A program made the position numbers and the translations under genes. Shown here in pieces: positions 1 to 64,000 of a stretch of 64,000 nt of DNA. The first letter of the stretch is position 1; every line of letters starts with the position of its first letter. The notes beneath the pieces are model-generated. The model searched no databases and had not been told where the DNA came from. It saw only the letters and a list, made by a program, of their open reading frames with translations. The DNA comes from Xanthomonas euvesicatoria pv. euvesicatoria. GTDB lineage: Bacteria > Pseudomonadota > Gammaproteobacteria > Xanthomonadales > Xanthomonadaceae. The stretch lies in contig NZ_JAJIUJ010000111.1 of NCBI RefSeq assembly GCF_020880415.1, forward strand, positions 62,001 through 126,000, written 5' to 3'.

Positions 1-342
1 CAGGGGAGCAAATTGCGGCAGCCAGGCCAGCGAAAAGCAGCTATCGACGATCAGCGCCGGCGTGCGGATGCCGATGGTGACCAGATCCTCGATGAAGCTC
101 GTGACCTTTTCGACACCTGTGCAGTCGTTTAACTTGGTCGGTGCTCCTTGGTTGTCGACATCGCCGTGGCCGCCGCCGATCCACAGCGTGTCGTAATGCA
201 ACTGCGGCGTGCCCTGCTCGGTGCGCGGCAAGGCCGCGACGATGGCGTCGCGATCGGGCAGCGTGCCGGCCGGGTGCCGGATCACATGCACGCCCTGGGG
301 GATGGATTTGAGATGCTGCGGCTGGAACGCAAGAATGGACAT
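1..342 (-). CDS. Unrecognised protein with clan-CD-protease-like motifs (partial, N-terminus)
   Basis: The first 114 codons are present, from the ATG at 342-340, and the frame stays open to the window edge. I do not recognise the family. A hydrophobic strand leads into a His-Gly (TLWIGGGHGD, H59 G60), and a second leads into Asp-Ser-Cys (PALIVDSCFS, D100 C102). This pair is the layout of the catalytic His and Cys blocks in clan CD cysteine peptidases (caspase, gingipain, RTX-toxin C80 types). The peptidase idea is inference from two short motifs. There is no signal peptide, so the protein should be cytoplasmic or exported by a leaderless route. No strong Shine-Dalgarno site precedes the ATG, and I saw no plant-inducible-promoter box upstream. 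Confidence 0.6.
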   Translation of the reverse strand, partial: MSILAFQPQHLKSIPQGVHVIRHPAGTLPDRDAIVAALPRTEQGTPQLHYDTLWIGGGHGDVDNQGAPTKLNDCTGVEKVTSFIEDLVTIGIRTPALIVDSCFSLAWLPQFAPL

Positions 343-982
343 GGGCAGGCTCGGTTGGCATGGAAGGACGATGCCGCGGCGGCGTCATGCAAACGCACAC
401 CGGTACGACATCGGTGTCCAGCATCGGCGGCGACGACAGTGCAGCCCATCGGCAAACCCCTGACATCGGCCTGCCACGCGGAGGATGTGGGCGGACAGCG
501 CCGCGCTGCCCTTCCGCATCTGCGGCCAGGAATCGCGCATGCGGCACTGCAGGTCCGTGCAGGGGCCGTTGGCAAATCAGCCGTGCTGTCGTCCTTGATG
601 TGCACGCACGGGCGCCGCGTTACGCGCATTGCATCGCTCCCGCCGGATTTCGATTCGGCCATCCTGCGACCGTGCGCAAACGGGCACAGCCGTGCGCGCG
701 CCGTGAACCAGGGCCTGCGGCTAACGCTCGGGCGATTATGCTGCCGATTGGTTTCTGCTGGTCCTCTGACATGCCGCACCCTTACCTTCGATCTGCGCAA
801 ACATCCGTGCACTGCCTGCTTGCCGGGCGCTTGCCCATAAATCCGCCAAGGCCACAGCACGCTGCGTGCGATAGCGGTGCTGCGTCCTGCATCGCGGACG
901 GGCGCCTGCCATCTGCATGCGAGGCGCCGTCGAGCGCGCCGGCACTGCCCGGCCGGTCAACGTCAATGCGCCGGAGCGCGGC
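343..982. other. Intergenic stretch without a supported gene
   Basis: This 640-base stretch lies between the divergent genes at 342 and 983. Several long open frames exist on both strands, but they overlap one another, have arginine/alanine/proline-rich composition typical of random high-GC frames, and show no recognisable domain or ribosome site. I see no clear terminator, tRNA or repeat here. It probably holds the promoters of the two flanking genes. Confidence 0.5.
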
Positions 983-1372
983 ATGATGCTCGCCGGCATC
1001 CACCATGTGGCGATCATCGCCGGCGACTACGCGCGTTCCAAACGGTTCTATTGCCAGATCCTGGGCCTGCGCGTGCTCGACGAGCATTACCGACAGGCGC
1101 GCGATTCGTGGAAGCTGGATCTGGCGCTGCCCGATGGCGGACAGATCGAGTTGTTCTCGTTCCCCGCTGCCCCGGCAAGCCCCAGCCGCCCTGAAGCCCA
1201 AGGGCTGCGCCACCTTGCGTTTCGCGTCGCAGATCTGGACAGCGCGGTTGCGCACCTCAATGCATCCGGCGTGGCCACCGAAGACATCCGCATCGACGAA
1301 TACACCGGCCGCCGCTTTACCTTTTTTGCAGATCCGGACGAGCTGCCGCTGGAGTTGTACGAGGTCGGCTAG
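983..1372 (+). CDS. VOC-superfamily (glyoxalase/bleomycin-resistance fold) protein, YaeR-like
   Basis: The 129-residue protein matches the single-domain vicinal-oxygen-chelate family typified by E. coli YaeR, which is also 129 residues. The beta-alpha-beta-beta-beta halves each carry the expected metal ligands: His in GIHHVAII and Glu in IELFSF in the first half, His in LRHLAF and Glu in LELYEV in the second. These enzymes bind a divalent metal and isomerise or cleave small thiol adducts or extradiol substrates; the substrate of this subgroup is not known. Tandem ATGs lie at 983 and 986 behind a weak GGAG at 973-976. Longer upstream starts would add an arginine-rich stretch unlike the family, so I reject them. 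Confidence 0.85.
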   Translation: MMLAGIHHVAIIAGDYARSKRFYCQILGLRVLDEHYRQARDSWKLDLALPDGGQIELFSFPAAPASPSRPEAQGLRHLAFRVADLDSAVAHLNASGVATEDIRIDEYTGRRFTFFADPDELPLELYEVG

Positions 1373-1576
1373 CGCGTATGCCTGACGGAACCGCAGTGCA
1401 GCGAGGCACGCGTACCCGTTGAGTCATGCGCCGACCTTCGCCTCGCTAAGGTGTCGACCGCGTGACTCAAGCGCAGGGGCGAGTGGCCGTTATCAAGAGG
1501 CTGGCGTCATGTCGCCGCGGTGGCGTCGCAGGCATGGATGCGGCACAGACAACGTACGCCATGCCGGACCTGACGC

Positions 1577-2122
1577 ATGTTTCATTTCATCTTGCGCATC
1601 GTTGTAGCCGTGGCGATCGTACTTGCCGGCTGCGGTTTTCTTTTCCCCAAGCGCTATGTCGCGCCAAAACCTGGCGAGCCGTTCGCCACCCTGACGCTGG
1701 CCAAGCCCGCCAGGCCCAACCCGATACCCATCGAGCCGGTCCAATACTTCGATGTCTTCGACGATGCCAGCTGCGCAAAGGGTGGCCATGGCGGATTTCT
1801 GGGCGCACTGACGCCGCCCGTCAACGGCGTGCTCGGGAAGTTGAGCAACAATCAGTCTCGCGAGGCGTATTCGGTTGTCCCCGACAGACAGCTGTTTTTA
1901 CGTGCACGAATGGTGCAAACGCTCGACTCGCGTCGTCGGAGCCTGACCACAAACAATTGCACCAACCTGGTGACATTCACGCCCGCGCCTGGCGAGCACT
2001 ATGTCGCTAGCCAGCTCTATGATGATCAACGCTGCCTACTTACCGTCATCGACGAAAAGACCGGCCTTGCCCCGGCAGATTTGGAAGTTGTTCCGATTTC
2101 AGGCGAGTGCCATGCCGACTAG
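1577..2122 (+). CDS. Small exported lipoprotein, first of a sister pair
   Basis: The 181-residue protein starts with a short hydrophobic leader ending in a lipobox, LAGC with the lipidated Cys at residue 19, so it should be anchored to the inner or outer membrane facing the periplasm. The mature part has no domain I recognise and contains a few paired cysteines (one near residue 62 and one in TNNCTN). Its C-terminal block, G-x-x-Y-V-A-x-x-L followed by Q-R-C, recurs in the next gene (G-x-D-Y-V-A-x-x-L, Q-Q-C), so the two are probably a tandem duplication. It overlaps that gene by 11 bases, indicating translational coupling. Function is unknown. Confidence 0.8.
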   Translation: MFHFILRIVVAVAIVLAGCGFLFPKRYVAPKPGEPFATLTLAKPARPNPIPIEPVQYFDVFDDASCAKGGHGGFLGALTPPVNGVLGKLSNNQSREAYSVVPDRQLFLRARMVQTLDSRRRSLTTNNCTNLVTFTPAPGEHYVASQLYDDQRCLLTVIDEKTGLAPADLEVVPISGECHAD

Positions 2123-2675
2123 ACGCATCCTGATCGCGGCACTGGTCGCGCTTCTGGCCGGTTGTGGGATGACGCGCAGCGCGTCGATTTCCTTGTCGAC
2201 CTTCGATGAGCCACGCGATGGGCCGCGTGCGCGTATCCGCTTGGTCACCGAACGACCCGCACCCGTGCTTTATCCAAACCGCACATGCGTCGGCGGAGCG
2301 ATCCGTGGCGCCGGAATTGCGCCAAGCTCGCGGCCCGGTCCGTTCGGCACGGGCGCAGGGCAGAAGATAGGGATACCTGCCGTTGCCGTCAGCGGAGGAC
2401 GCTACGTGACTGAAACGCAGATCAAGGCAGCCGAGCCGATCACCCTGTCGCTGTCGGCAGGTGGCTGCATGGACAACCGCTGCGTAGTGAACGTACCGCT
2501 ATGTACCGTAAGCCGCAGCTTTGTCCCTGAGACCGGCCAGGATTATGTCGCCACCCTCCTGTTGCAAGGGCAGCAGTGCGAGGTGGAGATGTTCCGCATC
2601 GTCACCCAGCAGGGACGAACACGCCTCATGGCCGAGCAGACGGTGGCGGCATCGCGTTGCCCCGTTTCAAACTGA
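2112..2675 (+). CDS. Small exported lipoprotein, second of a sister pair
   Basis: The 187-residue protein begins MPTRRILIAA and has a lipobox LAGC with Cys18, so it is a predicted membrane-anchored lipoprotein. The start at 2112 is chosen because the signal peptide begins there; the longer upstream frame only re-reads the end of the preceding gene. Cysteine pairs (C in NRTCVGG, CMDNRC, CTVS, QQCEV) suggest a disulfide-stabilised periplasmic fold. The C-terminal half resembles its upstream neighbour in length and in the Y-V-A-x-x-L...Q-x-C block. I do not recognise a named family. The tight overlap implies the two are made together and perhaps act together at the envelope. Confidence 0.8.
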   Translation: MPTRRILIAALVALLAGCGMTRSASISLSTFDEPRDGPRARIRLVTERPAPVLYPNRTCVGGAIRGAGIAPSSRPGPFGTGAGQKIGIPAVAVSGGRYVTETQIKAAEPITLSLSAGGCMDNRCVVNVPLCTVSRSFVPETGQDYVATLLLQGQQCEVEMFRIVTQQGRTRLMAEQTVAASRCPVSN

Positions 2676-2764
2676 ACGCCCTGACTTTCCCGCACCATAC
2701 CCCACGGTATACATTCGCGATCAGGCCGCCGACGGCGGCCCTAGCAAACCCTGGGAGGGGAACC

Positions 2765-3214
2765 ATGCGCAAGACCTTCAAGACCCTGTTGCTCGCGCTG
2801 CCGCTTGCGGCCGCTTCGCTGATGGCCCATGCGGCCGATTCGCCGGTGGGCCGCTGGACGACCATCGACGATGAAACCGGCAAGCCCAAGTCGGTGGTGC
2901 AGATCGAGCAGACCGCCAATGGCACGCTGAGCGGCAAGGTGGTCGAGATCCTGCAGTCGTCCAAAGGGCCCAACCCGGTCTGCGACAAGTGCGACGGCGC
3001 ACTCAAGGGCAAGCCGATCAAGGGCATGACCATCCTGTGGGGCCTCAAGCCCAACGGCACCGCAGTGTGGAGCGGTGGTTCGGTACTCGACCCGGCCAAG
3101 GGCAAGACCTACAAGTCCAAGATCACCCTCACCGACGGCGGCAAGAAGCTGCAGATGCGCGGCTACGTCGGCATCGAAGCGCTGGGCCGTACCCAGACGT
3201 GGGTGCGTGAGTAA
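2765..3214 (+). CDS. Exported DUF2147 family protein
   Basis: The 149-residue protein has a clear Sec signal peptide (MRKTFKTLLL leader, likely cleavage after AHA at residues 21-23) and the DUF2147 core: V-G-R-W-T-T near the mature N-terminus, a Cys-x-x-Cys (VCDKCDG), and a GMTILWGL stretch. The family is a small periplasmic lipocalin-like beta barrel whose ligand is unknown. The start is fixed by a strong GGAGGGGAACC ribosome site just before 2765. The gene stands alone, with its own intrinsic terminator 39 bases after the stop. Confidence 0.88.
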   Translation: MRKTFKTLLLALPLAAASLMAHAADSPVGRWTTIDDETGKPKSVVQIEQTANGTLSGKVVEILQSSKGPNPVCDKCDGALKGKPIKGMTILWGLKPNGTAVWSGGSVLDPAKGKTYKSKITLTDGGKKLQMRGYVGIEALGRTQTWVRE

Positions 3215-3216
3215 TC

Positions 3217-3245
3217 GGGATTCGAGATTGGTGATTCGGGATTTG
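3217..3245. repeat. Degenerate GGGATT-type short repeat
   Basis: Immediately after the DUF2147 stop lies a run of degenerate 7-9-base units related to GGGATTCG (GGGATTCGAGATTGG and continuing). Related runs recur at 3391-3414, inside metG at 5184-5216, at 5546-5574, 61299-61330 and 62017-62085, so this is one member of a dispersed repeat family in this genome. Confidence 0.6.
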
Positions 3246-3252
3246 CAAGAGC

Positions 3253-3278
3253 GGGCGTCCTTCGGGGCGCCCTTTTTT
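3253..3278 (+). terminator. Intrinsic terminator after the DUF2147 gene
   Basis: An eight-pair stem (GGGCGTCC at 3253-3260 with GGGCGCCC at 3265-3272, one T-G wobble) closes a stable TTCG tetraloop and is followed directly by six T residues at 3273-3278. This is a textbook Rho-independent terminator for transcription running rightward out of the DUF2147 gene. Confidence 0.9.
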
Positions 3279-3308
3279 GTGCACAGGCGCATTTTGGGGC
3301 TTGCCTGC

Positions 3309-3387
3309 AAGCAGGATCAACGGCTGCCGCTGCTGCAGAGATGGCTAACGCCGCGCGGCTCGACAGGCAGGCGGCTTGATCCTGCTT
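3309..3387. repeat. Perfect 12-base inverted repeat, 55-base spacer
   Basis: AAGCAGGATCAA at 3309-3320 is mirrored exactly by TTGATCCTGCTT at 3376-3387. The enclosed 55 bases hold no gene. It could fold into a long-looped hairpin or be the ends of a small decayed element; I see no flanking target duplication. The arms are not repeated elsewhere in the window as far as I can see. Confidence 0.5.
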
Positions 3388-3390
3388 TGA

Positions 3391-3414
3391 CGAATCCCCA
3401 ATCCCCAATCCCGG
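3391..3414. repeat. GGGATT-type short repeat (reverse orientation)
   Basis: A tandem of AATCCCC units just upstream of metG, the complement of the GGGATT motif at 3217-3245. A GATAAT at 3429-3434 could be the metG minus-10 box, but no good minus-35 partner is visible within the repeat. Confidence 0.5.
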
Positions 3415-3460
3415 CTCACGACTAATGCGATAATCGCGCGTCCCCCGCATTACGCCCGCC

Positions 3461-5545
3461 ATGACCCGCACCGCACTCGTCACTACTGCCCTGCCCTACG
3501 CCAACGGCCCGCTGCATCTTGGCCATCTGGTCGGCTACATCCAGGCCGATATCTGGGTGCGCGCGCGCCGGTTGCGCGGCGACAAGACCTGGTTCGTCTG
3601 TGCCGACGACACCCATGGCACGCCGATCATGCTGGCTGCAGAGAAGGCCGGGGTGACCCCGGAAGCCTTCATCGCCAACATCCAGGCCAGCCACGAGCGC
3701 GATTTCGCCGCGTTCGGCGTGACCTTCGACCATTACGATTCGACCAATTCGCCGGTCAATCGCGAGCTCACCGAAGCCTTCTACGCCAAGCTGGAGGCCG
3801 CCGGCCACATCAGCCGCCGCTCGGTGGCGCAGTTCTACGATACGGCCAAGGGCATGTTCCTGCCGGACCGCTACATCAAGGGCATCTGCCCCAACTGCGG
3901 CAGCCCCGACCAGTACGGCGACAACTGCGAAGTGTGCGGCGCCACCTATGCGCCCACCGAGCTGAAGGAACCGAAGTCGGTGATTTCAGGTGCCACCCCG
4001 GAACTGCGCGATTCGGAGCATTTCTTCTTCGAAGTGGGCCATTTCGACGGATTCCTGCGTGAGTGGCTGGCTGGCGACGTGGCATTGCCCGGGGTCAAGG
4101 CCAAGCTCAAGGAATGGCTGGATGCCGAGGGCGGCCTGCGCGCCTGGGATATTTCGCGCGATGCGCCGTATTTCGGCTTCCAGATTCCCGGCCAGCCTGG
4201 CAAGTATTTCTACGTGTGGCTGGATGCGCCGATCGGCTACCTGTGCAGCTTCAAGACGCTGTGCGCGCAGATGGGCGAGGACTTCGCCTCGCATCTGGTG
4301 GCCGGCACCCAGACCGAGCTGCATCACTTCATCGGCAAGGACATCGTCAATTTCCACGGCCTGTTCTGGCCGGCGGTGCTGCACGGCACTGGCCACCGCG
4401 CGCCGACCCGCCTGCACGTCAATGGCTACCTGACGGTGGACGGCGCCAAGATGTCCAAGTCGCGCGGCACCTTCGTCATGGCGCGGACCTTCCTGGATGT
4501 CGGCCTGGAACCGGAAGCGCTGCGTTACTACTTCGCGGCCAAGTCTTCCGGCGGCGTGGACGACCTGGACCTCAACCTGGGCGATTTCATCGCGCGGGTC
4601 AATGCGGACCTGGTCGGCAAGTTCGTCAACCTGGCCAGCCGCTGCGCGGGCTTCATCGGCAAGCGCTTCGACGGCAAGCTGGCTGATGCGCTACCCGATG
4701 CCGCCCAGTACGACCGCTTCGTCGCCGCGCTGGCGCCGATCCGCGAGGCCTACGAGCGCAACGATGCCGCCAGCGCGATCCGCCAGACCATGGCGCTGGC
4801 CGACGAGGCCAACAAGTACATCGACGACACCAAGCCGTGGGTGATCGCCAAGCAGGACGGCGCCGATGCGCAGCTGCAGTCGGTCTGCACGCAGGGCCTG
4901 AACCTGTTCCGCATCCTGGTGGCCGCGCTCAAGCCGATCCTGCCGCGCACCTGCGCCGAAGCCGAAGCCTTCCTGTCGGCGCCGATGACCAGTTGGGAAG
5001 ACGTGGTCCGCCCGCTGACAGCGCACACGATCCAGCCCTACACCGCCCTGTTTACCCGTATCGACCCCAAACTGATTGACGCCATGACCGACGCTTCCAA
5101 AGACACGATGGCCGCACCCGCAGCACCGGCAACCACCACCAAGCCCGCACCGAGCAAGGCCGACGCAAAGCCTGCCGCCGTTGCCAATCCCGAATCCCAA
5201 ACCACCAATCCCGGCTTCATCGGCATGGATGACTTTGCCAAGCTAGACCTGCGCATCGGCAAGGTGCTGGTGTGCGAATTCGTGGAAGGCTCGGACAAGT
5301 TGCTGCGTTTCGAACTGGACGCCGGCGAACTGGGCAAGCGGCAGATCTTCTCCGGCATTCGCGCCAGCTACGGCGAGCCGGACGCACTGGTCGGCCGCAG
5401 CGTGGTGTTCATTGCCAACCTGGCCCCGCGCAAGATGCGTTTTGGCATCAGCGAAGGCATGATCTTGTCGGCCGGCTTCGACGGCGGCGCGCTGGCGCTG
5501 CTGGATGCCGACAGCGGCGCACAGCCGGGCATGCCGGTCAGGTGA
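3461..5545 (+). CDS. metG: Methionyl-tRNA synthetase
   Basis: MetG charges tRNA-Met with methionine in the cytoplasm. The 694-residue protein has every hallmark: the class I HIGH-type motif LHLGH (about residue 17), a knuckle-type zinc insert (CPNCG and CEVCG, about 142-160), and KMSKS at 330-334. A C-terminal EMAP/Trbp111-like tRNA-binding domain starts at about residue 588 (MDDFAKLDLRIGKV), and this domain also dimerises bacterial MetG. The alanine/proline/lysine-rich linker before it contains the peptide NPESQTTNPG, encoded by a copy of the GGGATT-type intergenic repeat read in reverse, which looks like a repeat domesticated in frame. The gene stands alone. Confidence 0.98.
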   Translation: MTRTALVTTALPYANGPLHLGHLVGYIQADIWVRARRLRGDKTWFVCADDTHGTPIMLAAEKAGVTPEAFIANIQASHERDFAAFGVTFDHYDSTNSPVNRELTEAFYAKLEAAGHISRRSVAQFYDTAKGMFLPDRYIKGICPNCGSPDQYGDNCEVCGATYAPTELKEPKSVISGATPELRDSEHFFFEVGHFDGFLREWLAGDVALPGVKAKLKEWLDAEGGLRAWDISRDAPYFGFQIPGQPGKYFYVWLDAPIGYLCSFKTLCAQMGEDFASHLVAGTQTELHHFIGKDIVNFHGLFWPAVLHGTGHRAPTRLHVNGYLTVDGAKMSKSRGTFVMARTFLDVGLEPEALRYYFAAKSSGGVDDLDLNLGDFIARVNADLVGKFVNLASRCAGFIGKRFDGKLADALPDAAQYDRFVAALAPIREAYERNDAASAIRQTMALADEANKYIDDTKPWVIAKQDGADAQLQSVCTQGLNLFRILVAALKPILPRTCAEAEAFLSAPMTSWEDVVRPLTAHTIQPYTALFTRIDPKLIDAMTDASKDTMAAPAAPATTTKPAPSKADAKPAAVANPESQTTNPGFIGMDDFAKLDLRIGKVLVCEFVEGSDKLLRFELDAGELGKRQIFSGIRASYGEPDALVGRSVVFIANLAPRKMRFGISEGMILSAGFDGGALALLDADSGAQPGMPVR

Positions 5546-5574
5546 TGGGATTGGGGAATCGGAAATCGGGAATC
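5546..5574. repeat. GGGATT-type short repeat after metG
   Basis: Directly after the metG stop comes GGGATTGGGGAATCGG and further degenerate units to 5574. It belongs to the same dispersed short-repeat family seen before metG and inside its linker. No hairpin plus T-tract terminator follows metG. Confidence 0.6.
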
Positions 5575-5722
5575 GTAAAAGCGGAGTCTACAAGGTCTGC
5601 TGATTGCGAGCTTGAGAATCGCCATACCCGACATCCACACACACCGATGTGAGCTTGAGAGGCTGACAAAACGTATTGGAAACACGAACTGATGAGGGAT
5701 GCGCGAACAGCACGCTCTCAAG

Positions 5723-5871
5723 CCCCTCTTCTGCAGGAGAGGGGTTGGGTGAGGGTCCGGGGCGAAGCTCTGGTGTGGTTGTCACTGCACGTGGCTTCGC
5801 TCGTACCCTCACCCGCCCCTGCGGGGCACCTTCTCCCCCATGAAGGAGGACAATGTCCCGGTGGGAGAAGG
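5723..5871. repeat. REP-like palindromic intergenic element
   Basis: Three inverted repeats lie close together: a CCCCTCT/AGAGGGG-type hairpin at 5723-5744, a perfect ten-base pair GGGTGAGGGT (5747-5756) with ACCCTCACCC (5805-5814), and CCTTCTCCC (5829-5837) with GGGAGAAGG (5863-5871). The composition and TGAGGG/CCCTCAC core resemble the repetitive extragenic palindromes common in Xanthomonas and Stenotrophomonas. It contains no coding sequence and may affect transcript ends between metG and the next gene. Confidence 0.6.
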
Positions 5872-5919
5872 GACATCCGGCACGGCTTCAACCAACTCCA
5901 ATCCACCATCCACGCCCCA

Positions 5920-6510
5920 ATGCACCTGGCCCTGTTCGACTTCGACCACACCATCACCACCTGCGACAGCTATGGCCGTTTTCTGCGCAAGGTGGCAACG
6001 CCGGCGCAGGTTGCGGCGGCCAGATGGCAGGCGGGGCCATGGGTGCTGGGGTTCCGGATGGGCGTGGTGTCTGCCGCCGCACTGCGCGCGCGGGTGACGC
6101 GGCTGGTTTTCAGCGGCCGCTCGCTCGATGAGATGGACGCGCATGGCGCCGAATACGCGCGCACCGCGCTGCCAGGCATGCTGCGCGGCGAGATGATGCA
6201 ACGCATCGACTGGCATCAGGCGCAGGGACATGAAGTGGTGCTGGTGTCGGCGTCGCTGGATCTGTATCTGCAACCGTGGTGTACCCAGCATGGGTTGTCG
6301 CTGATCTGCAATCGGCTGGAACACGCTGCAGGTGTGCTGAGCGGGCGCTATGCCGACGGCGATTGCGGGCCGCACAAGGTCGCGCGGATTTGCAGTCAAT
6401 ACGACTTGCATCGGTACGACTGCGTGCACGCCTATGGCGACAGCCGCGAAGACAAACCGATGCTCGCGCTTGCGCAACAACGCTGGTATCGCGGGCATCT
6501 GCTGCACTGA
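5920..6510 (+). CDS. HAD superfamily subfamily IB hydrolase (phosphatase)
   Basis: The 196-residue protein has the four HAD motifs in order: DFDHT near residue 6 (nucleophile and general acid/base aspartates), VSAS around residue 110 (motif II), a lysine in GPHK (motif III) and [11 protein letters not shown] near 170 (motif IV). Subfamily IB includes phosphoserine phosphatase, PgpC/YfhB phosphatidylglycerophosphatase and CicA. The length and DFDHTIT opening fit the PgpC/CicA side, but the substrate cannot be read from sequence. Start at 5920 is where the family begins; the upstream frame only runs through the palindromic repeat. The next gene starts one base after its stop, so the two are probably co-transcribed. 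Confidence 0.88.
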
Positions 6511-6511
6511 A

Positions 6512-6940
6512 ATGGCCGCGACGTCCGCCCCTGCACCCGATCTGGTCGAACGCCTCGACCGCCTGCTGCCGCAGACCCAATGCGGGCAATGCGGGTATGA
6601 CGGCTGTCGTCCGTACGCGCAGGCGATGGCAGATGGCCAGGCGACGATCGATCACTGCCCGCCCGGCGGCGATGCCGGGGCACGCGCCTTGGCGCAGGTG
6701 CTGGGCGTGCCTGCACGTCCCTACGATCGCAGTCGCGGCGCACACAAACTGCCGCAGGTGGCCTGGATCGTGGAAGCCGACTGCATCGGCTGCACCAAGT
6801 GCATCCAGGCCTGCCCGGTGGATGCCATCGTCGGCGGCGCCAAGCACATGCACACGGTGATCGCACCGTTGTGTACCGGTTGCGAACTGTGTCTGCCGGC
6901 GTGCCCGGTGGATTGCATCGAGTTGCATCCGACCGGCTGA
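6512..6940 (+). CDS. RnfB-like iron-sulfur ferredoxin without membrane anchor
   Basis: The 142-residue protein begins with a Fe-S domain (C-G-x-C-G-Y-x-G-C, then a fourth Cys in DHCPP) as in the RnfB/RsxB N-terminal cluster. It continues with a 2x[4Fe-4S] ferredoxin domain ([13 protein letters not shown] and [13 protein letters not shown]). Unlike RnfB of the Rnf/Rsx complex it has no N-terminal transmembrane helix, and no rnfA, C, D, G or E gene is nearby. It is therefore probably a soluble electron carrier; partner unknown. It directly follows the HAD gene with a one-base gap and no separate promoter. Confidence 0.88.
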
Positions 6941-7553
6941 GGCTGCGGTCAGCGCGATACCGCGTCCAGTCGATGCCTGCATGTTCATGGATCGGCGCGC
7001 AGTCCAGCATGACCACCAGCTGCGAAAGGCGGATTTCGAACTGCGCGACAGGCAGGCGATGCCCCGATCGATCAGTGGCCTGCCGCATGCAGGTTGGAAG
7101 GCAGGCATCAAGAACATCGGCACCGCCGCAAGCGGGTTGGCATTGGTCCGAATCTCCGGGTTACAACCGCGTTTGGCTGCGCGCCAGTCGCATGCGCATG
7201 CAAACGTGTGCCACCGACATGTCGATGCGCCACGCTGCGGAGCGGTGGCCGCGAGCCACCGCGGACTGCGCGACCTGATCGCGCTGCGCGCGCATGCGCC
7301 CACCGTTGGAAACGTTGCACCACGCGCGCGCCGTGGCATATGCCACCACGCTTGCCGTCACTCTCGCTCGCCCATGGCGGCAAGACCACCGGTTGCCACA
7401 CGAGGCCGTGCCGCTGCAGCACTGTCGCCAACCACTCCCAAGCCAGCCACGCCAGCGCCCACCACCCCGCCGTCAGGAACGTCCTGACGCAGCCGGCGCA
7501 TCCGTGCTGCGGCCGCGCCCGTATTGGTAGGCACTCCCATCGAGGATCTGCCG
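6941..7553. other. Long intergenic stretch without a supported gene
   Basis: About 610 bases separate the ferredoxin gene from the next gene. Open frames on both strands are arginine-, histidine- and alanine-rich and show no domain, signal peptide or ribosome site. One minus-strand frame near 7390-7520 encodes a Trp/Leu-rich hydrophobic patch, but its continuation is low-complexity and I do not call it. No terminator, tRNA or obvious repeat is seen. Confidence 0.45.
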
Positions 7554-8342
7554 ATGCGTCCACTTGCCGCCACCCTCGCCGCGCTCACCGTCCGTTGCCG
7601 GCCGATTCCGCCGTTGTTGCTGCTGGTGCTGGGCAGCCTGCCGCTCGGCGCAGCCGCGGTGACGCGGGTGGACGGCGATGCGTTCGATGGCGAGAGCGGC
7701 GCGTTGCGATATCGCGAGTCGCACTGGTTGCTCGACGATGGCGGGCGGCTGGTGCTGTACCGCTGCCCGGACGGGCGAGCGTTCGCGCGCAAGCAGGTCG
7801 ATGGCGGCGGCAGCTCGCCTGATTTCAGCCTGATCGATGGACGCGACGGATATCGCGAAGGCGTGCGCCAACGCAATGGCGCACGCGAAATGTATCAGCT
7901 CGCCCCAGGCAAACCCGAACGCCGCACCACGCTGCCGCCTGGCGGCGGCGCGCGGGTGATCGATGCCGGGTTCGACGCCTATCTGCGCGACCAATGGGAC
8001 CCCATTGCACGCGCGCCGCAAAAGGTGGACTTCGTCTTGCCCAGCCTGCAGCGGCAGTTGGGCTTCCGGGTCGAACGCCTAGGCGATGCCGCCGGCCAGC
8101 GGCGCTTCCGCATCAGTCTGGATGCCTGGTACGGCGCGGCGGTGCCATCGCTGGAGGTGCGTTATTCGCTCGCCGACAAGCGGCTGCTCGAGTTCCGCGG
8201 AGTCGGCAATCTGCGCGATGCGAACGGCCGCTATCCGCGCGTGCGCATCGTCTTTCCGGACACCCCTGCGCGCGCGGCCAGTGCCGAGGAAGTACGTCAG
8301 GCGCGCGAGCAGCCGCTGGCCACCTCGTGCAGCGCCTCGTGA
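7554..8342 (+). CDS. Exported protein of unknown function
   Basis: The 262-residue protein has a long N-terminal signal sequence (MRPLAATLAA..., hydrophobic LLLLVLGSLP, probable cleavage after GAA near residue 36). The mature protein is rich in charged residues, with DGG/GGG turns and repeated aromatic-strand patterns, suggesting a periplasmic beta protein. I do not recognise the family. A start ten codons upstream is possible, but the one chosen has GAGGATCTGCCG in front of it and gives a normal signal peptide. The downstream membrane protein and ECF sigma gene run in the same direction with short gaps, so it may belong to the same stress unit; that is inference. Confidence 0.75.
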   Translation: MRPLAATLAALTVRCRPIPPLLLLVLGSLPLGAAAVTRVDGDAFDGESGALRYRESHWLLDDGGRLVLYRCPDGRAFARKQVDGGGSSPDFSLIDGRDGYREGVRQRNGAREMYQLAPGKPERRTTLPPGGGARVIDAGFDAYLRDQWDPIARAPQKVDFVLPSLQRQLGFRVERLGDAAGQRRFRISLDAWYGAAVPSLEVRYSLADKRLLEFRGVGNLRDANGRYPRVRIVFPDTPARAASAEEVRQAREQPLATSCSAS

Positions 8343-8427
8343 ACCACGCCCGCGCCATCTTCACGTCCGACCACGCGCGCTTGCGTACAACGGCCCGGGC
8401 ACCCATTCCCCGTACAGGAGCACCGTC

Positions 8428-8796
8428 GTGGCAAAAGCCTATCTCTGGATCAATGCAGTGCTCTACTTCGTCCTGGCGGTGTGGTGCACGCTCTCTCCGG
8501 CCAAGACCGCAACGGCGGTGGGCTATACCCAGCTCTCGCCGGCCGGGCAATCGGAGTATCTGGTCATCTACGGCGGGTTGCAGTTGGGCATGGCGTTCCT
8601 GTTCGGCTACTTCGCGTGGATCGATCAAGCCCGCACCGGCTTGGTGGTCGCCCTGGCGTTCTATGTCCCCATCGTGCTGTTCCGCAGCGTCTCGCTATCG
8701 CGCTTGTGGCCGGTCTCCGCACCCACGGTTGCGCTTGCCGGCGTGGAGATCCTGTTGTTGCTTGCCGCGGTGCTGCTGTGGTTCCAGCGTAAGTGA
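8428..8796 (+). CDS. Small four-helix membrane protein (DUF4345-like)
   Basis: The 122-residue protein starts with GTG, preceded by AGGAG at 8416-8420 with ideal spacing. It has four predicted membrane helices (about 4-22, 48-66, 73-92 and 98-118). The motif EYLVIYGGLQLG between helices one and two is typical of the DUF4345 type of small inner-membrane proteins; function is unknown. It sits 58 bases before the ECF sigma factor gene on the same strand and could be part of its unit. Confidence 0.75.
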   Translation: MAKAYLWINAVLYFVLAVWCTLSPAKTATAVGYTQLSPAGQSEYLVIYGGLQLGMAFLFGYFAWIDQARTGLVVALAFYVPIVLFRSVSLSRLWPVSAPTVALAGVEILLLLAAVLLWFQRK

Positions 8797-8854
8797 AAGA
8801 CACGCTCGGCCCAGTCCGGTAGCATCGCCCCCACCTCACCCAACGCCCGACCGC

Positions 8855-9418
8855 ATGAGTGCCATTCCTGGCCACGACGACGATGAGACCGGACGCCTGC
8901 TGACCGCAACCGCGGGCGGCGACCGGCATGCTTTCGAAGCGCTGTATCGGCAGACCTCCGCCAAGCTGTTCGGCGTGTGCCTGCGGATGATCCCGCAACG
9001 TGCCGAAGCCGAAGAGGTGCTGCAGGACGTGTTCACGCTGATCTGGCACAAGGCCGGGCAGTTCGACCCGAGCCGCGCACGCGGGCTCACCTGGCTGGCG
9101 ATGATCGCGCGCAACAAGGCGATCGATCACCTGCGCGCCAACGCGCCGCAGCGCCGCAATGTGGCTCTGGACGATGCCGGCGAACTACGTGCCAGCGATG
9201 CCTCGCCGCTGGATCGCACCGAGCGCGCGAGCACGCGCCGGCGCATCGATCACTGCCTGGCCGAACTGGAACCGCCACGCAGCGAGTTGATTCGCACGGC
9301 GTTCTTCGAAGGCATCACCTACGAGGAACTCGCCGCGCGCACCGATACGCCGATCGGCACGGTCAAGAGCTGGATCCGTCGGGGTCTGGCCAAACTCAAG
9401 GCATGTCTGGAACGATGA
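8855..9418 (+). CDS. ECF-family RNA polymerase sigma factor
   Basis: The 187-residue protein is a typical extracytoplasmic-function sigma factor. Region 2 spans about residues 20-95 (DRHAFEALYRQT, then AEEVLQDVFTLIWHKAGQF and GLTWLAMIARNKAIDHLR). Region 4 spans about 130-185 with a helix-turn-helix ending TPIGTVKSWIRRGLAKLK. It should redirect RNA polymerase to stress promoters. Its stop overlaps the start of an anti-sigma gene (ATGA), the standard arrangement for release by an envelope signal. The membrane-lipid operon that begins 225 bases downstream is the obvious candidate target, but I could not find a repeated promoter motif to prove it. Confidence 0.95.
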   Translation: MSAIPGHDDDETGRLLTATAGGDRHAFEALYRQTSAKLFGVCLRMIPQRAEAEEVLQDVFTLIWHKAGQFDPSRARGLTWLAMIARNKAIDHLRANAPQRRNVALDDAGELRASDASPLDRTERASTRRRIDHCLAELEPPRSELIRTAFFEGITYEELAARTDTPIGTVKSWIRRGLAKLKACLER

Positions 9419-10248
9419 GTACGCCCTTTCCCATCGACCAGGAACCGCCGCGCGACGTGCTTGCCGGCGAATACGTGCTTGGCCTGCTGAGCGCAGAAGA
9501 ACGCCTGGCGGCCGAACAACGCATCGCCACCGACGGCCAGTTCGCCCAGGCAGTGCTGCAGTGGCAGGAACTGCTGGCGCCGCTGCTGGAAGAAATCGTG
9601 GCGCAGACGCCGCCGGATCAGGTGTGGGTACGCGTGCGCCAGGCGCTGGGCTTCGATACGCCCTTGCGCGCGGTGCCGTCTGCAGCGCCGGTCAGCACGA
9701 CCGCGCCTGCAGCGCCGTTGTGGAACAGCGTGCGGTTCTGGCGCTGGGCCAGCGTCGGTGGCCTGGCCACGGCAGCGGTCTGCGTGCTCGCCCTGCTCAA
9801 TCTGCGTACGCCGCCGCCACCGGTGCAGCCGCCGCACACTGGCGAAGTGGTGCAGACCCCGGTCACCCCGCCTGCGACCAATCCACCTGCCGCGACCGGG
9901 ATCGCCATGACCTCGACCCTGGCCACCGAAGACGGTCGCCCGGGTTATGTGGCCTTGATGGACGCCGACAAGCACACCATCACGGTGACGCCGCTGGACC
10001 GCACCGCCACCGCCGACAAGGTGCCGGAGTTGTGGCTGATCACCCCCGATGGCAAGGCGCATTCGATGGGCACCTTCGACGATCAACGTGCACGCCGTGC
10101 GCAGATTCCCGATCAGTTGATGCCCATGTTGAGCAACGAGGCCATTCTGGCCGTCACGCTGGAGCCGCCAGGCGGCGCACCCGGTGGCGTTGCCACCGGC
10201 ACCGTGGTGGCCAAGGGCGGCATCAGCACGCTGGCGATGGCGCCCTGA
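9415..10248 (+). CDS. RskA-type transmembrane anti-sigma factor
   Basis: The 277-residue protein has a cytoplasmic N-terminal segment (about 1-105; EYVLGLLSAEERLAAEQ matches the anti-sigma helical domain) and a single membrane helix at about 108-130. A Pro/Thr-rich linker leads to a periplasmic C-terminal domain of the anti-sigma-K (RskA) type (VPELWLITPDGKAHSMG, ending in a Gly/Pro-rich beta region). It should hold the preceding sigma factor at the inner membrane until a periplasmic cue triggers release. It overlaps the sigma gene by four bases (ATGA). It lacks the HxxxCxxC zinc motif of ZAS/ChrR anti-sigmas, so it is not a ChrR homologue. Confidence 0.92.
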   Translation: MSTPFPIDQEPPRDVLAGEYVLGLLSAEERLAAEQRIATDGQFAQAVLQWQELLAPLLEEIVAQTPPDQVWVRVRQALGFDTPLRAVPSAAPVSTTAPAAPLWNSVRFWRWASVGGLATAAVCVLALLNLRTPPPPVQPPHTGEVVQTPVTPPATNPPAATGIAMTSTLATEDGRPGYVALMDADKHTITVTPLDRTATADKVPELWLITPDGKAHSMGTFDDQRARRAQIPDQLMPMLSNEAILAVTLEPPGGAPGGVATGTVVAKGGISTLAMAP

Positions 10249-10265
10249 TCCAGCGCGCCTGACCT

Positions 10266-10288
10266 CGCCTGCGGCCACTTCGCAGGCG
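10266..10288 (+). terminator. Strong hairpin after the anti-sigma gene
   Basis: CGCCTGCG (10266-10273) and CGCAGGCG (10281-10288) form an eight-pair GC-rich stem with a seven-base loop, 18 bases after the anti-sigma stop. There is no T-tract, so it is not a canonical intrinsic terminator; it may still end or attenuate the sigma/anti-sigma transcript before the lipid operon. Confidence 0.4.
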
Positions 10289-10472
10289 GGGCTCTCCAAG
10301 ACAGCCTCATCCGCGCCGGTATTCTGTGACGCGGGCAATGTGTGCGCAGCTGCGCGATTCGTTCGCGACGCCAAGCGAACCCCACCCATGCGTGCGACGA
10401 TCAAGCGGCCTGGTGCATCTGTTTGCCGGCAGCGTCCGTACTGGGTCACGACTACTCTATGGAGAATCACGC

Positions 10473-11467
<995 letters not shown>

Positions 11468-11471
<4 letters not shown>

Positions 11472-12718
11472 GCGATGGCAGAATTGCCGTGGTCGGCAGC
11501 GGAATCGCCGGCCTCGGTGCAGCGTGGCTGTTGTCGCGGCGCTGCGAGGTGACCTTGTTCGAGGCCGCCGATTATCTGGGCGGGCATACGCACACGCACG
11601 ACATCGACCTGGAAGGTCAGCGTTATGCGGTGGACAGCGGCTTCATTGTGTTCAATCCGCAGCATTACCCGCTGCTCACGCGCATGTTCGCCGAGCTGGA
11701 CGTGGCCGCGCAGCCGACCACGATGAGCTTTTCGGTCCACGATGCACGCAGCGGGCTCGAATACAACGCCGGCAGCCTGAGCGGATTGTTCTGCCAGCGC
11801 CGCAATCTGCTCAGCCCGCGCTTCTGGGGCATGCTGGCCGACCTGCGCCGCTTCTATCGCCAGGCACCGGCGGTGCTGCACAGCGACGAGCGTTTCAGCA
11901 CGCTGGGCGCGTATCTGCAGCGGCACGGCTATTCGGATGCGTTCCGCGACCAGCACCTGGTGCCGATGGCGTCCGCGCTGTGGTCCTCGCCTTCGCAGAC
12001 CATTCTCGAATTTCCCATGGGCCAGCTGATCGGCTTCATGGCCAATCACCATATGCTGCAACTGAGCGGGCGCCCGCAGTGGCAGGTGGTGCGTGGCGGG
12101 TCCAACAGCTACGTGCGTGCGCTGCGGCGACGCTGGCAGGTGATCGAGCGCCTGTCCACGCCGGTACAGGCAATCCGCCGCACGCCCAATGGCGTGGTGC
12201 TGAAGGCTTCGCGTTGCGAGGAACATTTCGACCACGTGGTGCTGGCCTGCCATGCCGACGATGCGCTGGGTTTGCTCAGCGACGCCACGCCGGCCGAACG
12301 ACACATCCTCGGTGGCATCACCTACCAGGACAACGACACCGTGCTGCACACCGATGCCAGCGTGCTACCGCGCGACCGTCGCGCCTGGGCAGCATGGAAC
12401 GCGCACGTGCCGGCCGACCCGGACGCCGCCTGCACGGTGAGCTACTGGATGAACGCACTGCAGTCGATCGCGTCACCGCAGCCGTTCATCGTCAGCCTCA
12501 ATCGCAATCACGAGATCGACCCCGGCAAGGTGCTGCGGCGCATGCGCTACCGCCATCCGGTACAGAACGCGGCGGCAGTGGCGGCGCAAGCGCGCAAGGC
12601 CGAGATCCAGGGCGTGCAGCACACCTGGTTTGCCGGCGCCGCGTGGGGCTTCGGTTTCCACGAAGACGGCCTGCGCAGCGGCGTGGACGTCGCGCATGGC
12701 CTGGGAGTGCACTGGTGA
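11468..12718 (+). CDS. FAD-dependent amine-oxidase-like oxidoreductase
   Basis: The 416-residue protein opens with the dinucleotide-binding motif [15 protein letters not shown] and the adenine-ribose acid ([15 protein letters not shown]), then a flavin amine-oxidase/desaturase-like body and a C-terminal FAD loop ([19 protein letters not shown]). This family is regularly found beside DUF1365 and CFA-like genes and is annotated as an NAD/FAD-binding cyclopropane-associated protein. It probably oxidises or desaturates a lipid-bound acyl chain, which is inference from context. ATGA overlap with both neighbours shows strong coupling. Confidence 0.88.
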
Positions 12719-13602
12719 TGCAGCTGCTGCGCGACGCCCACCACGACGCGGTGCCGTTGCCCCCTACCGAGGGCAGCGGCGCCGGTCGCGTGGCGAGGCC
12801 ATTGCGCAGCGCGATCTACACCGGCTGGGTGCGGCACCGGCGCTTCATGCCCAAGGCGCTGCATTTCCGCTATCGCCTGTTCCTGATGTATCTGGATCTG
12901 TCCGAGCTGGATCAGGTGTTCGCACGACGCTGGTTGTGGTCGGTGGGGCGCGCCAATCTGGCGCAGTTCCGGCGCAGCGACTATCTGGGCGATGCGAGCA
13001 TTCCGCTGGACCAGGCGGTGCGCGACTGCGTGCACACGCACACCGGCGAGCGCCCCGAGGGCGCGATCCGGCTGCTGACGCATCTGCGCTATTTCGGTCA
13101 CGTGTTCAACCCGGTCAGCTTCTACTATTGCTTCGATCGCCACGACAGCCTGCGCTGGATCGTGGCAGAAATCACCAACACGCCCTGGCAGCAACGCCAT
13201 ACCTACGTGCTGCCGGTGGCGCAGGCGCGCACGCATCGCGATGTGCATGCGTGGCGCTTCGACAAGCGCTTCCACGTTTCGCCGTTCATGGGCATGCAGC
13301 AGCGCTACGACTGGCGCTTCAGCGTGCCGGATGCGCAGTTGCGTGTGCATATGGATGTGCTGGACGTCGTTGGCGACGATGCCGGCGGTGCCATCGACAA
13401 CAGCAGTACGCGCCGCTTCGACGCCACCTTGGTGCTGCAACGTCAACCGCTCACCGCGCGCAACCTGGCGTGCACGTTGCTGGCTTATCCGTTGATGACG
13501 GTGTGGGTGGTGATCGCCATCCACTGGCAGGCCTTGCGCCTGTGGCTGCGCGGCAACCCAGTCCACGACCACCCTCACCCGCCTGTGCGAGAACCCCGAT
13601 GA
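12718..13602 (+). CDS. DUF1365 family protein
   Basis: The 294-residue protein belongs to DUF1365: it has the SAIYTGWVRHRRFMPK opening, the FRYRLFLMYLDL strand, and the signature LLTHLRYFGHVFNPVSFYY in the middle. A hydrophobic segment near the C-terminus (LACTLLAYPLMTVWVV) suggests membrane association. Members almost always sit between an FAD amine-oxidase-like gene and a CFA-type methyltransferase; in alpha-proteobacteria homologues are under singlet-oxygen-responsive ECF control. Biochemical role is not established. Start and stop codons overlap both neighbours. Confidence 0.92.
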   Translation: MQLLRDAHHDAVPLPPTEGSGAGRVARPLRSAIYTGWVRHRRFMPKALHFRYRLFLMYLDLSELDQVFARRWLWSVGRANLAQFRRSDYLGDASIPLDQAVRDCVHTHTGERPEGAIRLLTHLRYFGHVFNPVSFYYCFDRHDSLRWIVAEITNTPWQQRHTYVLPVAQARTHRDVHAWRFDKRFHVSPFMGMQQRYDWRFSVPDAQLRVHMDVLDVVGDDAGGAIDNSSTRRFDATLVLQRQPLTARNLACTLLAYPLMTVWVVIAIHWQALRLWLRGNPVHDHPHPPVREPR

Positions 13603-14894
13603 ACGCCACGTCCCTGCCCGATCACGCTGCGCCGCGCGCGGCCTCCTGGACGGACCGTCTGCTGCGCAAGCGCCTGCTGGCCACGCTTGGGCAACTGCGC
13701 GATGGACAGCTGCAGCTGCATGAAGCCGGTACTGTCGCCACGCTTGGCACGGCCACGGGCGCGCAGGCCTTGCAGATGCAGCTGCGCGTGATCGACCCCG
13801 GTTTTTATCGGCAGGCGGCGCTCAACGGCAGCGTCGGTGCGGGCGAGTCGTATATGGATGGGCAGTGGCAGTGCGACGACCTGGTGGCGTTGATGCGGCT
13901 GCTGCTGCGCAACCGCGAGCGGCTGGACGCGATGGAGACCGGCACCGCGCGCCTGGGCGGCTTGGCCATGCGCAGCCTGCATGCGTTTGCGCGCAATACC
14001 CGCAGCGGCAGCCGGCGCAATATCGCCGCGCATTACGACCTGGGCAACCCGCTGTTCAAGCTGTTCCTGGATGAAAACCTGATGTACTCGTCGGCCATCT
14101 TTGTCGACGGCGAGGAGGCACAGGGCGAAGCGGCACTGGAGCGCGCGGCGACCCGCAAGCTCGAACGCATCTGCCAGAAACTGCGTCTGGCGCCGCACCA
14201 TCATGTGGTGGAGATCGGTACCGGCTGGGGCGGCTTTGCGCTGTACGCCGCACGCGAGCACGGCTGCCGCGTCACCACCACCACCATTTCCCGCGAGCAG
14301 TTCGAGCTGGCCAACCAACGCATCGCCGCGGCAGGTCTGAGCGATCGGGTGACGGTGCTGTTGCGCGACTACCGCGACCTGGAAGGCCGCTTCGACCGCG
14401 TGGTCTCGATCGAGATGATCGAAGCCATCGGCCACCAGTATCTGGACACGTACTTCGCCAAGGTCGGCAGCCTGCTGGCCGACGATGGCGAAGCGCTGAT
14501 CCAGGCCATCACCATCGAAGACCACCGCTACAAGCAGGCGCTGCACTCGGTGGACTTCATCAAACGGCACATCTTCCCTGGCAGCTTCATCCCGTCGGTC
14601 GCGGCGATGACCGGCGCGGTCGCGCGCGCCAGCGATCTGCGCCTGTTCAACCTGGAAGACATCGGCCCGAGCTATGCGTTGACCTTGCGCGCGTGGCGGC
14701 AGCGTTTCATGGCGCAGTTGCCGCAGGTGCGTGCGCTGGGTTACGACGAGCGCTTCATCCGCATGTGGGAGTTCTACCTGGCCTATTGCGAGGCCGGTTT
14801 TCTGGAACGCTCGATCGGCGATGTGCATTTGTGGCTAAACAAGCCCGGTGCACGCCCGCCGCAATTCGTGCCGGGCCTCACCGCCAACGCATGA
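13599..14894 (+). CDS. CFA-like SAM-dependent fatty-acyl methyltransferase with altered bicarbonate site
   Basis: The 431-residue protein aligns over its length with E. coli Cfa: ESYMDGQW, HYDLGNPLFKLFLD, the SAM motif VEIGTGWGGFALYAA, the RDYRDL strand and a C-terminal FYLAYCEAGF/LWLNKPG end. Of the five residues that hold the catalytic bicarbonate in E. coli Cfa, Glu239 (here E275), Ile268 and Tyr317 (here Y359) are kept. Cys139 is Ser165 and His266 is Gln302. It should still transfer a methyl group from SAM to an unsaturated phospholipid acyl chain, but the product may be methyl-branched rather than cyclopropane. It is the fourth gene of the ECF-linked lipid operon, with ATGA overlaps on both sides. 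Confidence 0.9.
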   Translation: MNATSLPDHAAPRAASWTDRLLRKRLLATLGQLRDGQLQLHEAGTVATLGTATGAQALQMQLRVIDPGFYRQAALNGSVGAGESYMDGQWQCDDLVALMRLLLRNRERLDAMETGTARLGGLAMRSLHAFARNTRSGSRRNIAAHYDLGNPLFKLFLDENLMYSSAIFVDGEEAQGEAALERAATRKLERICQKLRLAPHHHVVEIGTGWGGFALYAAREHGCRVTTTTISREQFELANQRIAAAGLSDRVTVLLRDYRDLEGRFDRVVSIEMIEAIGHQYLDTYFAKVGSLLADDGEALIQAITIEDHRYKQALHSVDFIKRHIFPGSFIPSVAAMTGAVARASDLRLFNLEDIGPSYALTLRAWRQRFMAQLPQVRALGYDERFIRMWEFYLAYCEAGFLERSIGDVHLWLNKPGARPPQFVPGLTANA

Positions 14895-15436
14895 AGCAGC
14901 TCGGCAACTACCTCGGCATGCAGGTGCTGTGGCTGATAGCGGTCAGCTCCGCTGCGCATGCGCGCATCTGGCCAACGCTGCTGGCGCTGGCCGTCTTTGC
15001 GCTGTATCAGCTGTGGCCAGCGCGGCGCGCACCCGGCGACGTGCAGTTGATGGTAGCAGCCTTGTCGCTGGGATTGCTGCTGGACACCACGCTGGCAGCG
15101 GGCAATTGGGTGCGCTACGCCGCGCCGTGGCCGGGCAGCCTGCTGGCGCCGCCGTGGATCCTGGCGTTGTGGCTGGGCTTTGCGCTCACCCTCAACCATT
15201 CGCTGGCCACGGCAATGCAGCGGCCGTGGCTGGCAGTGGTGCTGGGCGCCATCTTCGGGCCATTTTCGTACTGGCTGGCGCAACGCAGCTGGCACGCGGC
15301 GGAATTTCAGCCGCCCTACCTGCATGCCGTGCTCGCCGTGGGCATCGGCTGGGGCGTGGCCTGCGGCGTGTTGTCGCTGTATGCACGCCGGCTGGCGCGA
15401 CCATTGCCCGATGACCCCACTGGAGAACTGCAATGA
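14891..15436 (+). CDS. DUF2878 family inner-membrane protein
   Basis: The 181-residue protein is almost entirely hydrophobic, with five to six predicted membrane helices. It fits DUF2878 in length and in the GNYLGMQVLWLIAV opening and the WLGFALTLNHSL region. Its biochemical role is unknown. It lies between the CFA-like and DUF1295 genes with ATGA overlaps on both sides, so it is made with the lipid-modifying enzymes and may form a membrane complex with them (inference). Confidence 0.88.
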   Translation: MKQLGNYLGMQVLWLIAVSSAAHARIWPTLLALAVFALYQLWPARRAPGDVQLMVAALSLGLLLDTTLAAGNWVRYAAPWPGSLLAPPWILALWLGFALTLNHSLATAMQRPWLAVVLGAIFGPFSYWLAQRSWHAAEFQPPYLHAVLAVGIGWGVACGVLSLYARRLARPLPDDPTGELQ

Positions 15437-16215
15437 CTGCCTGGCCACTGCTGCATGTGGGCGTGTTCGCAAGCGTGGTGATGGTGGTCGGCTGGCTGTG
15501 GCAACGCCGCAGCGGCAACGCCGGCCCGGTGGATGTGTTGTGGGCGGGCTGCCTGGCGCTGGCGGCGCCGTATTGCGCATGGATGGCCGATGGCGCACTG
15601 CTTCCGCGCGCGCTGGTGGCGGTGCTTGGGGGCGTGTGGGGGGCGCGTCTGGCGCTGCACCTGGGCGTGCGCGTATTCGGCGACCCGCACGAAGACGGCC
15701 GGTACCGCGCGTTGCGCGAGCACTGGAATGGCAGCCAGGGCAAATTTCTCGGTTTTTTCCTGGCCCAGGCCGTGGTGGTGGTGCTGTTCGCCGTGCCGTT
15801 CCTGGCCGCTGCGAGCAATCCACACGCGGAATGGAGCGCATGGACAGGCATCGCGATCGTCGTGTGGTTGATCGCGGTCGGTGGCGAGGCATTGGCGGAC
15901 CGGCAGTTGTCGGCGCACAAGGCCAACCCGGCCAATCGCGGCAAGACCTGCCGCACTGGTCTATGGCGTTATTCGCGCCACCCCAATTACTTTTTCGAGT
16001 TCGTGCACTGGTTCGCGTATCTGGCGCTGGCCGTCGGTGCCGGCCCGTGGCCGGTGGCGCTGTGCGCGCTCGGGCCGGTGGTGATGTTCGTGTTTCTGTA
16101 TCGCTTCACCGGCATTCCTTACACCGAGCAGCAGGCGCTGCGCTCGCGTGGCGAGGACTATGCCCAGTACCAGCGCAGCACCAGCGCGTTCTTTCCACTT
16201 CCCCCTTCGTCCTGA
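15433..16215 (+). CDS. DUF1295 integral membrane protein (steroid-reductase/ICMT-like fold)
   Basis: The 260-residue protein has six to seven membrane helices and ends with the family signature GLWRYSRHPNYFFEFVHW, followed by a Y-x-x-x-P-Y-T-E-Q segment shared with steroid 5-alpha-reductases and isoprenylcysteine methyltransferases. In those enzymes this C-terminal part binds NADPH or SAM. A reductase acting on a membrane-embedded unsaturated chain would fit the neighbours, but the substrate is not known. ATGA overlap links it to the gene before; the next gene starts 17 bases later with its own ribosome site. Confidence 0.9.
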   Translation: MTAWPLLHVGVFASVVMVVGWLWQRRSGNAGPVDVLWAGCLALAAPYCAWMADGALLPRALVAVLGGVWGARLALHLGVRVFGDPHEDGRYRALREHWNGSQGKFLGFFLAQAVVVVLFAVPFLAAASNPHAEWSAWTGIAIVVWLIAVGGEALADRQLSAHKANPANRGKTCRTGLWRYSRHPNYFFEFVHWFAYLALAVGAGPWPVALCALGPVVMFVFLYRFTGIPYTEQQALRSRGEDYAQYQRSTSAFFPLPPSS

Positions 16216-16232
16216 GTTGCCTGGAGAGTTGC

Positions 16233-17306
16233 ATGTCTACCGTTACCGTCCCGCCCTCCGCGCAGCCTGAAGAAGCCTTCGCCACGCGGCTCGCCGAATC
16301 CGGTGTGCTGCCCGATGCCGTCTTGCGCCACGGCATCCGTCGCCTGTGCGCGCAGCGCCTGCGCGATGAGCGCGGCAACGATGCCGATGATGTCAACGGC
16401 GAGCGGCAGCGCGCCTTCATCGACAGCCTGCGGGCCAGCGCGATCGCGATCGAAACCGATGCGGCCAATCGCCAGCATTACGAATTGCCGCCGCAGTTCT
16501 TCACCCTGTGCCTGGGCCGCCGGCTCAAGTACAGCAGCTGCTATTGGGACGCCACCACGCCCAATCTGGATGCCGCCGAAGAACGCATGCTGGCGCTGTA
16601 CGGCGAGCGCGCCGAACTGGCCGATGGTCAACGCATTCTGGAACTGGGCTGCGGCTGGGGCTCGTTGACCCTGTGGATGGCCGAGCGCTATCCGAACGCC
16701 AGCATCACGGCAGTGTCCAACTCGCGCCCGCAGCGCGCGCACATTCTGGAGCAGTGTCGCGTGCGCGGGCTGAGCAACGTGCAGGTGATCACTGCCGACG
16801 TCAACGCGCTGACCCTGCCATCGGGCGACTTCGACCGCGTGGTCTCGGTGGAGATGTTCGAGCACATGCGCAACTACCGCGACCTGCTCGCACGCGTCGG
16901 CAGCTGGCTGGCACCGGGCGGCAAGCTGTTCGTGCACATTTTTTGCCACCGCGATCTGGCCTACCCGTTCGAAGTGGCCGGCGAAGACAACTGGATGGGC
17001 CGGCATTTCTTTACCGGCGGGCTGATGCCGGCGGCCGATACCCTGCTGCATTTCCAGCAGGATGTGGTGATCGAACAACGCTGGCTGCTGTCGGGCGAGC
17101 ATTACGAGAAGACCGCCAACGCCTGGCTGGAAAACCAGGACCGCCACCGCGGCCAGATCATGCCGCTGTTGAAGCAGACCTACGGCGACGACGCGCAGCG
17201 TTGGTGGCAGCGCTGGCGGATGTTCTGGCTGGCCTGCGCGGAATTGTTCGGCTACGACCAGGGCCGCGAATGGGGCGTGGCGCACTACCGTTTCGTCAAA
17301 CGTTGA
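16233..17306 (+). CDS. Second CFA-like/coclaurine-methyltransferase-type SAM methyltransferase
   Basis: The 357-residue protein has the CFA-family core: HYELPPQFFTLCLG, KYSSCYW (about 99-105), the SAM site ILELGCGWGSLTLWMA, VVSVEMFEHM and FVHIFCHRD. The position equal to E. coli Cfa Cys139 is Ser102 with a Cys beside it, while the Glu and His of the bicarbonate site are present. The length and the charged C-terminal WENQDRH-type region place it with the short methyltransferases found at the end of such lipid operons. CTGGAGAG at 16221-16228 gives it an independent strong ribosome site. The likely substrate is an acyl chain already altered by the upstream enzymes. Confidence 0.88.
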   Translation: MSTVTVPPSAQPEEAFATRLAESGVLPDAVLRHGIRRLCAQRLRDERGNDADDVNGERQRAFIDSLRASAIAIETDAANRQHYELPPQFFTLCLGRRLKYSSCYWDATTPNLDAAEERMLALYGERAELADGQRILELGCGWGSLTLWMAERYPNASITAVSNSRPQRAHILEQCRVRGLSNVQVITADVNALTLPSGDFDRVVSVEMFEHMRNYRDLLARVGSWLAPGGKLFVHIFCHRDLAYPFEVAGEDNWMGRHFFTGGLMPAADTLLHFQQDVVIEQRWLLSGEHYEKTANAWLENQDRHRGQIMPLLKQTYGDDAQRWWQRWRMFWLACAELFGYDQGREWGVAHYRFVKR

Positions 17307-17313
17307 CTGCACC

Positions 17314-17344
17314 GCCGGCAGTTGTTGCGACCATGACTGCCGGC
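17314..17344 (+). terminator. Hairpin after the lipid operon
   Basis: GCCGGCAGT (17314-17322) and ACTGCCGGC (17336-17344) form a perfect nine-pair stem with a 13-base loop, starting seven bases after the operon's last stop. A T-tract is lacking, so termination is plausible but unproven. The facing RidA gene ends at 17464. Confidence 0.45.
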
Positions 17345-17463
17345 CACCCTTGCACCACGCGTACGTGCGCGCACTGCGACAACCGCGCAGCAGTCACTTG
17401 GTTGCGCTGAAGCGGTGCGTGCCATCGCGCGCACCGCATCCAGTGCCGCACCCGGTGGTGCGA

Positions 17464-17811
17464 TCAGCCCGCCGCAGCGGTCACCACGATTTCCACCTTC
17501 CACTCCGGCCGCGCCAACCTGGCTTCAACGGTGGCGCGGGCAGGCGTGAAGCCGTGCGGCACCCACTGGTCCCAGGCCGCGTTCATGCCATCGAAATCGG
17601 CGATGTCGGCGAGGAAAATTTCCGCACGCAGGATCTTGGTCTTGTCGCTGGCCGCCAGCGCCAGCAGCTTGTCGATCTCGCCCAGCACCTGGCGGGTCTG
17701 CCCGGTGATGTCCTGGCTGGTGTCCTCGGCAATCTGGCCGGCCAGGTAACACACGCCGGCATGGACAGTCATTTCGGACATACGCGGACCCGCATCGAAT
17801 CGCTGCAGCAT
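17464..17811 (-). CDS. RidA/YjgF family deaminase
   Basis: The 115-residue protein belongs to the Rid family, which hydrolyses reactive enamine/imine intermediates (2-aminoacrylate in RidA itself) in the cytoplasm. It has the family strands (GVCYLAGQIAED), helix QVLGEIDKLLALA, and the C-terminal TPARATVEARLA with the substrate-carboxylate arginine, ending KVEIVVTAA. I start it at the ATG at 17811 (AGGAAG seven bases upstream) rather than 11 codons earlier, which would overlap the preceding gene. It follows the DUF998 gene closely on the same strand. Confidence 0.88.
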   Translation of the reverse strand: MLQRFDAGPRMSEMTVHAGVCYLAGQIAEDTSQDITGQTRQVLGEIDKLLALAASDKTKILRAEIFLADIADFDGMNAAWDQWVPHGFTPARATVEARLARPEWKVEIVVTAAAG

Positions 17812-17821
17812 TTCAGGCTTC

Positions 17822-18529
17822 CTACGGTTGATTGACCCCTGCATTGTCCCGCGAATGCGGCAGGCGTGCAGCCCCGTCGCGCTCGCAGCGCGCCAACACG
17901 GTGCCCGCGCGCACCATCCAGACCACGATCAGCACGATGGCGATCTTCTGGCTAATGCCCAAGGGTGCGCTGGTCACGGTGACATGGAACAGCAACACAG
18001 CAAACGCTGCCCAGCCCAGCAGGAAGGCCGAAGGAAAGTGCGCACGCCACCGCACATCGCGCCGGAAGTACCACGACTGCAGCAGCACTGCCGCAATCAC
18101 GCACAGAAACGTCGTATCCGCCGACAGCACATGCACCATCGCGGCCGCCTCCGGCGCCAGCTCGGGCATCCAGCTGTCGCCGATCGAGACCACGCACAGG
18201 CCCACTGCCGCCATCCAGAACAAACCCAGCACGGTGCGGCTACGCGCAGCCGGCGCCAACGCCGCATACAGACCCCGCGCCAACCACGCCATGCTGGCGG
18301 CCAGCAGGCAGTAGGCGGTGCGCAGCAACAAACCATACGGGCCGTGCAGATAGGCGCTCAGTTGCGCATCCACCCACCATAGATCGCGGCGCAACCATTG
18401 CAGCACCAGCACCAGCCCGATGAAGACCATGCCCGCGATGGCGGCGACGCGGCCGGCGTGGCCGCTCCAGCGCGGCGGCATGGCCCGCGCGTGCGGCGCA
18501 AACGTTGGGGAATCGGGTGGAGTGCGCAT
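17822..18529 (-). CDS. DUF998-like six-helix membrane protein
   Basis: The 235-residue protein has about six membrane helices in the DUF998 arrangement: a first helix GMVFIGLVLVLQWL, the pair around LLLRTAYCLLAASM, GLFWMAAVGLCVVSIGD, MVHVLSADTTFLCVIAAVLLQ and two more at the C-terminus. Family function is unknown. The start at 18529 (MRTPPDSP) is preferred; a longer frame to 18724 adds an arginine-rich tail with no match. It is only ten bases from the RidA gene and divergent from mprF, with 263 bases between them for both promoters. Confidence 0.7.
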   Translation of the reverse strand: MRTPPDSPTFAPHARAMPPRWSGHAGRVAAIAGMVFIGLVLVLQWLRRDLWWVDAQLSAYLHGPYGLLLRTAYCLLAASMAWLARGLYAALAPAARSRTVLGLFWMAAVGLCVVSIGDSWMPELAPEAAAMVHVLSADTTFLCVIAAVLLQSWYFRRDVRWRAHFPSAFLLGWAAFAVLLFHVTVTSAPLGISQKIAIVLIVVWMVRAGTVLARCERDGAARLPHSRDNAGVNQP

Positions 18530-18792
18530 CAGCAGCCTGTCTGCCTTCCAACTGTCATGGCTGTCCTGTCGTGTTCGTTCGGCACGCGTGTGCGGCTTTG
18601 CCCTATGATGCGCGCGGCCGGCCCGCACGGACACTGTGTCGGTACGATCGAACCACGCGTTCACTGGATGTCGGCACCTTCGCAACCACGCTGCATGCAC
18701 CCTCAACCCGACCGGCCCATGCATTGCAAACGCGCGCGCGGCACACCTCGTGCATGCACCCTCCTTCCCTTTCAGCAGATCCCGTTGCCCTC

Positions 18793-21357
18793 ATGACGGA
18801 TACCCCCGCGTCTTCCGAAACGTCCGCCAGCGGTTGGCGTCGCGCCTTGCCGGTCATCATCAGCCTGGCGATCCTGGCGATGGCCCTGCATGCGCTGTCG
18901 TCGCAGTTCACCGACCACGGCTACCGCCAGATCCGGCATGCGTTCCGTGCGCTGGGCGCGGGGCAGATCGCACTGACGCTGCTGCTCGGCCTGAGCAGCT
19001 ACGCGTGCCTGGTGGGCTTCGACTGGGTGGGGCTCAAGCGCACCGGCAAGCAGCTGCATCCGGCACGGGTGGGCATCACCGCCTTCATGGCGCATGCGGT
19101 CGGGCAGACCTTGGGCTTTGCCGCACTCACCGGCGGCGCCGTGCGCCTGCGCGGCTACGGCAGCGTGGGCCTGACCCTGGCCGAGATTGGCCAGGTGGTG
19201 CTGATGAGCACCCTGGGCTTCATCTTCGGGGCCTGGGTGCTGCTGGGTCTGGCATTGCTGCTGGAACCGGAAGCGGCCGCGCGCGCGTTGCCGATCACTG
19301 CGCAGGCCATCCGCATTGCCGGCATCGCCCTGCTGGTCGGCTACAGCGCCATGCTGGCGCTGGTCGGCAAACAGGGCCGCGAGTTCGGCATCCGCACCCA
19401 CCGGTTCTGGTTACCGGACCGCACCACGGTGCTGGGCGTCACCGCACTGAGCGTGGTGGAACTGGGCCTGGCCGCGGCCGCGTTCTACGTGCTGCTGCCG
19501 CCGGACCCCGGTACCGGCTACTTCGGCTTCATCGGCATCTGGCTGGTGGCCGTGGTGGCCGGGCTGATCTCCACCGTGCCGGCCGGCCTGGGCGTGTTCG
19601 AGTGGAGCCTGCTCAAACTGCTGCCGCACGTGACTCCCGCCGCGGTCCTGGCCGCGGCGCTGGCCTACCGCGTCACGTACTACATCGTGCCACTGCTGAT
19701 CTCGGTGGCCATGGCGGCCGCCTCCGGGCTGCGCGCGCCGGTACGCGTCGGCGCCAGCACCGCGCGCACCGTGTGGAAGACCCTGCGCCCGTGGCTGCCG
19801 CAGATTCTGGCGTTGGCGGTGTTTGCAGTGGGTGCCGCGCTGGTGATCGACGGCACCCTGCCGACACCGCGCGCGCGCCAGGAAGTGGCGCCGCTGCCGC
19901 TGATCGAAACCTCGCATCTGCTGGTCAGCCTGGGCGGCATGATGCTGCTGCTGATCGGCCAGGGCCTGCAGCGCCGCAGCCATGCGGCCTGGGTGCTGGC
20001 GCTGGGCGTGTGCTTGCTGCTGCCGCCGTTGGCGCTGCTGCGCGGCAGCCATATCTCGGTGTCGTTGTCGGCGGCGCTGGCAGCGGTTGCGCTGTGGGCG
20101 GCGCGACGCGAGTTCTATCGCCAGGGCGCGCTGCTGGACGAAGCCTGGTCGTGGCGCTGGCTGAGCAACCTGGGCCTGGTGCTGGTGGCCACGTTCTGGC
20201 TGCTGTTCTTCGTCTACAGCCATGTCGAATACAGCAACGATCTGTGGTGGCAGTTCGCCACCTCGGCCAATGCGCCGCGTGCATTGCGCGCCGCGCTGAT
20301 CCTGTGCGTGGGCGTGATCGTGTTCGGCATGGCGCGCCTGCTGCGTGGTGGACGCAGGCCGATGCCGGCGGCCGATGCGCAGACGCTGCAGACGCTGGCA
20401 CCGATCCTGGCCACCAGTACCGATACCCAGGCCTGCCTGGCGCTGACCGGCGACAAGGCGTTTTTGTTGGATGAGCAGCGCCGTGGCTTTGTGATGATGC
20501 AGCGCTATGGCGGTTCGTTGATTTCCATGGGCGACCCGGTCGGTCCGCCGGAGGTGGCGTGCGCGCTGATCTGGCGCTTCCGCGAAGAGGCCGACCACAT
20601 GGGCCTGCGCCCGGTGTTCTACCAGGTCGGCGAACGGTACTGGCAGACCTATCTCGACATGGGCCTGACCCTGGTCAAGCTGGGCGAAGAGGCGATCGTG
20701 CCGCTGGAGGGTTTCACCCTGGAAGGCCGCGACCGTGCCGACCTGCGCCAGGCCTGGAACCGCGGCAAGCGCGGCGGCCTGAGCTTCCGCATGCTGCCGC
20801 CCGAACAGGTGGAGGAGGTATTGCCGCGCCTGGCCGAGGTGTCGGAACAATGGCTGGAAGAAAAATCCGGCGAAGAGAAAGGCTTCTCGCTGGGCAGCTT
20901 CGATCCGGATTACCTGCGTCGCTTCCCGGTGGCGGTGGCCGAGGTCGAAGGCCAGATCGTGGCATTTGCCAATGTGTGGTGGGCACCGGCCGGCGGCGAA
21001 CTGTCGGTGGACCTGATGCGGCACAGCGCGCAGGCACCGAAGGGCACCATGGACTTCCTGTTCATCGAGTTGTTCCTGTGGGGCCAGGCCAACGGCTACA
21101 CGCGGTTCTCGCTGGGCATGGCGCCGTTGTCGGGCCTGGCCGAACATCGCCTGGCCGGGCGCTGGAACCGCTTCGCCAGCCTGGTCGCGCGGCACGGCGA
21201 GCGTTTCTACGGATTCAGCGGTCTACGCCGCTTCAAATCGAAGTTCGCCCCGACCTGGCGTCCACGCTACCTGGTCGCCCCCGGCGGCATGCATCTGCCG
21301 GCCGCCTTGCTGGATGTCACCCGCCTGATCTCGGCCGATCCTGGGCGGCAGGAGTAA
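18793..21357 (+). CDS. mprF: Bifunctional aminoacyl-phosphatidylglycerol synthase/flippase MprF
   Basis: MprF transfers an amino acid (Lys or Ala) from aminoacyl-tRNA to phosphatidylglycerol and flips the product outward, making the surface less negative and resistant to cationic peptides. The 854-residue protein has the two expected halves: about 14 membrane helices to residue ~540, including the flippase segment (FAALTGGAVRLRGYG, LISTVPAGLGVFEW), then a cytosolic DUF2156 synthase domain (GDKAFLLDEQRRGFVMMQRYGG, SMGDPVG, SVDLMRHS, NGYTRFSLGMAPLSGL). The amino acid used cannot be read from sequence. The ATG at 18793 is chosen; one 13 codons upstream is possible. The tail-to-tail virJ gene encodes the probable opposing hydrolase. 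Confidence 0.95.
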   Translation: MTDTPASSETSASGWRRALPVIISLAILAMALHALSSQFTDHGYRQIRHAFRALGAGQIALTLLLGLSSYACLVGFDWVGLKRTGKQLHPARVGITAFMAHAVGQTLGFAALTGGAVRLRGYGSVGLTLAEIGQVVLMSTLGFIFGAWVLLGLALLLEPEAAARALPITAQAIRIAGIALLVGYSAMLALVGKQGREFGIRTHRFWLPDRTTVLGVTALSVVELGLAAAAFYVLLPPDPGTGYFGFIGIWLVAVVAGLISTVPAGLGVFEWSLLKLLPHVTPAAVLAAALAYRVTYYIVPLLISVAMAAASGLRAPVRVGASTARTVWKTLRPWLPQILALAVFAVGAALVIDGTLPTPRARQEVAPLPLIETSHLLVSLGGMMLLLIGQGLQRRSHAAWVLALGVCLLLPPLALLRGSHISVSLSAALAAVALWAARREFYRQGALLDEAWSWRWLSNLGLVLVATFWLLFFVYSHVEYSNDLWWQFATSANAPRALRAALILCVGVIVFGMARLLRGGRRPMPAADAQTLQTLAPILATSTDTQACLALTGDKAFLLDEQRRGFVMMQRYGGSLISMGDPVGPPEVACALIWRFREEADHMGLRPVFYQVGERYWQTYLDMGLTLVKLGEEAIVPLEGFTLEGRDRADLRQAWNRGKRGGLSFRMLPPEQVEEVLPRLAEVSEQWLEEKSGEEKGFSLGSFDPDYLRRFPVAVAEVEGQIVAFANVWWAPAGGELSVDLMRHSAQAPKGTMDFLFIELFLWGQANGYTRFSLGMAPLSGLAEHRLAGRWNRFASLVARHGERFYGFSGLRRFKSKFAPTWRPRYLVAPGGMHLPAALLDVTRLISADPGRQE

Positions 21358-21648
21358 GCCCGCGCGCGACGCTGGCGCCGAACATGCAGGTCTGGCCGCG
21401 TTCGCTGGCGCCCACCGTAGCGGATTGACAATGCAGGAGCACGCCGTTTCCGGCAATCCTGGTGTGCGGAGCAGCGGCCGCAGACCGTGAAAGCGCGGTG
21501 CCACGTCCGCGGGCCAGCGCATGTGGGGCGGCATGGATGCCGCCATCGAGCTTCCAGGACGGGTTTACAGCGTGTCGCGATTCCGGACCCGGCACCGCGC
21601 CGCCGACCAGGACACGGTCGGCGCACTCAGATCAAACACTGTCCGGCC

Positions 21649-23022
21649 TTACGGCTTCGACAGCGTGTGCAACTGGTCCATGATCGTCTTGGCCAGGGTC
21701 GTGTAATCGCCCTTGAAATGGTGATCGCCTGGCAGTGCGACCCGCTTGGCCACGTTTGCGGGCAGGTTCGGGCAAAGCGCATCGTCGTCGTCCTGGCCGT
21801 AGATGCACACCGTCGTGCCGGCCGGCAGACGCTGTACTTCCGGCGCGATCGGCAGGCCCTCGTCGTCCGAGCCCAGCCAGTTGCTGACGTGGAACTCGTA
21901 GTCGGCCAGCTTGCCGACCGACAGCAGCGCCGTCATACGCAGGTTCTGCTTGGTCGCAGCGGGCAGTTTATTGATGGCCGCCGGCAGCACGTCGGCGCCC
22001 TGCGAAAAGCCGATCAGTACCACGCGCTGGCGATCCCAGCGCTGCGCATAGATGCGGGCAATGCGATCCAGGTCGTCGGCAAAGCCTTGCGGGGTGCGTT
22101 CGGTCCAGAAGTAACGCAGCGAATCCAGGCCGACCACCGGAATGCCTTGCGCGGCGAGTGCATCGGCCACCTCTTCGTCCAGGCCTGCCCAACCGCCATC
22201 GCCGGACACGAAGATCACGAAGGTGTCGTCGTCGCTGTCGCCATCGGGCTTGGCCGGCAGTTCCACCACCGGCAGATCCGCCAGACCGCCCGGCGGCGGC
22301 GGCAACGCCACGCCCTTCTGCTCGCCCAGCGAACGCACCGCGGCGCGCAGGCCGGGCAGGATGTCGCCTTTGGCAGAGCGCCGGAAGGTTCGCGCCTGCG
22401 GCACCTGCTTGAGGAAACCCTCTTCGGCAGCCGCCGGGCAGCGTTTGTCCTGGCTGGCGGCAAGCACCCAGGGAATCTGCAACGGCACCGGCAACAGCGT
22501 GTTGGTCCCCGGGCGTACACCCGGCTGGCAGATTGCCCGGTTGGACACGGTGGCCGGGCAGAGCCCGTCGGTGAGCACGCCGGCCAGGACGTGCGGCTTG
22601 GCCTGAGCCGCGATCGCATAGGCCAACGCGGCGCCCTCGCCATCGCCCACCAGCAGCGGCAGACGATAGGTGGGGATGTGATAGAAGGCCTGCACGTAAC
22701 GCGAGAAATTTTCCACGTCGCCGACCGAGAACGTGCAGGTGCCGCCAGCCTTGCGCAGCACTGCGTACAGGTGCGCGGTGTCCACCACCGCCACCATCGC
22801 ACCGTCGGCGCGCAGGCTTTCTGCCTGGGCCTGGCGCTTGGCGGCATCGCCCGCACCGGCCAGCCAGATCACCACCCGTTGCGGCTCGCCCTTGGGCATC
22901 AGCACCGGCACCTGCTCGAAACGGCCGTGGCTGACCGGTTCCGGCGCCTGCGCGGCGGCCATGCCCGACAGCGTCAACATCGCCGCGCCGCAGAGCGCGC
23001 TCCACATTTCAAGTCGTCGCAT
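21649..23022 (-). CDS. virJ: VirJ/AcvB family periplasmic lipid hydrolase
   Basis: The 457-residue protein has a Sec signal peptide (MRRLEMWSAL..., cleavage near GMAAAQA) and two alpha/beta-hydrolase-like halves as in AcvB. The C-terminal half has the nucleophile elbow GFSQGAD, strand VIFVSGDGGWAGLD and a final histidine in LPGDHHFKGDY. Agrobacterium AcvB is a periplasmic lysyl-phosphatidylglycerol hydrolase encoded with the MprF homologue lpiA. Here the gene faces mprF tail to tail, which supports the same role; in Xanthomonas the family is usually annotated simply as virulence protein. I start at MRRL, nine codons into the longest frame, where the signal peptide begins. Confidence 0.85.
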   Translation of the reverse strand: MRRLEMWSALCGAAMLTLSGMAAAQAPEPVSHGRFEQVPVLMPKGEPQRVVIWLAGAGDAAKRQAQAESLRADGAMVAVVDTAHLYAVLRKAGGTCTFSVGDVENFSRYVQAFYHIPTYRLPLLVGDGEGAALAYAIAAQAKPHVLAGVLTDGLCPATVSNRAICQPGVRPGTNTLLPVPLQIPWVLAASQDKRCPAAAEEGFLKQVPQARTFRRSAKGDILPGLRAAVRSLGEQKGVALPPPPGGLADLPVVELPAKPDGDSDDDTFVIFVSGDGGWAGLDEEVADALAAQGIPVVGLDSLRYFWTERTPQGFADDLDRIARIYAQRWDRQRVVLIGFSQGADVLPAAINKLPAATKQNLRMTALLSVGKLADYEFHVSNWLGSDDEGLPIAPEVQRLPAGTTVCIYGQDDDDALCPNLPANVAKRVALPGDHHFKGDYTTLAKTIMDQLHTLSKP

Positions 23023-23091
23023 GTCGCACCATCGGGAAAAGTGGTTCAAAGATAATCGTTCCGGACTGCAGCGCGAAGCGCAGGACCTGGC

Positions 23092-23286
23092 TCATTGCGC
23101 CTCGGGGCGGCTGACCGCCGGCTGGCGCGCTTCCCACGCTGCCAGGGCCTGGCGGTAACGCATCAGCTCCTCGGCATACAGATCGTGCACGCACAGCGGG
23201 CAGCCGCTCTCACAGCATTCGTTGGGCGCAGGCGGCTGCGGGGCGATCGGGCGTGGGTCTGGGCGGGAAGCAGCGCTGTCGTGCAT
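23092..23286 (-). CDS. Oxidoreductase-like-domain small protein
   Basis: The 64-residue protein carries the short cysteine motif ECCESGCPLCVHDLY (about residues 23-37), the hallmark of the oxidoreductase-like N-terminal family found alone in proteobacteria and fused to mitochondrial proteins. The four cysteines may bind a metal or a cluster; no activity is known. The tail, with RYRQALAAWEAR, is helical. It begins on the same strand just downstream of the HD-domain gene and precedes virJ by 69 bases. Confidence 0.82.
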   Translation of the reverse strand: MHDSAASRPDPRPIAPQPPAPNECCESGCPLCVHDLYAEELMRYRQALAAWEARQPAVSRPEAQ

Positions 23287-23346
23287 GCGGCCATTGTAGC
23301 GTGCGCATCGGACTCAGCCGGACATGCAGCCGGCTGGGGCGTAGGC

Positions 23347-23952
23347 TCAGCGCCCCAGCCGCCGGCGCAGATTGGCGCGCGCTGCAGTGTCGTGGCGGGT
23401 ATGGAAGTAGTCGCTCAGGAAGATGCGCGGTTGCTTGAGCACAGCCGCCAGGAATCGACGGCGATTGCGCCGGAACAGCACGCTGGGCACGTGCCCGCGA
23501 TACTCCTCGGCGATGGCCTGATCGTAGGCATCGAATACAGCCGCGGGCGCGGCCAGGATCGCCATGTCGCAGTCCAGGAACAGCGCGGCGTCTTCATCCA
23601 CGTCCTGCGGCTGCACTTGTCCATGCCGGGCCGTGAGCAGGATCAGCGCCTGCACCCGCTCGACATCCACCCGCGCCTGCGGCCACCAGCGCGGGATGGC
23701 TTCGGCCGCCATCAGTGCCGATTGCGCCTCGTTGTCGCTGCGTCCGGGCTGATACACCGCATCATGGAACAGCACCGCCAGCCAGACTTCTGTCGGCTGG
23801 CGCCAGCCCGGCCCGGCCGCGACCTCGGCGTAGTGCTGCAGCACCGCGCGAACGTGGCCGAAGTGGTGGTAAGCGCGCGGCGGGGCGGCATAGGCCTGTT
23901 CGAGCGCGGCCAGGTGGTCGGCGTGCAATGGCAATGGCGTGGCGATGTCCAT
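23347..23952 (-). CDS. HD-superfamily metal-dependent phosphohydrolase
   Basis: The 201-residue protein fits the small predicted HD hydrolases: PPRAYHHFGHV with the first metal histidines (about 25-35), then the HD pair in AVLFHDAVYQ (about 60-70), a histidine in TARHG and a distal aspartate in FLDCDMAILAA. The family hydrolyses phosphate esters or nucleotides; the substrate is unknown. It is followed on the same strand by the oxidoreductase-like gene after 60 bases and preceded by the 2H phosphoesterase gene after 35 bases, so a small operon is likely. Confidence 0.87.
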   Translation of the reverse strand: MDIATPLPLHADHLAALEQAYAAPPRAYHHFGHVRAVLQHYAEVAAGPGWRQPTEVWLAVLFHDAVYQPGRSDNEAQSALMAAEAIPRWWPQARVDVERVQALILLTARHGQVQPQDVDEDAALFLDCDMAILAAPAAVFDAYDQAIAEEYRGHVPSVLFRRNRRRFLAAVLKQPRIFLSDYFHTRHDTAARANLRRRLGR

Positions 23953-23987
23953 GTCCGCAGGCTACCGCGTACGCGCGGCCATGCACA

Positions 23988-24590
23988 TCAGCGCAGCGAC
24001 CAGCGGCCTTCGATCTGGTAGCGCGACTGGCCAAGAAAGCTACGTACCAGCGCGAAATCGCGCACTGTCCAGGCAAGCGCATCGCAGCGTCGCTGCGGCA
24101 CCGCCTGATTGCAGTACAGCAGCGTCATGTGCGGCGTGTATTGCGCATCACCGGCAATGCCCACATGCCCCAGCTGCCTTCCCAATGCGCCCTGCAGCTC
24201 GTAAAGCCCGCGCACCTGCTCTTCGCCACGCAGCACGCAGGGAAGTTGCGAGCGCCTGCCGCCGAAGGTGCCGACGCGATCGAACTCCACCTCGAACGCG
24301 TCCATCTGCACGCGCGTCGCTGCCTGGCTGGCGCGGCTCACCAACGATGGCGGCAGACCACCGGCGTAATCACCCAGATGATGCAGGGTCACATGCAGCC
24401 GTTCGCGCGCAAGCGCCTTGCCTTGGGCGTGCCCGCCTTGCAACAGGCGGTCGGCAATGCGCGCTGCATGCTCGGCAGTGGACGCATCGGCCATCACCGC
24501 GAAAAACAGACGTTCGGTGGTCTTCTCTTCTCCAAGCCCGAGCGACAGCTGTGCCTCGGCCGATGACAGGTACAGGAACTGTTGCTTCAT
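23988..24590 (-). CDS. thpR: RNA 2',3'-cyclic phosphodiesterase (2H superfamily)
   Basis: The 200-residue protein has the two HxT/Sx motifs of the 2H phosphoesterases: HVTLHHLG near residue 67 and HMTLLY near 154. ThpR (formerly called 2'-5' RNA ligase LigT) opens 2',3'-cyclic phosphate RNA ends in the cytoplasm. The N-terminus here is about 25 residues longer than the usual RLFFAV opening; an internal start near RLFFAVM would give the standard 175-180 residues, but no ATG is available there, so the upstream start may be genuine or a GTG was missed. Confidence 0.88.
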   Translation of the reverse strand: MKQQFLYLSSAEAQLSLGLGEEKTTERLFFAVMADASTAEHAARIADRLLQGGHAQGKALARERLHVTLHHLGDYAGGLPPSLVSRASQAATRVQMDAFEVEFDRVGTFGGRRSQLPCVLRGEEQVRGLYELQGALGRQLGHVGIAGDAQYTPHMTLLYCNQAVPQRRCDALAWTVRDFALVRSFLGQSRYQIEGRWSLR

Positions 24591-24767
24591 GGGTGGATGC
24601 CGCGACCGCGCAACGCGGGCCTGCCTGAAGAAGGGCGGCGGATACTAGCAGACCCAACGCGTGCCGGACATGCCGGCATGCATGGCGTGGATGTGGAACC
24701 TCTTGCATTGCGTGGAACTGCGATTGCGGCCTTGCGCCATGCATGCGCGCCTGCGGCGACACACAAA

Positions 24768-24795
24768 GAAACGGGCAGCATGCGCTGCCCGTTTC
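24768..24795 (-). terminator. Intrinsic terminator after the four-helix-bundle gene
   Basis: A perfect 12-pair stem (GAAACGGGCAGC at 24768-24779 with GCTGCCCGTTTC at 24784-24795) closes a four-base loop. Read on the minus strand it is followed by TTTGTGTG, fitting the end of the transcript from the gene at 24862-25317, whose stop is 67 bases away. On the plus strand it is followed by CGCCTTTATC and could also work weakly. Confidence 0.75.
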
Positions 24796-24861
24796 CGCCT
24801 TTATCGTCTTACTCCGGAGCTGCATCGGATCGGTGACGATGCACTCGGTTCAACGCGCAGC

Positions 24862-25317
24862 TTATGCGGCGCTCTTCATCGCATGCTTGCGGTTGCGCAT
24901 GACGTCATGGCAAGCGCGTACCTCAGGCAGCAGGCGCAGCGCGGCTTCGCGTGCAGCGGCCGGGGTGTCCTGGTCGGCGATGGTCTCGTCGAACGCCTTC
25001 AACAGACGGTCTTCGGACTCTTCCAGCTCGGCCACATAGCCGTACTTGGTGTTGCCCAGGGTTGCGCGAACCTTGCCGTAGAACTGCTGCATGCTGCCCA
25101 CCATGGTGCCGTGCTGTTCCGGCGTGCCACCGGCGGCGGCGACCACACTGCTCAGGCTGCTGACGATGTCGGTCTTGACGCCGGCAATGCGGCGGAACAG
25201 CGTCGCGAGCTCCGCGTCGCCCACCTTGGCCGCGGCTTCTTCATAGAAGTCCTTGCCGTCGCGCGAGATGGCGATGAGGTCGTTGAGGCTATGCTCGGTT
25301 TTGCTCTGAATGCTCAT
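24862..25317 (-). CDS. PA2169-family (DUF2383) four-helix-bundle protein
   Basis: The 151-residue protein is all-helical and matches the PA2169/DUF2383 family of ferritin-like four-helix bundles: LNDLIAISRDGKDFYEEAAAKV at the start, then a helix around LFRRIAGVKTDIVSSL, TKYGYVAELEESEDRLLKAFDETI and a last helix ending CHDVMRNRKHAMK. Members rise in stationary phase or stress in other gammaproteobacteria, but no enzyme activity is known. A strong AAGGAG precedes the start. It is monocistronic, ending at the hairpin at 24768-24795. Confidence 0.9.
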   Translation of the reverse strand: MSIQSKTEHSLNDLIAISRDGKDFYEEAAAKVGDAELATLFRRIAGVKTDIVSSLSSVVAAAGGTPEQHGTMVGSMQQFYGKVRATLGNTKYGYVAELEESEDRLLKAFDETIADQDTPAAAREAALRLLPEVRACHDVMRNRKHAMKSAA

Positions 25318-25536
25318 GTGTGGCTCCTTGTTTGGATGGACCGACGCCGCGCGGTGCGATGACTGCGCGTGCGGCGGTTTAACTCAATCGATGGGTTGAT
25401 TGCAGTGCCGTCGCGTTGTGTACGGCCTCATCCTCGCGTCGCCCGCATAATCGATATGTGAGCGATGTGGGCATCGTCCTCACGCCATCATGCAGGCGAT
25501 GAATTGCAATTCATCCATGCCAACAGCGAGTCAAGA

Positions 25537-25707
25537 TCACTTCGGCTGGCGACTGGCCCACATGTTGTCGACCAGATTCGGATACGGCCGCCCTGCCTCT
25601 TCGGCGCGTTGCTTGGCGGCTGCTTTTTGCGCATCGGTCAACGGTGTCGACTTCGCCTTGCCCTTGGGATTGGAGCGCTTCCAAGGCGGTGGAGTGAACT
25701 CGTTCAT
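25537..25707 (-). CDS. Small conserved-looking hydrophilic protein
   Basis: This 56-residue basic protein opens MNEFTPPPWKRSNPKGKAKS and continues into a helical TDAQKAAAKQRAEEAGRPYPNLVDNMW. A longer frame to 25854 exists, but the added N-terminus is low-complexity arginine/serine and non-family-like. The composition (Lys/Ala helix, Pro-rich start, no cysteine) resembles small proteins that recur in Xanthomonas genomes. Function unknown. The ribosome site is weak. It follows the MFS gene's downstream end on the same strand after a gap of 162 bases. Confidence 0.65.
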   Translation of the reverse strand: MNEFTPPPWKRSNPKGKAKSTPLTDAQKAAAKQRAEEAGRPYPNLVDNMWASRQPK

Positions 25708-25869
25708 GGCACTGTTCGGTCCGCTTGATGGAGCGCGAAGTCTCGCCGGCGCCCCGTGAGATGGCTGTCGTGATGGCACATGGGCTGTGCGAATCGCTGC
25801 ATGGCGCCGCAAGCTGCCACCGGAGCGAAACGGCGCCGCGGGCGCTTGACGCATCGCGGCACCGGCAGC

Positions 25870-27081
25870 TCAGCAATTCGTCAGCACCGCACGTTGCCGA
25901 TGGCGTTCCTGCCACACCGCCGCTGCATAGACCAGCAACCCGCCGAGCGCGGTGGCCGCGCCGACGTAGCCGGTGGAGGTCCAACCCCAGCCTGCCGTGA
26001 TCGCCATGCCACCCAGCCATGGACCCAATGCATTGGCCGTATTGAACGCTGCATGGTTGGACGCTGCGGCCAGGGTCTGCGCTTCTGCCGCCACGTCCAT
26101 CAAACGCGTTTGCAAGGCCGGCGCCAACGCCCCCATGGTGCCGACCGCCACGATCGAGACAAACACCCACACGCCTGACTGCGCTGCCAGCGGAAACGTC
26201 AACATCACCACCACCGACCACAGCAGCAATACCGGTACGGCGCGGAACTGCATGCGATCGAACAACCAACCGCCCAGGATGCTTCCCAGCACCCCGCCCA
26301 CGCCGAATGCCACCATCGCCAACGGGATGCGCGCTGCGGTCACGCCGGTCACCGCAGTCAAGGTCGGCGCAAGGTAACTGAAGACGCAGAACATGCCGGA
26401 AAATCCCACCGCCCCGATCGCCAACGCCAGCCACACCTGCGGCTGATTGAACGCGCGCAATTCGCGCAGCGGCTGCTGGCGCAGCTCCTCCGGCTGCGGC
26501 GGCAACAGGACCGCCACGGCGGCGACCGTGCCCAGCGCAATCACCGACACCGACGCATAGGCCCAGCGCCAGCTCACGATTTGCCCCAGCCAGGTTGCCA
26601 GCGGGTTGCCCACCAGCAGCGCAACGCTCAGACCCAACAACACGCGCCCCACTGCAGTGGCACGTTGATTGGGCGGGCTGATCGATGCGGCCACCAGCGA
26701 CGCGACGCCGAAGTAGGCGCCATGCGGCAGCCCGGCGATAAAGCGGCACAGCAGCATGGCGTGGTAGCTCGGTGCCAGTGCGCTGGCCACATTGCCCAGC
26801 GCATAGAAGACCATCAACAGCAGCAACAAGGTACGCCGCGGCCAGCGCGCGCCCAGGATCGCCAGCAAGGGCGCACCCACCACCACGCCCAACGCATACG
26901 CGCTGATGACGTGACCGACCTGCGGCTCGGTGATCTGCAAGCCCTGCGCAATCTGCGTCATCAGGCCCATGGTGGAGAATTCGCTGATGCCGATCGCAAA
27001 GCCGCCCATCGCCAGCGCAAGCAGGATCAGCACGTAATCGCGCCGGGACACGCGTGGCGAAGAAAGGTCGGTATCGGTCAT
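25870..27081 (-). CDS. MFS transporter, drug/sugar efflux (AraJ-like) type
   Basis: The 403-residue protein has twelve predicted membrane helices. It has the DHA1/AraJ-type signatures: FAIGISEFSTMGLM in helix 1, GVVVGAPLLAILGARWPRR between helices 2 and 3, and CRFIAGLPHGAYFGVASLVA in helix 4. It should be a proton-driven exporter of a small molecule in the inner membrane; substrate unknown. CTGGAG precedes the ATG at 27081, which is where the family begins. It is divergent from the Old Yellow Enzyme gene with 243 bases between, a common layout for a pump and a detoxifying reductase under one regulator, though no regulator gene lies beside them. Confidence 0.9.
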   Translation of the reverse strand: MTDTDLSSPRVSRRDYVLILLALAMGGFAIGISEFSTMGLMTQIAQGLQITEPQVGHVISAYALGVVVGAPLLAILGARWPRRTLLLLLMVFYALGNVASALAPSYHAMLLCRFIAGLPHGAYFGVASLVAASISPPNQRATAVGRVLLGLSVALLVGNPLATWLGQIVSWRWAYASVSVIALGTVAAVAVLLPPQPEELRQQPLRELRAFNQPQVWLALAIGAVGFSGMFCVFSYLAPTLTAVTGVTAARIPLAMVAFGVGGVLGSILGGWLFDRMQFRAVPVLLLWSVVVMLTFPLAAQSGVWVFVSIVAVGTMGALAPALQTRLMDVAAEAQTLAAASNHAAFNTANALGPWLGGMAITAGWGWTSTGYVGAATALGGLLVYAAAVWQERHRQRAVLTNC

Positions 27082-27324
27082 GCCCGACTCCAGAGTTGCG
27101 GGGCGGTCTATTATTGTGCAATGCAGCACGACAGGAAAGCGCGACACCAGGGGCGATTCAGCGCCAGCGCCCACTCCATCACAGTTGCCGCGCATTCGAC
27201 GCGACGGGGACGCTGTGTCCTATCTACATCGCTCGAATCTGCTTGAGTCCGCCACCATCGCTACCGGGCACCGCGATCGGCGCGGCGTCGCGCCTGGCGC
27301 GTGATCAATTTCGACTGGTTGCTG

Positions 27325-28419
27325 ATGTCCAAATCCACTCAATCCCCCTTGTTCTCGCCGGTGCGCCTGGGCGCGCTGGAGCTTGCCAACCGCGTGATCA
27401 TGGCCCCGCTGACGCGCAATCGCGCGGTCGCCGGCCAGGTGCCCTCGCCGCTTGCCGCTGAGTATTACGGCCAGCGCGCCACCGCCGGCCTGATCGTGGC
27501 CGAAGGCACCCAGATCAGTCCGCTGGGCCAGGGCTACCTCGATACGCCCGGCATCTACACCAAGGAACAAATCGAGGGCTGGCGCGCCGTCACTGACGAA
27601 GTGCATCGCCGCGGCGGCAAGATCGTGCTGCAGCTGTGGCACGTTGGCCGCGTCTCGCACACCAGTGTGCTGCCGCCGGGCGAAGTGCCGGTTGCGCCCA
27701 GCGCCATTCGCGCGGAAGGCAAGACCTTCACCAAGAACGGATTCGAGGACGTGTCCGAGCCGCGCGCGCTGGCATTGGATGAAATCCCCGGCTTGATCGA
27801 GGACTACCGCATCGCGGCGCGCAACGCGATCGATGCCGGCTTCGACGGCGTGGAAGTGCATGCGGCCAACGGCTATTTGTTGGACCAGTTCCTGCGCGAC
27901 AGCTCCAACCAGCGCACCGACACCTACGGTGGCGATATCGAAAACCGTACCCGCCTGCTTGCCGAAGTGGTGCAGGCGATTGCCGATGAAATCGGCGCCG
28001 ACCGCACCGGCGTGCGCTTGTCGCCGGTGACCCCGGTGTACGGCGCGCACGACTCCGACCCGCAGCCGCTGTTCGAACGTGCGGTCGAGCGCCTGAACCT
28101 GATCGGCGGGCTGGCCTTCGTGCACGTGATCGAGGGCGCCACCGGCGGCCCGCGAGACAACATCGCCTTCGACTATGCCGCGCTGCGCGCCAAGTTCGAC
28201 GGCGCCTGGATCGCCAACAACGGCTACGACCGCGGCATGTCCGAACAGGCCATCAGCAGCGGCTACGCCGATGCGATCGCCTATGGCCGCCCGTTCATCG
28301 CCAATCCGGACCTGGTGCGTCGCCTGCGCGAGAACGCGCCGCTGGCCGAGATCGACCAGGCCACCATGTACGGCGGCGGTGCCAAGGGTTACACCGACTA
28401 CCCCGCTTTGCCGGAGTAA
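27325..28419 (+). CDS. Old Yellow Enzyme family NADH:flavin oxidoreductase (NemA-like)
   Basis: The 364-residue protein (from ATG 27325; a GTG at 27301 is possible) is an FMN-dependent ene-reductase. Visible motifs are ANRVIMAPLTRNRA near the N-terminus, LQLWHVGRVSH, the active-site HAANGYLLDQFL followed by DTYGGDIENR, and the FMN phosphate site near GYDR...YGRPFIANPDL. NemA-like enzymes reduce activated alkenes, nitro compounds and N-ethylmaleimide with NADPH, and are often induced by electrophiles. It is divergent from an efflux pump, which fits electrophile or xenobiotic detoxification. Confidence 0.95.
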   Translation: MSKSTQSPLFSPVRLGALELANRVIMAPLTRNRAVAGQVPSPLAAEYYGQRATAGLIVAEGTQISPLGQGYLDTPGIYTKEQIEGWRAVTDEVHRRGGKIVLQLWHVGRVSHTSVLPPGEVPVAPSAIRAEGKTFTKNGFEDVSEPRALALDEIPGLIEDYRIAARNAIDAGFDGVEVHAANGYLLDQFLRDSSNQRTDTYGGDIENRTRLLAEVVQAIADEIGADRTGVRLSPVTPVYGAHDSDPQPLFERAVERLNLIGGLAFVHVIEGATGGPRDNIAFDYAALRAKFDGAWIANNGYDRGMSEQAISSGYADAIAYGRPFIANPDLVRRLRENAPLAEIDQATMYGGGAKGYTDYPALPE

Positions 28420-28966
28420 TCGCCTGATCAGCCGCTGACCAGGCGACCGCACCTGCCGGCTGGCACGGTGCGGTTGCCGTGGGTGACGCCGATGCACTGC
28501 ATGCCTGCTGTTGGCCGATAAGCAGCGACCGGTCTTGCATGCGCGCCGCTGGCCATGCGGCCGCTCGGTGATTGCCAGGCGGACCGCTGCCGGCATCCTG
28601 CGCATCGCCTGCGCGCACCTGGTCGTGCGTTATTGGCGTCGAGTTTTTTGCCGGTTGCCATGCGCGCCCGACACTCGTCACCCTGCATCATCTGATCCGC
28701 AACGCCACCCCATCACCACACGTGATTTCGCAGCGGCGCATGCGCGCTTGCCGTCGCGATTGCCAGTACGCCAACGCTGCCGATGATGCAGCTATCTCAT
28801 TGCCAAGGCTCTCGCGCATGCGACAGGGCTGCATGGTGGCGGCGGTGTATCCGCGCGACTAGCGCAACGGGCCTGCACTGCCTATCCGCAGGTGCGCTGC
28901 GCATTGGGGCCATAGCGCGCGCCGGCTTCCGCCAACGCACACTGCCGCGCCACTGGGTCACCGCGC
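28420..28966. other. Convergent intergenic stretch, one hairpin, no gene
   Basis: These 547 bases lie between convergent genes. A strong hairpin at 28446-28474 (ACCGCACC with GGTGCGGT, inner TGCC with GGCA) follows the ene-reductase stop by 27 bases and may act in termination, though no T-tract follows. The remaining open frames are arginine/alanine-rich without domains or ribosome sites, and I see no RNA gene. Confidence 0.45.
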
Positions 28967-29302
28967 TTACGCCTTGCGCAGGAAACAGGTCTTCAACACC
29001 AGGCCCTTGATCTTTTCCGAGTTGCCCTCGATGTGCTCGGCATCGTCTTCGACCAAGCGAATGTTGCGGATCACCGTGCCCTGCTTGAGCGGGATCGAAG
29101 AGCCCTTGACCTTGAGATCCTTGATCACGGTCACCGTGTCGCCGGCCTGCAGCACGTTGCCGTTGCTGTCGCGCACCACCGTCGTGTCTGCCGCGGCATC
29201 GCCTGCGCTCCATTCGAAGCCGCAGTCGGCGCAGATCGACATCGCGCCATCGGCATAGGTGTTTTCCAGTCCGCATTGCGGACAGGCGGGGACGGTAGGC
29301 AT
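28967..29302 (-). CDS. yjdM: Zinc-ribbon protein YjdM (formerly PhnA)
   Basis: The 111-residue protein has an N-terminal zinc ribbon (CPQCGLENTY and CADCGFEW, residues about 7-30) and the C-terminal SH3-like PhnA domain (VRDSNGNVLQAGDTVTVIKDLKVKGSS, ending GLVLKTCFLRKA). It matches E. coli YjdM over its full length. Despite the old name it does not break down phosphonates; the role is unknown. Start at 29302 is the family start. It is divergent from the cation transporter with 96 bases between. Confidence 0.95.
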   Translation of the reverse strand: MPTVPACPQCGLENTYADGAMSICADCGFEWSAGDAAADTTVVRDSNGNVLQAGDTVTVIKDLKVKGSSIPLKQGTVIRNIRLVEDDAEHIEGNSEKIKGLVLKTCFLRKA

Positions 29303-29398
29303 GCAATTCCTTGATCGAAGCGGGCGTGGATTGTAGCCGCCCGGGTGCGCGATCACGCACCCGGCACGGGGATGGGGCGATAGTGCGGCGCTTGTCGA

Positions 29399-30466
29399 AT
29401 GCCCCGCAGGTCGCGCGTGTCCAATCAGCCAGTGTCCACTTCCCCGCGCACAACGCCGCCCTCCCCTCACACCCAACAAAGCGACCCCGCCGCCAGCGAG
29501 AATGGCCCAGGCAAGCCCAAGGGTTCGCACGTGGTGGTGTACGTGGCACTGGCGGGCAATCTGGCCATTGCCGTGGCCAAGTTCATCGCCGCCGGCATTT
29601 CCGGCAGCTCGGCCATGCTCAGCGAGGGCGTGCATTCGCTGGTGGACACCGTCAACGAAGTGCTGCTGTTGTATGGCTTGCGCCGCGCTGCGCAGCCACC
29701 CACCCCGACCCATCCGTTCGGTTACGGGCGCGAGCTGTATTTCTGGAGTTTCATCGTCGCCCTGCTGGTCTTTGCGATGGGTGCAGGCGTGTCGCTGTAC
29801 GAAGGCATCGTACATTTGCGCAACCCCGAGCCGGCCAAGAGCCACCTGATTGCCTACTGCGTGCTCGGCGTATCGATCGTGTTCGAAGGCATTTCATGGG
29901 TGGTGGCGGTGCGCGAATTTCGCTCCAAGAAAGGCCGCATGGGCTATTTCCAGGCATTTCGCCAGAGCAAGGACCCCACCACCTTCACCGTGTTGCTGGA
30001 AGACAGCGCTGCGTTGATCGGCCTGCTGATGGCACTGCTCGGTCTGGCCGGTGCGCAATTGTTCGACATGCCCGAACTCGACGGCATCGCCTCGATCGGC
30101 ATTGCCGGCGTGCTGGCGTTTACCGCGTTCCTGTTGGCGCGCGAAACCAAGGGCCTGCTGATCGGCGAGCCGGCGCATGCGCATGTTACCGACTCGCTGC
30201 TGCGCATCGCCGCCAGCGACCCGGACGTGCGTGCGGCCAATGGCGTGCTCACCATGCAAATGGGCCCCAACCAGGTGGTGGCGGCGTTGAGCGCCGAGTT
30301 CGAAGACAGCCGCACCACACCGCAGATCGAGGCCTGCGTCGGGCGGATCGAAGCCGCCGCCAAGCAGCAACATCCCGAGCTCACCGCACTGTTCATCAAG
30401 CCGCAGACCCCGGAAACCTGGCGTGCACGGCGTGCGCAGATCGAGAGCGGAGCAGCGCCGGATTGA
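29399..30466 (+). CDS. Cation diffusion facilitator family transporter
   Basis: The 355-residue inner-membrane protein has a Ser/Thr/Pro-rich cytosolic N-terminus of about 40 residues, then six membrane helices carrying the CDF signature SSAMLSEGVHSLVDTVNE, the HPFGYGRELYFWSF segment and a C-terminal cytoplasmic domain (ANGVLTMQMGPNQVV). CDF proteins export Zn, Fe, Co or Mn by proton antiport. This subgroup, with HPFGYGRE and a long loop, is the FieF-distant type often annotated simply as cation transporter; metal not predictable. A GTG six codons downstream is an alternative start. Confidence 0.9.
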   Translation: MPRRSRVSNQPVSTSPRTTPPSPHTQQSDPAASENGPGKPKGSHVVVYVALAGNLAIAVAKFIAAGISGSSAMLSEGVHSLVDTVNEVLLLYGLRRAAQPPTPTHPFGYGRELYFWSFIVALLVFAMGAGVSLYEGIVHLRNPEPAKSHLIAYCVLGVSIVFEGISWVVAVREFRSKKGRMGYFQAFRQSKDPTTFTVLLEDSAALIGLLMALLGLAGAQLFDMPELDGIASIGIAGVLAFTAFLLARETKGLLIGEPAHAHVTDSLLRIAASDPDVRAANGVLTMQMGPNQVVAALSAEFEDSRTTPQIEACVGRIEAAAKQQHPELTALFIKPQTPETWRARRAQIESGAAPD

Positions 30467-30808
30467 GGGAGACCGAAGCGTGCGGCATGCAGATGTCGTG
30501 AAGCATGCCCGTGGGTCACCGCGTCGCTGCGCGTTGGTCCATCGAACACAGCGCCAACGTCGCAATCGCCGATCGCGCCGCGGACGGTCGGCCCAACGCA
30601 CTCCACGCTCCGCTCCGTTTTCGCGCCGAGCCAGCCGGCGCGAGCCTGGTCGTGGCGGTCGTGCCGCCAAGCTGATCCCCGCCTCAACCGCAAACCTGGC
30701 TGCGGTTGCATGATCCGGTGCGATTGCCTACGGTGTGCGTGCGGCACCTCTTCGCATCGTGAATCAGCCGATGCATTCCCCTCGATCACCCATTCATGGA
30801 GGTTTCCA
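30467..30808. other. Intergenic stretch without a supported gene
   Basis: These 342 bases precede the slyD-like gene. No frame on either strand looks coding. The only clear signal is the GGAGG ribosome site at 30798-30802 serving the next gene. I could not pick a convincing promoter. Confidence 0.45.
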
Positions 30809-31275
30809 ATGGAAATCAGCCAGGGTCGCGTTGCGACCATCCACTACACCCTTTCCGACGACAACGGCCAAGTGCTGGACCGCTCCACGCCCGACACTCC
30901 GCTGAGTTATCTGCATGGCGCCGGCAACATCGTGCCCGGCCTGGAGCAGGCACTGGAAGGCAAGCGGCTGGGCGATACGCTCACCGCCGACGTCGTGCCC
31001 GAACAGGGCTATGGCCCGCGCCACGAGCAGCTCAGGTGCCGCGCGATGCGTTTCCGACCGATGTCGACGTGGTACCCGGCGTGCAGTTCGAGGCGCGCAC
31101 GCAGCAAGGCCCGGTCCTGGTCACGGTGACCGCGGTTGGCCCCGATCAGGTCACCGTGGACGGCAACCACCCGCTCGCCGGGCAAACCCTGCACTTCGCG
31201 GTCGAGGTGGTGGCAGTGCGCGAGGCCACCACGCAGGAATTGAACGACGGTCACGTGGCCGAGCTGGCCGCCTGA
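30809..31275 (+). pseudogene. SlyD/FkpB-type FKBP peptidyl-prolyl isomerase, frameshifted
   Basis: The intact product would be a SlyD-like prolyl isomerase with the FKBP strands and the inserted flap. Codons from ATG 30809 read MEISQGRVATIHYTLSDDNG through GYGPRHEQL, then run into meaningless sequence. The family continues in another frame from GTG 31036: VPRDAFPTDVD, then VQFEARTQQG, and ends DGHVAELAA at 31275. The two frames join if one base is restored after 31033 (CTCAGGTG would be CTCCAGGTG, giving QLQVPRDAF), i.e. one C lost from a CC pair. A very good GGAGG precedes the start. It is either a true pseudogene in this strain or a one-base assembly error; everything else about the gene is well conserved, which slightly favours an error. 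Confidence 0.85.
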
Positions 31276-31427
31276 CCCGGCGCGCGCCGCGCGCCCTCCT
31301 GGCTGCGGCGCGGGCCAGTGCGCAACACAGCGCTCGCGCTGGGCCATGGCGTCACCGACGCTGCCGATCTCGACGGCAGGTGCGGCGGGCGTAGTAAAGT
31401 GCGCGGCCCGCTCCCAGACCTGTCTGC

Positions 31428-32804
31428 ATGAAACTCGGCATCGACTTCGGTACCAGCAACTCCGCCGCCGCGGCGATCGTCGATGGGCAAGTGGTGCCGG
31501 TGCGCTTCGGCGAGGCCTTGCAGTTCCGCACCACGGTGTATTTTCCCGAGACCATGCGCGACCCGGACGATTTCAGCCTGACGCCAGCGCTGGAGTACGA
31601 GGTAGAGCGGCTCATTGACTCGGGCCGGCGCGATGCATTGGCCGCCGGCGGCACCCCCAACACCGACCGCCTGCGCCGCGATGCGATCCGCATCGTGCGG
31701 CGGCAGTGGATGGAAGAGCAGGTGCGTGAGCCACGAAGTTCCGCCGCCCTGCTGCAAAACGCCGTCTACGGCGACGAAGCGCTGGATGCGTATTTTCTCG
31801 AAGGCGAAGGCAGCCTGGTGCAAAGCCCCAAGTCGATGCTGGGCTACAACCTGCATCCGCGCGCACGCCAGACCATTACCGGCATCGCCACCCATGTGCT
31901 GGAACACATCCGGCTGACAGCCTCGCGCCAGTTCGACATCAACATCCGTCACGCCACGCTGGGCCGGCCGGTGCAATTTCGCAGTTCGATCGGTGAGGCC
32001 GGCAATGCGCAGGCGCTGGAGATCCTGCAGACCGCCGCGATCGCCGCCGGTTTCGACGGCGTGGACTTTCTCGAAGAACCTGCAGCGGCGGCGATGCATT
32101 ACCACGTCAGCCATGACAGCCGCCACGACACCGTGGTGGTGGATATCGGCGGCGGCACCACCGACATTGCCCATGCCAGCGTCGGCGGCAGCGCTGCGCC
32201 GCAGGTACACCGTGCCTGGGGCATCGCGCGTGGCGGCACCGATATCGATCTGGCGTTGAGCCTGGCGGCCTACATGCCCCTGTTCGGCCGCGGCATCACG
32301 CGCGTGCCCACCCACCATTACGTGGAGGCGGCGATGGTGCAAGACATGACGCGACAGCGCGAATTCCGCCTGCACAAGTACCAGGACGTGCCCGCCCCCT
32401 TCGACAAGCGTCTGCAGGCCTTGCAGGACACCGGCAACACCGCGCGCCTGTACCGCGGCGTGGAAGCCTGCAAGATCGCGCTCAGCGAGCTGGATCGGCA
32501 CCAGGCCGCGCTCGACTTCATCGAGCGCGGCCTGGGCGTGGAGGTGCAGGCCGATGCGTTGGTTGCGTCCGCTTCCAGCTATCTGGGCGAACTGGCAGGC
32601 CTGCTGGCACAGGTGCGCGCCGACATGGCCGCCGCACCGACGACGGTGTTCCTCACCGGCGGCATGTCGCGGGCGGGCTACATCCGCGAGACCGTGGCCG
32701 CTGCGTTCCCCGAATCGCGCCTGGTGCATGGCGATCCGTCATTCGGTGTGGTCCAGGGATTGGCCTGGGCTGCCGCGCAGGTAGCCCACTCGTCGGACGA
32801 TTAA
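31428..32804 (+). CDS. Hsp70-family chaperone, YegD-like
   Basis: The 458-residue protein has the actin/Hsp70 ATPase core: phosphate-1 motif LGIDFGTSNSAAA, EEPAAAAMHYH, phosphate-2 VVVDIGGGTTDIAH and adenosine motif VFLTGGMSRAGYI. It lacks the C-terminal substrate-binding domain and lid of DnaK and fits YegD in length (about 450) and in the insertion after residue 80. YegD-type proteins are atypical Hsp70s with unclear clients. No DnaJ or GrpE gene lies nearby. It stands alone, in the same direction as the small gene that follows. Confidence 0.9.
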   Translation: MKLGIDFGTSNSAAAAIVDGQVVPVRFGEALQFRTTVYFPETMRDPDDFSLTPALEYEVERLIDSGRRDALAAGGTPNTDRLRRDAIRIVRRQWMEEQVREPRSSAALLQNAVYGDEALDAYFLEGEGSLVQSPKSMLGYNLHPRARQTITGIATHVLEHIRLTASRQFDINIRHATLGRPVQFRSSIGEAGNAQALEILQTAAIAAGFDGVDFLEEPAAAAMHYHVSHDSRHDTVVVDIGGGTTDIAHASVGGSAAPQVHRAWGIARGGTDIDLALSLAAYMPLFGRGITRVPTHHYVEAAMVQDMTRQREFRLHKYQDVPAPFDKRLQALQDTGNTARLYRGVEACKIALSELDRHQAALDFIERGLGVEVQADALVASASSYLGELAGLLAQVRADMAAAPTTVFLTGGMSRAGYIRETVAAAFPESRLVHGDPSFGVVQGLAWAAAQVAHSSDD

Positions 32805-32832
32805 CACGCGCTGCAACGTAATCCCCTATAAT
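32801..32832 (+). promoter_or_regulatory. Candidate sigma-70 promoter for the small gene at 32994
   Basis: A perfect minus-10 box TATAAT at 32827-32832 stands 162 bases before the small gene. The best upstream partner, TTAACA at 32801-32806, gives a 20-base spacer, longer than ideal, so only the minus-10 element is convincing. Confidence 0.45.
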
Positions 32833-32993
32833 GCACGGTTGCTGCTCGACGCCCAGCCGTCTTGCCTGCAACGGCACGTACACCGTGCCGCCGCGACGGC
32901 GCACCGAACGCCGCCGCACTCTCGACACCGCTTCCGCGCGCGCCACCCTAGCCGCACGCGGTGTCACCGCACTTCCCCGCTACAGGAGGCCAC

Positions 32994-33179
32994 ATGGCAC
33001 GTCCCGCGACCAAGCAGAAATCCCAGCCCAGCATCGCTCGCAGCGAAGGTAAGTCGCAGCCGCTCAGTCGTGAGCGCATCGCTGCCGACATCGCCGCGTT
33101 CCGCAAGACCGGCGGCCGGATCGAAGTGCTCACTACCAACTTCGGCCCGGCGCGCAACGACGGCGACAAGAGCGCCTAA
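32994..33179 (+). CDS. Small basic protein of unknown function
   Basis: The 61-residue protein starts MARPATKQKSQPSIARSEGK, continues with a helix SRERIAADIAAFRKTGGRIE, then a short strand VLTTNFGPARNDG. A perfect AGGAGG ribosome site at 32984-32989 and a TATAAT box further upstream argue for strong expression, and an intrinsic-type hairpin closes the gene. I recognise the sequence style of a conserved Xanthomonas small protein but no named domain. It has no cysteine and no signal peptide, so it is probably cytoplasmic; a nucleic-acid or ribosome-associated role is guesswork from its charge. Confidence 0.82.
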   Translation: MARPATKQKSQPSIARSEGKSQPLSRERIAADIAAFRKTGGRIEVLTTNFGPARNDGDKSA

Positions 33180-33238
33180 CGCCACCAACACCGCGGCAGG
33201 TTGCAATGCATGTTGCCGCGAAGTTGCATTGGTGTACC

Positions 33239-33268
33239 AACATGCCACCGCAAGGTGGCATGTTTGTG
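33239..33268 (+). terminator. Hairpin terminator after the small basic protein gene
   Basis: AACATGCCACC (33239-33249) and GGTGGCATGTT (33254-33264) form a perfect 11-pair stem with a GCAA tetraloop, followed by TGTGT. Sixty bases after the preceding stop, it fits an intrinsic terminator with a weak T-tract. The 306 bases from here to the next gene hold no supported gene. Confidence 0.75.
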
Positions 33269-33574
33269 TCTGGCTTCCGCCGATGTCATTCATACGCATC
33301 GCGCAGGACTGCAACTCCAATGCGGCCTCGTGTCGCTTCTGGCGATGACCCGCACAATGACTTCGCACAGGCCGCCGATGCGTGGCAACCGAACGCTGCG
33401 GACGCGTCGGCGCCTTGCGCTGCATCCGCGCAAAAACTCCAGGCGTGTACCCACGACTCCATCCGCATGCGCGCGTAGGCATGCATTGAACGCATGCAAT
33501 CTGCCGCACTTCTGCATTCGCAGACGAGCATGCATTCACTCTGCACACCGACAGCGCAGAGTTGGCCCGCTACA

Positions 33575-34198
33575 ATGGATTCCCCTTTGATTCTGCACGC
33601 CGTGATGCCTGCCTCCGATGCGTTGCCCGCCATGATCCGCAGCCTGTTGCCCCATTGGAATCCCGAATGGCTGGCGATTGCGGTACCGACGGTCAAGATC
33701 GTGCTGATCCTGGCAGTTGCCGCGTTGGTCCGCCTGCTGCTCCGGCAGTTGCTGCGGCGGCTGTGCACGCGTTACAGCGTGCCCGCCGAAATGATGATCG
33801 GCATCCGCCGCGTCGGCAGCTTCGTCATTTCGGTCAGTGCCTTGCTGATGGTGCTACGGGTCATCGGCGTCTCGGGCGGCACGTTGTGGACCGCATTCAC
33901 CGGGTTCGCAGCCGTCGGCGCAGTGGCGTTCTTCGCTGCATGGAGCGTGCTGTCCAATATCTTCTGCACATTCCTGATCATCACCACGCGGCCATTTCGC
34001 CTGCACGATCACATCGAGGTTCTCGAAGGCGGCGACAAGCCCGGCTTGAAGGGACGTGTGATCGATATCAACGTGATCTACACCACGCTGGAAGAAACCG
34101 GCGAGCGTGCCGGCAGCGTACTGCAAGTTCCCAACAGCCTGTTTTTCCAGCGCACGACGCGTCGCTGGCGCGAGACCGGCAGCTTCAACGCCAACTAG
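33575..34198 (+). CDS. Short MscS-family mechanosensitive channel
   Basis: The 207-residue protein has three membrane helices. It has the MscS pore region and beta domain: SGGTLWTAFTGFAAVGAVAFFAAWSVLSN (TM3-like, Gly/Ala-packed) followed by TTRPFRLHDHIEVLEGG and a VIDINVIYTTLEE strand ending QVPNSLFFQ. It lacks most of the C-terminal alpha/beta vestibule of E. coli MscS, so it is a compact version of the family. It should gate in response to membrane tension. Start at 33575 is the best family-like ATG; one at 33605 would also preserve all helices. Confidence 0.88.
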   Translation: MDSPLILHAVMPASDALPAMIRSLLPHWNPEWLAIAVPTVKIVLILAVAALVRLLLRQLLRRLCTRYSVPAEMMIGIRRVGSFVISVSALLMVLRVIGVSGGTLWTAFTGFAAVGAVAFFAAWSVLSNIFCTFLIITTRPFRLHDHIEVLEGGDKPGLKGRVIDINVIYTTLEETGERAGSVLQVPNSLFFQRTTRRWRETGSFNAN

Positions 34199-34381
34199 GC
34201 GCAAGGCCAAGACGCGATACTGCGGCGAGTTCGCCAGTGGCAGAACCCATACACGGCGATATCGGCAAGCGGCAACCTTCGACGACCGCAGTAGGCTCCA
34301 CTGCGGCGCACGCTTGCGATAGCGGCGCCGTCTGCGGGGATTGCAGTCGCGGTCGCATCGCGGGCATGACCCATCAGCCAC

Positions 34382-34648
34382 TCAACGCAGCTGACTGTCC
34401 TTGCTGCCGCGACGGTTGTAGCCGCTTTGCCCAGCCTGCTCCAGGTCATGCGCCTCTTGGCAGTGCACGCACAAGTGCACGCCGGGCACCGCCTTGCGGC
34501 GCGCCTCGGGAATCGGTGCCTCGCACTCTTCGCAGTGCGTCAGGCTCGGGCCGTGATGCAACTGACTCCGCGCGCGCTTGATCGCATCGTCGACAGTGGC
34601 ATCGATCTGGTCCTGTACCGCTCCATCACCCGCCCATCCGGTCGCCAT
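34382..34648 (-). CDS. DksA/TraR-type C4 zinc-finger protein, YbiI-like
   Basis: The 88-residue protein aligns along its whole length with E. coli YbiI: MATGWAGDGAVQDQIDATVDDAI, the zinc finger C-E-E-C...C-V-H-C (THCEECEAPIPEARRKAVPG then HLCVHCQ), ending GYNRRGSKDSQLR. Such short DksA relatives lack the coiled coil needed to reach the RNA polymerase active site in the DksA manner. Start at 34648 is set by that alignment; ATGs 3 and 10 codons upstream are less family-like. It is convergent with the MscS gene; the 183 bases between hold no gene. Confidence 0.92.
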   Translation of the reverse strand: MATGWAGDGAVQDQIDATVDDAIKRARSQLHHGPSLTHCEECEAPIPEARRKAVPGVHLCVHCQEAHDLEQAGQSGYNRRGSKDSQLR

Positions 34649-34820
34649 GATCGCCATACCTCGCTGGTCTGGACACATATATGGTCACTCGCGCAGGCAA
34701 ATCCAAGCCGCGTGTGCACAGTACGCTCAAGCTGGTTGAACTAGCATCAAATCAACGCCGCCGGCCGCCGCGCGCGGCAGTGACCATTACTCCGCCATCC
34801 GCACCCACGAAGGAACAGCA

Positions 34821-35075
34821 ATGGAACAGCCCGTCCACCCGTTTTCCGAACTCTTCGCCCAGCTTGGCCTGCCGTCCGACGAAGCCAGCATTCGCCGCTT
34901 CATTGCCGAGCACTCCCCGCTGCCGGGCGATATGCGCCTGGAAGAAGCGCCGTTCTGGACGCCTGCCCAATCCCAGCTATTGCGTGAAGAACGCCTCGAC
35001 GATGCCGACTGGATCGTGACCATCGATCAGCTCAATATCGCCCTGCATACCACTGCCGACGATACCGGCGTTTGA
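34821..35075 (+). CDS. DUF2789 family protein
   Basis: The 84-residue protein shows the complete DUF2789 pattern: HPFSELFAQLGLPSDEASIRRFI, HSPLPGDMRLEEAPFWTPAQ, QLLREERLDDADWIVTIDQLN. The family is small, acidic and cytoplasmic, widespread in gammaproteobacteria, with no known function. AAGGAACA precedes the ATG with good spacing. It stands alone. Confidence 0.93.
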   Translation: MEQPVHPFSELFAQLGLPSDEASIRRFIAEHSPLPGDMRLEEAPFWTPAQSQLLREERLDDADWIVTIDQLNIALHTTADDTGV

Positions 35076-35145
35076 GCCAGGCGCGCGCTCGCGTGCGCCA
35101 CGCTTGAGATCGCCTGCAGCTGACATGCTTGCCAGCGCATTGGTG

Positions 35146-35180
35146 AAAAAAAAGGAGCGGCCAATGGGCCGCTCCTTTGC
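35146..35180 (-). terminator. Intrinsic terminator of the DUF1328 gene
   Basis: A perfect 12-pair stem (AAAGGAGCGGCC at 35151-35162 with GGCCGCTCCTTT at 35167-35178) closes an AATG loop and, read leftward, is followed by a run of eight T (AAAAAAAA at 35146-35153 on the plus strand). This is an ideal Rho-independent terminator for the minus-strand gene ending at 35234. Confidence 0.92.
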
Positions 35181-35233
35181 ATCGCAGGCAGTACAGCGGG
35201 CGACCACGCGCGTGCCCGGCCGTGCAACCTGCG

Positions 35234-35407
35234 TCAGGTCACTTTCTTGGCAATCGTCATGCCCAGCACGAACAGCACGATGGCGATGATGATGCCCGCC
35301 CAGAACAGGAACTTGGCGATACCCATCGCCGCGCCGGCCATGCCGCCGAAGCCCAGCGCACCGGCGATCAAGCCGATAATTGCGAAAATGATGGCCCACT
35401 TGATCAT
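35234..35407 (-). CDS. DUF1328 small membrane protein
   Basis: This 57-residue protein is the classic DUF1328 (YtjA) type: [20 protein letters not shown], a Gly/Ala-rich middle with [10 protein letters not shown], then a second helix [15 protein letters not shown] ending in basic residues. Two membrane helices place it in the inner membrane; YtjA-like proteins are often stress-induced but of unknown function. GAGGAG precedes the ATG at 35407, and a strong terminator follows, so it is an independent, probably well-expressed unit. Confidence 0.92.
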
Positions 35408-35814
35408 GATGTTGTCTCCTCATCGGCACCGTGCCGTTGTTCGATCGTGTGCTTGCGGCGCAGCGCCGCAGAACATGCACCGCACGCTACCGATTCGAAT
35501 GTGCCGCACTCGTGAATACGCCTGACACACGCTGCAATACACGCGTTGCATTCAGAGAGTAAGCGCCGTGTCCACGCGAGCGCACGCGCCCGTGGAGGGA
35601 TCATCGCAGCTGCGCGCGTGGCCGTCCTTGCACGACGAAACACCACATGCGCATGGCATCGTGCAAGCCGCACTGAGCGCAACAGATGCACGCGCTTGCC
35701 GCATCGACTCTCAGCGCGCATGCGCGGCTGGTTCGTAGTCACGCATCTGCACGGATGGATTGGTCAGTGGCCGACACATCGGCGATCATGCGCGCCTGCC
35801 CGCGACAGATCGCC
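35408..35814. other. Divergent intergenic stretch without a supported gene
   Basis: The 407 bases between the divergent DUF1328 and metallopeptidase genes contain no frame that looks coding. A GC-rich palindrome (TGCGGCG then CGCCGCA) lies near 35450-35475. Promoters of both genes must lie here, but I could not identify paired boxes with confidence. Confidence 0.4.
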
Positions 35815-36315
35815 ATGGACACTCTTCGCTACCTCACCGGCTACCCGCCCGCCGTCCTGGATCAGGTGCGCGAGCTGATCGCCCAGGACAAGCTCGCCAC
35901 CGTACTGGCGCGACGCTACCCCGACCGGCACGCGATCCGCACCGATCGCCATCTCTACGAGTACGTCAAGGCGATGAAGGAGCGCTACATGCGCTCATCG
36001 CCGACCCTGCACAAGGCGACGTACGACAATCATCTGCACGTGGTCAAGCACGCCCTGGGCACGCATACGGCGATCTCCCGCGTGCACGGCGGCCGCCTGA
36101 AGGCCAGCCGCGAGATCCGCATCGCATCGGTGTTTCGCGACGCGCCGGAGCCGTTCTTGCAGATGATCGTGGCGCACGAACTGGCGCACCTGAAGGAGGC
36201 CGATCACAACAAGGCCTTCTACCAGCTCTGCAACCACATGACTCCGGACTACCATCAGCTGGAATTCGATCTGCGCCTGTATCTGACGCAGTTAGCCTTG
36301 TCTGGCGATCGCTGA
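35815..36315 (+). CDS. YgjP-type (M48-like) metallopeptidase domain protein
   Basis: The 166-residue protein has the zinc site HELAHLKEADHNKAFY (HExxH with a third His eight residues on), preceded by a strand IASVFRDAPEPFLQMIVA. This is the pattern of the YgjP/DUF45 single-domain metallopeptidase-like family, cytoplasmic and of unknown substrate. I start at MDTLRYLTGYPP (35815); a frame extends 43 codons upstream without family-like sequence. It reads toward the dispersed repeat and the Sel1/hydroxylase gene. Confidence 0.88.
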   Translation: MDTLRYLTGYPPAVLDQVRELIAQDKLATVLARRYPDRHAIRTDRHLYEYVKAMKERYMRSSPTLHKATYDNHLHVVKHALGTHTAISRVHGGRLKASREIRIASVFRDAPEPFLQMIVAHELAHLKEADHNKAFYQLCNHMTPDYHQLEFDLRLYLTQLALSGDR

Positions 36316-36343
36316 GCGTGCAGGACACGTGCAGGACTTGGCG

Positions 36344-36495
36344 CGGCTGACCGAACCACTGCGCTCACCGACAGGCGGGCGCGCACGCCATCGGTGCCCG
36401 GAATCGGCAAGTCTCCTTCGCACACTCTCGTACACTGCAGTTCCGAGCGCGCCGCCCACCTCCACCTGACGACCGCTCGCCACGTGGTGTTGGCC
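36344..36495. repeat. Copy A of a dispersed ~130-150-base intergenic repeat
   Basis: This stretch shares an ordered series of blocks with 47282-47413: AGGCGGGCGCG, CGGTGC-CGGAATCGGCA, CGTACAC-GC-GTTCC, CCACCTGACG-CCGCTCGC and TGTTGGCC. More decayed relatives lie at 46143-46252 and 47486-47556. It fills the gap before the Sel1/hydroxylase gene and is non-coding. Confidence 0.6.
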
Positions 36496-36511
36496 ACTTT
36501 AGGATGCGCGC

Positions 36512-37768
36512 ATGCAGCCCTCCTCTTTTGCAGACCTCACCCGCGCGGCGCAACGCCAGCAACCCGGCGCGATCAACGCGCTGGCCCAGGCGCTGGTGCG
36601 TGCCGGCCAACCGGAAGAAGCGCTTGTCTGGTATTTGCGCAGCGCGGCCGCCGGCGATGCGCTGGCGCAGGTCGAAGCCGGGCGCATGCGGGCCTATGGC
36701 GTCGGTTGCGAGGTGGACGTCGGTCAGGCGCGTGCGTACTGGGAGCTGGCCGAGCGGCAGGGCGCTGCAGCAGCACGCTATTTGCTGGCGACCCTGGCTG
36801 TGGGAGAGCAGCCGCTGACCCTGGCCGGCACTGCGCAGGATCGACTGCAGTCGGCAGCCAATGCCGACTACCCGCCAGCACTACGCGCCATCGCCATCCA
36901 GCACGGACGTGTGGCGCATCCGGAGCGGCAACGGCAGTGCGTCGCCTTGCTGGAACGCGCGGCGGCCGGCGGCGATGCCGTGTCGGCCGCCCTGTTGGCC
37001 GAGCGCCTGCTGCGCGGCGAAGGCGTGCCGCCCCAGCCCGATGCCGCTGCACAGCTCTTGCAGCAGTTGCAGCCCCTGGGCATGACCGCGCTACCGCCGG
37101 TGGACGTCGCGCCGCCGGACCCCGCAGACGACACCGCCGGTCACCGCATCGCATTCGCGCCGCGTGTTGGCCCGGTGCGACGCCACACAGCCCCACGCAT
37201 CGAAGAATATGCCGCAGTCCTGTCGGCCGACGAATGCCGCTTGCTCATGCTGCTGGCGCGACCGCATCTGCGTGCCTCGAAGGTGATCGATCCCAACGAT
37301 GCCAGCACCGGGCGCGCGCCGGTCCGCACCAGCCACGGCGCGACATTGGACCCCATCATCGAAGACTTCGCCGCGCGTGCCGCACAGTCGCGGTTGGCGG
37401 CCTGCGCGCAGCTCCCGCTCGCCCACGCAGAACCACTCTCGGTGTTGTGTTACGCACCGGGCGAGCAGTACCGCGCGCACCGTGACTACCTGCCGCCCGG
37501 AACGATCGCCGCCGACCGCCCCACCGCCGGCAACCGCCAGCGCACCGTCTGCGTCTATCTCAACGACGTCGGCGCCGGTGGCGAGACCGAATTCCCGGTC
37601 GCCGGCGTTCGCGTGCGGCCACGTCCCGGCACACTGGTCTGCTTCGACAACCTGCATGCCGATGGCCGCCCGGACGCCGATTCGCTGCACGCCGGCCTGC
37701 CGGTCACGGCAGGCAGCAAATGGTTGGGGACGCTGTGGTTCCGCCAGCAACGCTACCGGGATTGGTGA
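36512..37768 (+). CDS. Sel1-repeat/prolyl 4-hydroxylase fusion (2OG-Fe(II) oxygenase)
   Basis: The 418-residue protein joins an N-terminal region of Sel1-like helical repeats (about 1-190; NALAQALVRAGQPEEALVWYLRSAAAGDA is typical) to a C-terminal prolyl-4-hydroxylase-type dioxygenase (about 230-418). The iron ligands are visible as HRD (YRAHRDYL) and the distal His in SLHAGLPVTAGSKW, with the 2-oxoglutarate-binding Lys five residues later. It should hydroxylate a peptide or protein bound by the Sel1 scaffold, using O2 and 2-oxoglutarate, in the cytoplasm (no signal peptide). Substrate unknown. Confidence 0.9.
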   Translation: MQPSSFADLTRAAQRQQPGAINALAQALVRAGQPEEALVWYLRSAAAGDALAQVEAGRMRAYGVGCEVDVGQARAYWELAERQGAAAARYLLATLAVGEQPLTLAGTAQDRLQSAANADYPPALRAIAIQHGRVAHPERQRQCVALLERAAAGGDAVSAALLAERLLRGEGVPPQPDAAAQLLQQLQPLGMTALPPVDVAPPDPADDTAGHRIAFAPRVGPVRRHTAPRIEEYAAVLSADECRLLMLLARPHLRASKVIDPNDASTGRAPVRTSHGATLDPIIEDFAARAAQSRLAACAQLPLAHAEPLSVLCYAPGEQYRAHRDYLPPGTIAADRPTAGNRQRTVCVYLNDVGAGGETEFPVAGVRVRPRPGTLVCFDNLHADGRPDADSLHAGLPVTAGSKWLGTLWFRQQRYRDW

Positions 37769-37815
37769 ACAGATTCATACACACCCCCCTGCCGACGTGG
37801 TTTAAAATGTTGCAG

Positions 37816-37857
37816 CGCGACGTGATCGGACAGGATCTGCAAACGTCGCGTTTTTTG
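37816..37857 (+). terminator. Intrinsic terminator before the leucine dehydrogenase gene, with a possible alternative fold
   Basis: CGCGACGT (37816-37823) pairs with ACGTCGCG (37843-37850), followed by TTTTTTGTTT, giving a Rho-independent terminator 48 bases after the hydroxylase stop and 67 before the next start. The stem arms are flanked by TTGCAG (37810-37815) and CTGCAA (37837-37842), which also pair; the two pairings interlock, so this could be an alternative or pseudoknot fold, i.e. a candidate attenuator. TTTAAAAT just upstream (37801-37808) is a possible promoter element. Confidence 0.8.
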
Positions 37858-37924
37858 TTTCCCACGGCACGGGTGCACGCCCGGCTTCAGGGAAGGCACA
37901 TCACGCAGCCCCGCGGAGCCTTCG

Positions 37925-39025
37925 ATGCTTTTCGAAACCCTCGATACCACCGGCCACGAGCAGGTGATTTTCTGTCACAACCGCGACGCCGGGCTCAAGG
38001 CGATCATCGCCCTGCACAGCACGCGCCTTGGGCCAGCGTTGGGTGGCGTGCGGATGCGCCCCTATGCCAGTAGCGAGGCGGCACTCAACGACGCGCTGCG
38101 GCTGAGCCGCACCATGACCTACAAGAACGCCCTGGCCGGCCTGAATGTCGGCGGCGGCAAGGCGGTCATCATCGGCGACCCTCGGACCGACAAGACCGAA
38201 GCGCTGTTCCGCGCGTTCGGCCGGTTCGTCGATACCCTCGGCGGGCGCTACATCACCTCCGAGGACGTCGGCACGGACGTCAATGACATGGAGCAGATCT
38301 ACCTGGAAAGCGAGTACGTCACCGGTGTGCACCAGGTGCACCGCGGCTCCGGCGACCCTGCCCCGTTCACGGCCTACGGCGCCCTGCAGGCACTGATGGC
38401 CTCGCTCAACCGCAAGCTCGGCCACGAAGAAGTCGGCAAGGCCAGCATTGCGATCCAGGGGCTGGGCCATATCGGCATGGAGTTGGTGAAGCTGCTCAAG
38501 GAGCGCGGCGCAAAACTCTATGTGGCCGACCTGAATCAGGCGCTGGTGGACCGCGCAGTGGCCGAATACGGCGCAGAAGCGGTGCGCCCGGATGAAATCC
38601 ATCAGGTATCGGCCGACGTATTTGCTCCCTGCGCGCTGGAAGGCGCCATCAACGAAGACACGCTGCCGCAGCTCAAGGCCAAGATCATCTGCGGCACCGC
38701 CAACAACCAGCTTGCCAGCGCCGCCATCGGCGAAGAGCTGCACCGGCGCGGCATTTTGTATGCACCCGATTACGTGGTGAATGCCGGTGGGGTGATGAAT
38801 GTGTCGCTGGAGATCGACGGCTACAACCGTGAGCGTGCGATGCGGCTGATCCGCAGCATCTATCACAACCTGGAAAAGGTCTTCGATCTATCCACGCAGC
38901 TGGACGTTTCGCCGCAGCAGGCGGCCGATCAGATTGCCGAAGCGCGCATTGAGGCCATCAGCAAACTCAAGCTGCCGCTGGGTCGTACTGCGCCGCGCTT
39001 CCTGCACAAACTACGCGGCGAGTAA
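37925..39025 (+). CDS. Leucine (Glu/Leu/Phe/Val) dehydrogenase
   Basis: The 366-residue protein is an NAD-dependent branched-chain amino acid dehydrogenase: LGPALGGVRMRPY near the N-terminus, the catalytic lysines in YKNALAGLNVGGGKAVI, RYITSEDVGTDVNDM, and the Rossmann motif IAIQGLGHIGMELVKLL. It reversibly deaminates leucine, valine and isoleucine to 2-oxo acids, feeding branched-chain fatty-acid primers, which fits the iso/anteiso lipids of this family. CGGAG stands just before ATG 37925. It is convergent with the autotransporter gene. Confidence 0.94.
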   Translation: MLFETLDTTGHEQVIFCHNRDAGLKAIIALHSTRLGPALGGVRMRPYASSEAALNDALRLSRTMTYKNALAGLNVGGGKAVIIGDPRTDKTEALFRAFGRFVDTLGGRYITSEDVGTDVNDMEQIYLESEYVTGVHQVHRGSGDPAPFTAYGALQALMASLNRKLGHEEVGKASIAIQGLGHIGMELVKLLKERGAKLYVADLNQALVDRAVAEYGAEAVRPDEIHQVSADVFAPCALEGAINEDTLPQLKAKIICGTANNQLASAAIGEELHRRGILYAPDYVVNAGGVMNVSLEIDGYNRERAMRLIRSIYHNLEKVFDLSTQLDVSPQQAADQIAEARIEAISKLKLPLGRTAPRFLHKLRGE

Positions 39026-39086
39026 CTGGCAACAGATAGATTGGGCGTAGCGATCAGCGCAGTACGTGATTGCCGCTGAAAACGCC

Positions 39087-39111
39087 ACGCCCGGGCATTG
39101 CGCCCGGGCGT
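39087..39111. terminator. Bidirectional-type hairpin between convergent genes
   Basis: ACGCCCGGGC (39087-39096) and GCCCGGGCGT (39102-39111) form a ten-pair stem with a five-base loop between the stops of the leucine dehydrogenase and autotransporter genes. No long T-tract flanks it on either side, though GGCGTTTTC follows on the minus strand. Confidence 0.55.
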
Positions 39112-39123
39112 CATGCACGCCGA

Positions 39124-41958
39124 TCAGAAATCGGCGCTGTACTTCAGGCTCAACGCACGGTCGTCGCCGCGCTCGCCCACCCGCTGGTCGTAACCGAAAC
39201 GCAGCTGGCTCTGCTGGCCAAGCGGTGCTGCAGCGGTGATGCCGAACAGACCCCCCGAACGTGCCGGTTGCATGCCACGCAGCGGTGCCCACGCATCCAC
39301 CCCCACGAAGCTGGCATCTAGCGTCAAGCCATCGCTGCTCAGCGCCTGCTGCCATTCCGCATAGCCGCCCAGCTGGATACCGCGCCAGCGATACGCCGAT
39401 CGCACGCCGGCAAGCGCCTGCGTGCGCGATGACGTATTCGCGTCGGCACGCAAGCCGAAGCCATCGCCGCCGCTTTCGCGGAAACCGTCGCTGCGCAAAC
39501 GCACGTAATCCAGGCCCATATACGGCGTCAGGCTTGCATGCGCGCCACCCAGGCGGTACCCGGTTTCCAGATTGCTGCTGAGGTAACTGCCGCTGTAGTC
39601 GCTGAAGGCGCTGCTGCGGTCTTCGCCCAGCTGCAGGGTGCGCTCGATCTGCCGATTGACGTTGCCAAAGCCCACTTGGCCCAGCGTGTACGCAGCGCCC
39701 AATGTCGTGCCCCAATACAGCTGCGCCTGCACCTGACGATCGCGCCCGCGTGCCCCATCCAGGTCGCCCAGACTACTGGAGCGCGTTTCGCCGAACGCAA
39801 AACCGGTGACCGCACCGGAAGCCAGACGCACATCGTTGCCCATCATCCAGCCGGAGGTGGCAAAGCCCGAAGTGGTTGCACCGCCCTCGCCCGGCCCGCC
39901 GAGTGCCCGTTGCCAGTTGCCCAACAGACGCGGCTGTTGCGAGAGCCCATCGAAATGCGCTGCCAGCGCGCGGCGACCCAGATCGATGGTGTGGAAGGTC
40001 ATCGCCGCAGAGTCGGCATGCGCACGGCCGGACAGGCTGCGCAGCGAATCCGCCGCGGCCTTGGCGGTTGGCGATTGTTGCAAGGCAGCTGCAGCGCGAA
40101 TGAAGCCGCCGCTGAGCGCACCGTTGCCCTGGAACTGCTGCGCATCGACCTGCTGGAACGCCTGCTCGACGCGGATGGCCGAATCCATCGACGCGGTGCC
40201 GATCGCGCCCAGCGACGCAGCGACCGCGGTGACATCCATGCGCTGCAGCGACACATACGCGGTGTTGGCGTCGTAGCTGCGCGTGGCGCTCAGAAAGGTC
40301 ACCGCCGGCCCGCTGCTCAGCGTGTCGAATGTGCCTTGCAAGCCATTGGTCGCCTGCAGCACCGCGTAGGTCGTGTTGTTGGCGACGTAGTCGCGCCGAC
40401 CGAGCAATTGCAGGTCGCCGGCGATGGTCGCCGTGCCCGCGACATTCAACCGGTCACCCACATTCAGTGCCAGGCGACCATTGCTGGCCTGCGTGTAGTT
40501 GCCGGCAATGGAGGCGGTCGCGCCGTTGACCTGCAAGGTCCCGGCGTTGTCGACCCGACCACCGATGTTGCCTGCGCCAACCAGGCGCGCGCCATTGGCG
40601 ACGCTCACCCGCGCACTCTGCAAACTGGCGGTCTGCAAGGTGCCGCCAAGGACCTGGGTGTCGCCGCTAAACGTATTGGCCGTGCTGCTCAATACCAAGG
40701 TCCCGGTGCCGCGCTTGGTCAGGCCGCCGGTGCCACTGATGTCGTTGGCCCACGTCGAACGCAAGGTCGTGACATTGACATCCACCGTGCCCCAATCGAA
40801 GCGTGCCGGCCCCAACACTGCCTTGCCGACGTTGAGCAGGCCGTAGCCGAAGACCGGATCCACGCCCGCAGCCCCCAAGTCGGTGGCGGTTCCCAGCAAG
40901 GTCTGGCGCACAAGATCATTGTTGAAATACGGAAATGCCTGCCACACCAGCGCAGCCGCACCGGAGACCAGCGGCGCTGCGAACGAGGTGCCGCTGCCGT
41001 AGAAATAACGGACATTGCCGGCAGTGGCGTCCGGGTCGATGAACAGCGAAGTGCCTGGCGCGACCAGGCAGTAGCGCATCGCCACACCACAGGCGTTGGA
41101 GTACGACGCCAGTTGCGTCGGGTTGGCGGTATCCAGCGCGCCGACCACCAACCAACCGCGCTCCAGATCGGCCGCCGGCAGCGTCCCGTTCGGGCCAGGC
41201 TGACTGGGCAGCGCCGCCGTATCCGAGGGCTGCGAGCGCGATTCATTGCCCGACGCGAACACCACCAGCCCATCGTTGCTGAGGATGAAAGGGCGGTACT
41301 CCTGGGCAATCTGATTGGTCACCGTCGGGTCGTTCCAATACAGGCCGCCCCACGAATTGTTCATGATGCGCACACCGGCACTGATCAGATCGGCATGCAC
41401 CGGCCCCAGACCGAGCGGTCCATCGACCTCGTTGCCGTCGCCGCTGCCGTCATCGTCCGGCGCACGGTCGCTGATGATGCGTGCAGACACCAGGCCCGCA
41501 CCCGGCGCGATGCCGCCGGGCCATTGCCCGACCGCACGCCCGGCGGCCAGCTCGGCCACCACGGTCCCGTGCCCGACCACATCGCCCACCGCGGTGTTGT
41601 TGGTGCGTGGATCCACATAGATGAAGCTGTCGCTGACGCGTCCCTGCAACGCCGGATGATTGGCATTGATGCCGGTATCGATGACACCGATGCGGTACCC
41701 CGCGCCGGTAAAGCCAAGCGCCTGTGCCGCACGCGCGTTGGTCAGCGCCAGATGCGCATCGATCGCAGGCTCCGGGGTCGTTGGCGTCGTCACCGGTGGC
41801 GGCGGTGATGTTGGCGGCGGAGGCGGTGGTGGCGAGGTCACCGGCGGTGCGGCCGGGGTGCTTTGACGGGCAATGCCCCCGCCGCCGCCGCCACACGCGG
41901 TCAACGCAACCGCCAGCGCCGAGGCCAGTACGGTCCTGGCGACGTCTTGCTTCTTCAT
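39124..41958 (-). CDS. Lipoprotein subtilase (S8) autotransporter
   Basis: The 944-residue protein starts MKKQDVARTV with a signal ending in a lipobox (ALTAC then a Gly run), then a Pro-rich linker (about 45-75). The subtilisin domain follows (about 85-425), with catalytic Asp in RIGVIDTG, His in VGHGTVVAEL and Ser in GTSFAAPLVSG. Next come a beta-helical passenger with an autotransporter repeat (GGLTKRGTGTLVLSS) and a C-terminal outer-membrane barrel (about 690-944) ending SLKYSADF. It should be secreted across the outer membrane as a surface or released serine protease, like Neisseria NalP, which is also a lipoprotein. GGGGAG precedes the start at 41958; a longer frame is less likely. Confidence 0.93.
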   Translation of the reverse strand: MKKQDVARTVLASALAVALTACGGGGGGIARQSTPAAPPVTSPPPPPPPTSPPPPVTTPTTPEPAIDAHLALTNARAAQALGFTGAGYRIGVIDTGINANHPALQGRVSDSFIYVDPRTNNTAVGDVVGHGTVVAELAAGRAVGQWPGGIAPGAGLVSARIISDRAPDDDGSGDGNEVDGPLGLGPVHADLISAGVRIMNNSWGGLYWNDPTVTNQIAQEYRPFILSNDGLVVFASGNESRSQPSDTAALPSQPGPNGTLPAADLERGWLVVGALDTANPTQLASYSNACGVAMRYCLVAPGTSLFIDPDATAGNVRYFYGSGTSFAAPLVSGAAALVWQAFPYFNNDLVRQTLLGTATDLGAAGVDPVFGYGLLNVGKAVLGPARFDWGTVDVNVTTLRSTWANDISGTGGLTKRGTGTLVLSSTANTFSGDTQVLGGTLQTASLQSARVSVANGARLVGAGNIGGRVDNAGTLQVNGATASIAGNYTQASNGRLALNVGDRLNVAGTATIAGDLQLLGRRDYVANNTTYAVLQATNGLQGTFDTLSSGPAVTFLSATRSYDANTAYVSLQRMDVTAVAASLGAIGTASMDSAIRVEQAFQQVDAQQFQGNGALSGGFIRAAAALQQSPTAKAAADSLRSLSGRAHADSAAMTFHTIDLGRRALAAHFDGLSQQPRLLGNWQRALGGPGEGGATTSGFATSGWMMGNDVRLASGAVTGFAFGETRSSSLGDLDGARGRDRQVQAQLYWGTTLGAAYTLGQVGFGNVNRQIERTLQLGEDRSSAFSDYSGSYLSSNLETGYRLGGAHASLTPYMGLDYVRLRSDGFRESGGDGFGLRADANTSSRTQALAGVRSAYRWRGIQLGGYAEWQQALSSDGLTLDASFVGVDAWAPLRGMQPARSGGLFGITAAAPLGQQSQLRFGYDQRVGERGDDRALSLKYSADF

Positions 41959-42112
41959 TGGTGTTCTCCCCGAACCCATTCCATGGATGGGGCCCAATCG
42001 GGCCCGAATAATGCTTTGCTTACTTTAAATCGGAAAGCGTGCGCGTGGGGCGCGCGCTGGCGCGGCGCCGCCATGAGGCAGATAATCGTTTCACTTTAAA
42101 CGGTATCTGCTC

Positions 42113-43288
42113 ATGTCCGACATCGTCATCGTTGCTGCCAAACGTACTGCCATCGGCTCGTTCCTCGGCCAATTCAATGCGGTGCCGGCACCCACGCTCG
42201 CCGCGGCTGCTATCCAGGGCGCACTCGCGCAATCGGGCATCGCGCCTGCCGATATTTCCGAAGTCATCGTCGGCTGCGTGCTGCCGGCCAATCTGGGCCA
42301 GGCACCTGCGCGTCAGGCCGCGATCGCCGCAGGCATTCCTACCTCGACCGGCGCCACCACCATCAACAAGGTGTGCGGCTCGGGAATGAAGGCGATCATG
42401 TTGGGGCACGACCTGATCAAGGCCGGCTCGGCCAGCATCGTGGTGGCCGGCGGCATGGAGTCGATGAGCAATGCCCCGCATCTGCTGCCCAACTCGCGCA
42501 CCGGCAACCGCTACGGCAATTTTCAGGCGGTCGATCACATGGCCTGGGACGGTCTGACGAATCCGTATGACGGCCAGGCCATGGGCGTGTTCGGCGAAGC
42601 CACTGCGGAGAAGTTCGGCTTCAGCCGCGCCGACCAGGATGCGTTCGCCATCGCCTCGGTGGAACGCGCGCAGGCGGCGCAGCGCAGCGGCGCGTTTGCC
42701 GACGAAATCGTGCCGGTGACGGTGACCACGCGCAAGGGCGACGTCGTCGTCGACAGCGATGAGCAGCCGGGCAAGTCCGACGTGGCCAAGATTCCGACGC
42801 TGAAGCCAGCCTTCAAGAAAGACGGCAGCGTGACCGCGGCCAGTTCCTCGAGTATTTCCGATGGAGCGGCAATCACCGTGCTAATGAGCGCGGACGACGC
42901 GCAACGCCGTGGCGTGACGCCGCTGGCACGCATCGTTGGCCATGTCACCCACGCTCAGGAACCGGAGTGGTTCACCACCGCACCGGTCGCTGCGATCCAG
43001 TCGCTGGTCAGCAAGCTCGGCTGGCGATTGGACGATGTGGATCTGTTCGAAATCAACGAAGCCTTCGCCGTCGTGGCGATGGCACCGATCAGGCAACTCG
43101 GCATCGCGCACGATAAGGTCAATGTGCATGGCGGCGCCTGCGCATTGGGTCATCCGATCGGTGCATCCGGCGCGCGTTTGGTGGTGACATTGGTGAACGC
43201 GTTGCGCAGCCGCGGAGGCAAGCGCGGAATCGCCACGCTGTGCATCGGCGGCGGCGAAGCCACTGCCATTGCTATCGAATTGATTTAA
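42113..43288 (+). CDS. Acetyl-CoA C-acyltransferase (thiolase)
   Basis: The 391-residue protein is a complete thiolase: nucleophile Cys in NKVCGSGMKA (about 85-94), the NEAFAVVAM motif (about 315), HGGACALGHPIGASGAR (about 345-361) and the second catalytic Cys in TLCIGGGEATA. It condenses or cleaves acetyl/acyl-CoA (acetoacetyl-CoA synthesis or beta-oxidation) in the cytoplasm. The length and sequence fit acetyl-CoA acetyltransferase (AtoB/PhaA type). It is divergent from the autotransporter; 154 bases between carry both promoters. Confidence 0.95.
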   Translation: MSDIVIVAAKRTAIGSFLGQFNAVPAPTLAAAAIQGALAQSGIAPADISEVIVGCVLPANLGQAPARQAAIAAGIPTSTGATTINKVCGSGMKAIMLGHDLIKAGSASIVVAGGMESMSNAPHLLPNSRTGNRYGNFQAVDHMAWDGLTNPYDGQAMGVFGEATAEKFGFSRADQDAFAIASVERAQAAQRSGAFADEIVPVTVTTRKGDVVVDSDEQPGKSDVAKIPTLKPAFKKDGSVTAASSSSISDGAAITVLMSADDAQRRGVTPLARIVGHVTHAQEPEWFTTAPVAAIQSLVSKLGWRLDDVDLFEINEAFAVVAMAPIRQLGIAHDKVNVHGGACALGHPIGASGARLVVTLVNALRSRGGKRGIATLCIGGGEATAIAIELI

Positions 43289-43330
43289 TTATCTTTAACG
43301 GCGATTTTGCAAAACTGAATGCGCGTGCGC

Positions 43331-43358
43331 TTGACACTTGTCTTGTGGCCGTCATCAT
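43331..43358 (+). promoter_or_regulatory. Candidate sigma-70 promoter of the Ala-rich lipoprotein gene
   Basis: A consensus TTGACA at 43331-43336 is followed after 16 bases by CATCAT (four of six matches to TATAAT) at 43353-43358. It lies 52 bases before the start of a gene whose codon use and terminator suggest strong expression. Confidence 0.5.
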
Positions 43359-43410
43359 GTCGGGGGCGCGCAATAGCGCGTTGCCTAATCTAACGACGAG
43401 GATTGAAACA

Positions 43411-43752
43411 ATGACCATTAACAAGCTGCTGATCGCAATGGCTCTGGGCCTGGCCCTGACCGCTTGCTCGAAGCCGGAACAGGCTCAGGACGCTGCTGCT
43501 TCGGCTAACGAAGCTGCTGCCGACGCTCAGACCGCTGCCGACCAGGCTGCTGCCTCGGGCTCGCAGTCGGCTGACGCCGCTCAGGCTGCTGCCAACACCG
43601 CTGCTGCTTCGGCCGACACCGCTGCTGACGCTGCTCAGGCTGCTTCCGGCGCCGCGACCGACGCTGCTGCTGACCAGGCTGCCGACGCTGCCAAGACGGC
43701 TGAAGACACCGCCAAGGCTGCCAAGGACACCGCAGAAGAAGCCAAGAAGTAA
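43411..43752 (+). CDS. Ala-rich small lipoprotein, probably abundant
   Basis: The 113-residue protein has a signal peptide with lipobox LTAC (Cys near residue 19) and a mature part that is one long Ala/Asp/Gln-rich helix with a coiled-coil-like period, ending in a Lys-rich DTAEEAKK tail. It is shaped like the small outer-membrane lipoproteins that bridge to peptidoglycan (Lpp-like), but the C-terminal Lys attachment is only suggestive. Alanine codons are strongly biased to GCT, unlike the GCC/GCG of nearly every neighbouring gene, a sign of translational selection in very highly expressed genes. GAGGA precedes the ATG; a strong terminator follows. Confidence 0.9.
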   Translation: MTINKLLIAMALGLALTACSKPEQAQDAAASANEAAADAQTAADQAAASGSQSADAAQAAANTAAASADTAADAAQAASGAATDAAADQAADAAKTAEDTAKAAKDTAEEAKK

Positions 43753-43779
43753 TCACTTCTTGACTCCAAGCGAGTTCGG

Positions 43780-43813
43780 AAAAAGCCGCTGGTTTCCAGC
43801 GGCTTTTTCTTTG
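43780..43813 (+). terminator. Strong intrinsic terminator of the lipoprotein gene
   Basis: AAAAAGCCGCTGG (43780-43792) and CCAGCGGCTTTTT (43796-43808) form a perfect 13-pair stem with a TTT loop, followed by CTTTG. The A-tract on one side and T-tract on the other make it work on either strand, though only the rightward gene needs it. Confidence 0.92.
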
Positions 43814-43980
43814 TCTGCCAATCAAGCCTCGCACACCGTGACAGCAGCAAGGACACGAACAACCTGCACGATTGCGTCTGTCTCCCCGGCGGCTGAATGG
43901 CCAGCGACGCATTGACGCAGACTGCATCGCCTCCTGCATAAGCTCCGGCTTCCAACACCGGAACAGGAACAGGACCACCC

Positions 43981-44307
43981 ATGAAGACGATCCGCATGCT
44001 GTCGTTGAGCGCCATCGCCGCTCTCACCCTTGCTGCCTGTCAGGGCCCGGATGCCGAGCAGGCGCGCCGCGATGCCGCTTCTGCCGCCAAGCACGCCGCC
44101 GCCGCGACCGAACAGGCCGCCGACCGTGCGGCAGTGGAAGCGAAGGCCGCAACTGCCGATGCACGCGTGGCTGCGCGCGAGTTGGCCGCAGACGCCAGCC
44201 GCGCCACCGCCAATGCGGCCGATGCCACTGCCGACAAGACGCGCGAAATGGCCAACAAGGCCGAACAGAACGCCGACAAGCACGACGCCGACCACGCGCA
44301 GCACTGA
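43981..44307 (+). CDS. Ala-rich small lipoprotein, paralogue-like neighbour
   Basis: The 108-residue protein has a signal peptide with lipobox LAAC (Cys20) and an Ala/Arg/Glu/Lys-rich helical mature part (DAEQARRDAASAAKHAAAATEQAADRA), predicted to be a long coiled coil. It resembles the preceding lipoprotein in design but has its own Arg-rich composition and ordinary GCC/GCG alanine codons, so it is probably expressed less. AGGAACAGGACC supplies a ribosome site. It is likely an outer-membrane or periplasmic structural lipoprotein; no enzyme domain is present. Confidence 0.85.
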   Translation: MKTIRMLSLSAIAALTLAACQGPDAEQARRDAASAAKHAAAATEQAADRAAVEAKAATADARVAARELAADASRATANAADATADKTREMANKAEQNADKHDADHAQH

Positions 44308-44414
44308 GTCGCTCCCCTCTCGCAGCACCCGCAACGCGCCGGCCATGTGCCGGCGCGCTTGTCTCGGCCGACGGGTGGCTCGTGTTGTCGAGGCCGGCAG
44401 GCTAGCATTCGCAT

Positions 44415-46124
44415 ATGTCCTCTTCTTTTACGTCGCGCCGGCGCAACCAGCTGGCGCTGATTTTTTCTGCGCTGATCTTCGTCGTCATCGGAATCGGCAT
44501 CTTCGTGGGTGCCCGCCGTTCGCTGGCCGACGCTGCGCTGGTGTCGCACACCCACGAGGTGATCGGGCGGGTGGACGAGATCCAGGCGCGCGTGCTCGAT
44601 GCCGAATCGGCGCAGCGCGGCTTCCTGCTTACCGGCAACGACGCCTACCTGCTGGACTACCAGACCAGTGTCGAACGTCTGCCGATCCTGCTGGACAACC
44701 TGCGCCGCCTGATCGTCGACAACCCCGCACAGGAGCAGCACCTGGCGCAGTTGCAACGGCTGGTGGAAACCCGCCTGCGGCAGATTCAGCACGTGCTCGA
44801 CCTCTATGCGCAAGGTGGGCTGGAGCCGGCACGTGCCGACATCCGGCAGAGCGCATTCCGCACTACCAGCGCCATCCGCGAGCAGGCATTGACGATGGTG
44901 CAGCGCGAACAGGAGCTGCTGGCACAACGCGCGCGAAGCAGCGAACAAAGCGCCAACCTGTTGCTGGCACTGGCATTGGCCGGCATTCCGTTCGGGCTGT
45001 TGGTGGTGGGCATGGTCTATGCGCTGTTGATGCGCGAACTGCGCCACCGCGCGCAGGCAGAACAGCTGGCGGCGCAGGCCAATCGCGAGTTGGGCGAGAG
45101 CATCGAGGCACTGCAGCGCAGTACCGCCGATCTCAACCTGCTCAGCCGTTACACCGGCCTGCTGCAGAGCTGCATCAGTGCCGAAGAAGCGTTGATGGTC
45201 AGCAGCCGTACCCTGGCCGGCCTGCTGCCGGGCGTGGCGGGAAGCGTGTACCTGCTGCGCGCCTCGCAGGACCGCGCCGAGGCGATCAGCCACTGGGGCG
45301 AGCCGCTGGTGCGCAGCGCGCCGCATCTGTCGCCCGAGCAGTGCTGGGCGCTGCGCCGCGGCCAGCCGCATATCGTCCAAGACCTGGGCCGGGATGCGCT
45401 GTGTGCGCATATCGAAGAACCCGCACACGATGCATCCGTCACCACCGCGTGCCTGCCGATGTCGGCGCAAGGCACCCAGCTCGGGTTTCTGTTCCTGTCT
45501 GCCGCCGGCCCGGGGCCGATGCCGCGGCTGGAAATCGCCGAGGCGGCCGCCGAACAGTTGTCGTTGGCGCTGAGCAACCTGCGTCTGCGCGAGTCGCTGC
45601 GCCGGCAGTCGATCCGCGATGCGCTGACGGGGCTGTATAACCGCCGCTATCTGGAAGAATCGCTGAGCCACGAGTTGGCGCGGTGCGCACGGCGTGGTCT
45701 GCCGTTGTCGGTCTTGATGCTGGACGTGGACCATTTCAAGCAGTTCAACGACAGCCAGGGCCATGCCGGCGGCGACCTGTTGCTGGCAGCGGTGGGCGAA
45801 TTGCTGCTGACCCGCCTGCGCGCCGAGGACGTGGCATGCCGCTACGGCGGTGAGGAATTCACCGTCCTTCTGCCCGAAGCCGATGGCGAAGAAGCCATGC
45901 GCGTGGCCGAGCAGATTCGCAGTTACATCGCCGCGCTGGCGGTCAGCGACGGTGCGCGCGCCTTGCCGAAGGTGACTGCCTCGATCGGCGTGGCCAGCTT
46001 CCCTGCCGATGGCGAACAGGGTGCGAGCCTGATCCAGAAAGCCGACGCAGCGCTGTATCGTGCCAAGCATGCTGGGCGCAACCGGGTCGAGCGATACGGT
46101 GCTGCTACGGACAGTGCGGACTGA
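44415..46124 (+). CDS. CHASE3-GAF-GGDEF diguanylate cyclase
   Basis: The 569-residue protein has an N-terminal membrane helix, a CHASE3-type extracytoplasmic helical sensor (about 35-175, VLDAESAQRGFLLTGND) and a second membrane helix (about 185-205). These are followed by a GAF domain (about 240-395) and a C-terminal GGDEF domain with the active motif GGEEF. An allosteric c-di-GMP I-site RAED stands five residues before GGEEF, so product inhibition is expected. It should make c-di-GMP at the inner membrane in response to an envelope signal, controlling biofilm, motility and virulence genes. Confidence 0.93.
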   Translation: MSSSFTSRRRNQLALIFSALIFVVIGIGIFVGARRSLADAALVSHTHEVIGRVDEIQARVLDAESAQRGFLLTGNDAYLLDYQTSVERLPILLDNLRRLIVDNPAQEQHLAQLQRLVETRLRQIQHVLDLYAQGGLEPARADIRQSAFRTTSAIREQALTMVQREQELLAQRARSSEQSANLLLALALAGIPFGLLVVGMVYALLMRELRHRAQAEQLAAQANRELGESIEALQRSTADLNLLSRYTGLLQSCISAEEALMVSSRTLAGLLPGVAGSVYLLRASQDRAEAISHWGEPLVRSAPHLSPEQCWALRRGQPHIVQDLGRDALCAHIEEPAHDASVTTACLPMSAQGTQLGFLFLSAAGPGPMPRLEIAEAAAEQLSLALSNLRLRESLRRQSIRDALTGLYNRRYLEESLSHELARCARRGLPLSVLMLDVDHFKQFNDSQGHAGGDLLLAAVGELLLTRLRAEDVACRYGGEEFTVLLPEADGEEAMRVAEQIRSYIAALAVSDGARALPKVTASIGVASFPADGEQGASLIQKADAALYRAKHAGRNRVERYGAATDSAD

Positions 46125-46142
46125 AGGCAGCGGACGAGGCCA

Positions 46143-46252
46143 CGGCGGGCAGCCAGGCGCGGCTGCGCACGAAGCCGGGAGGTAGCACGCGGAGACTGCG
46201 GCCCTGGTGCGCCGCGCGCACCCACTTGACGGCTGCTCGCAGCGTTTGCCGA
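46143..46252. repeat. Copy C of the dispersed repeat (decayed)
   Basis: The blocks GCAGCCAGGCGCG, GGTAGCACGCGGAGACTGCGG and CACTTGACGGCTGCTCGCAGCGTTTGCCGACA align in order with the copies at 36344-36495 and 47282-47413. It follows the diguanylate cyclase gene; divergence is high. Confidence 0.4.
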
Positions 46253-46357
46253 CAGCTTCGGCGCGCGCGTCGTCCATCCCGGTTTGCGGAGTTCGTCACA
46301 CAAAAGATCCAGTTGCGCAGCGATAGTCGGCCTCGACCCCTAAAGCGAGGCAGTCCG

Positions 46358-46915
46358 ATGTCGATGTGGCGCGATCAAGGTCCCAATAAGAAAGACGGCG
46401 TTCCGGTCACCCCCGAGGTTCCTGCGGCCGATGGCAGGCTCTTCACCGCCGAGGCCAGCCCCGCGCCGCCGGTGCCCGCCGCCGCAGCGCCCAGCGTCGC
46501 GCCGGCAGCTGCGGCCACGCAGCGTCACAGCGAAGCGAAAGAGTCGCTGATCGCTGCCGACATCAGCATCGAAGGCAAGATCGAAGGCGCCGGCCATGTG
46601 CGTCTGGCCGGCCGCTTCAAGGGCGATGTCAACGTCAAGGGCGATCTGACCATCGAACGCGGCGCCAAGCTCAATGGCGGCGTGCGCGCCAACAAGGTGA
46701 TCATCGCCGGCGAGCTGGAGGGCAACATCGAATCTGCCGCGCAGGTCGAACTGCAGACGTCCGGTGTGTTGGTCGGCGACGTCAAGGCCGGCAGCCTCAC
46801 GGTGGCCTCGGGTGCGCGCATGCGCGGCCAGGCCGATTTCGGCTGGGGCGATGATGGCGGCAAGCCGGTCACTGCCAGCAAGCCGGTGGTCAGCGGAGAC
46901 AGCGACGCCACATGA
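46358..46915 (+). CDS. Bactofilin (polymer-forming cytoskeletal protein)
   Basis: The 185-residue protein has an unstructured Pro/Ala-rich N-terminus (about 1-60) and the bactofilin beta-helix (about 65-160): KESLIAADISIEGKIEGAGHVRLAGRFKGDVNVKGDLTIERGAKLNG and repeating strands V-x-V-A. Bactofilins self-assemble into filaments that position peptidoglycan enzymes or shape cells and stalks. GCGAGG precedes the ATG at 46358. It overlaps a zinc-ribbon gene by four bases, a probable partner. Confidence 0.92.
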   Translation: MSMWRDQGPNKKDGVPVTPEVPAADGRLFTAEASPAPPVPAAAAPSVAPAAAATQRHSEAKESLIAADISIEGKIEGAGHVRLAGRFKGDVNVKGDLTIERGAKLNGGVRANKVIIAGELEGNIESAAQVELQTSGVLVGDVKAGSLTVASGARMRGQADFGWGDDGGKPVTASKPVVSGDSDAT

Positions 46916-47277
46916 GTGCACCTCGCCCGGGCACGCCCGGCGCCACGCGCAGCTGCCCGCACTGCAAGGCGACGATCCTGGAAAGCGCCAGCGTCTGCCC
47001 TGCGTGCAAGCACCACCTGCGCTTCGATTCGGCGGCTGCGCAACACGCGCAGCCGGCGCCGATCGTGCCGCTCAAGGTCGACGGCACCATCCGCCACCCG
47101 GCCGACGGCGATCCGTGGGAATACACGGTGGTGGTGGTGGTGCGCAACGGGAAGGGCGAGGAGATCCGTCGCCAGGTGGTCGATGTCGGCGCCATGCACG
47201 GCGGCGAAGAACGCGGCTTCACCCTGGCGGTGGAAGCGAGCGCGGTGCGTTCGCCCGGGCGGCGTACGCGGCATTGA
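46912..47277 (+). CDS. Zinc-ribbon protein coupled to bactofilin
   Basis: The 121-residue protein begins with a zinc ribbon (SCPHCKATILESASVCPACKHHLRF, about 13-37) and continues into a beta-sandwich-like domain (DPWEYTVVVVVRNGKGEEIRRQVVDVG), ending ERGFTLAVEASAV. I know no name for it. It overlaps the bactofilin gene by four bases (ATGA), so the two are translated together; a zinc-ribbon adaptor for the filament is the natural guess, unproven. Confidence 0.8.
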   Translation: MSAPRPGTPGATRSCPHCKATILESASVCPACKHHLRFDSAAAQHAQPAPIVPLKVDGTIRHPADGDPWEYTVVVVVRNGKGEEIRRQVVDVGAMHGGEERGFTLAVEASAVRSPGRRTRH

Positions 47278-47281
47278 GAAC

Positions 47282-47413
47282 AGCTGACAAAACGACTGCG
47301 CAGCTGCCAGGCGGGCGCGGCCGGTGCTCGGAATCGGCATGTACCACGCGTACACCGCGGTTCCTTCGTACCGTCCACGCCACCTGACGGCCGCTCGCTA
47401 CGTTTTGTTGGCC
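47282..47413. repeat. Copy B of the dispersed repeat
   Basis: Best-preserved relative of the copy at 36344-36495: GCTGACAAAACGACTGCGC, AGGCGGGCGCGGCCGGTGC, CGGAATCGGCATGTAC, CGCGTACACCGCGGTTCC, CCACCTGACGGCCGCTCGC and TTTTGTTGGCC appear in the same order and spacing. Lies between the zinc-ribbon and exonuclease genes. Confidence 0.6.
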
Positions 47414-47485
47414 GCTCTGAGGCGTCCACGATCCACGCGGCTGCCAACACTAAACGCGCACTGCCGGACGAACGTGGCGGTGAGT

Positions 47486-47556
47486 TGATCGGCATGTGCC
47501 GTGCGTGCACCCGTAGCCCCTGTGCGCCGTCCACGCCCGTCCGGCGGCTGCTCGCG
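47486..47556. repeat. Copy D of the dispersed repeat (partial)
   Basis: A shorter stretch 75 bases after copy B shares GATCGGCATGTGCCGTGCGTGCACCC, CGTCCACGCC and CGGCTGCTCGCG with the other copies. With copy B it fills the 379-base gap before the exonuclease gene, where I see no coding frame. Confidence 0.4.
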
Positions 47557-47656
47557 AGGGAGTGGCACCTGCCGGTAAGCGCGCGCCGCGCGAAGGCACC
47601 GCCGCACGCGGTTCCCATTCTCAGGATCTGCACACCGGCTTGGCCAGAGTTGCCGC

Positions 47657-48679
47657 ATGCGCAACGGCAACGATGAGACATCTCACACACGCGGCGATCT
47701 GGTGGTGCTCGGGCCGGAGGGCCTGTATTGCCCGCAAGGCGATTTCCATATCGACCCGTGGCGGCCGGTGCCGCGCGCGGTGATTACGCATGGTCACGGC
47801 GACCACGCCCGCAGCGGCATGGGCGAGTACCACTGCACGCGCGAGAGCCTGTCCATCCTGCAATGGCGCCTGGGCGAACAGGTCTATCACACGCATGCGG
47901 ACGGTGAAGCGTTTCAGCTGGGGCGTGCGCGCGTGTCGCTGCATCCGGCCGGACACGTGCTGGGATCGGCGCAGGTGCGCATCGAAGTGGATGGCGAGGT
48001 CTGGGTCGCCTCCGGCGACTACAAGCGCCAACCCGACCCCACCTGCAAGCCGTTCGAAGTGGTGCCATGCGACACCTTCATCACCGAAGCGACCTTCGGC
48101 CTGCCGGTGTACCGCTGGCCCGACACCTCCCAGGTTGCGGCCGACATTTCTGCCTGGCGCCGCGAATGCGCCGAACGCGGCGAAGCGGCCATCCTGTACT
48201 GCTATGCGCTGGGCAAGGCGCAGCGCGTATTGGCCGAATTGCGCGCGTGGGAGACGCAGCCGGCATTGCTGCATGGCGCAGTCGCGGTGGGTGTGGAGGT
48301 CTATCGCCAGGTGGGCATCCCGATGCTGGATACCCAGCCGGTCAGCGAGCATGCGCGCGGCGCCGACTATGCCGGGCAGTTGGTCATCGCGCCGCCATCG
48401 GCGGCCGGCAGCGCCTGGATCCGCCGTTTTCGCAGCGCACAGCAGGGGTTTGCCTCGGGCTGGATGCGCATCCGCGGCAATCGCCGCAGGCGCAATTACG
48501 ATCGGGGCTTTGTGGTCTCCGACCATGCCGACTGGCCCGACCTGCTGCGCACCATCGAAGAAACCGGCGCACAGCGCGTCATTGCCACCCATGGCAATAC
48601 CGATGCATTGATCCAACACTTGCGGGAACGCGGCGTCGCAGCAGAAGCCTTCCGCACCGATTTCGGAGCCGAGGAATGA
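47657..48679 (+). CDS. Ligase-associated DNA exonuclease (metallo-beta-lactamase fold)
   Basis: The 340-residue protein is an MBL-fold nuclease of the CPSF/beta-CASP-like type: metal site THGHGDHARSG (about 43-53), SLHPAGHVLGSAQV, WVASGDYKRQPDPTC, ITEATFGLPVYRW and a final histidine in VSDHADW. It is the conserved first member of the Lhr/ligase DNA-damage cluster, which here is complete: exonuclease, ATP-dependent ligase, helicase and PdeM in order on one strand. It should trim DNA (or RNA) ends before ligation. ATG at 47657 is the family start. Confidence 0.92.
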   Translation: MRNGNDETSHTRGDLVVLGPEGLYCPQGDFHIDPWRPVPRAVITHGHGDHARSGMGEYHCTRESLSILQWRLGEQVYHTHADGEAFQLGRARVSLHPAGHVLGSAQVRIEVDGEVWVASGDYKRQPDPTCKPFEVVPCDTFITEATFGLPVYRWPDTSQVAADISAWRRECAERGEAAILYCYALGKAQRVLAELRAWETQPALLHGAVAVGVEVYRQVGIPMLDTQPVSEHARGADYAGQLVIAPPSAAGSAWIRRFRSAQQGFASGWMRIRGNRRRRNYDRGFVVSDHADWPDLLRTIEETGAQRVIATHGNTDALIQHLRERGVAAEAFRTDFGAEE

Positions 48680-48905
48680 ACCCGCTGCCCGCACGTCGTT
48701 ACGTTCGCGCGCGTCCGCGCATTCGCTTGAGCGGTGCGCTCGCGTTCCGCCGTCATGCCTTGGCGTTTTGCGTGCATCGCAACGCGCCAGCGGCCACCAT
48801 CGGCCCACCGCGACCGCTGCGGCGCCCACGCGTGCTTGCCGCGTTTACCCGACGCGCACTGGAGCTGCGTGCTGCCGACAGGCGCGCAGCGACACAGGCG
48901 CTGCC

Positions 48906-50510
48906 GTGAAGCGTTTCGCGGCGTTGTACCGCGCCCTGGACCGCAGCACCGGCACGCTCGACAAGCGCGCTGCGCTGGTTGCGTATTTCCGCGATGCGCC
49001 CGCGCTGGACGCGGCATGGGCGCTGTATCTGCTGGCCGGTGGCAAGGTGGCCAGCGCGCGCATGCGCATTGCCAGCAGCGGCGAACTGCGTGAATGGATC
49101 ACCGACACCGCCGGCGTTGCCGATTGGCTGGTCGCCGACAGCTACGACCATGTCGGCGATCTGGCCGAAACCCTGGCCTTGCTGCTGGACGACCCGGTCG
49201 CCGAGGCGGCCGATCTGCCATTGGCAGAATGGATCGAACAGCGGCTGCTGCCGATCGCCAACCAGGACGTGCAAGTCCGCAAGGCCTGCATCGTGCAGGC
49301 GTGGCGCAGCCTGGCCTTCGACGAGCGGCTGGTGTTCAACAAGCTGCTGACCGGCGCATTGCGGGTTGGGGTGTCGCAACGGCTCGTGCAGCAGGCGCTG
49401 GCCGAATTGTCGGGGGTGGATATCGCGCGCATTGCGCAGCGCATGCTCGGCAGTTGGCGGCCGCATCCCACCTATCTTGCAGACCTGTTGACCAGCGAAG
49501 AACTGCCCGGCGACCGCCAGCAGCCCTATCCGTTCTTTCTGGCATCGCCGCTGGAAGCGGAGGTCGACACGCTGGGCGCCATCGACGACTGGCTGCTGGA
49601 ATGGAAATGGGACGGCATCCGCCTGCAGCTGATTCGCCGCGCCGGCGAAGCGGCGCTGTGGTCGCGCGGCGAAGAGCGTCTGGATGGACGTTTCCCCGAA
49701 ATCGAACACGCCGCACTGCAATTGCCGGACGGCACCGTCATCGATGGCGAGCTGCTGGCCTGGCAACCCGAACAGCCCCTGCCAATGCCGTTTACCGCGT
49801 TGCAGACGCGCATCCAACGGCTCAAGCCCGGGCCCAAGACATTGGCCGCCGCACCTGCGCGCGTGGTGGCCTACGACCTGCTGGAACTGGCGGGCGAAGA
49901 CCTGCGCGAGCGCCCGTTGCAGGAGCGGCGCGCACTGCTGGAAGGCGTGCTCGCCACGCTGGCAGATCCGCGCATCGTTGCCTCGCCGCTGGTGCAGGTC
50001 AGCGATTGGCAGGCCGCAGCGCAGGTGCGCGTGGAAGCGCGCGAACGCGGCGTGGAAGGGCTGATGCTCAAGCGCGCCAGTTCGGTGTATCAATCCGGTC
50101 GCCGTCGCGGCGATTGGTGGAAATGGAAGATCGACCCACTGACCATCGACGCGGTGCTGCTGTACGCGCAGGCCGGCCACGGCAGACGCAGCACGCTCTA
50201 CACCGACTACACCTTCGGGCTATGGCACGAGGGCCAACTGGTGCCGATCGCCAAGGCCTATTCGGGCCTGGACGACAAGGAAATTCTTCAACTGGATCGC
50301 TGGATCCGTGCCAACACCACCGAGCGCTTCGGCCCGGTGCGCGCGGTCACCGCCCATCATGTGTTCGAGCTGGGATTTGAAGCGGTGAACCGCAGCGCGC
50401 GGCACAAGTCCGGCATCGCGGTGCGCTTCCCGCGCATCCTGCGCTGGCGTCACGACAAGCCGATGGCCGAAGCCGATCATCTGAGCACCCTGCAGGCACT
50501 GGCGCGGTGA
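48906..50510 (+). CDS. ATP-dependent DNA ligase of the Lhr-associated cluster
   Basis: The 534-residue protein has an N-terminal ligase-N domain (about 1-190). The adenylation domain carries the active-site lysine in LEWKWDGIRLQL (K234), then GEERLDGRFPE, DGELLAWQPE, GVEGLMLKRASSVYQSGRR (motif IV region), DWWKWKID (motif V) and a C-terminal OB-fold ending PVRAVTAHHVFELGFEAV. It seals nicks using ATP and is separate from the NAD-dependent LigA. It starts with GTG at 48906, which is where homologues begin, 226 bases after the exonuclease stop; the gap holds no gene. Its stop overlaps the helicase start (GTGA). Confidence 0.94.
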   Translation: MKRFAALYRALDRSTGTLDKRAALVAYFRDAPALDAAWALYLLAGGKVASARMRIASSGELREWITDTAGVADWLVADSYDHVGDLAETLALLLDDPVAEAADLPLAEWIEQRLLPIANQDVQVRKACIVQAWRSLAFDERLVFNKLLTGALRVGVSQRLVQQALAELSGVDIARIAQRMLGSWRPHPTYLADLLTSEELPGDRQQPYPFFLASPLEAEVDTLGAIDDWLLEWKWDGIRLQLIRRAGEAALWSRGEERLDGRFPEIEHAALQLPDGTVIDGELLAWQPEQPLPMPFTALQTRIQRLKPGPKTLAAAPARVVAYDLLELAGEDLRERPLQERRALLEGVLATLADPRIVASPLVQVSDWQAAAQVRVEARERGVEGLMLKRASSVYQSGRRRGDWWKWKIDPLTIDAVLLYAQAGHGRRSTLYTDYTFGLWHEGQLVPIAKAYSGLDDKEILQLDRWIRANTTERFGPVRAVTAHHVFELGFEAVNRSARHKSGIAVRFPRILRWRHDKPMAEADHLSTLQALAR

Positions 50511-53008
50511 GCGTCACGCAGCACACGTATGGCACGCCACTGCAACAGTGGCGTGCCTGGTTCGCGCAGCGCGGCTGGGCGCCACTGCCGTTTCAACGCG
50601 ATGTGTGGAAGCGCTATCTCGACGGCGAATCGGGCCTGCTGCATACGCCCACCGGCAGCGGCAAGACGCTGGCGGCATTTGGCGGGCCGTTACTGGAGGC
50701 ATTGGCCGCGCGTGGGCGCAAATCCCCGCGCAAACCGGGCAAACCCACCTCCCCTGCGCGCCGCCAGCCGCAACGCAATCTGCAAGTGTTGTGGATCACG
50801 CCACTGCGTGCACTGGCCGCCGACACCGCACGCGCGCTGCGCGAGCCGGTGGACGCATTGGGGCTGGATTGGCAGGTGGGCCTGCGTACCGGCGATGCCA
50901 GCGCGCGCGACAAGCGGCTGGCACGCAGCGGCAAGCTCGACGTGCTGGTCACCACGCCCGAATCGCTGGCCTTGCTATTGTCGTATCCGGATACCGCGCC
51001 GCAGCTGTCGGCATTGCGCTGTGTGATCGTCGACGAATGGCACGAGCTGCTGGGCAACAAGCGCGGCGTGTTGCTGCAATTGTGTCTTGCGCGCTTGCGC
51101 GGATGGACGCCGCACCTGCGCATCTGGGGGCTGTCGGCGACGCTGGGGAACTTATCGCAGGCACGCGATGTGCTGTTGCCGCATCGCCCCGAGGCGGCGC
51201 TGGTCTCCGGCGTCAAACCGCGCACGATGACGCTTGAAACCTTGCTGCCGGACAGTGGCGAGCGCTTTCCCTGGGCAGGCCACCTTGGTCTGGCGCAACT
51301 GGCGCGCGTGCTGCAAAAGATCATGCAACAGCGCACCAGCCTGGTGTTTACCAATACGCGCGCGCAGGCCGAGTTGTGGCATCAGGCCTTGAGCGCGGTG
51401 TGGCCGGATGAGTTGGCCACGCTGGCGCTGCATCACGGCTCGCTGGATCCATCGCTACGCGCGGCCGCCGAACGCGGGCTGGCCGACGGCAGCCTGCGCT
51501 GCGTGGTGGCCACCTCCAGTCTGGATCTGGGCGTCGACTTCCCGGCCGTGGATCAGGTGCTGCAGGTCGGCAGCCCGAAAGGCATCGCGCGCCTGCTGCA
51601 ACGCGCCGGGCGCGCACGCCATCGTCCCGGCGAATCCGGGCACGTGGTGTGCGTGCCTTCGCATGCGCTGGAATTGGTCGAATACGCCGCGGCACGTCGC
51701 GCGCTGGTGCACGGCCATATCGAAGCGCGTCTACCGCCACGGTTGTCGCTGGACGTACTGGCGCAGCACTGCGTCACCCTCGCCCTCGGCGGCGGCTTCC
51801 ACGCCGATGCGTTGTTCGAGGAAGTGCGCGGTACCGATGCCTTCGCCGCGCTGGAGAAAACCACCTGGAACGCGGTGCTGGATTTCATCGTGCAAGGCGG
51901 CAGCGCGCTGGCGCATTACCCGGACTTCCACAAGGTGGTGCGCGACGACGAGGGTCTGTACCGCGTGATCGACCGACGCGTCGCGCTGCGGCACCGGCTG
52001 TCCATCGGCACGATCACCAGCGACGGCAGCGTGCGCGTGCAGTTCCTGCGCGGCGGGCGGCTGGGCGCGGTGGAAGAACAATTCATCGGCCGCCTGCGCC
52101 GCGGCGACCGCTTCCAGTTCGCCGGCCGCCTGCTGGAACTGGTGCGCCTGGAAGACATGACCGCCTACGTGCGCGTGGCCAAGGGCGGCAGTGGCGTGGT
52201 GCCGAAATGGATGGGCGGGCGCATGCCGTTGTCGTCGGCGCTGGGCCGCGAGGTGGAAGCGGTGTTCGCCGACCCTGGCGATGCGCCGGAGATGCAGGCA
52301 CTGGCGCCGTTGCTGCACCTGCAGGGCTCGCTTTCTTCGCTGCCGGGGCCGGACCATCTGCTGGTGGAAAGCGTCAAGGCGCGCGACGGCCGCCACGTCT
52401 TCGTCTACCCGTTCGCCGGCAGGCAGGTCAACGAAGGCCTGGCCGCGTTGCTCGCGGCACGCTGGGGCCGGCGCCAGCGCAATACCTTCAGCTTCGCTGC
52501 CAATGACTATGGATTTGTGCTGTCGCCGGCGCAGGATGTCGACATCGATGCCGATGTACTGCAAGCCCTGCTCTCGCCGGTGGGCCTGTTCGACGATCTG
52601 CGCGACAGCCTCAATCTGGGCGAGTTGGCGCGCCGGCAATTTCGCGAGATCGCGCGCGTGGCGGGATTGTTGTCGCCCTCGTTGCCTGGGCGTGCGCCGC
52701 GCAGCCTGCGTCAGCTGCAGGCCTCCAGTGGCTTGCTATACGACGTATTGCAACGCTTCGACCCCGATCACCTGCTGCTCGCCCAGGCCGAGCGCGAAGT
52801 GTTCGAAGGCCAGCTCGAACTGGCGCGGCTTGCGCATGCGCTGGAAGATTGCGCGCGCCGTGCGTTGCGTCTGTGCAAACCGCGCAGCCTCACTCCATTG
52901 TCGTTTCCACTCTGGGCCGAACGCGTGCGCGGGCAACTGAGTACCGAAGACTGGAAGGCGCGCGTCTTGCGCGCTGCCCAACAACTGGAGCGCAAGCATG
53001 GGCGATAG
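50507..53008 (+). CDS. Lhr-type DEXH helicase, ligase-associated
   Basis: The 833-residue protein is a superfamily 2 helicase: Walker A TPTGSGKTLAAF (about 46-57), LWITPLRALAADTARAL, TTPESLALLLSY, DEWHELLGNKRG (motif II as DEWH) and LSATLGN. The second RecA domain has TRAQAELWHQAL and QRAGRARHRPGE. These are followed by the Lhr winged-helix and C-terminal core (IDRRVALRHRLSIGTITSDG). It unwinds DNA near damage. GTG 50507 overlaps the ligase stop by four bases, and its last 11 bases overlap pdeM, so ligase, helicase and nuclease are made together. Confidence 0.95.
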   Translation: MSVTQHTYGTPLQQWRAWFAQRGWAPLPFQRDVWKRYLDGESGLLHTPTGSGKTLAAFGGPLLEALAARGRKSPRKPGKPTSPARRQPQRNLQVLWITPLRALAADTARALREPVDALGLDWQVGLRTGDASARDKRLARSGKLDVLVTTPESLALLLSYPDTAPQLSALRCVIVDEWHELLGNKRGVLLQLCLARLRGWTPHLRIWGLSATLGNLSQARDVLLPHRPEAALVSGVKPRTMTLETLLPDSGERFPWAGHLGLAQLARVLQKIMQQRTSLVFTNTRAQAELWHQALSAVWPDELATLALHHGSLDPSLRAAAERGLADGSLRCVVATSSLDLGVDFPAVDQVLQVGSPKGIARLLQRAGRARHRPGESGHVVCVPSHALELVEYAAARRALVHGHIEARLPPRLSLDVLAQHCVTLALGGGFHADALFEEVRGTDAFAALEKTTWNAVLDFIVQGGSALAHYPDFHKVVRDDEGLYRVIDRRVALRHRLSIGTITSDGSVRVQFLRGGRLGAVEEQFIGRLRRGDRFQFAGRLLELVRLEDMTAYVRVAKGGSGVVPKWMGGRMPLSSALGREVEAVFADPGDAPEMQALAPLLHLQGSLSSLPGPDHLLVESVKARDGRHVFVYPFAGRQVNEGLAALLAARWGRRQRNTFSFAANDYGFVLSPAQDVDIDADVLQALLSPVGLFDDLRDSLNLGELARRQFREIARVAGLLSPSLPGRAPRSLRQLQASSGLLYDVLQRFDPDHLLLAQAEREVFEGQLELARLAHALEDCARRALRLCKPRSLTPLSFPLWAERVRGQLSTEDWKARVLRAAQQLERKHGR

Positions 53009-53648
53009 CGTGCAGCTGCAGCTGGCCGGCGAAACCGTGGAATTGCTCGGCGAACGCGCGTTGTATCGGCCGGCACAACGTGCGCTGTTGATCGCCGATC
53101 TGCATCTGGGCAAGGCCGATGTGTTCCGACGTGCCGGCATCGGCTTGCCGGCCGGCGGCACCGCGCACGATCTGGAGCGGCTGGATGCGTTGCTCGATCA
53201 ACGCGATGTCCAGGCGCTATGGATTTTGGGCGACCTTTTGCACGGCCCTGCCCCACGCGCGGCCTGGCACCGACGCTGGAGCGCATGGCGCGAACGGCAT
53301 TGCGCGTTACGCGTGATCGCCATTCGCGGCAATCACGACCGCGCCCTGGCCGGTGCGGAGCTGCACATCGAAGCGGCCGGCGAACAGGTCGAAGATGGCC
53401 CGTTCGTGCTGCGCCACGACCCGTTGCCGCATCCCAGCGGCCACGTGCTGTGCGGGCATCTGCATCCATTGGTCAAGCTACCGGGGCTGTCACGGCGCTG
53501 GCCGGCGTTCTGGTTGCGCGAGCGCGTCACCATCCTGCCGGCGTTCTCGCAGTTCACCGCAGGCATCGTGCCGACGCTGGCCGAAGGCGAGCGCCTGGTT
53601 GCCTGCGTGGAAGGCGATGCGCTGGCACTGCCGATGCGTAGCCAATGA
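52998..53648 (+). CDS. pdeM: PdeM, ligase-associated endonuclease/phosphodiesterase
   Basis: The 216-residue protein has the calcineurin-like metallophosphoesterase motifs: ADLHLGKADVF (about 33-43), LWILGDLLHGP, IAIRGNHDRALA and LCGHLHPLVKL. It is the standard last gene of the Lhr/ligase cluster, annotated as ligase-associated DNA damage response endonuclease PdeM. A two-metal nuclease acting on damaged ends fits the set. It overlaps the helicase by 11 bases. The facing FAD gene's stop lies only 18 bases past its own. Confidence 0.93.
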   Translation: MGDSVQLQLAGETVELLGERALYRPAQRALLIADLHLGKADVFRRAGIGLPAGGTAHDLERLDALLDQRDVQALWILGDLLHGPAPRAAWHRRWSAWRERHCALRVIAIRGNHDRALAGAELHIEAAGEQVEDGPFVLRHDPLPHPSGHVLCGHLHPLVKLPGLSRRWPAFWLRERVTILPAFSQFTAGIVPTLAEGERLVACVEGDALALPMRSQ

Positions 53649-53666
53649 CGCACGCACCGGCCGATG

Positions 53667-54937
53667 CTACGACTGCGCAGCTGCTTCGGCGTTAGCGTCG
53701 GCCAGCCGCGCGACTGGTCGCGCCAAAGCCTCGACGAATTCAGGCGCCAGCGCCAGCTTGCCGAACCAACCATGCTGGGTGCCGCTGAGCACGCGCAGCA
53801 TGTGCCCGCGCCCGCCCGGCACGCGCCCCATCGGGCGTAGCAGCAGGTCGCGGCCATGTGCCCACAGATCGCGTTCGGACTGGAACAGCGGCGTCAGCCA
53901 GCGGCTCCAGCGTGATAGATCGCCACGTGCGCCTTGCGTTCGCGCTGGTAGCGCTGCAAGGCAGCGTCCAGATCGGCGCTGGCGCGCAAGGCATCGCGCA
54001 TCGCCAACGCATCCAGCAGCGCCATGTTCACGCCCTGCCCCAACTGCGGGCTCATCGCATGCGCGGCATCGCCTGCAAGCACGAAACGGCCGCGATGCCA
54101 GCGCGACACCACCGCATCGCGATAGCTCGCGCGCGCCAGAGCACCATGCACCTGCACCGTAGCAAGCCGCGCATGCGCCTCTGGCCACATCTGCGCCACC
54201 TCATCGCGCCAGGCGGCAATGCCGCGCTGTTCCCACGCAACGAAATCGCTGCACGGCAGGCTCCAGAAAAAACTCAGCCGCGGCGTGTCGTCGCCCGGGC
54301 GCGTGCCCACCGGCAACAGGCCGATCATCTTGCGTGCGCCGATATAGCGCTGGCGCAATTCGTCCACAAACGGCCAGTCTTCGCGCGGCAGCAGGCACCA
54401 CAGCGCTCCCCATGGATACACCCGATCCAGCTGCGTTCCCTGTGCCTGCGCACGCAACGTGGAAGCCGAGCCATCGGCGGCGATAATCAGATCGAAGGGG
54501 CCATGCCACTTCCCACGTTGATCCTGCACGCGCACGCCCGCGTGATCGATCGCGGTAATCTGCGTATCCACATGCAGTTGCGCGTGCTGCGGCCAGGCCT
54601 CGCGCAGCAGCGTAAACAACGCGCCGCGCTGCATGCCTACACCCATCAGGCGCGTATCCAGATCGCGGTACTGCATGTCCATCACCGCGCCCCCGCACGG
54701 CGTGTCGCCATACAAGCGGCGCACCGGCGCGCCATGCGCGAGCGCCTGCGGCAGCAAGCCCATGTTCCAGAGCACCTGCAACCCGCTGGGTTGCAGCAGA
54801 AAACCGGCGCCCACCGGCCCGGGTGCAGCTGCGCGCTCGAATACCTCCAGCTGATGCCCATCGGCGCCCAGCAGCACGGCCAATGCCTGCCCCGCGGTTC
54901 CGTAGCCCACCACTGCAATACGTAATGCTCGTTGCAT
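53667..54937 (-). pseudogene. FAD-dependent monooxygenase-type oxidoreductase, frameshifted near the C-terminus
   Basis: From ATG 54937 the frame reads a normal group A flavoprotein monooxygenase: IAVVGYGTAGQALAVLL (GxGxxG), LEVFERA, IIAADGSASTLR, and FVLAGDAAHAMSPQLGQGVNMALLDA, then RYQRERKAHVAIYH and a stop at 53894. The expected C-terminus resumes in another frame from 53909 (WSRWLTPLFQSERDLWAHGRD and on to QHGWFGKLAL), ending at 53667. Restoring one C near 53911-53912 (CACGCTGG to CACCGCTGG, Tyr-His-Arg-Trp) reunites about 423 residues. The catalytic FAD domain is intact, so the shorter product might still fold, but the lost end is normally conserved. The enzyme would hydroxylate or oxidise a small aromatic or quinone-type substrate. 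Confidence 0.85.
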
Positions 54938-54982
54938 CGTCCCTGCTCTGTTTGGCTATTGCTGCCCGCGCACAACCGGCGC

Positions 54983-55012
54983 AAAAAAACCCCGCCGTGG
55001 CGGGGTTTTTCA
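54983..55012 (-). terminator. Intrinsic terminator of cspA
   Basis: A GC-rich stem (CCCCGCC at 54990-54996 with GGCGGGG at 54999-55005) is flanked by seven A residues on one side and six T on the other, so it terminates in either direction. It ends the minus-strand cspA transcript about 20 bases after its stop. Confidence 0.9.
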
Positions 55013-55031
55013 ACCGCACAATCGAGTCAGA

Positions 55032-55238
55032 TTACTCGACCGGCGTGATGTTCGAAGCCTGGGCACCCTTGGGGCCCTGGGTCACGTCATAACTGACGCG
55101 CTGGCCTTCCTGCAGGCTGCGGAAGCCCTTGGAATTGATCGCGGAGAAGTGCGCGAAGACATCGGCGCTGCCGTCCTCCGGTGAGATGAAGCCAAATCCC
55201 TTGGCGTCGTTGAACCACTTGACGGTACCGTTCGGCAT
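55032..55238 (-). CDS. cspA: Cold-shock protein (CspA family)
   Basis: The 68-residue protein is a classic CspA fold: [23 protein letters not shown] contains both RNA-binding motifs (KGFGFI and, further on, DVFAHFSAI), ending [15 protein letters not shown]. It is an RNA chaperone of the cytoplasm; in Xanthomonas such genes are often expressed at all temperatures. The start at 55238 is the family start, seven codons inside the longest frame. It has its own terminator, and 87 bases separate it from the stop of the phosphorylase gene, room for its own promoter and leader. Confidence 0.96.
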
Positions 55239-55325
55239 GGTGATGCGAGACCTTTGCAATAATTAATGGGTGGTGTACGGCGGTGCGTACGCGCCGAGTA
55301 TGCAAAGCTTATGCCCCGATGACAA

Positions 55326-56078
55326 TCACCCGCGTGCAAGTTCGCCAATCAGCTCGGGCAGCCCGGACGACGCCGCATCGACGTTGGCCAAGACTTCGGC
55401 CATGGTGATTTCCAGCGCGTCGCCACAGCCGGCCGCCCAGTTGGCCACGATCGCCAAACACGCATATTCCAGGCCTTTTTCGCGCGCCAGGCCCGCTTCG
55501 GGCATGCCGGTCATGCCCACCAGATCGCAGCCGTCGCGACGCATGCGTGCGATCTCTGCAACCGTTTCCAGTCGTGGTCCCTGCGTTGCGCCGTAGCAGC
55601 CGCCGGCCACCAGCGTGACGCCGGTCACCTTGGCTGCCGCAATGACCTTGCTGCGAAACATCGGCGAATACGGATGGCCGAAATCCACATGCTGTACCTC
55701 GCTGCCGGGCTCTTCGCAGAAGGTGGACACGCGGCCCCAGGTGTAATCGATCAACTGATCCGGGCACGCCAACACGCGCGGGCCAAACTGTTCGGTGATA
55801 CCCCCCACGGTGTTGAGCGCCAGCACGCGCGAGGCGCCGATTTGCTGCAATGCAGCGATGTTTGCGCGGTAATTGACCTTGTGCGGCGGCAGCGAGTGGC
55901 CTTCGCCATGGCGTGCCAGGAAGGCGACGCGATGGCCGAGCAGCATGCCGACGCGGATCGGCCCGGACGGCGCGCCATAGGGCGTTTCGACGTCGTGCGA
56001 CTGCACATCGTCCAGCTGCGCGAGCTTGTAGACACCAGTGCCGCCGATGACGGCCAATGCGATGGAATTTGCGGACAC
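55326..56078 (-). CDS. S-methyl-5'-thioinosine phosphorylase (MTIP)
   Basis: The 250-residue protein belongs to the PNP/MTAP family: ALAVIGGTGVYKLAQL at the start, FLARHGEGHSLPPHKVNYRANIAAL, VLALNTVGGI, LIDYTWGR, HVDFGHPYSP and GMTGMPEAGLAREKGLEYA. The neighbourhood (nagZ, hpt) and length match the P. aeruginosa enzyme PA3004, which phosphorolyses methylthioinosine, the deaminated form of methylthioadenosine. I start at GTG 56078 because AGAGG lies about eight bases upstream and the family begins there. It closes a three-gene salvage operon. Confidence 0.88.
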   Translation of the reverse strand: MSANSIALAVIGGTGVYKLAQLDDVQSHDVETPYGAPSGPIRVGMLLGHRVAFLARHGEGHSLPPHKVNYRANIAALQQIGASRVLALNTVGGITEQFGPRVLACPDQLIDYTWGRVSTFCEEPGSEVQHVDFGHPYSPMFRSKVIAAAKVTGVTLVAGGCYGATQGPRLETVAEIARMRRDGCDLVGMTGMPEAGLAREKGLEYACLAIVANWAAGCGDALEITMAEVLANVDAASSGLPELIGELARG

Positions 56079-56165
56079 AACCGACCTCTGCAGCGAAAGA
56101 CATGATGGGGCGCGCAGGCGTGCGCGCCGATCTGCCCGCAACGATGCGGGCATGGATTTCGAGCG

Positions 56166-56720
56166 TTACTGCTTCATCGCATAGATGGCAGGAATGCCGC
56201 GCAACTGCTCGTTGACGTCCATGCCGAAGCCGAACACGTAACGGTCGGGCACTTCCACGCCCACGTAGTCGGCAGTCACGCCCGGCACGCACCGGTCGTG
56301 CCGCTTGACGGTCAACACCGCCACGCGCACGTCGGTGGCGCCCTGCTCCAGGCACCACTGGCGCACGCCCTGCAGCGTGTAACCCTCGTCGAGAATGTCG
56401 TCGACCAGGATCACGCGGCGGCCGAACAATGCGGTGGCCGGGCGGTGCTTCCACACCAGTTCGCCGCCGGTGGTTTCGCCGCGGTAACGGGTGGCATGCA
56501 GGTAATCGAACTGCAGGTCCTGGCCACGTGCGCCCAGCTCCAGCGCCAGCTGGCCGGAGAACGGCAGCGCACCGTGCATGATGGTGAGGTACACCGGCAC
56601 TTCGCCGGCGTAGTCGCGTGCGATCGCATCGGCGATGGTGGCAACGGCGGCATCGATGGCGGGACGGTCGACCAGCAGATCGGCTTGGGCCAGGGCCTGG
56701 GAAATGGTGAGCGTGGACAT
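56166..56720 (-). CDS. hpt: Hypoxanthine-guanine phosphoribosyltransferase
   Basis: The 184-residue protein has the PRPP loop VILVDDILDEGYTL (about 103-116), the family strands VYLTIMHGALPFSGQLAL and FDYLHATRYRGET, and the purine-contact DYVGVEVPDRYVFGFGMD. It converts hypoxanthine and guanine with PRPP into IMP and GMP. Hypoxanthine is exactly the base released by the methylthioinosine phosphorylase encoded next, so the two act in series. Its ATG overlaps the nagZ stop (TGATG), so nagZ, hpt and the phosphorylase form an operon. Confidence 0.94.
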   Translation of the reverse strand: MSTLTISQALAQADLLVDRPAIDAAVATIADAIARDYAGEVPVYLTIMHGALPFSGQLALELGARGQDLQFDYLHATRYRGETTGGELVWKHRPATALFGRRVILVDDILDEGYTLQGVRQWCLEQGATDVRVAVLTVKRHDRCVPGVTADYVGVEVPDRYVFGFGMDVNEQLRGIPAIYAMKQ

Positions 56721-57724
56721 CAGGCAGTTGTTCCGAAATGGGCAGAAGGAGGAGTGGTAAATGAGGCGTCGGTGCCGGCGAGCAGGCCATCCCAGCCTAG
56801 TGCGCCGCGGCCGATCAGGCCGATCAATGCAGCGGTATTGAGGCTGCGGCCCTGCACGGCCTGCAGCGATTCGGCGACCAGCTCCGGATGGCACACCAGC
56901 ACCACGTCGCAGCCGGCATCCAGATGCGCATGCACCCGGCCCGCCACACCGCCGGCACTGAACGAGGCAGCCATGCCGATGTCGTCGGAAAAGACCACGC
57001 CGCAGAAGCCCATCTGGCCGCGCAGGATCTGCTCGATCCAGCGCTGCGAATAGCCGGCCGGCTCCGGCGCGACCTGCGGGTAGACCACGTGCGCCATCAT
57101 CACGGCGTCGGCGCCGGCCTCGATCCCCGCCACGAACGGCACCAGGTCTTCGGCCTGCAGCACCTCCAGCGGCCGCGGGTCGCTGGCGTGGTCGACATGG
57201 GTGTCTTCCAGCACGGTGCCGTGGCCGGGAAAATGCTTGAGCGTGGCGGCCATGCCGGCGCCGTGCAGCGCCTGCACATAAGCACGCGTGAAGGTGGCCA
57301 CGATCTGCGGGTCGTCGCTGAAGGCGCGATCGCCGATGGCGCGGTTGCCGCGCCCCAGGTCCACCACCGGGGCAAAGCTCAGGTCCACGCCGCTGGCGCG
57401 GACCTCGCTGGCCATCAACTGCGCATGCGCGCGCGCGGCGGCCAGTGCAGACTCCGGGTCATGCGCGTACTGCGCACCGAAGCTTTGCAGCGGCGCCAGC
57501 GCGCTGAATCCTTCGCGAAACCGCTGCACGCGCCCGCCTTCCTGGTCCACGCAGACCAGCACCGGGCGTGGCGCGGCGGCGCGAATGGCAGCCGACAGCT
57601 CGGCCACCTGGGTGCGCGAGGCGAAGTTGCGCTTGAACAGCACCACGCCGGCAACCGCATCGTGCTGCAGCCAATCGCGTTCCTGCGCGCTGAGTTCGGT
57701 ACCGGCAACGCCGATCAGAAGCAT
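56720..57724 (-). CDS. nagZ: Beta-N-acetylhexosaminidase NagZ
   Basis: The 334-residue GH3 enzyme opens MLLIGVAGTELSAQE and has CVDQEGGRVQRF, DLSFAPVVDLGRG, the catalytic-loop motif TLKHFPGHGTVLEDTH, MMAHVVYPQ and VVFSDDIGM (nucleophile Asp). NagZ removes GlcNAc from anhydromuropeptides in the cytoplasm during peptidoglycan recycling and can thereby influence beta-lactamase induction. Start at 57724 follows the family; a longer frame upstream is not conserved-looking. It leads the hpt/phosphorylase operon, overlapping hpt. Confidence 0.95.
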   Translation of the reverse strand: MLLIGVAGTELSAQERDWLQHDAVAGVVLFKRNFASRTQVAELSAAIRAAAPRPVLVCVDQEGGRVQRFREGFSALAPLQSFGAQYAHDPESALAAARAHAQLMASEVRASGVDLSFAPVVDLGRGNRAIGDRAFSDDPQIVATFTRAYVQALHGAGMAATLKHFPGHGTVLEDTHVDHASDPRPLEVLQAEDLVPFVAGIEAGADAVMMAHVVYPQVAPEPAGYSQRWIEQILRGQMGFCGVVFSDDIGMAASFSAGGVAGRVHAHLDAGCDVVLVCHPELVAESLQAVQGRSLNTAALIGLIGRGALGWDGLLAGTDASFTTPPSAHFGTTA

Positions 57725-57839
57725 GTTGGGGACTCCCGGGCCAGGCGCCACGGTGGCGCAGCGCGGCATTGTCGCAGATGCGCGTGGCAGCGTCAGATCG
57801 CGCATTCAGGTGCGTGCCCTGCGGGCGCGGCGGGCAGGC

Positions 57840-59417
57840 TTACAGCACCTCGAGGTGGGCGCGCCAATGCGCGGCCTGGGCCTGCACCTGTGCCAGCACT
57901 TCGGGGGCCATACCGTCGAGCTGGCGGTACGGCAGCGCCAGGCGTTCGTTGGCGCCCAACAGCAGGCGCTGGCGCTGCAGAAAGTCCCAGTACAACGCGT
58001 TGTACGGGCAGGCGTTCGGCCCGACCCGCAACTTGCGCTGATACCGGCAACCACCGCAGTAATCGCTCATGCGATCGATATAGGCCGCACCGCTGATATA
58101 CGGCTTGCTGCCGAGCAGGCCGCCATCGGCGAACTGGCTCATGCCCACCGTATTGGGCAGCTCCACCCACTCGAAGGCGTCGATATACACGCCCAGGTAC
58201 CAGCGATGCAGCGCCTGCGGGTCCAGCCCCGCCAGCAGCGCAAAATTACCGATCACCATCAGCCGCTGGATGTGATGCGCATGCGCATTGGCCAACGAAT
58301 TGCCGATCGCATCTGCCAGGCAGCGCATGCCGATCTGCCCGTCCCAGAACCAGTGTGGCAGCGCTGCATGCTGATCGAGATGATTCGAGTCCGCATAGCC
58401 GGGCATCTGCGACCAATACACACCGCGCACGTACTCGCGCCAGCCCAGAATCTGCCGGATGAAGCCTTCCACCGCCGCCAACGGCGCATGCCCTTGCCGC
58501 CATGCCGCTTCGGCGCGCGCGATCACTTCGCGCGGGTGCAGCATCTTGACGTTGAGCGCGAACGAAAGCAGCGAATGGAACAGGCGCGGGCTACGCGTGC
58601 TCATCGCATCTTCGTAGCGGCCGAAATTGGGCAATGCATGCGCGATGAAAGCGTCCAGATGCTGCAAGGCTTCGTCGCGATCCAGCGGCCATGGCAGGGC
58701 GTGCGCATTCGGTGCGCCAAAACTGCGCACCCCGGCGGCTTCGATCGTGCGCCACAGCGCGCTGTGGTCGTGGGTCGTGCGCCAATCCTGTGGGGCAGGC
58801 GGGTCGCCCGGCCACGGCGCACGGTTGTCGTGATCGAAGTTCCAGCGCCCGCCTTCCGGCTCGCCCGCGGCATCGAGCAGGATGCCATGCTGGCGCCGCA
58901 TGCGCCGATAAAACACTTCCATGCGCCACGGGCTGCCGGCGCGAAAACAGCCGGCGACTTCACTGCGTGCGGTCAAAAAATGTTCGCTGCCGAGCATGCG
59001 CGTGGCAAAGGGCTGCGCGGCGCTCCAGTGCTGTAGTGCTTCGTCCAGCCGCCATTCGTCTGGGGCCTGGTACTCCAGATGGCCGGCGCGGTAATGCGCC
59101 ATCAACGCCTCGAGGTTGTGCGGGATCGACTGCCGGTTGCTGGCATTGTCGATGGTCACATAGCGCACCCGATGCCCGGCACGCCGCAGGCCCGCAGCGA
59201 ACGCGCGCATGGCCGCGAAGATCGCCAGGACCTTCTGCGCGTGATGCAGCACGTAGTCGGTTTCCTGCCGCACTTCCATCAATACATAGACCACGCCTGC
59301 ATCGCGCGTCGCGAACCAGCTGTGGTGCGGATCGAGCTGGTCGCCCAGAACCAAACGCAGCGTATGGGCCGGCGTTTGTGGGGTGGTTTGCGCGACAAGT
59401 GCGCTGGAATCATGCAT
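57840..59417 (-). CDS. Iron-sulfur bacterial photolyase/cryptochrome (FeS-BCP, PhrB-like)
   Basis: The 525-residue protein opens LRLVLGDQLDPHHSWF, typical of the photolyase-related FeS-BCP group rather than class I CPD photolyases. It has the four cluster cysteines C366, C454, C457 and C470 (GMRC, DYCGGC, NACPYN), with the 88-3-13 spacing of the [4Fe-4S] site in Agrobacterium PhrB, a (6-4) photolyase. FAD-binding features include GWREYVRGVYW and WVELPNTVGMSQFADGG. It should use light to repair (6-4) photoproducts, or act as a light sensor. The next genes downstream of its promoter side encode an FAD amine-oxidase-like protein and FrnE on the same strand. Confidence 0.93.
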   Translation of the reverse strand: MHDSSALVAQTTPQTPAHTLRLVLGDQLDPHHSWFATRDAGVVYVLMEVRQETDYVLHHAQKVLAIFAAMRAFAAGLRRAGHRVRYVTIDNASNRQSIPHNLEALMAHYRAGHLEYQAPDEWRLDEALQHWSAAQPFATRMLGSEHFLTARSEVAGCFRAGSPWRMEVFYRRMRRQHGILLDAAGEPEGGRWNFDHDNRAPWPGDPPAPQDWRTTHDHSALWRTIEAAGVRSFGAPNAHALPWPLDRDEALQHLDAFIAHALPNFGRYEDAMSTRSPRLFHSLLSFALNVKMLHPREVIARAEAAWRQGHAPLAAVEGFIRQILGWREYVRGVYWSQMPGYADSNHLDQHAALPHWFWDGQIGMRCLADAIGNSLANAHAHHIQRLMVIGNFALLAGLDPQALHRWYLGVYIDAFEWVELPNTVGMSQFADGGLLGSKPYISGAAYIDRMSDYCGGCRYQRKLRVGPNACPYNALYWDFLQRQRLLLGANERLALPYRQLDGMAPEVLAQVQAQAAHWRAHLEVL

Positions 59418-59597
59418 CAAAGTGACGCCCGATGATGCGGGGCGCATGGGCGCGTCCGTGCCGACGCGGCGCATGGGCATGCCTTGGACCCGAAAAAAAC
59501 ACTCGAATCACCGGCAACGCATGCACCAACGACTGCCATGACCGCGGTATGGACTTGCATCGCACTGCCCTTTAGTTCTGCGCTGCCTGGCACAGCG

Positions 59598-60569
59598 TCA
59601 GTGGCCAGCGCTGTACAGCACATCGCCGGCAGACACGCGCCGGGCCAATGCCATTGCGCTCTGCCATGCGCCCTCCACCTTGCCGCCGGCCAGCCAGTCG
59701 CCGCACATGCCCAAGCCCAGCTGCGCATCCCAGACGCAGCCAAGCTGCAATGCCGGGTCGCTACTGGCAACCTTCCAAAAAAAAGCATCGCAGGACTGCG
59801 GCACTGGCAACCCGAGCGCTGCAAGCTCCGGCACCAGGCTGGCGCTGACGTGCCCAGGCATGGCATCGCAGTGCGCCTGGCTCCACTCGGCCGTTGCATG
59901 CGCCAGCCAGTTCTCCGCACCCGCACGCGCAGGCTTGCTGGAGTTGCGCGCCACCCAGCGTAACGCGCCGGCATTGACGAACAGCGCGTCGTAGCCCGGA
60001 TCGATGGGCGCATCGAAGTGCGCCATCACCGCCAACGCAGGCGCAGCCTGCGCGAGTAACCCAGCCGCACTCGGCGCCGGGACGGCCAGCAACACCGTAT
60101 CGAACAGATGCTCTGCAGCATCTTGCGACACCGACAGGCGCCATCCCTGCCGGCTGCGCTGCAGCGCGCGCACCTCGGCACTCAAACGCACATCCAGCTG
60201 CGCGGCAAGCGTACGCGCCGGCGCGGTCATCTCGGACACACCCACGTAGCGCATCAGCGCGCTCTGGGATCGGCGCAACTGCGTGCCGTCCCAGCTTGCG
60301 ATACGCGCCTGCCAGGGCGCGGCAATACCGGCATCGATCCAGGCATCCACGACCGCTGCAAATGCAGGATCGCGCGCGGTGAAATACTGCGCTCCGTGAT
60401 CGCATTGCCACTGCTCGGCGCTGTAGTGGCGCATGCGGCCGCCCGGGGTCTGCGCCTGATCGAACACCGTCACTGCATGGCCTTCCATCTGCAGTTGCTG
60501 CGCGCAGGCCAACCCGGCCAGCCCGGCGCCGATCACGGCGATCGTCTGCGCGCGGTCGGGCAGTGTCAT
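59598..60569 (-). CDS. FAD-dependent amine-oxidase-like protein (renalase-type)
   Basis: The 323-residue protein has the GxGxxG motif in IAVIGAGLAGLACAQQL, the ribose acid FDQAQTPGGRMRHY, DHGAQYFTARDP, a substrate-loop region (VAVPAPSAAGLL) and a C-terminal FAD motif LGMCGDWLAGGKVEGAW. It matches the NAD(P)/FAD-dependent renalase-like family often found beside photolyase genes in this group. The substrate is unknown. ATG at 60569 is preferred; one eight codons upstream is possible. It is 180 bases from the photolyase start and 40 from FrnE on the same strand. Confidence 0.88.
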   Translation of the reverse strand: MTLPDRAQTIAVIGAGLAGLACAQQLQMEGHAVTVFDQAQTPGGRMRHYSAEQWQCDHGAQYFTARDPAFAAVVDAWIDAGIAAPWQARIASWDGTQLRRSQSALMRYVGVSEMTAPARTLAAQLDVRLSAEVRALQRSRQGWRLSVSQDAAEHLFDTVLLAVPAPSAAGLLAQAAPALAVMAHFDAPIDPGYDALFVNAGALRWVARNSSKPARAGAENWLAHATAEWSQAHCDAMPGHVSASLVPELAALGLPVPQSCDAFFWKVASSDPALQLGCVWDAQLGLGMCGDWLAGGKVEGAWQSAMALARRVSAGDVLYSAGH

Positions 60570-60609
60570 GCCATCGCGCACGTGCCGGTGCATGCGGCAG
60601 GCATGCGGG

Positions 60610-61293
60610 TCACACCACGCAGCCGTCAGGCCCGCAGGCATCGGGCCCGCCGACGGGCGTCGATTCGGCCGCCAACTGCAGCAGCGCCTGCGCAAAACTT
60701 TCCGGCGGTTGCGCGCCCTGGATCAGCGCACGGCCGTCGATCACGAAACTAGGCACTGCACGGATGCCCAACGCGGCGGCCTGCGCTAGCTGCGCTTGCA
60801 CCTCGACGGTGCCTTCGTCCGATTCCAGCATCGCCTGCACACGCGCCGCCGTAAGGCCACCGGCCTCACCGGCACGCACCAGCGTGTCGAACGCGCCCAC
60901 GTTTTGGCCTTCGGCAAAATGCGCATGGAACAGCGCTTCCATGACCGCATCCACATCGCCCTCGTGGCTGGCCAGCCAGATCAAACGATGCGCACGCAGG
61001 GTGCTGACCTGCACCTGCCCACGGCCGAAATCCAGCGGCAAGCCTTCCGCCTGCGCGGTGGCCTGGGTCTGCGCCAGGATCTGTTCGACGCGTGCCGTAC
61101 CGCCGAACTTCGACGCCAGGGCCGCGCGCAATGGCGTGGGCTCCAGGCCGGCATCCGGATCAAGCTGGAACGCGTGGTAATGAATGTCCAAGGCCGGCGC
61201 CTGCGCGCCAAGTGCCGCAAGGGCGGCCTGGAAACGGCGTTTGCCGATCCAGCACCAGGGGCACACTACGTCGGACCAGATGTCGATGCGCAT
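60610..61293 (-). CDS. DsbA-family oxidoreductase, FrnE-like
   Basis: The 227-residue protein is a thioredoxin-fold DsbA relative: the CxxC active site in DVVCPWCWIGKRRF (about residues 10-20), an all-helical insert, and cis-proline AVPSFVIDGRALIQGAQ near 180. FrnE-type proteins (named for a frenolicin gene) act as cytosolic disulfide isomerases and protect against oxidative stress in Deinococcus. A Gly/Pro/Cys-rich tail (GGPDACGPDGCVV) is extra. There is no signal peptide. The start is fixed by the family; the upstream stretch contains a GGGATT-type repeat. Confidence 0.9.
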   Translation of the reverse strand: MRIDIWSDVVCPWCWIGKRRFQAALAALGAQAPALDIHYHAFQLDPDAGLEPTPLRAALASKFGGTARVEQILAQTQATAQAEGLPLDFGRGQVQVSTLRAHRLIWLASHEGDVDAVMEALFHAHFAEGQNVGAFDTLVRAGEAGGLTAARVQAMLESDEGTVEVQAQLAQAAALGIRAVPSFVIDGRALIQGAQPPESFAQALLQLAAESTPVGGPDACGPDGCVV

Positions 61294-61298
61294 GAGCT

Positions 61299-61330
61299 GG
61301 GATTCGTTTGTGGGATGGGATTGGGATTTG
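61299..61330. repeat. GGGATT-type short repeat before frnE
   Basis: The run GGGATTCG, TGGGATGGGATTGGGATTTG lies just upstream of the FrnE-like gene start, another member of the dispersed family noted around metG. The rest of the 225-base gap up to the CYTH gene holds no coding frame. Confidence 0.55.
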
Positions 61331-61518
61331 CAGAGCATAGACGGGATTCTGCAATCGCAAAGCGTTCGCCAGTGCCGAAACCGGGGAGCGATGATCAAGC
61401 GTTGCAAGGCGGCCTGGCGCCGCGCACTCATCTGTTCTACGCATCAGCGATCCACCTCACGCATCAGGCCTCCAAGGCACCGGGCTGCGTGTCCGCCTTT
61501 GCGAGTCCAGATCCCGCA

Positions 61519-62016
61519 TCACAAATCCTCTTTCCACTGCTTGAATGGATGCGAGGCCAGGGCCAGGTTGTAATAGCGCACGTCGTCGGTGACTTCGGTC
61601 CCAATCCATTCCGGCGTGGCGAATGCTTCGTCGGAGCGTTCGAGTTCGATCTCGGCCACGATCAGGCCGGCGTTGTCGCCGAGGAATTCGTCCACTTCCC
61701 ACACATGTCCCTGGTAGGCGACCAGATGCCGGCGTTTGTCGATCAGGCCGCCTACGCACAGCGCCAGCAATGCGCGTGCATCAGCCAGTGGAATCGGATA
61801 TTCGAACTCCTGCCGCGTATGCCCTACCTCGCGCGATTTTAGATTGAGAAATGCGCTTTCGCCCTGAATCCGCACCCGTACCGAGGCATTTTGCGTGCCA
61901 CTGCGCAGCGCCGCCTGGTCGTTGATATAGCCCTGCGCCATCGGAATCACCGCATGCGCGGCGTCGCGCCAGCCATCGCCGGTAACCAGGAATTTGCGTT
62001 CGATTTCTACAGGCAT
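61519..62016 (-). CDS. CYTH-domain protein (inorganic triphosphatase-like)
   Basis: The 165-residue protein starts MPVEIERKFLVTGDGW, with the ExExK signature at residues 4-8, and has the paired basic/acidic strands SVRVRIQGESAFLNLKS, RQEFEYPIP, RHLVAYQGHVWEVDEFLGDN and IVAEIELE that line the CYTH tunnel. Short bacterial members hydrolyse triphosphates (tripolyphosphate, possibly thiamine triphosphate) and some bind cyclic nucleotides. It lies 79 bases after rlmD's stop on the same strand, the gap being filled by the short repeat. Confidence 0.92.
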   Translation of the reverse strand: MPVEIERKFLVTGDGWRDAAHAVIPMAQGYINDQAALRSGTQNASVRVRIQGESAFLNLKSREVGHTRQEFEYPIPLADARALLALCVGGLIDKRRHLVAYQGHVWEVDEFLGDNAGLIVAEIELERSDEAFATPEWIGTEVTDDVRYYNLALASHPFKQWKEDL

Positions 62017-62085
62017 GGGAATCGGGAATCGAGAGTCGGGAATGGCAAAAGCATAAGCCGTTCGCCGTTACGATTCCCGATTGCC
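62017..62085. repeat. GGGATT-type repeat with an 11-base inverted pair
   Basis: The CYTH-rlmD gap contains GGGAATCGGGAATCGAGAG units, with ATCGGGAATCG (62021-62031) mirrored exactly by CGATTCCCGAT (62071-62081). It may fold as a hairpin between the two genes, and shows the family can occur in opposite orientations at one site. Confidence 0.6.
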
Positions 62086-62095
62086 TCCTCCTGAT

Positions 62096-63430
62096 TCACC
62101 GCCTCTCAAACACCGCAATGCTTTCCACGTGCGCGGTGTGCGGGAACATGTCCATCGCGCCTGCGCAGACCAGCGTGAAGCCCTGATCGTTGACCAGATA
62201 GCCGGCGTCGCGCGCCAGCGAGCCCGGGTGGCAACTCACATAGACGATGCGATCGAACGTTTTCAACGGCAGCTGCTGCAGCACTTCCAGGGCGCCGGAG
62301 CGCGGCGGGTCCAGCAGCAGCTTGTCGAAGCCCTGGCGCATCCAGGGTGCGCTGCGCTGATCCTGGGTCAGGTCGGCGGCGTGGAACTGCGCATTGTCCA
62401 GGCCATTGCGCTGGGCGTTCTCTTTGGCCCGTGCCACAAGTCCGGCGTCACCTTCCACCCCCACCACCTCACGCACCACGCGCGCCAGCGGCAGGGTGAA
62501 GTTGCCCAGGCCGCAGAACAGGTCCAGCACGCGGTCGTCGGGCTTGGCCTCCAGCAGTGCGACCGCATGGGCGATCATCTTCTGATTGAGCGACGCGTTG
62601 ACTTGAATGAAATCCAGCGGCCGGAACGCCAGTTCCACCTCCCACTGCGGCAAGCGGAACGATAGCGGCACGTCCTGCGGCCACAGCGGATGCACGCTGT
62701 CCACCCCGCCGGGCTGCAGGAAAATCGCAAAGCCGTGCTCCTGGGCAAAGGCGACCCAGGCCTGGCGATCGCGCTCGCTGAGCGGCTGCATATGCCGAAT
62801 GGTCAAGGCCACCGCATCGTCGCCGGCGATGAATTCGATCTGCGGAATGTCGCGCTTGCCGTCCATGCCTTCGATCAGCGCGGCAAACAAGGGGATCTTC
62901 TCGCCGATCTGCGGAATCACCGTGTAGCAGATCGACAGATCGGCCACGAACCGCGGGTCCAGCTCACGAAAGCCGACCAAGGTCTTGTCCTTCTTCTCGA
63001 CGCGACGCACCGAGAACCTGCCCTTGCGCCGATACCCCCAGTTGTCGCCGGTCAGCGCGGGCAGCACGGCTTGCGGAGTGACGTGACCGATACGTTCCAG
63101 GTTGTCCATCAGCACGCGCTGTTTGGCCACGATCTGCTGCGACTCCTCCAGATGCTGCAACACGCAGCCCGCGCAGACGCCAAAGTGCGGGCAGCGCGGG
63201 GTGACCCGCTGCGGCGATGCCTCCAGCACCTCCACGGTCTTGGCCTCATCGAAATGCCGGCTACGGGCGGTGGGTTCGGCGCGCACCAACTCGCCCGGCA
63301 AGGCGCCGCTGATGAAGGTGACCTTGCCGCCCTCGCCGTCGCGGCGGGCGACCCCGCGGCCGTCATGGCTCAGGTCGGTGACCGCGGTCTGGAAGGGGGT
63401 ACGGTCGAGACGGTTTCGGGTTCTGGCCAC
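62096..63430 (-). CDS. rlmD: 23S rRNA (uracil-1939-C5)-methyltransferase RlmD
   Basis: The 444-residue protein has the RlmD plan: a TRAM-like N-terminus (TAVTDLSHDGRGVARRDGEGGKVTF), a [4Fe-4S] site (CPHFGVCAGCVLQHL), SAM-binding LDLFCGLGNFTLPLA and the catalytic region DPPRSGALE and VYVSCHPGSLARD. It methylates U1939 of 23S rRNA using SAM. The start is GTG 63430: the next codons read ARTRNRLDRTPFQTAVTD as in homologues. It precedes the CYTH gene and is divergent from the response regulator at 63589. Confidence 0.96.
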   Translation of the reverse strand: MARTRNRLDRTPFQTAVTDLSHDGRGVARRDGEGGKVTFISGALPGELVRAEPTARSRHFDEAKTVEVLEASPQRVTPRCPHFGVCAGCVLQHLEESQQIVAKQRVLMDNLERIGHVTPQAVLPALTGDNWGYRRKGRFSVRRVEKKDKTLVGFRELDPRFVADLSICYTVIPQIGEKIPLFAALIEGMDGKRDIPQIEFIAGDDAVALTIRHMQPLSERDRQAWVAFAQEHGFAIFLQPGGVDSVHPLWPQDVPLSFRLPQWEVELAFRPLDFIQVNASLNQKMIAHAVALLEAKPDDRVLDLFCGLGNFTLPLARVVREVVGVEGDAGLVARAKENAQRNGLDNAQFHAADLTQDQRSAPWMRQGFDKLLLDPPRSGALEVLQQLPLKTFDRIVYVSCHPGSLARDAGYLVNDQGFTLVCAGAMDMFPHTAHVESIAVFERR

Positions 63431-63588
63431 GTGGCGACAAGCTGCGGGCAAAAAGGGTGCGTATTGTCGCAGATGCGACCGACGGAGGCCGCGCCGGTCA
63501 GCGCAACAATTGTCGCGCCCCGCAAACACAGGCAAACTTCCGCTGCGCGCGACAAATCAGGACGCGGCATCGCTGACAAGGAGGCAGC

Positions 63589-64000
63589 ATGAACATGGCC
63601 ACACGCCAGGAACCCCACCCACGCCTACTGCTGGTGGAAGACGACCCGATCAGCCGCGGGTTCTTGCAGGCTGTGCTTGAAAGTCTTCCGGCCACGGTCG
63701 ACTGTGCCGATTCCCTTTCTTCCGCACTCGACCGCGCGCGCGAACGTCGCCACGACCTCTGGCTGATCGACGTCAACCTCCCCGATGGCACCGGTAGCGG
63801 GCTACTGCGTGCATTGCGCCTGCTGCACCCGGACGTGCCGGCACTGGCGCACACCGCCGACGCGACCATGTCGATGCAGCACAGCCTGCAGTCCGACGGG
63901 TTCCTGGAAATGCTGGTCAAACCAATGACCTCCGAGCGCCTGCTGCAGGCGGTGCGGCGCGGCCTGGCACGCGGTCGCTACAGCGTGGCCCCGGTGGGCG
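63589..64000 (+). CDS. Response regulator receiver protein (partial, cut by window edge)
   Basis: The frame from ATG 63589 (AAGGAGGC ribosome site at 63578-63585; a second ATG two codons on) is open to the end of the window, 137 codons. It encodes a CheY-like receiver: acidic pair in LLLVEDDPISRGF, phosphoryl acceptor Asp in LWLIDVNLPDGTGSG, and Lys in MLVKPMTSERLL. A helical segment begins after about residue 115; any output domain lies beyond the window. It is a two-component signalling protein; partner unknown. Confidence 0.9.
   Translation, partial: MNMATRQEPHPRLLLVEDDPISRGFLQAVLESLPATVDCADSLSSALDRARERRHDLWLIDVNLPDGTGSGLLRALRLLHPDVPALAHTADATMSMQHSLQSDGFLEMLVKPMTSERLLQAVRRGLARGRYSVAPVG

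What the first reader, a model, noticed from the sequence alone, without database searches (positions are those of the whole stretch)
8855..17306. ECF sigma/anti-sigma pair next to a seven-gene membrane-lipid operon: candidate system for a modified fatty acid
Desaturase, FAD oxidase, DUF1365, CFA-like methylase, DUF2878, DUF1295 and a second methylase overlap almost base to base, directly downstream of an ECF sigma/RskA-type anti-sigma pair. Related DUF1365/CFA/FAD sets are under singlet-oxygen ECF control in Rhodobacter and are linked there to methylated/furan fatty acids, but with a ChrR anti-sigma. Here a different anti-sigma type and extra desaturase, DUF2878 and DUF1295 genes suggest a distinct pathway and trigger. 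The product lipid is not predictable from known pathways.
Basis: partly seen in the sequence, partly recalled or inferred. Interest (0 to 1): 0.75.

Follow-up and report, generated by a model that had tools for sequence, protein, structure and literature searches.

The report
SigK-type operon for furan fatty acids
A stress-controlled bacterial gene set most likely builds methylated furan fatty acids, membrane lipids that soak up reactive oxygen, and it carries a conserved extra enzyme that may regenerate them after use.

Summary
In detail: an ECF sigma/RskA-type anti-sigma pair (8855-10248) precedes seven tightly packed genes (10473-17306). The reading that the product is unpredictable and the pathway distinct is not supported. 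The FAD enzyme, DUF1365 protein and first methylase are UfaD, UfaO and UfaM relatives; that methylase shares UfaM's Ser/Gln active-site signature, not the Cys/His of cyclopropane synthase. The 'second CFA' is a FufM relative, the enzyme that makes dimethyl-furan fatty acids. The sigma factor is SigK-like and keeps both SigK redox cysteines. I located its likely promoter, TGCATC(C/T)-N16-CGTA: two standout sites in 64 kb, one before a DUF3108-like/DUF4345/sigma/anti-sigma unit (7498), one before the desaturase (10415); 18 of 18 RskA-type relatives keep the latter. Fasciclin, lipocalin and MsrP-like genes carry it in part of the relatives. Within one family the same operon and promoter occur with RskA- or ChrR-type pairs, so anti-sigma type does not mark a different pathway. 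DUF1295 adjoins fufM in 65 of 80 mostly alphaproteobacterial loci and has the steroid/sterol-reductase fold; it may recycle oxidised furan lipids (speculative). No lipid or transcript was measured. New here: the SigK-furan link, predicted regulon, desaturase and DUF2878 additions, DUF1295 as a module member.

The parts
7498..7523 (+). SigK-type promoter-like site (GCATCC-N16-CGTA) before the sigma unit
   Evidence: second best PWM hit in 64 kb, 27.5 bits; a site ahead of the sigma unit in 16 of 18 RskA-type relatives
7554..8342 (+). DUF3108-like protein (label recalled), first gene of the sigma unit
   Evidence: ORF (a longer TTG start at 7524 exists); no Pfam hit; found in 16 of 40 relatives
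8428..8796 (+). small membrane protein, DUF4345-like
   Evidence: Pfam PF14248 E 3.7e-5, 24.1 bits against a cut-off of 26.5 (scanned as 8389-8796); 10 of 40 relatives
8855..9418 (+). ECF sigma factor, SigK-like, with Cys134 and Cys184
9415..10248 (+). RskA-type anti-sigma factor
   Evidence: PF10099 E 1.1e-20; single Cys at 123
10415..10440 (+). SigK-type promoter-like site (GCATCT-N16-CGTA) before the lipid operon
   Evidence: best PWM hit in 64 kb, 36.7 bits; conserved at this place in relatives
10473..11471 (+). membrane fatty-acid desaturase with three His boxes
   Evidence: PF00487 E 3.5e-27; phmmer to acyl-CoA desaturase 4ymk 8e-28; three His boxes in 38 of 40 relatives
11468..12718 (+). 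FAD oxidoreductase, UfaD-like
   Evidence: 41 and 44% identical to the UfaD-position proteins of two Rhodopseudomonas genomes
12718..13602 (+). DUF1365 protein, UfaO-like; predicted small beta-barrel
   Evidence: PF07103 E 3.6e-85; 31 and 33% identical to the UfaO-position proteins; model pLDDT 80.8
13599..14894 (+). SAM methylase, UfaM-like (not cyclopropane synthase type)
   Evidence: 41 and 40% identical to the UfaM-position proteins; Ser/Gln at E. coli Cfa C139/H266
14891..15436 (+). DUF2878 membrane protein, role unknown
   Evidence: PF11086 E 8e-38; 32 of 40 relatives, 0 of 80 fufM loci
15433..16215 (+). DUF1295 membrane protein, steroid/sterol-reductase fold
16233..17306 (+). SAM methylase, FufM-like
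   Evidence: 48 and 49% identical to Rhodopseudomonas fufM-like proteins; coclaurine NMT 4e-72

Best explanation
This is a SigK/RskA-type, stress-induced operon for methylated furan fatty acids. When RskA releases the sigma factor, it fires two promoters: its own unit's (7498) and that of the lipid operon (10415). The desaturase puts a double bond into acyl chains (inferred). UfaM methylates it, UfaD adds a second double bond, UfaO inserts oxygen to close a monomethyl-furan ring, and FufM adds the second methyl. In a host rich in 9-unsaturated C16 chains the product would be 8,11-epoxy-9-methyl- and 9,10-dimethyl-hexadeca-8,10-dienoic acids (inferred). The furan lipids scavenge singlet oxygen and related species. 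Fasciclin, lipocalin and MsrP-like proteins are probably made with them.
For: Gene set matches UfaD-UfaO-UfaM and DUF1295-FufM of R. palustris JSC-3b, and Rhodopseudomonas sp. B29; enzyme functions from Lemke 2020 PMC7380195. UfaM signature Gln266 in 26 of 26 and Ser139 in 25 of 26 furan-linked rows against His266/Cys139 in E. coli Cfa; the genome has only two CMAS-family genes, both here. Promoter: exact GCATC-N17-CGTA ahead of the desaturase in 18 of 18 RskA-type loci and the window, and ahead of the sigma unit in 16 of 18; two standout sites in 64 kb; 26 genome hits against 8 for the reversed pattern. The two 'no adjacent regulator' loci with the exact site are the only two of those 12 genomes with an unlinked SigK-type sigma. 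SigK cysteines in 26 of 26 RskA-paired sigmas printed. The same site precedes 11 of 20 fasciclin hits, 11 of 17 MsrP-like hits and 4 of 23 lipocalin hits, the four being the 90-94% identical same-genus orthologues.
Against: No lipid or transcript was measured. Identity at the UfaO step is low (31-33%). The experimentally tested genes are from strains CGA009 and 2.4.1, not the strains compared here. DUF2878 has no assigned step. The desaturase's substrate is unknown, and the genome holds two other desaturases. Nine of 20 fasciclin hits (including that of the nearest relative, G092), 19 of 23 lipocalin hits and 6 of 17 MsrP-like hits lack the exact site, and one same-genus genome (G140) has no lipocalin match. 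Promoter motif and exact spacing were defined on these same loci. In mycobacterial work oxidation stabilised SigK-RskA (PMC7509140 passages), so a simple oxidation switch is not given.
Confidence: 0.78

Rival explanations
1. The operon makes a methyl-branched or cyclopropane acid that never becomes a furan; DUF1365 does something else and the last methylase acts on another substrate.
For: UfaO identity is only 31-33%; I saw no demonstrated furan product for the actinobacterial DUF1365/CFA sets; the last methylase also resembles plant N-methyltransferases.
Against: Relatives of all four furan enzymes co-occur in 40 of 40 loci; UfaM rather than Cfa active-site residues; FufM identity 48-49%.
Confidence: 0.15
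2. The pair senses a signal unrelated to photo-oxidation (envelope damage, reductive stress), and the lipid is a membrane-fluidity or permeability product.
For: SigK regulon induction by an envelope-active compound (PMC5547695 passages); reduction, not oxidation, releases SigK in vitro (PMC7509140 passages).
Against: Relatives in the family have the same promoter motif beside ChrR-type pairs; fasciclin and furan genes are in the singlet-oxygen RpoE regulon of R. sphaeroides, and a SigK/RskA-like pair is singlet-oxygen-induced in R. capsulatus (PMC7074977 passages).
Confidence: 0.3
3. DUF1295 is an isoprenylcysteine-type methyltransferase, a third methylase of the pathway.
Against: Reductases score higher and align over more of the chain (4quv 235, 7c83 210 and 7bw1 196 residues, against 167-175 for ICMT); Asn185 of RHPNY is invariant in 30 of 30 rows and aligns with PNY of a steroid reductase, where the ICMTs shown have RHPSY or RHPMY.
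Confidence: 0.2

Closest known systems
Furan fatty acid pathway UfaM-UfaD-UfaO and FufM (R. sphaeroides, R. palustris; Lemke 2020, PMC7380195)
   Same: Relatives of all four enzymes, with the UfaM active-site signature; DUF1295 adjoins the fufM-like gene in R. palustris JSC-3b as here
   Different: One operon here; added desaturase and DUF2878; SigK/RskA-type control in place of RpoE/ChrR
SigK/RskA regulon of Actinomycetota (M. tuberculosis SigK, PDB 4nqw; PMC7509140)
   Same: SigK as best PDB match, both redox cysteines, RskA-type anti-sigma, CATC(C/T) -35 element, autoregulation, fasciclin target; in Tsukamurella the sigK pair follows FAD-DUF1365-methylase-lipocalin
   Different: -10 is CGTA here and CCGAAT in the two actinobacterial loci read; no desaturase, DUF2878 or second methylase annotated in those loci
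RpoE/ChrR (ECF11) singlet-oxygen regulon
   Same: Same enzyme set and a fasciclin target; similar bipartite promoter
   Different: RskA_C anti-sigma without the zinc/cupin motif; promoter TGCATCC instead of TGATCC
Chlamydomonas SAK1-dependent singlet-oxygen genes (PMC4067076)
   Same: CFA1, CFA2 (also listed as coclaurine N-methyltransferase), DUF1365, DUF1295, a fasciclin and MSRA3 are induced together
   Different: Eukaryote, unrelated regulator; the individual proteins were not compared by sequence here

Membership tests
Furan fatty acid biosynthesis set | UfaM, UfaD and UfaO relatives together | tested here: met
   40-41%, 41-44% and 31-33% identity to two Rhodopseudomonas operons of UfaD-UfaO-UfaM order
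Furan fatty acid biosynthesis set | methylase of UfaM and not Cfa type | tested here: met
   Ser/Gln at E. coli Cfa positions 139/266, as in 25 of 26 (Ser) and 26 of 26 (Gln) furan-linked rows; role of these positions recalled
Furan fatty acid biosynthesis set | FufM for the second methyl | tested here: met
   48-49% to Rhodopseudomonas fufM-like proteins, clusters with them apart from UfaM
Furan fatty acid biosynthesis set | furan lipid made | not testable with these tools
   needs GC-MS
SigK/RskA (ECF18/19) | RskA-type anti-sigma encoded directly after the sigma gene | tested here: met
   PF10099 E 1.1e-20, 4-base overlap
SigK/RskA (ECF18/19) | two cysteines at SigK 133 and 183 | tested here: met
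   Cys134 and Cys184 align with them
SigK/RskA (ECF18/19) | sigma autoregulation from a CATCC-type promoter | tested here: inconclusive
   sites at 7498 and 10415 and in relatives, by comparison only; no transcription assay
SigK/RskA (ECF18/19) | formal ECF group assignment | not tested
   no ECF classifier at hand
RpoE/ChrR (ECF11) | anti-sigma with HxxxCxxC zinc motif and ChrR cupin | tested here: not met
   Pfam finds RskA_C only, and the anti-sigma has a single Cys, at 123
Cyclopropane fatty acid synthase | Cys139 and His266 of E. coli Cfa | tested here: not met
   Ser and Gln in the first methylase, Ser and His in the second
Steroid 5-alpha/sterol reductase fold (DUF1295) | whole-chain fold match | tested here: met
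Steroid 5-alpha/sterol reductase fold (DUF1295) | NADPH-dependent C=C reduction | not testable with these tools
   only residue conservation: D156, N185, Y186, W193 invariant in 30 of 30
Nitrobindin-like heme barrel (DUF1365/UfaO) | barrel fold match | tested here: inconclusive

The most novel reading that the evidence does not exclude
The SigK/RskA regulon, of little understood purpose in actinobacteria, is at root a furan-lipid antioxidant response, and DUF1295 makes that antioxidant renewable. After a furan ring has trapped singlet oxygen it opens to a reactive ene-dione. DUF1295, a steroid-reductase-type membrane enzyme, would reduce its C=C to a 1,4-dione, which can cyclise and lose water to give the furan back. 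Dimethyl-furan lipids would then be a catalytic membrane antioxidant.
Probability: 0.2. Interest if true: 0.88.

Novelty: new variant of a known kind. Interest (0 to 1): 0.66.

Why it matters
It ties the SigK/RskA system, whose signal is called unknown and whose biological role little known in the papers I saw (PMC7509140 discussion passage; PMC5547695 discussion passage), to a defined lipid pathway with a testable product. It shows one lipid operon keeping its promoter motif while the neighbouring sigma/anti-sigma pair is exchanged several times within a single bacterial family. It adds DUF1295 to the furan-fatty-acid module and gives a structural reason to think it a reductase. It predicts furan fatty acids in Xanthomonas-type bacteria, for which one library search listed no relevant paper (listing only).
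Full report
What is there. The window holds an ECF sigma/RskA-type anti-sigma pair and, 224 bases on, seven genes that overlap by 1 to 4 bases (17-base gap before the last): desaturase, FAD oxidoreductase, DUF1365, CMAS-family methylase, DUF2878, DUF1295 and a second CMAS-like methylase. The genome is 5.3 Mb in 121 contigs. I take it to be Xanthomonas-like; that name is my recall from gene content and comes from no call, as does the family name Xanthomonadaceae.

Conservation. In the window's family 79 of 149 genomes searched have the DUF1365 gene. I fetched about 19 kb around 40 of those 79, chosen for genus spread. Desaturase, FAD, DUF1365, CFA and last methylase are together in 40 of 40, DUF1295 in 38 and DUF2878 in 32. 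DUF1365 presence is by construction.

Identity of the enzymes. Lemke 2020 (PMC7380195; abstract, section 9 and passages) reports that UfaM methylates cis-vaccenate, UfaD desaturates the product, UfaO (a DUF1365 protein) makes the monomethyl furan with O2, and FufM adds a second methyl. Named Rhodopseudomonas records were reached through. In R. palustris JSC-3b and Rhodopseudomonas sp. B29 a run of genes in the order UfaD-UfaO-UfaM matches the window's FAD (41 and 44%), DUF1365 (31 and 33%) and first methylase (41 and 40%) proteins. The window's last methylase matches the fufM-like protein of the two at 48 and 49% but UfaM at only 27%. Among solved structures it is closest to plant coclaurine N-methyltransferase (4e-72, against 1e-26 for Cfa); the FufM relative of Arabidopsis is LIME1 (PMC10940516 passages). 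At E. coli Cfa positions 139 and 266 (Cys, His; roles in bicarbonate binding recalled) all 26 furan-linked first methylases in the set have Gln266 and 25 have Ser139, the window included. The genome has no other CMAS-family gene at E 1e-10. So the first methylase is UfaM-like and the second FufM-like.

Regulator. The sigma factor's best solved-structure match is SigK of M. tuberculosis (4e-25; RpoE of R. sphaeroides 1.6e-23), and its Cys134 and Cys184 align with the SigK redox pair. Both cysteines are found in all 26 RskA-paired sigmas printed (18 family, 8 from loci; first one by a loose pattern) and in neither place in the one other sigma printed (L143). PMC7509140 (passages) reports that these cysteines affect SigK-RskA binding, that SigK is autoregulated from the Rv0449c promoter, and that the signal is unknown.

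Promoter. Upstream of the desaturase I found GCATC-N17-CGTA, in longer form TGCATC(C/T)-N16-CGTA. In a 320-base stretch (260 before to 60 after the estimated start), with spacings of 17-19 allowed, 31 of 40 loci have it; 200 rounds of dinucleotide shuffles gave a mean of 0.15 and a maximum of 2, and the reverse strand gave 2. With exact spacing it is in 18 of 18 RskA-type loci, 8 of 10 ChrR-type and 2 of 12 with neither nearby. A matrix from 26 such sites (window excluded, close relatives included) scores two places in the 64 kb far above the rest: 10415 (36.7) and 7498 (27.5); the next is 14.9. The second lies before a DUF3108-like/DUF4345/sigma/anti-sigma unit; 16 of 18 RskA-type relatives have a site within 600 bases ahead of that unit as well. 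The motif was found in these same sequences, so the group without a regulator is the fairer test. Of the 22 genomes lacking an adjacent RskA pair, two have an unlinked SigK-type sigma at E 1e-30, and these are exactly the two 'neither' loci (L056, L068) with the exact site. That leaves 28 of 30 loci with a SigK- or ChrR-type sigma carrying the site and 0 of 10 without (Fisher 8e-8; relatedness not corrected, unlinked ChrR-type sigmas not searched).

Regulator exchange. In the family the operon sits near an RskA-type pair in 18 of 40 loci, a ChrR-type pair in 10 and neither in 12 (the ten were picked by eye from pattern hits with both zinc motif and HxH cupin motif; two were confirmed by Pfam). 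On a quick tree of four joined operon proteins the RskA and ChrR labels alone need 5 changes. No ChrR-type genome has a SigK-type sigma (0 of 10), yet they keep the GCATCC-type motif, in several also before their own sigma genes, and none shows TGATCC. Among the loci, 24 have a ChrR-like protein by the same criterion and 22 of these have TGATCC-N16-CGTA, none GCATCC (counted by eye). Of the 8 with an RskA pair, 5 have (T/C)GCATCC. L150 holds an RskA-paired sigma with TGCATCC just ahead and a second, more distant ECF sigma with GTGATCC ahead.

Regulon. The pattern GCATCY-N16-CGTA has 26 places in the genome against 8 for the reversed control. After inspection of all 26 I followed three with plausible downstream genes: a fasciclin protein, a lipocalin and a molybdopterin oxidoreductase resembling MsrP (Pfam; MsrP is my label). 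In 19 relatives (18 with an RskA pair seen, plus G085, whose locus I did not fetch) the exact site precedes 11 of 20 fasciclin hits, 11 of 17 MsrP-like hits and 4 of 23 lipocalin hits, the four being same-genus orthologues. The nearest relative, G092, lacks it at its fasciclin gene. In six relatives (G145, G115, G038, G019, G039, G015) the lipocalin gene is the next one after fufM (coordinates). Fasciclin is also in the singlet-oxygen RpoE regulon of R. sphaeroides (PMC7074977 table), and fasciclin genes are SigK targets in M. tuberculosis and light-induced in M. kansasii (PMC9861118 passages).

Wider links. A Tsukamurella plasmid carries FAD-DUF1365-methylase-lipocalin-sigK-anti-sigma in order; a Rhodococcus plasmid carries hydrolase-FAD-DUF1365-CFA and, further on, DUF1295. 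Both have CCATCC-N15-CCGAAT just ahead of the first gene of the run, which matches the SigK consensus as I recall it. In Chlamydomonas, CFA1, CFA2 (also called coclaurine N-methyltransferase), DUF1365, DUF1295, a fasciclin and MSRA3 need SAK1 for singlet-oxygen induction (PMC4067076 tables). I did not compare those proteins by sequence. The R. capsulatus pair described as SigK/RskA-like is induced by singlet oxygen (PMC7074977).

Desaturase, DUF2878 and UfaO. The desaturase has three histidine boxes (38 of 40 relatives), and neither it nor DUF2878 is found in the 80 loci. Supplying the unsaturated acyl substrate is its likely role; DUF2878 stays unassigned. DUF1365 and DUF2878 also occur together in an Aeromonas gene cluster (PMC10012899 passages), so DUF2878 is not unique to this family. 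The UfaO model is a beta-barrel whose nearest matches, a spirocyclase and heme nitrobindins, are weak.

Shown and inferred. Shown by computation: gene identities, conservation, promoter motif, regulator exchange, DUF1295 adjacency and fold. Inferred: furan product, chain length, signal, desaturase step, DUF1295 chemistry.

Noticed in passing
57840-59480 (-) and 59598-60695 (-): A photolyase-related (DPRP) gene and an FAD amine-oxidase-like gene lie in the same window, about 41 kb from the operon; no high-scoring promoter match near them.
   Followed up: partly
18505-21357 (+): Lysyl-phosphatidylglycerol synthase-like (MprF) gene next to the lipid operon; found in the same place in 8 of 40 relative loci, those nearest the window.
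   Followed up: partly
L150 (uncultured Bosea sp. MAG) 960 and 6896: One locus holds an RskA-paired sigma gene and a second, more distant ECF sigma gene, each preceded by a different promoter type.
   Followed up: partly
L221 (own genome C25:360596): A Sir2-like deacetylase gene (label by eye) has a fairly good promoter match (PWM 18.0) 131 bases upstream.
   Followed up: no
L046, L049, L053, L054, L058-L061, L065, L066 (ChrR-type loci): ChrR-type loci of this family carry GCATCC-type sites, not the TGATCC seen with ChrR-like proteins in the loci: a possible shift in promoter specificity.
   Followed up: partly
own genome C10:140563 and C25:205905: Two further fatty-acid desaturase genes outside the operon.
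   Followed up: no
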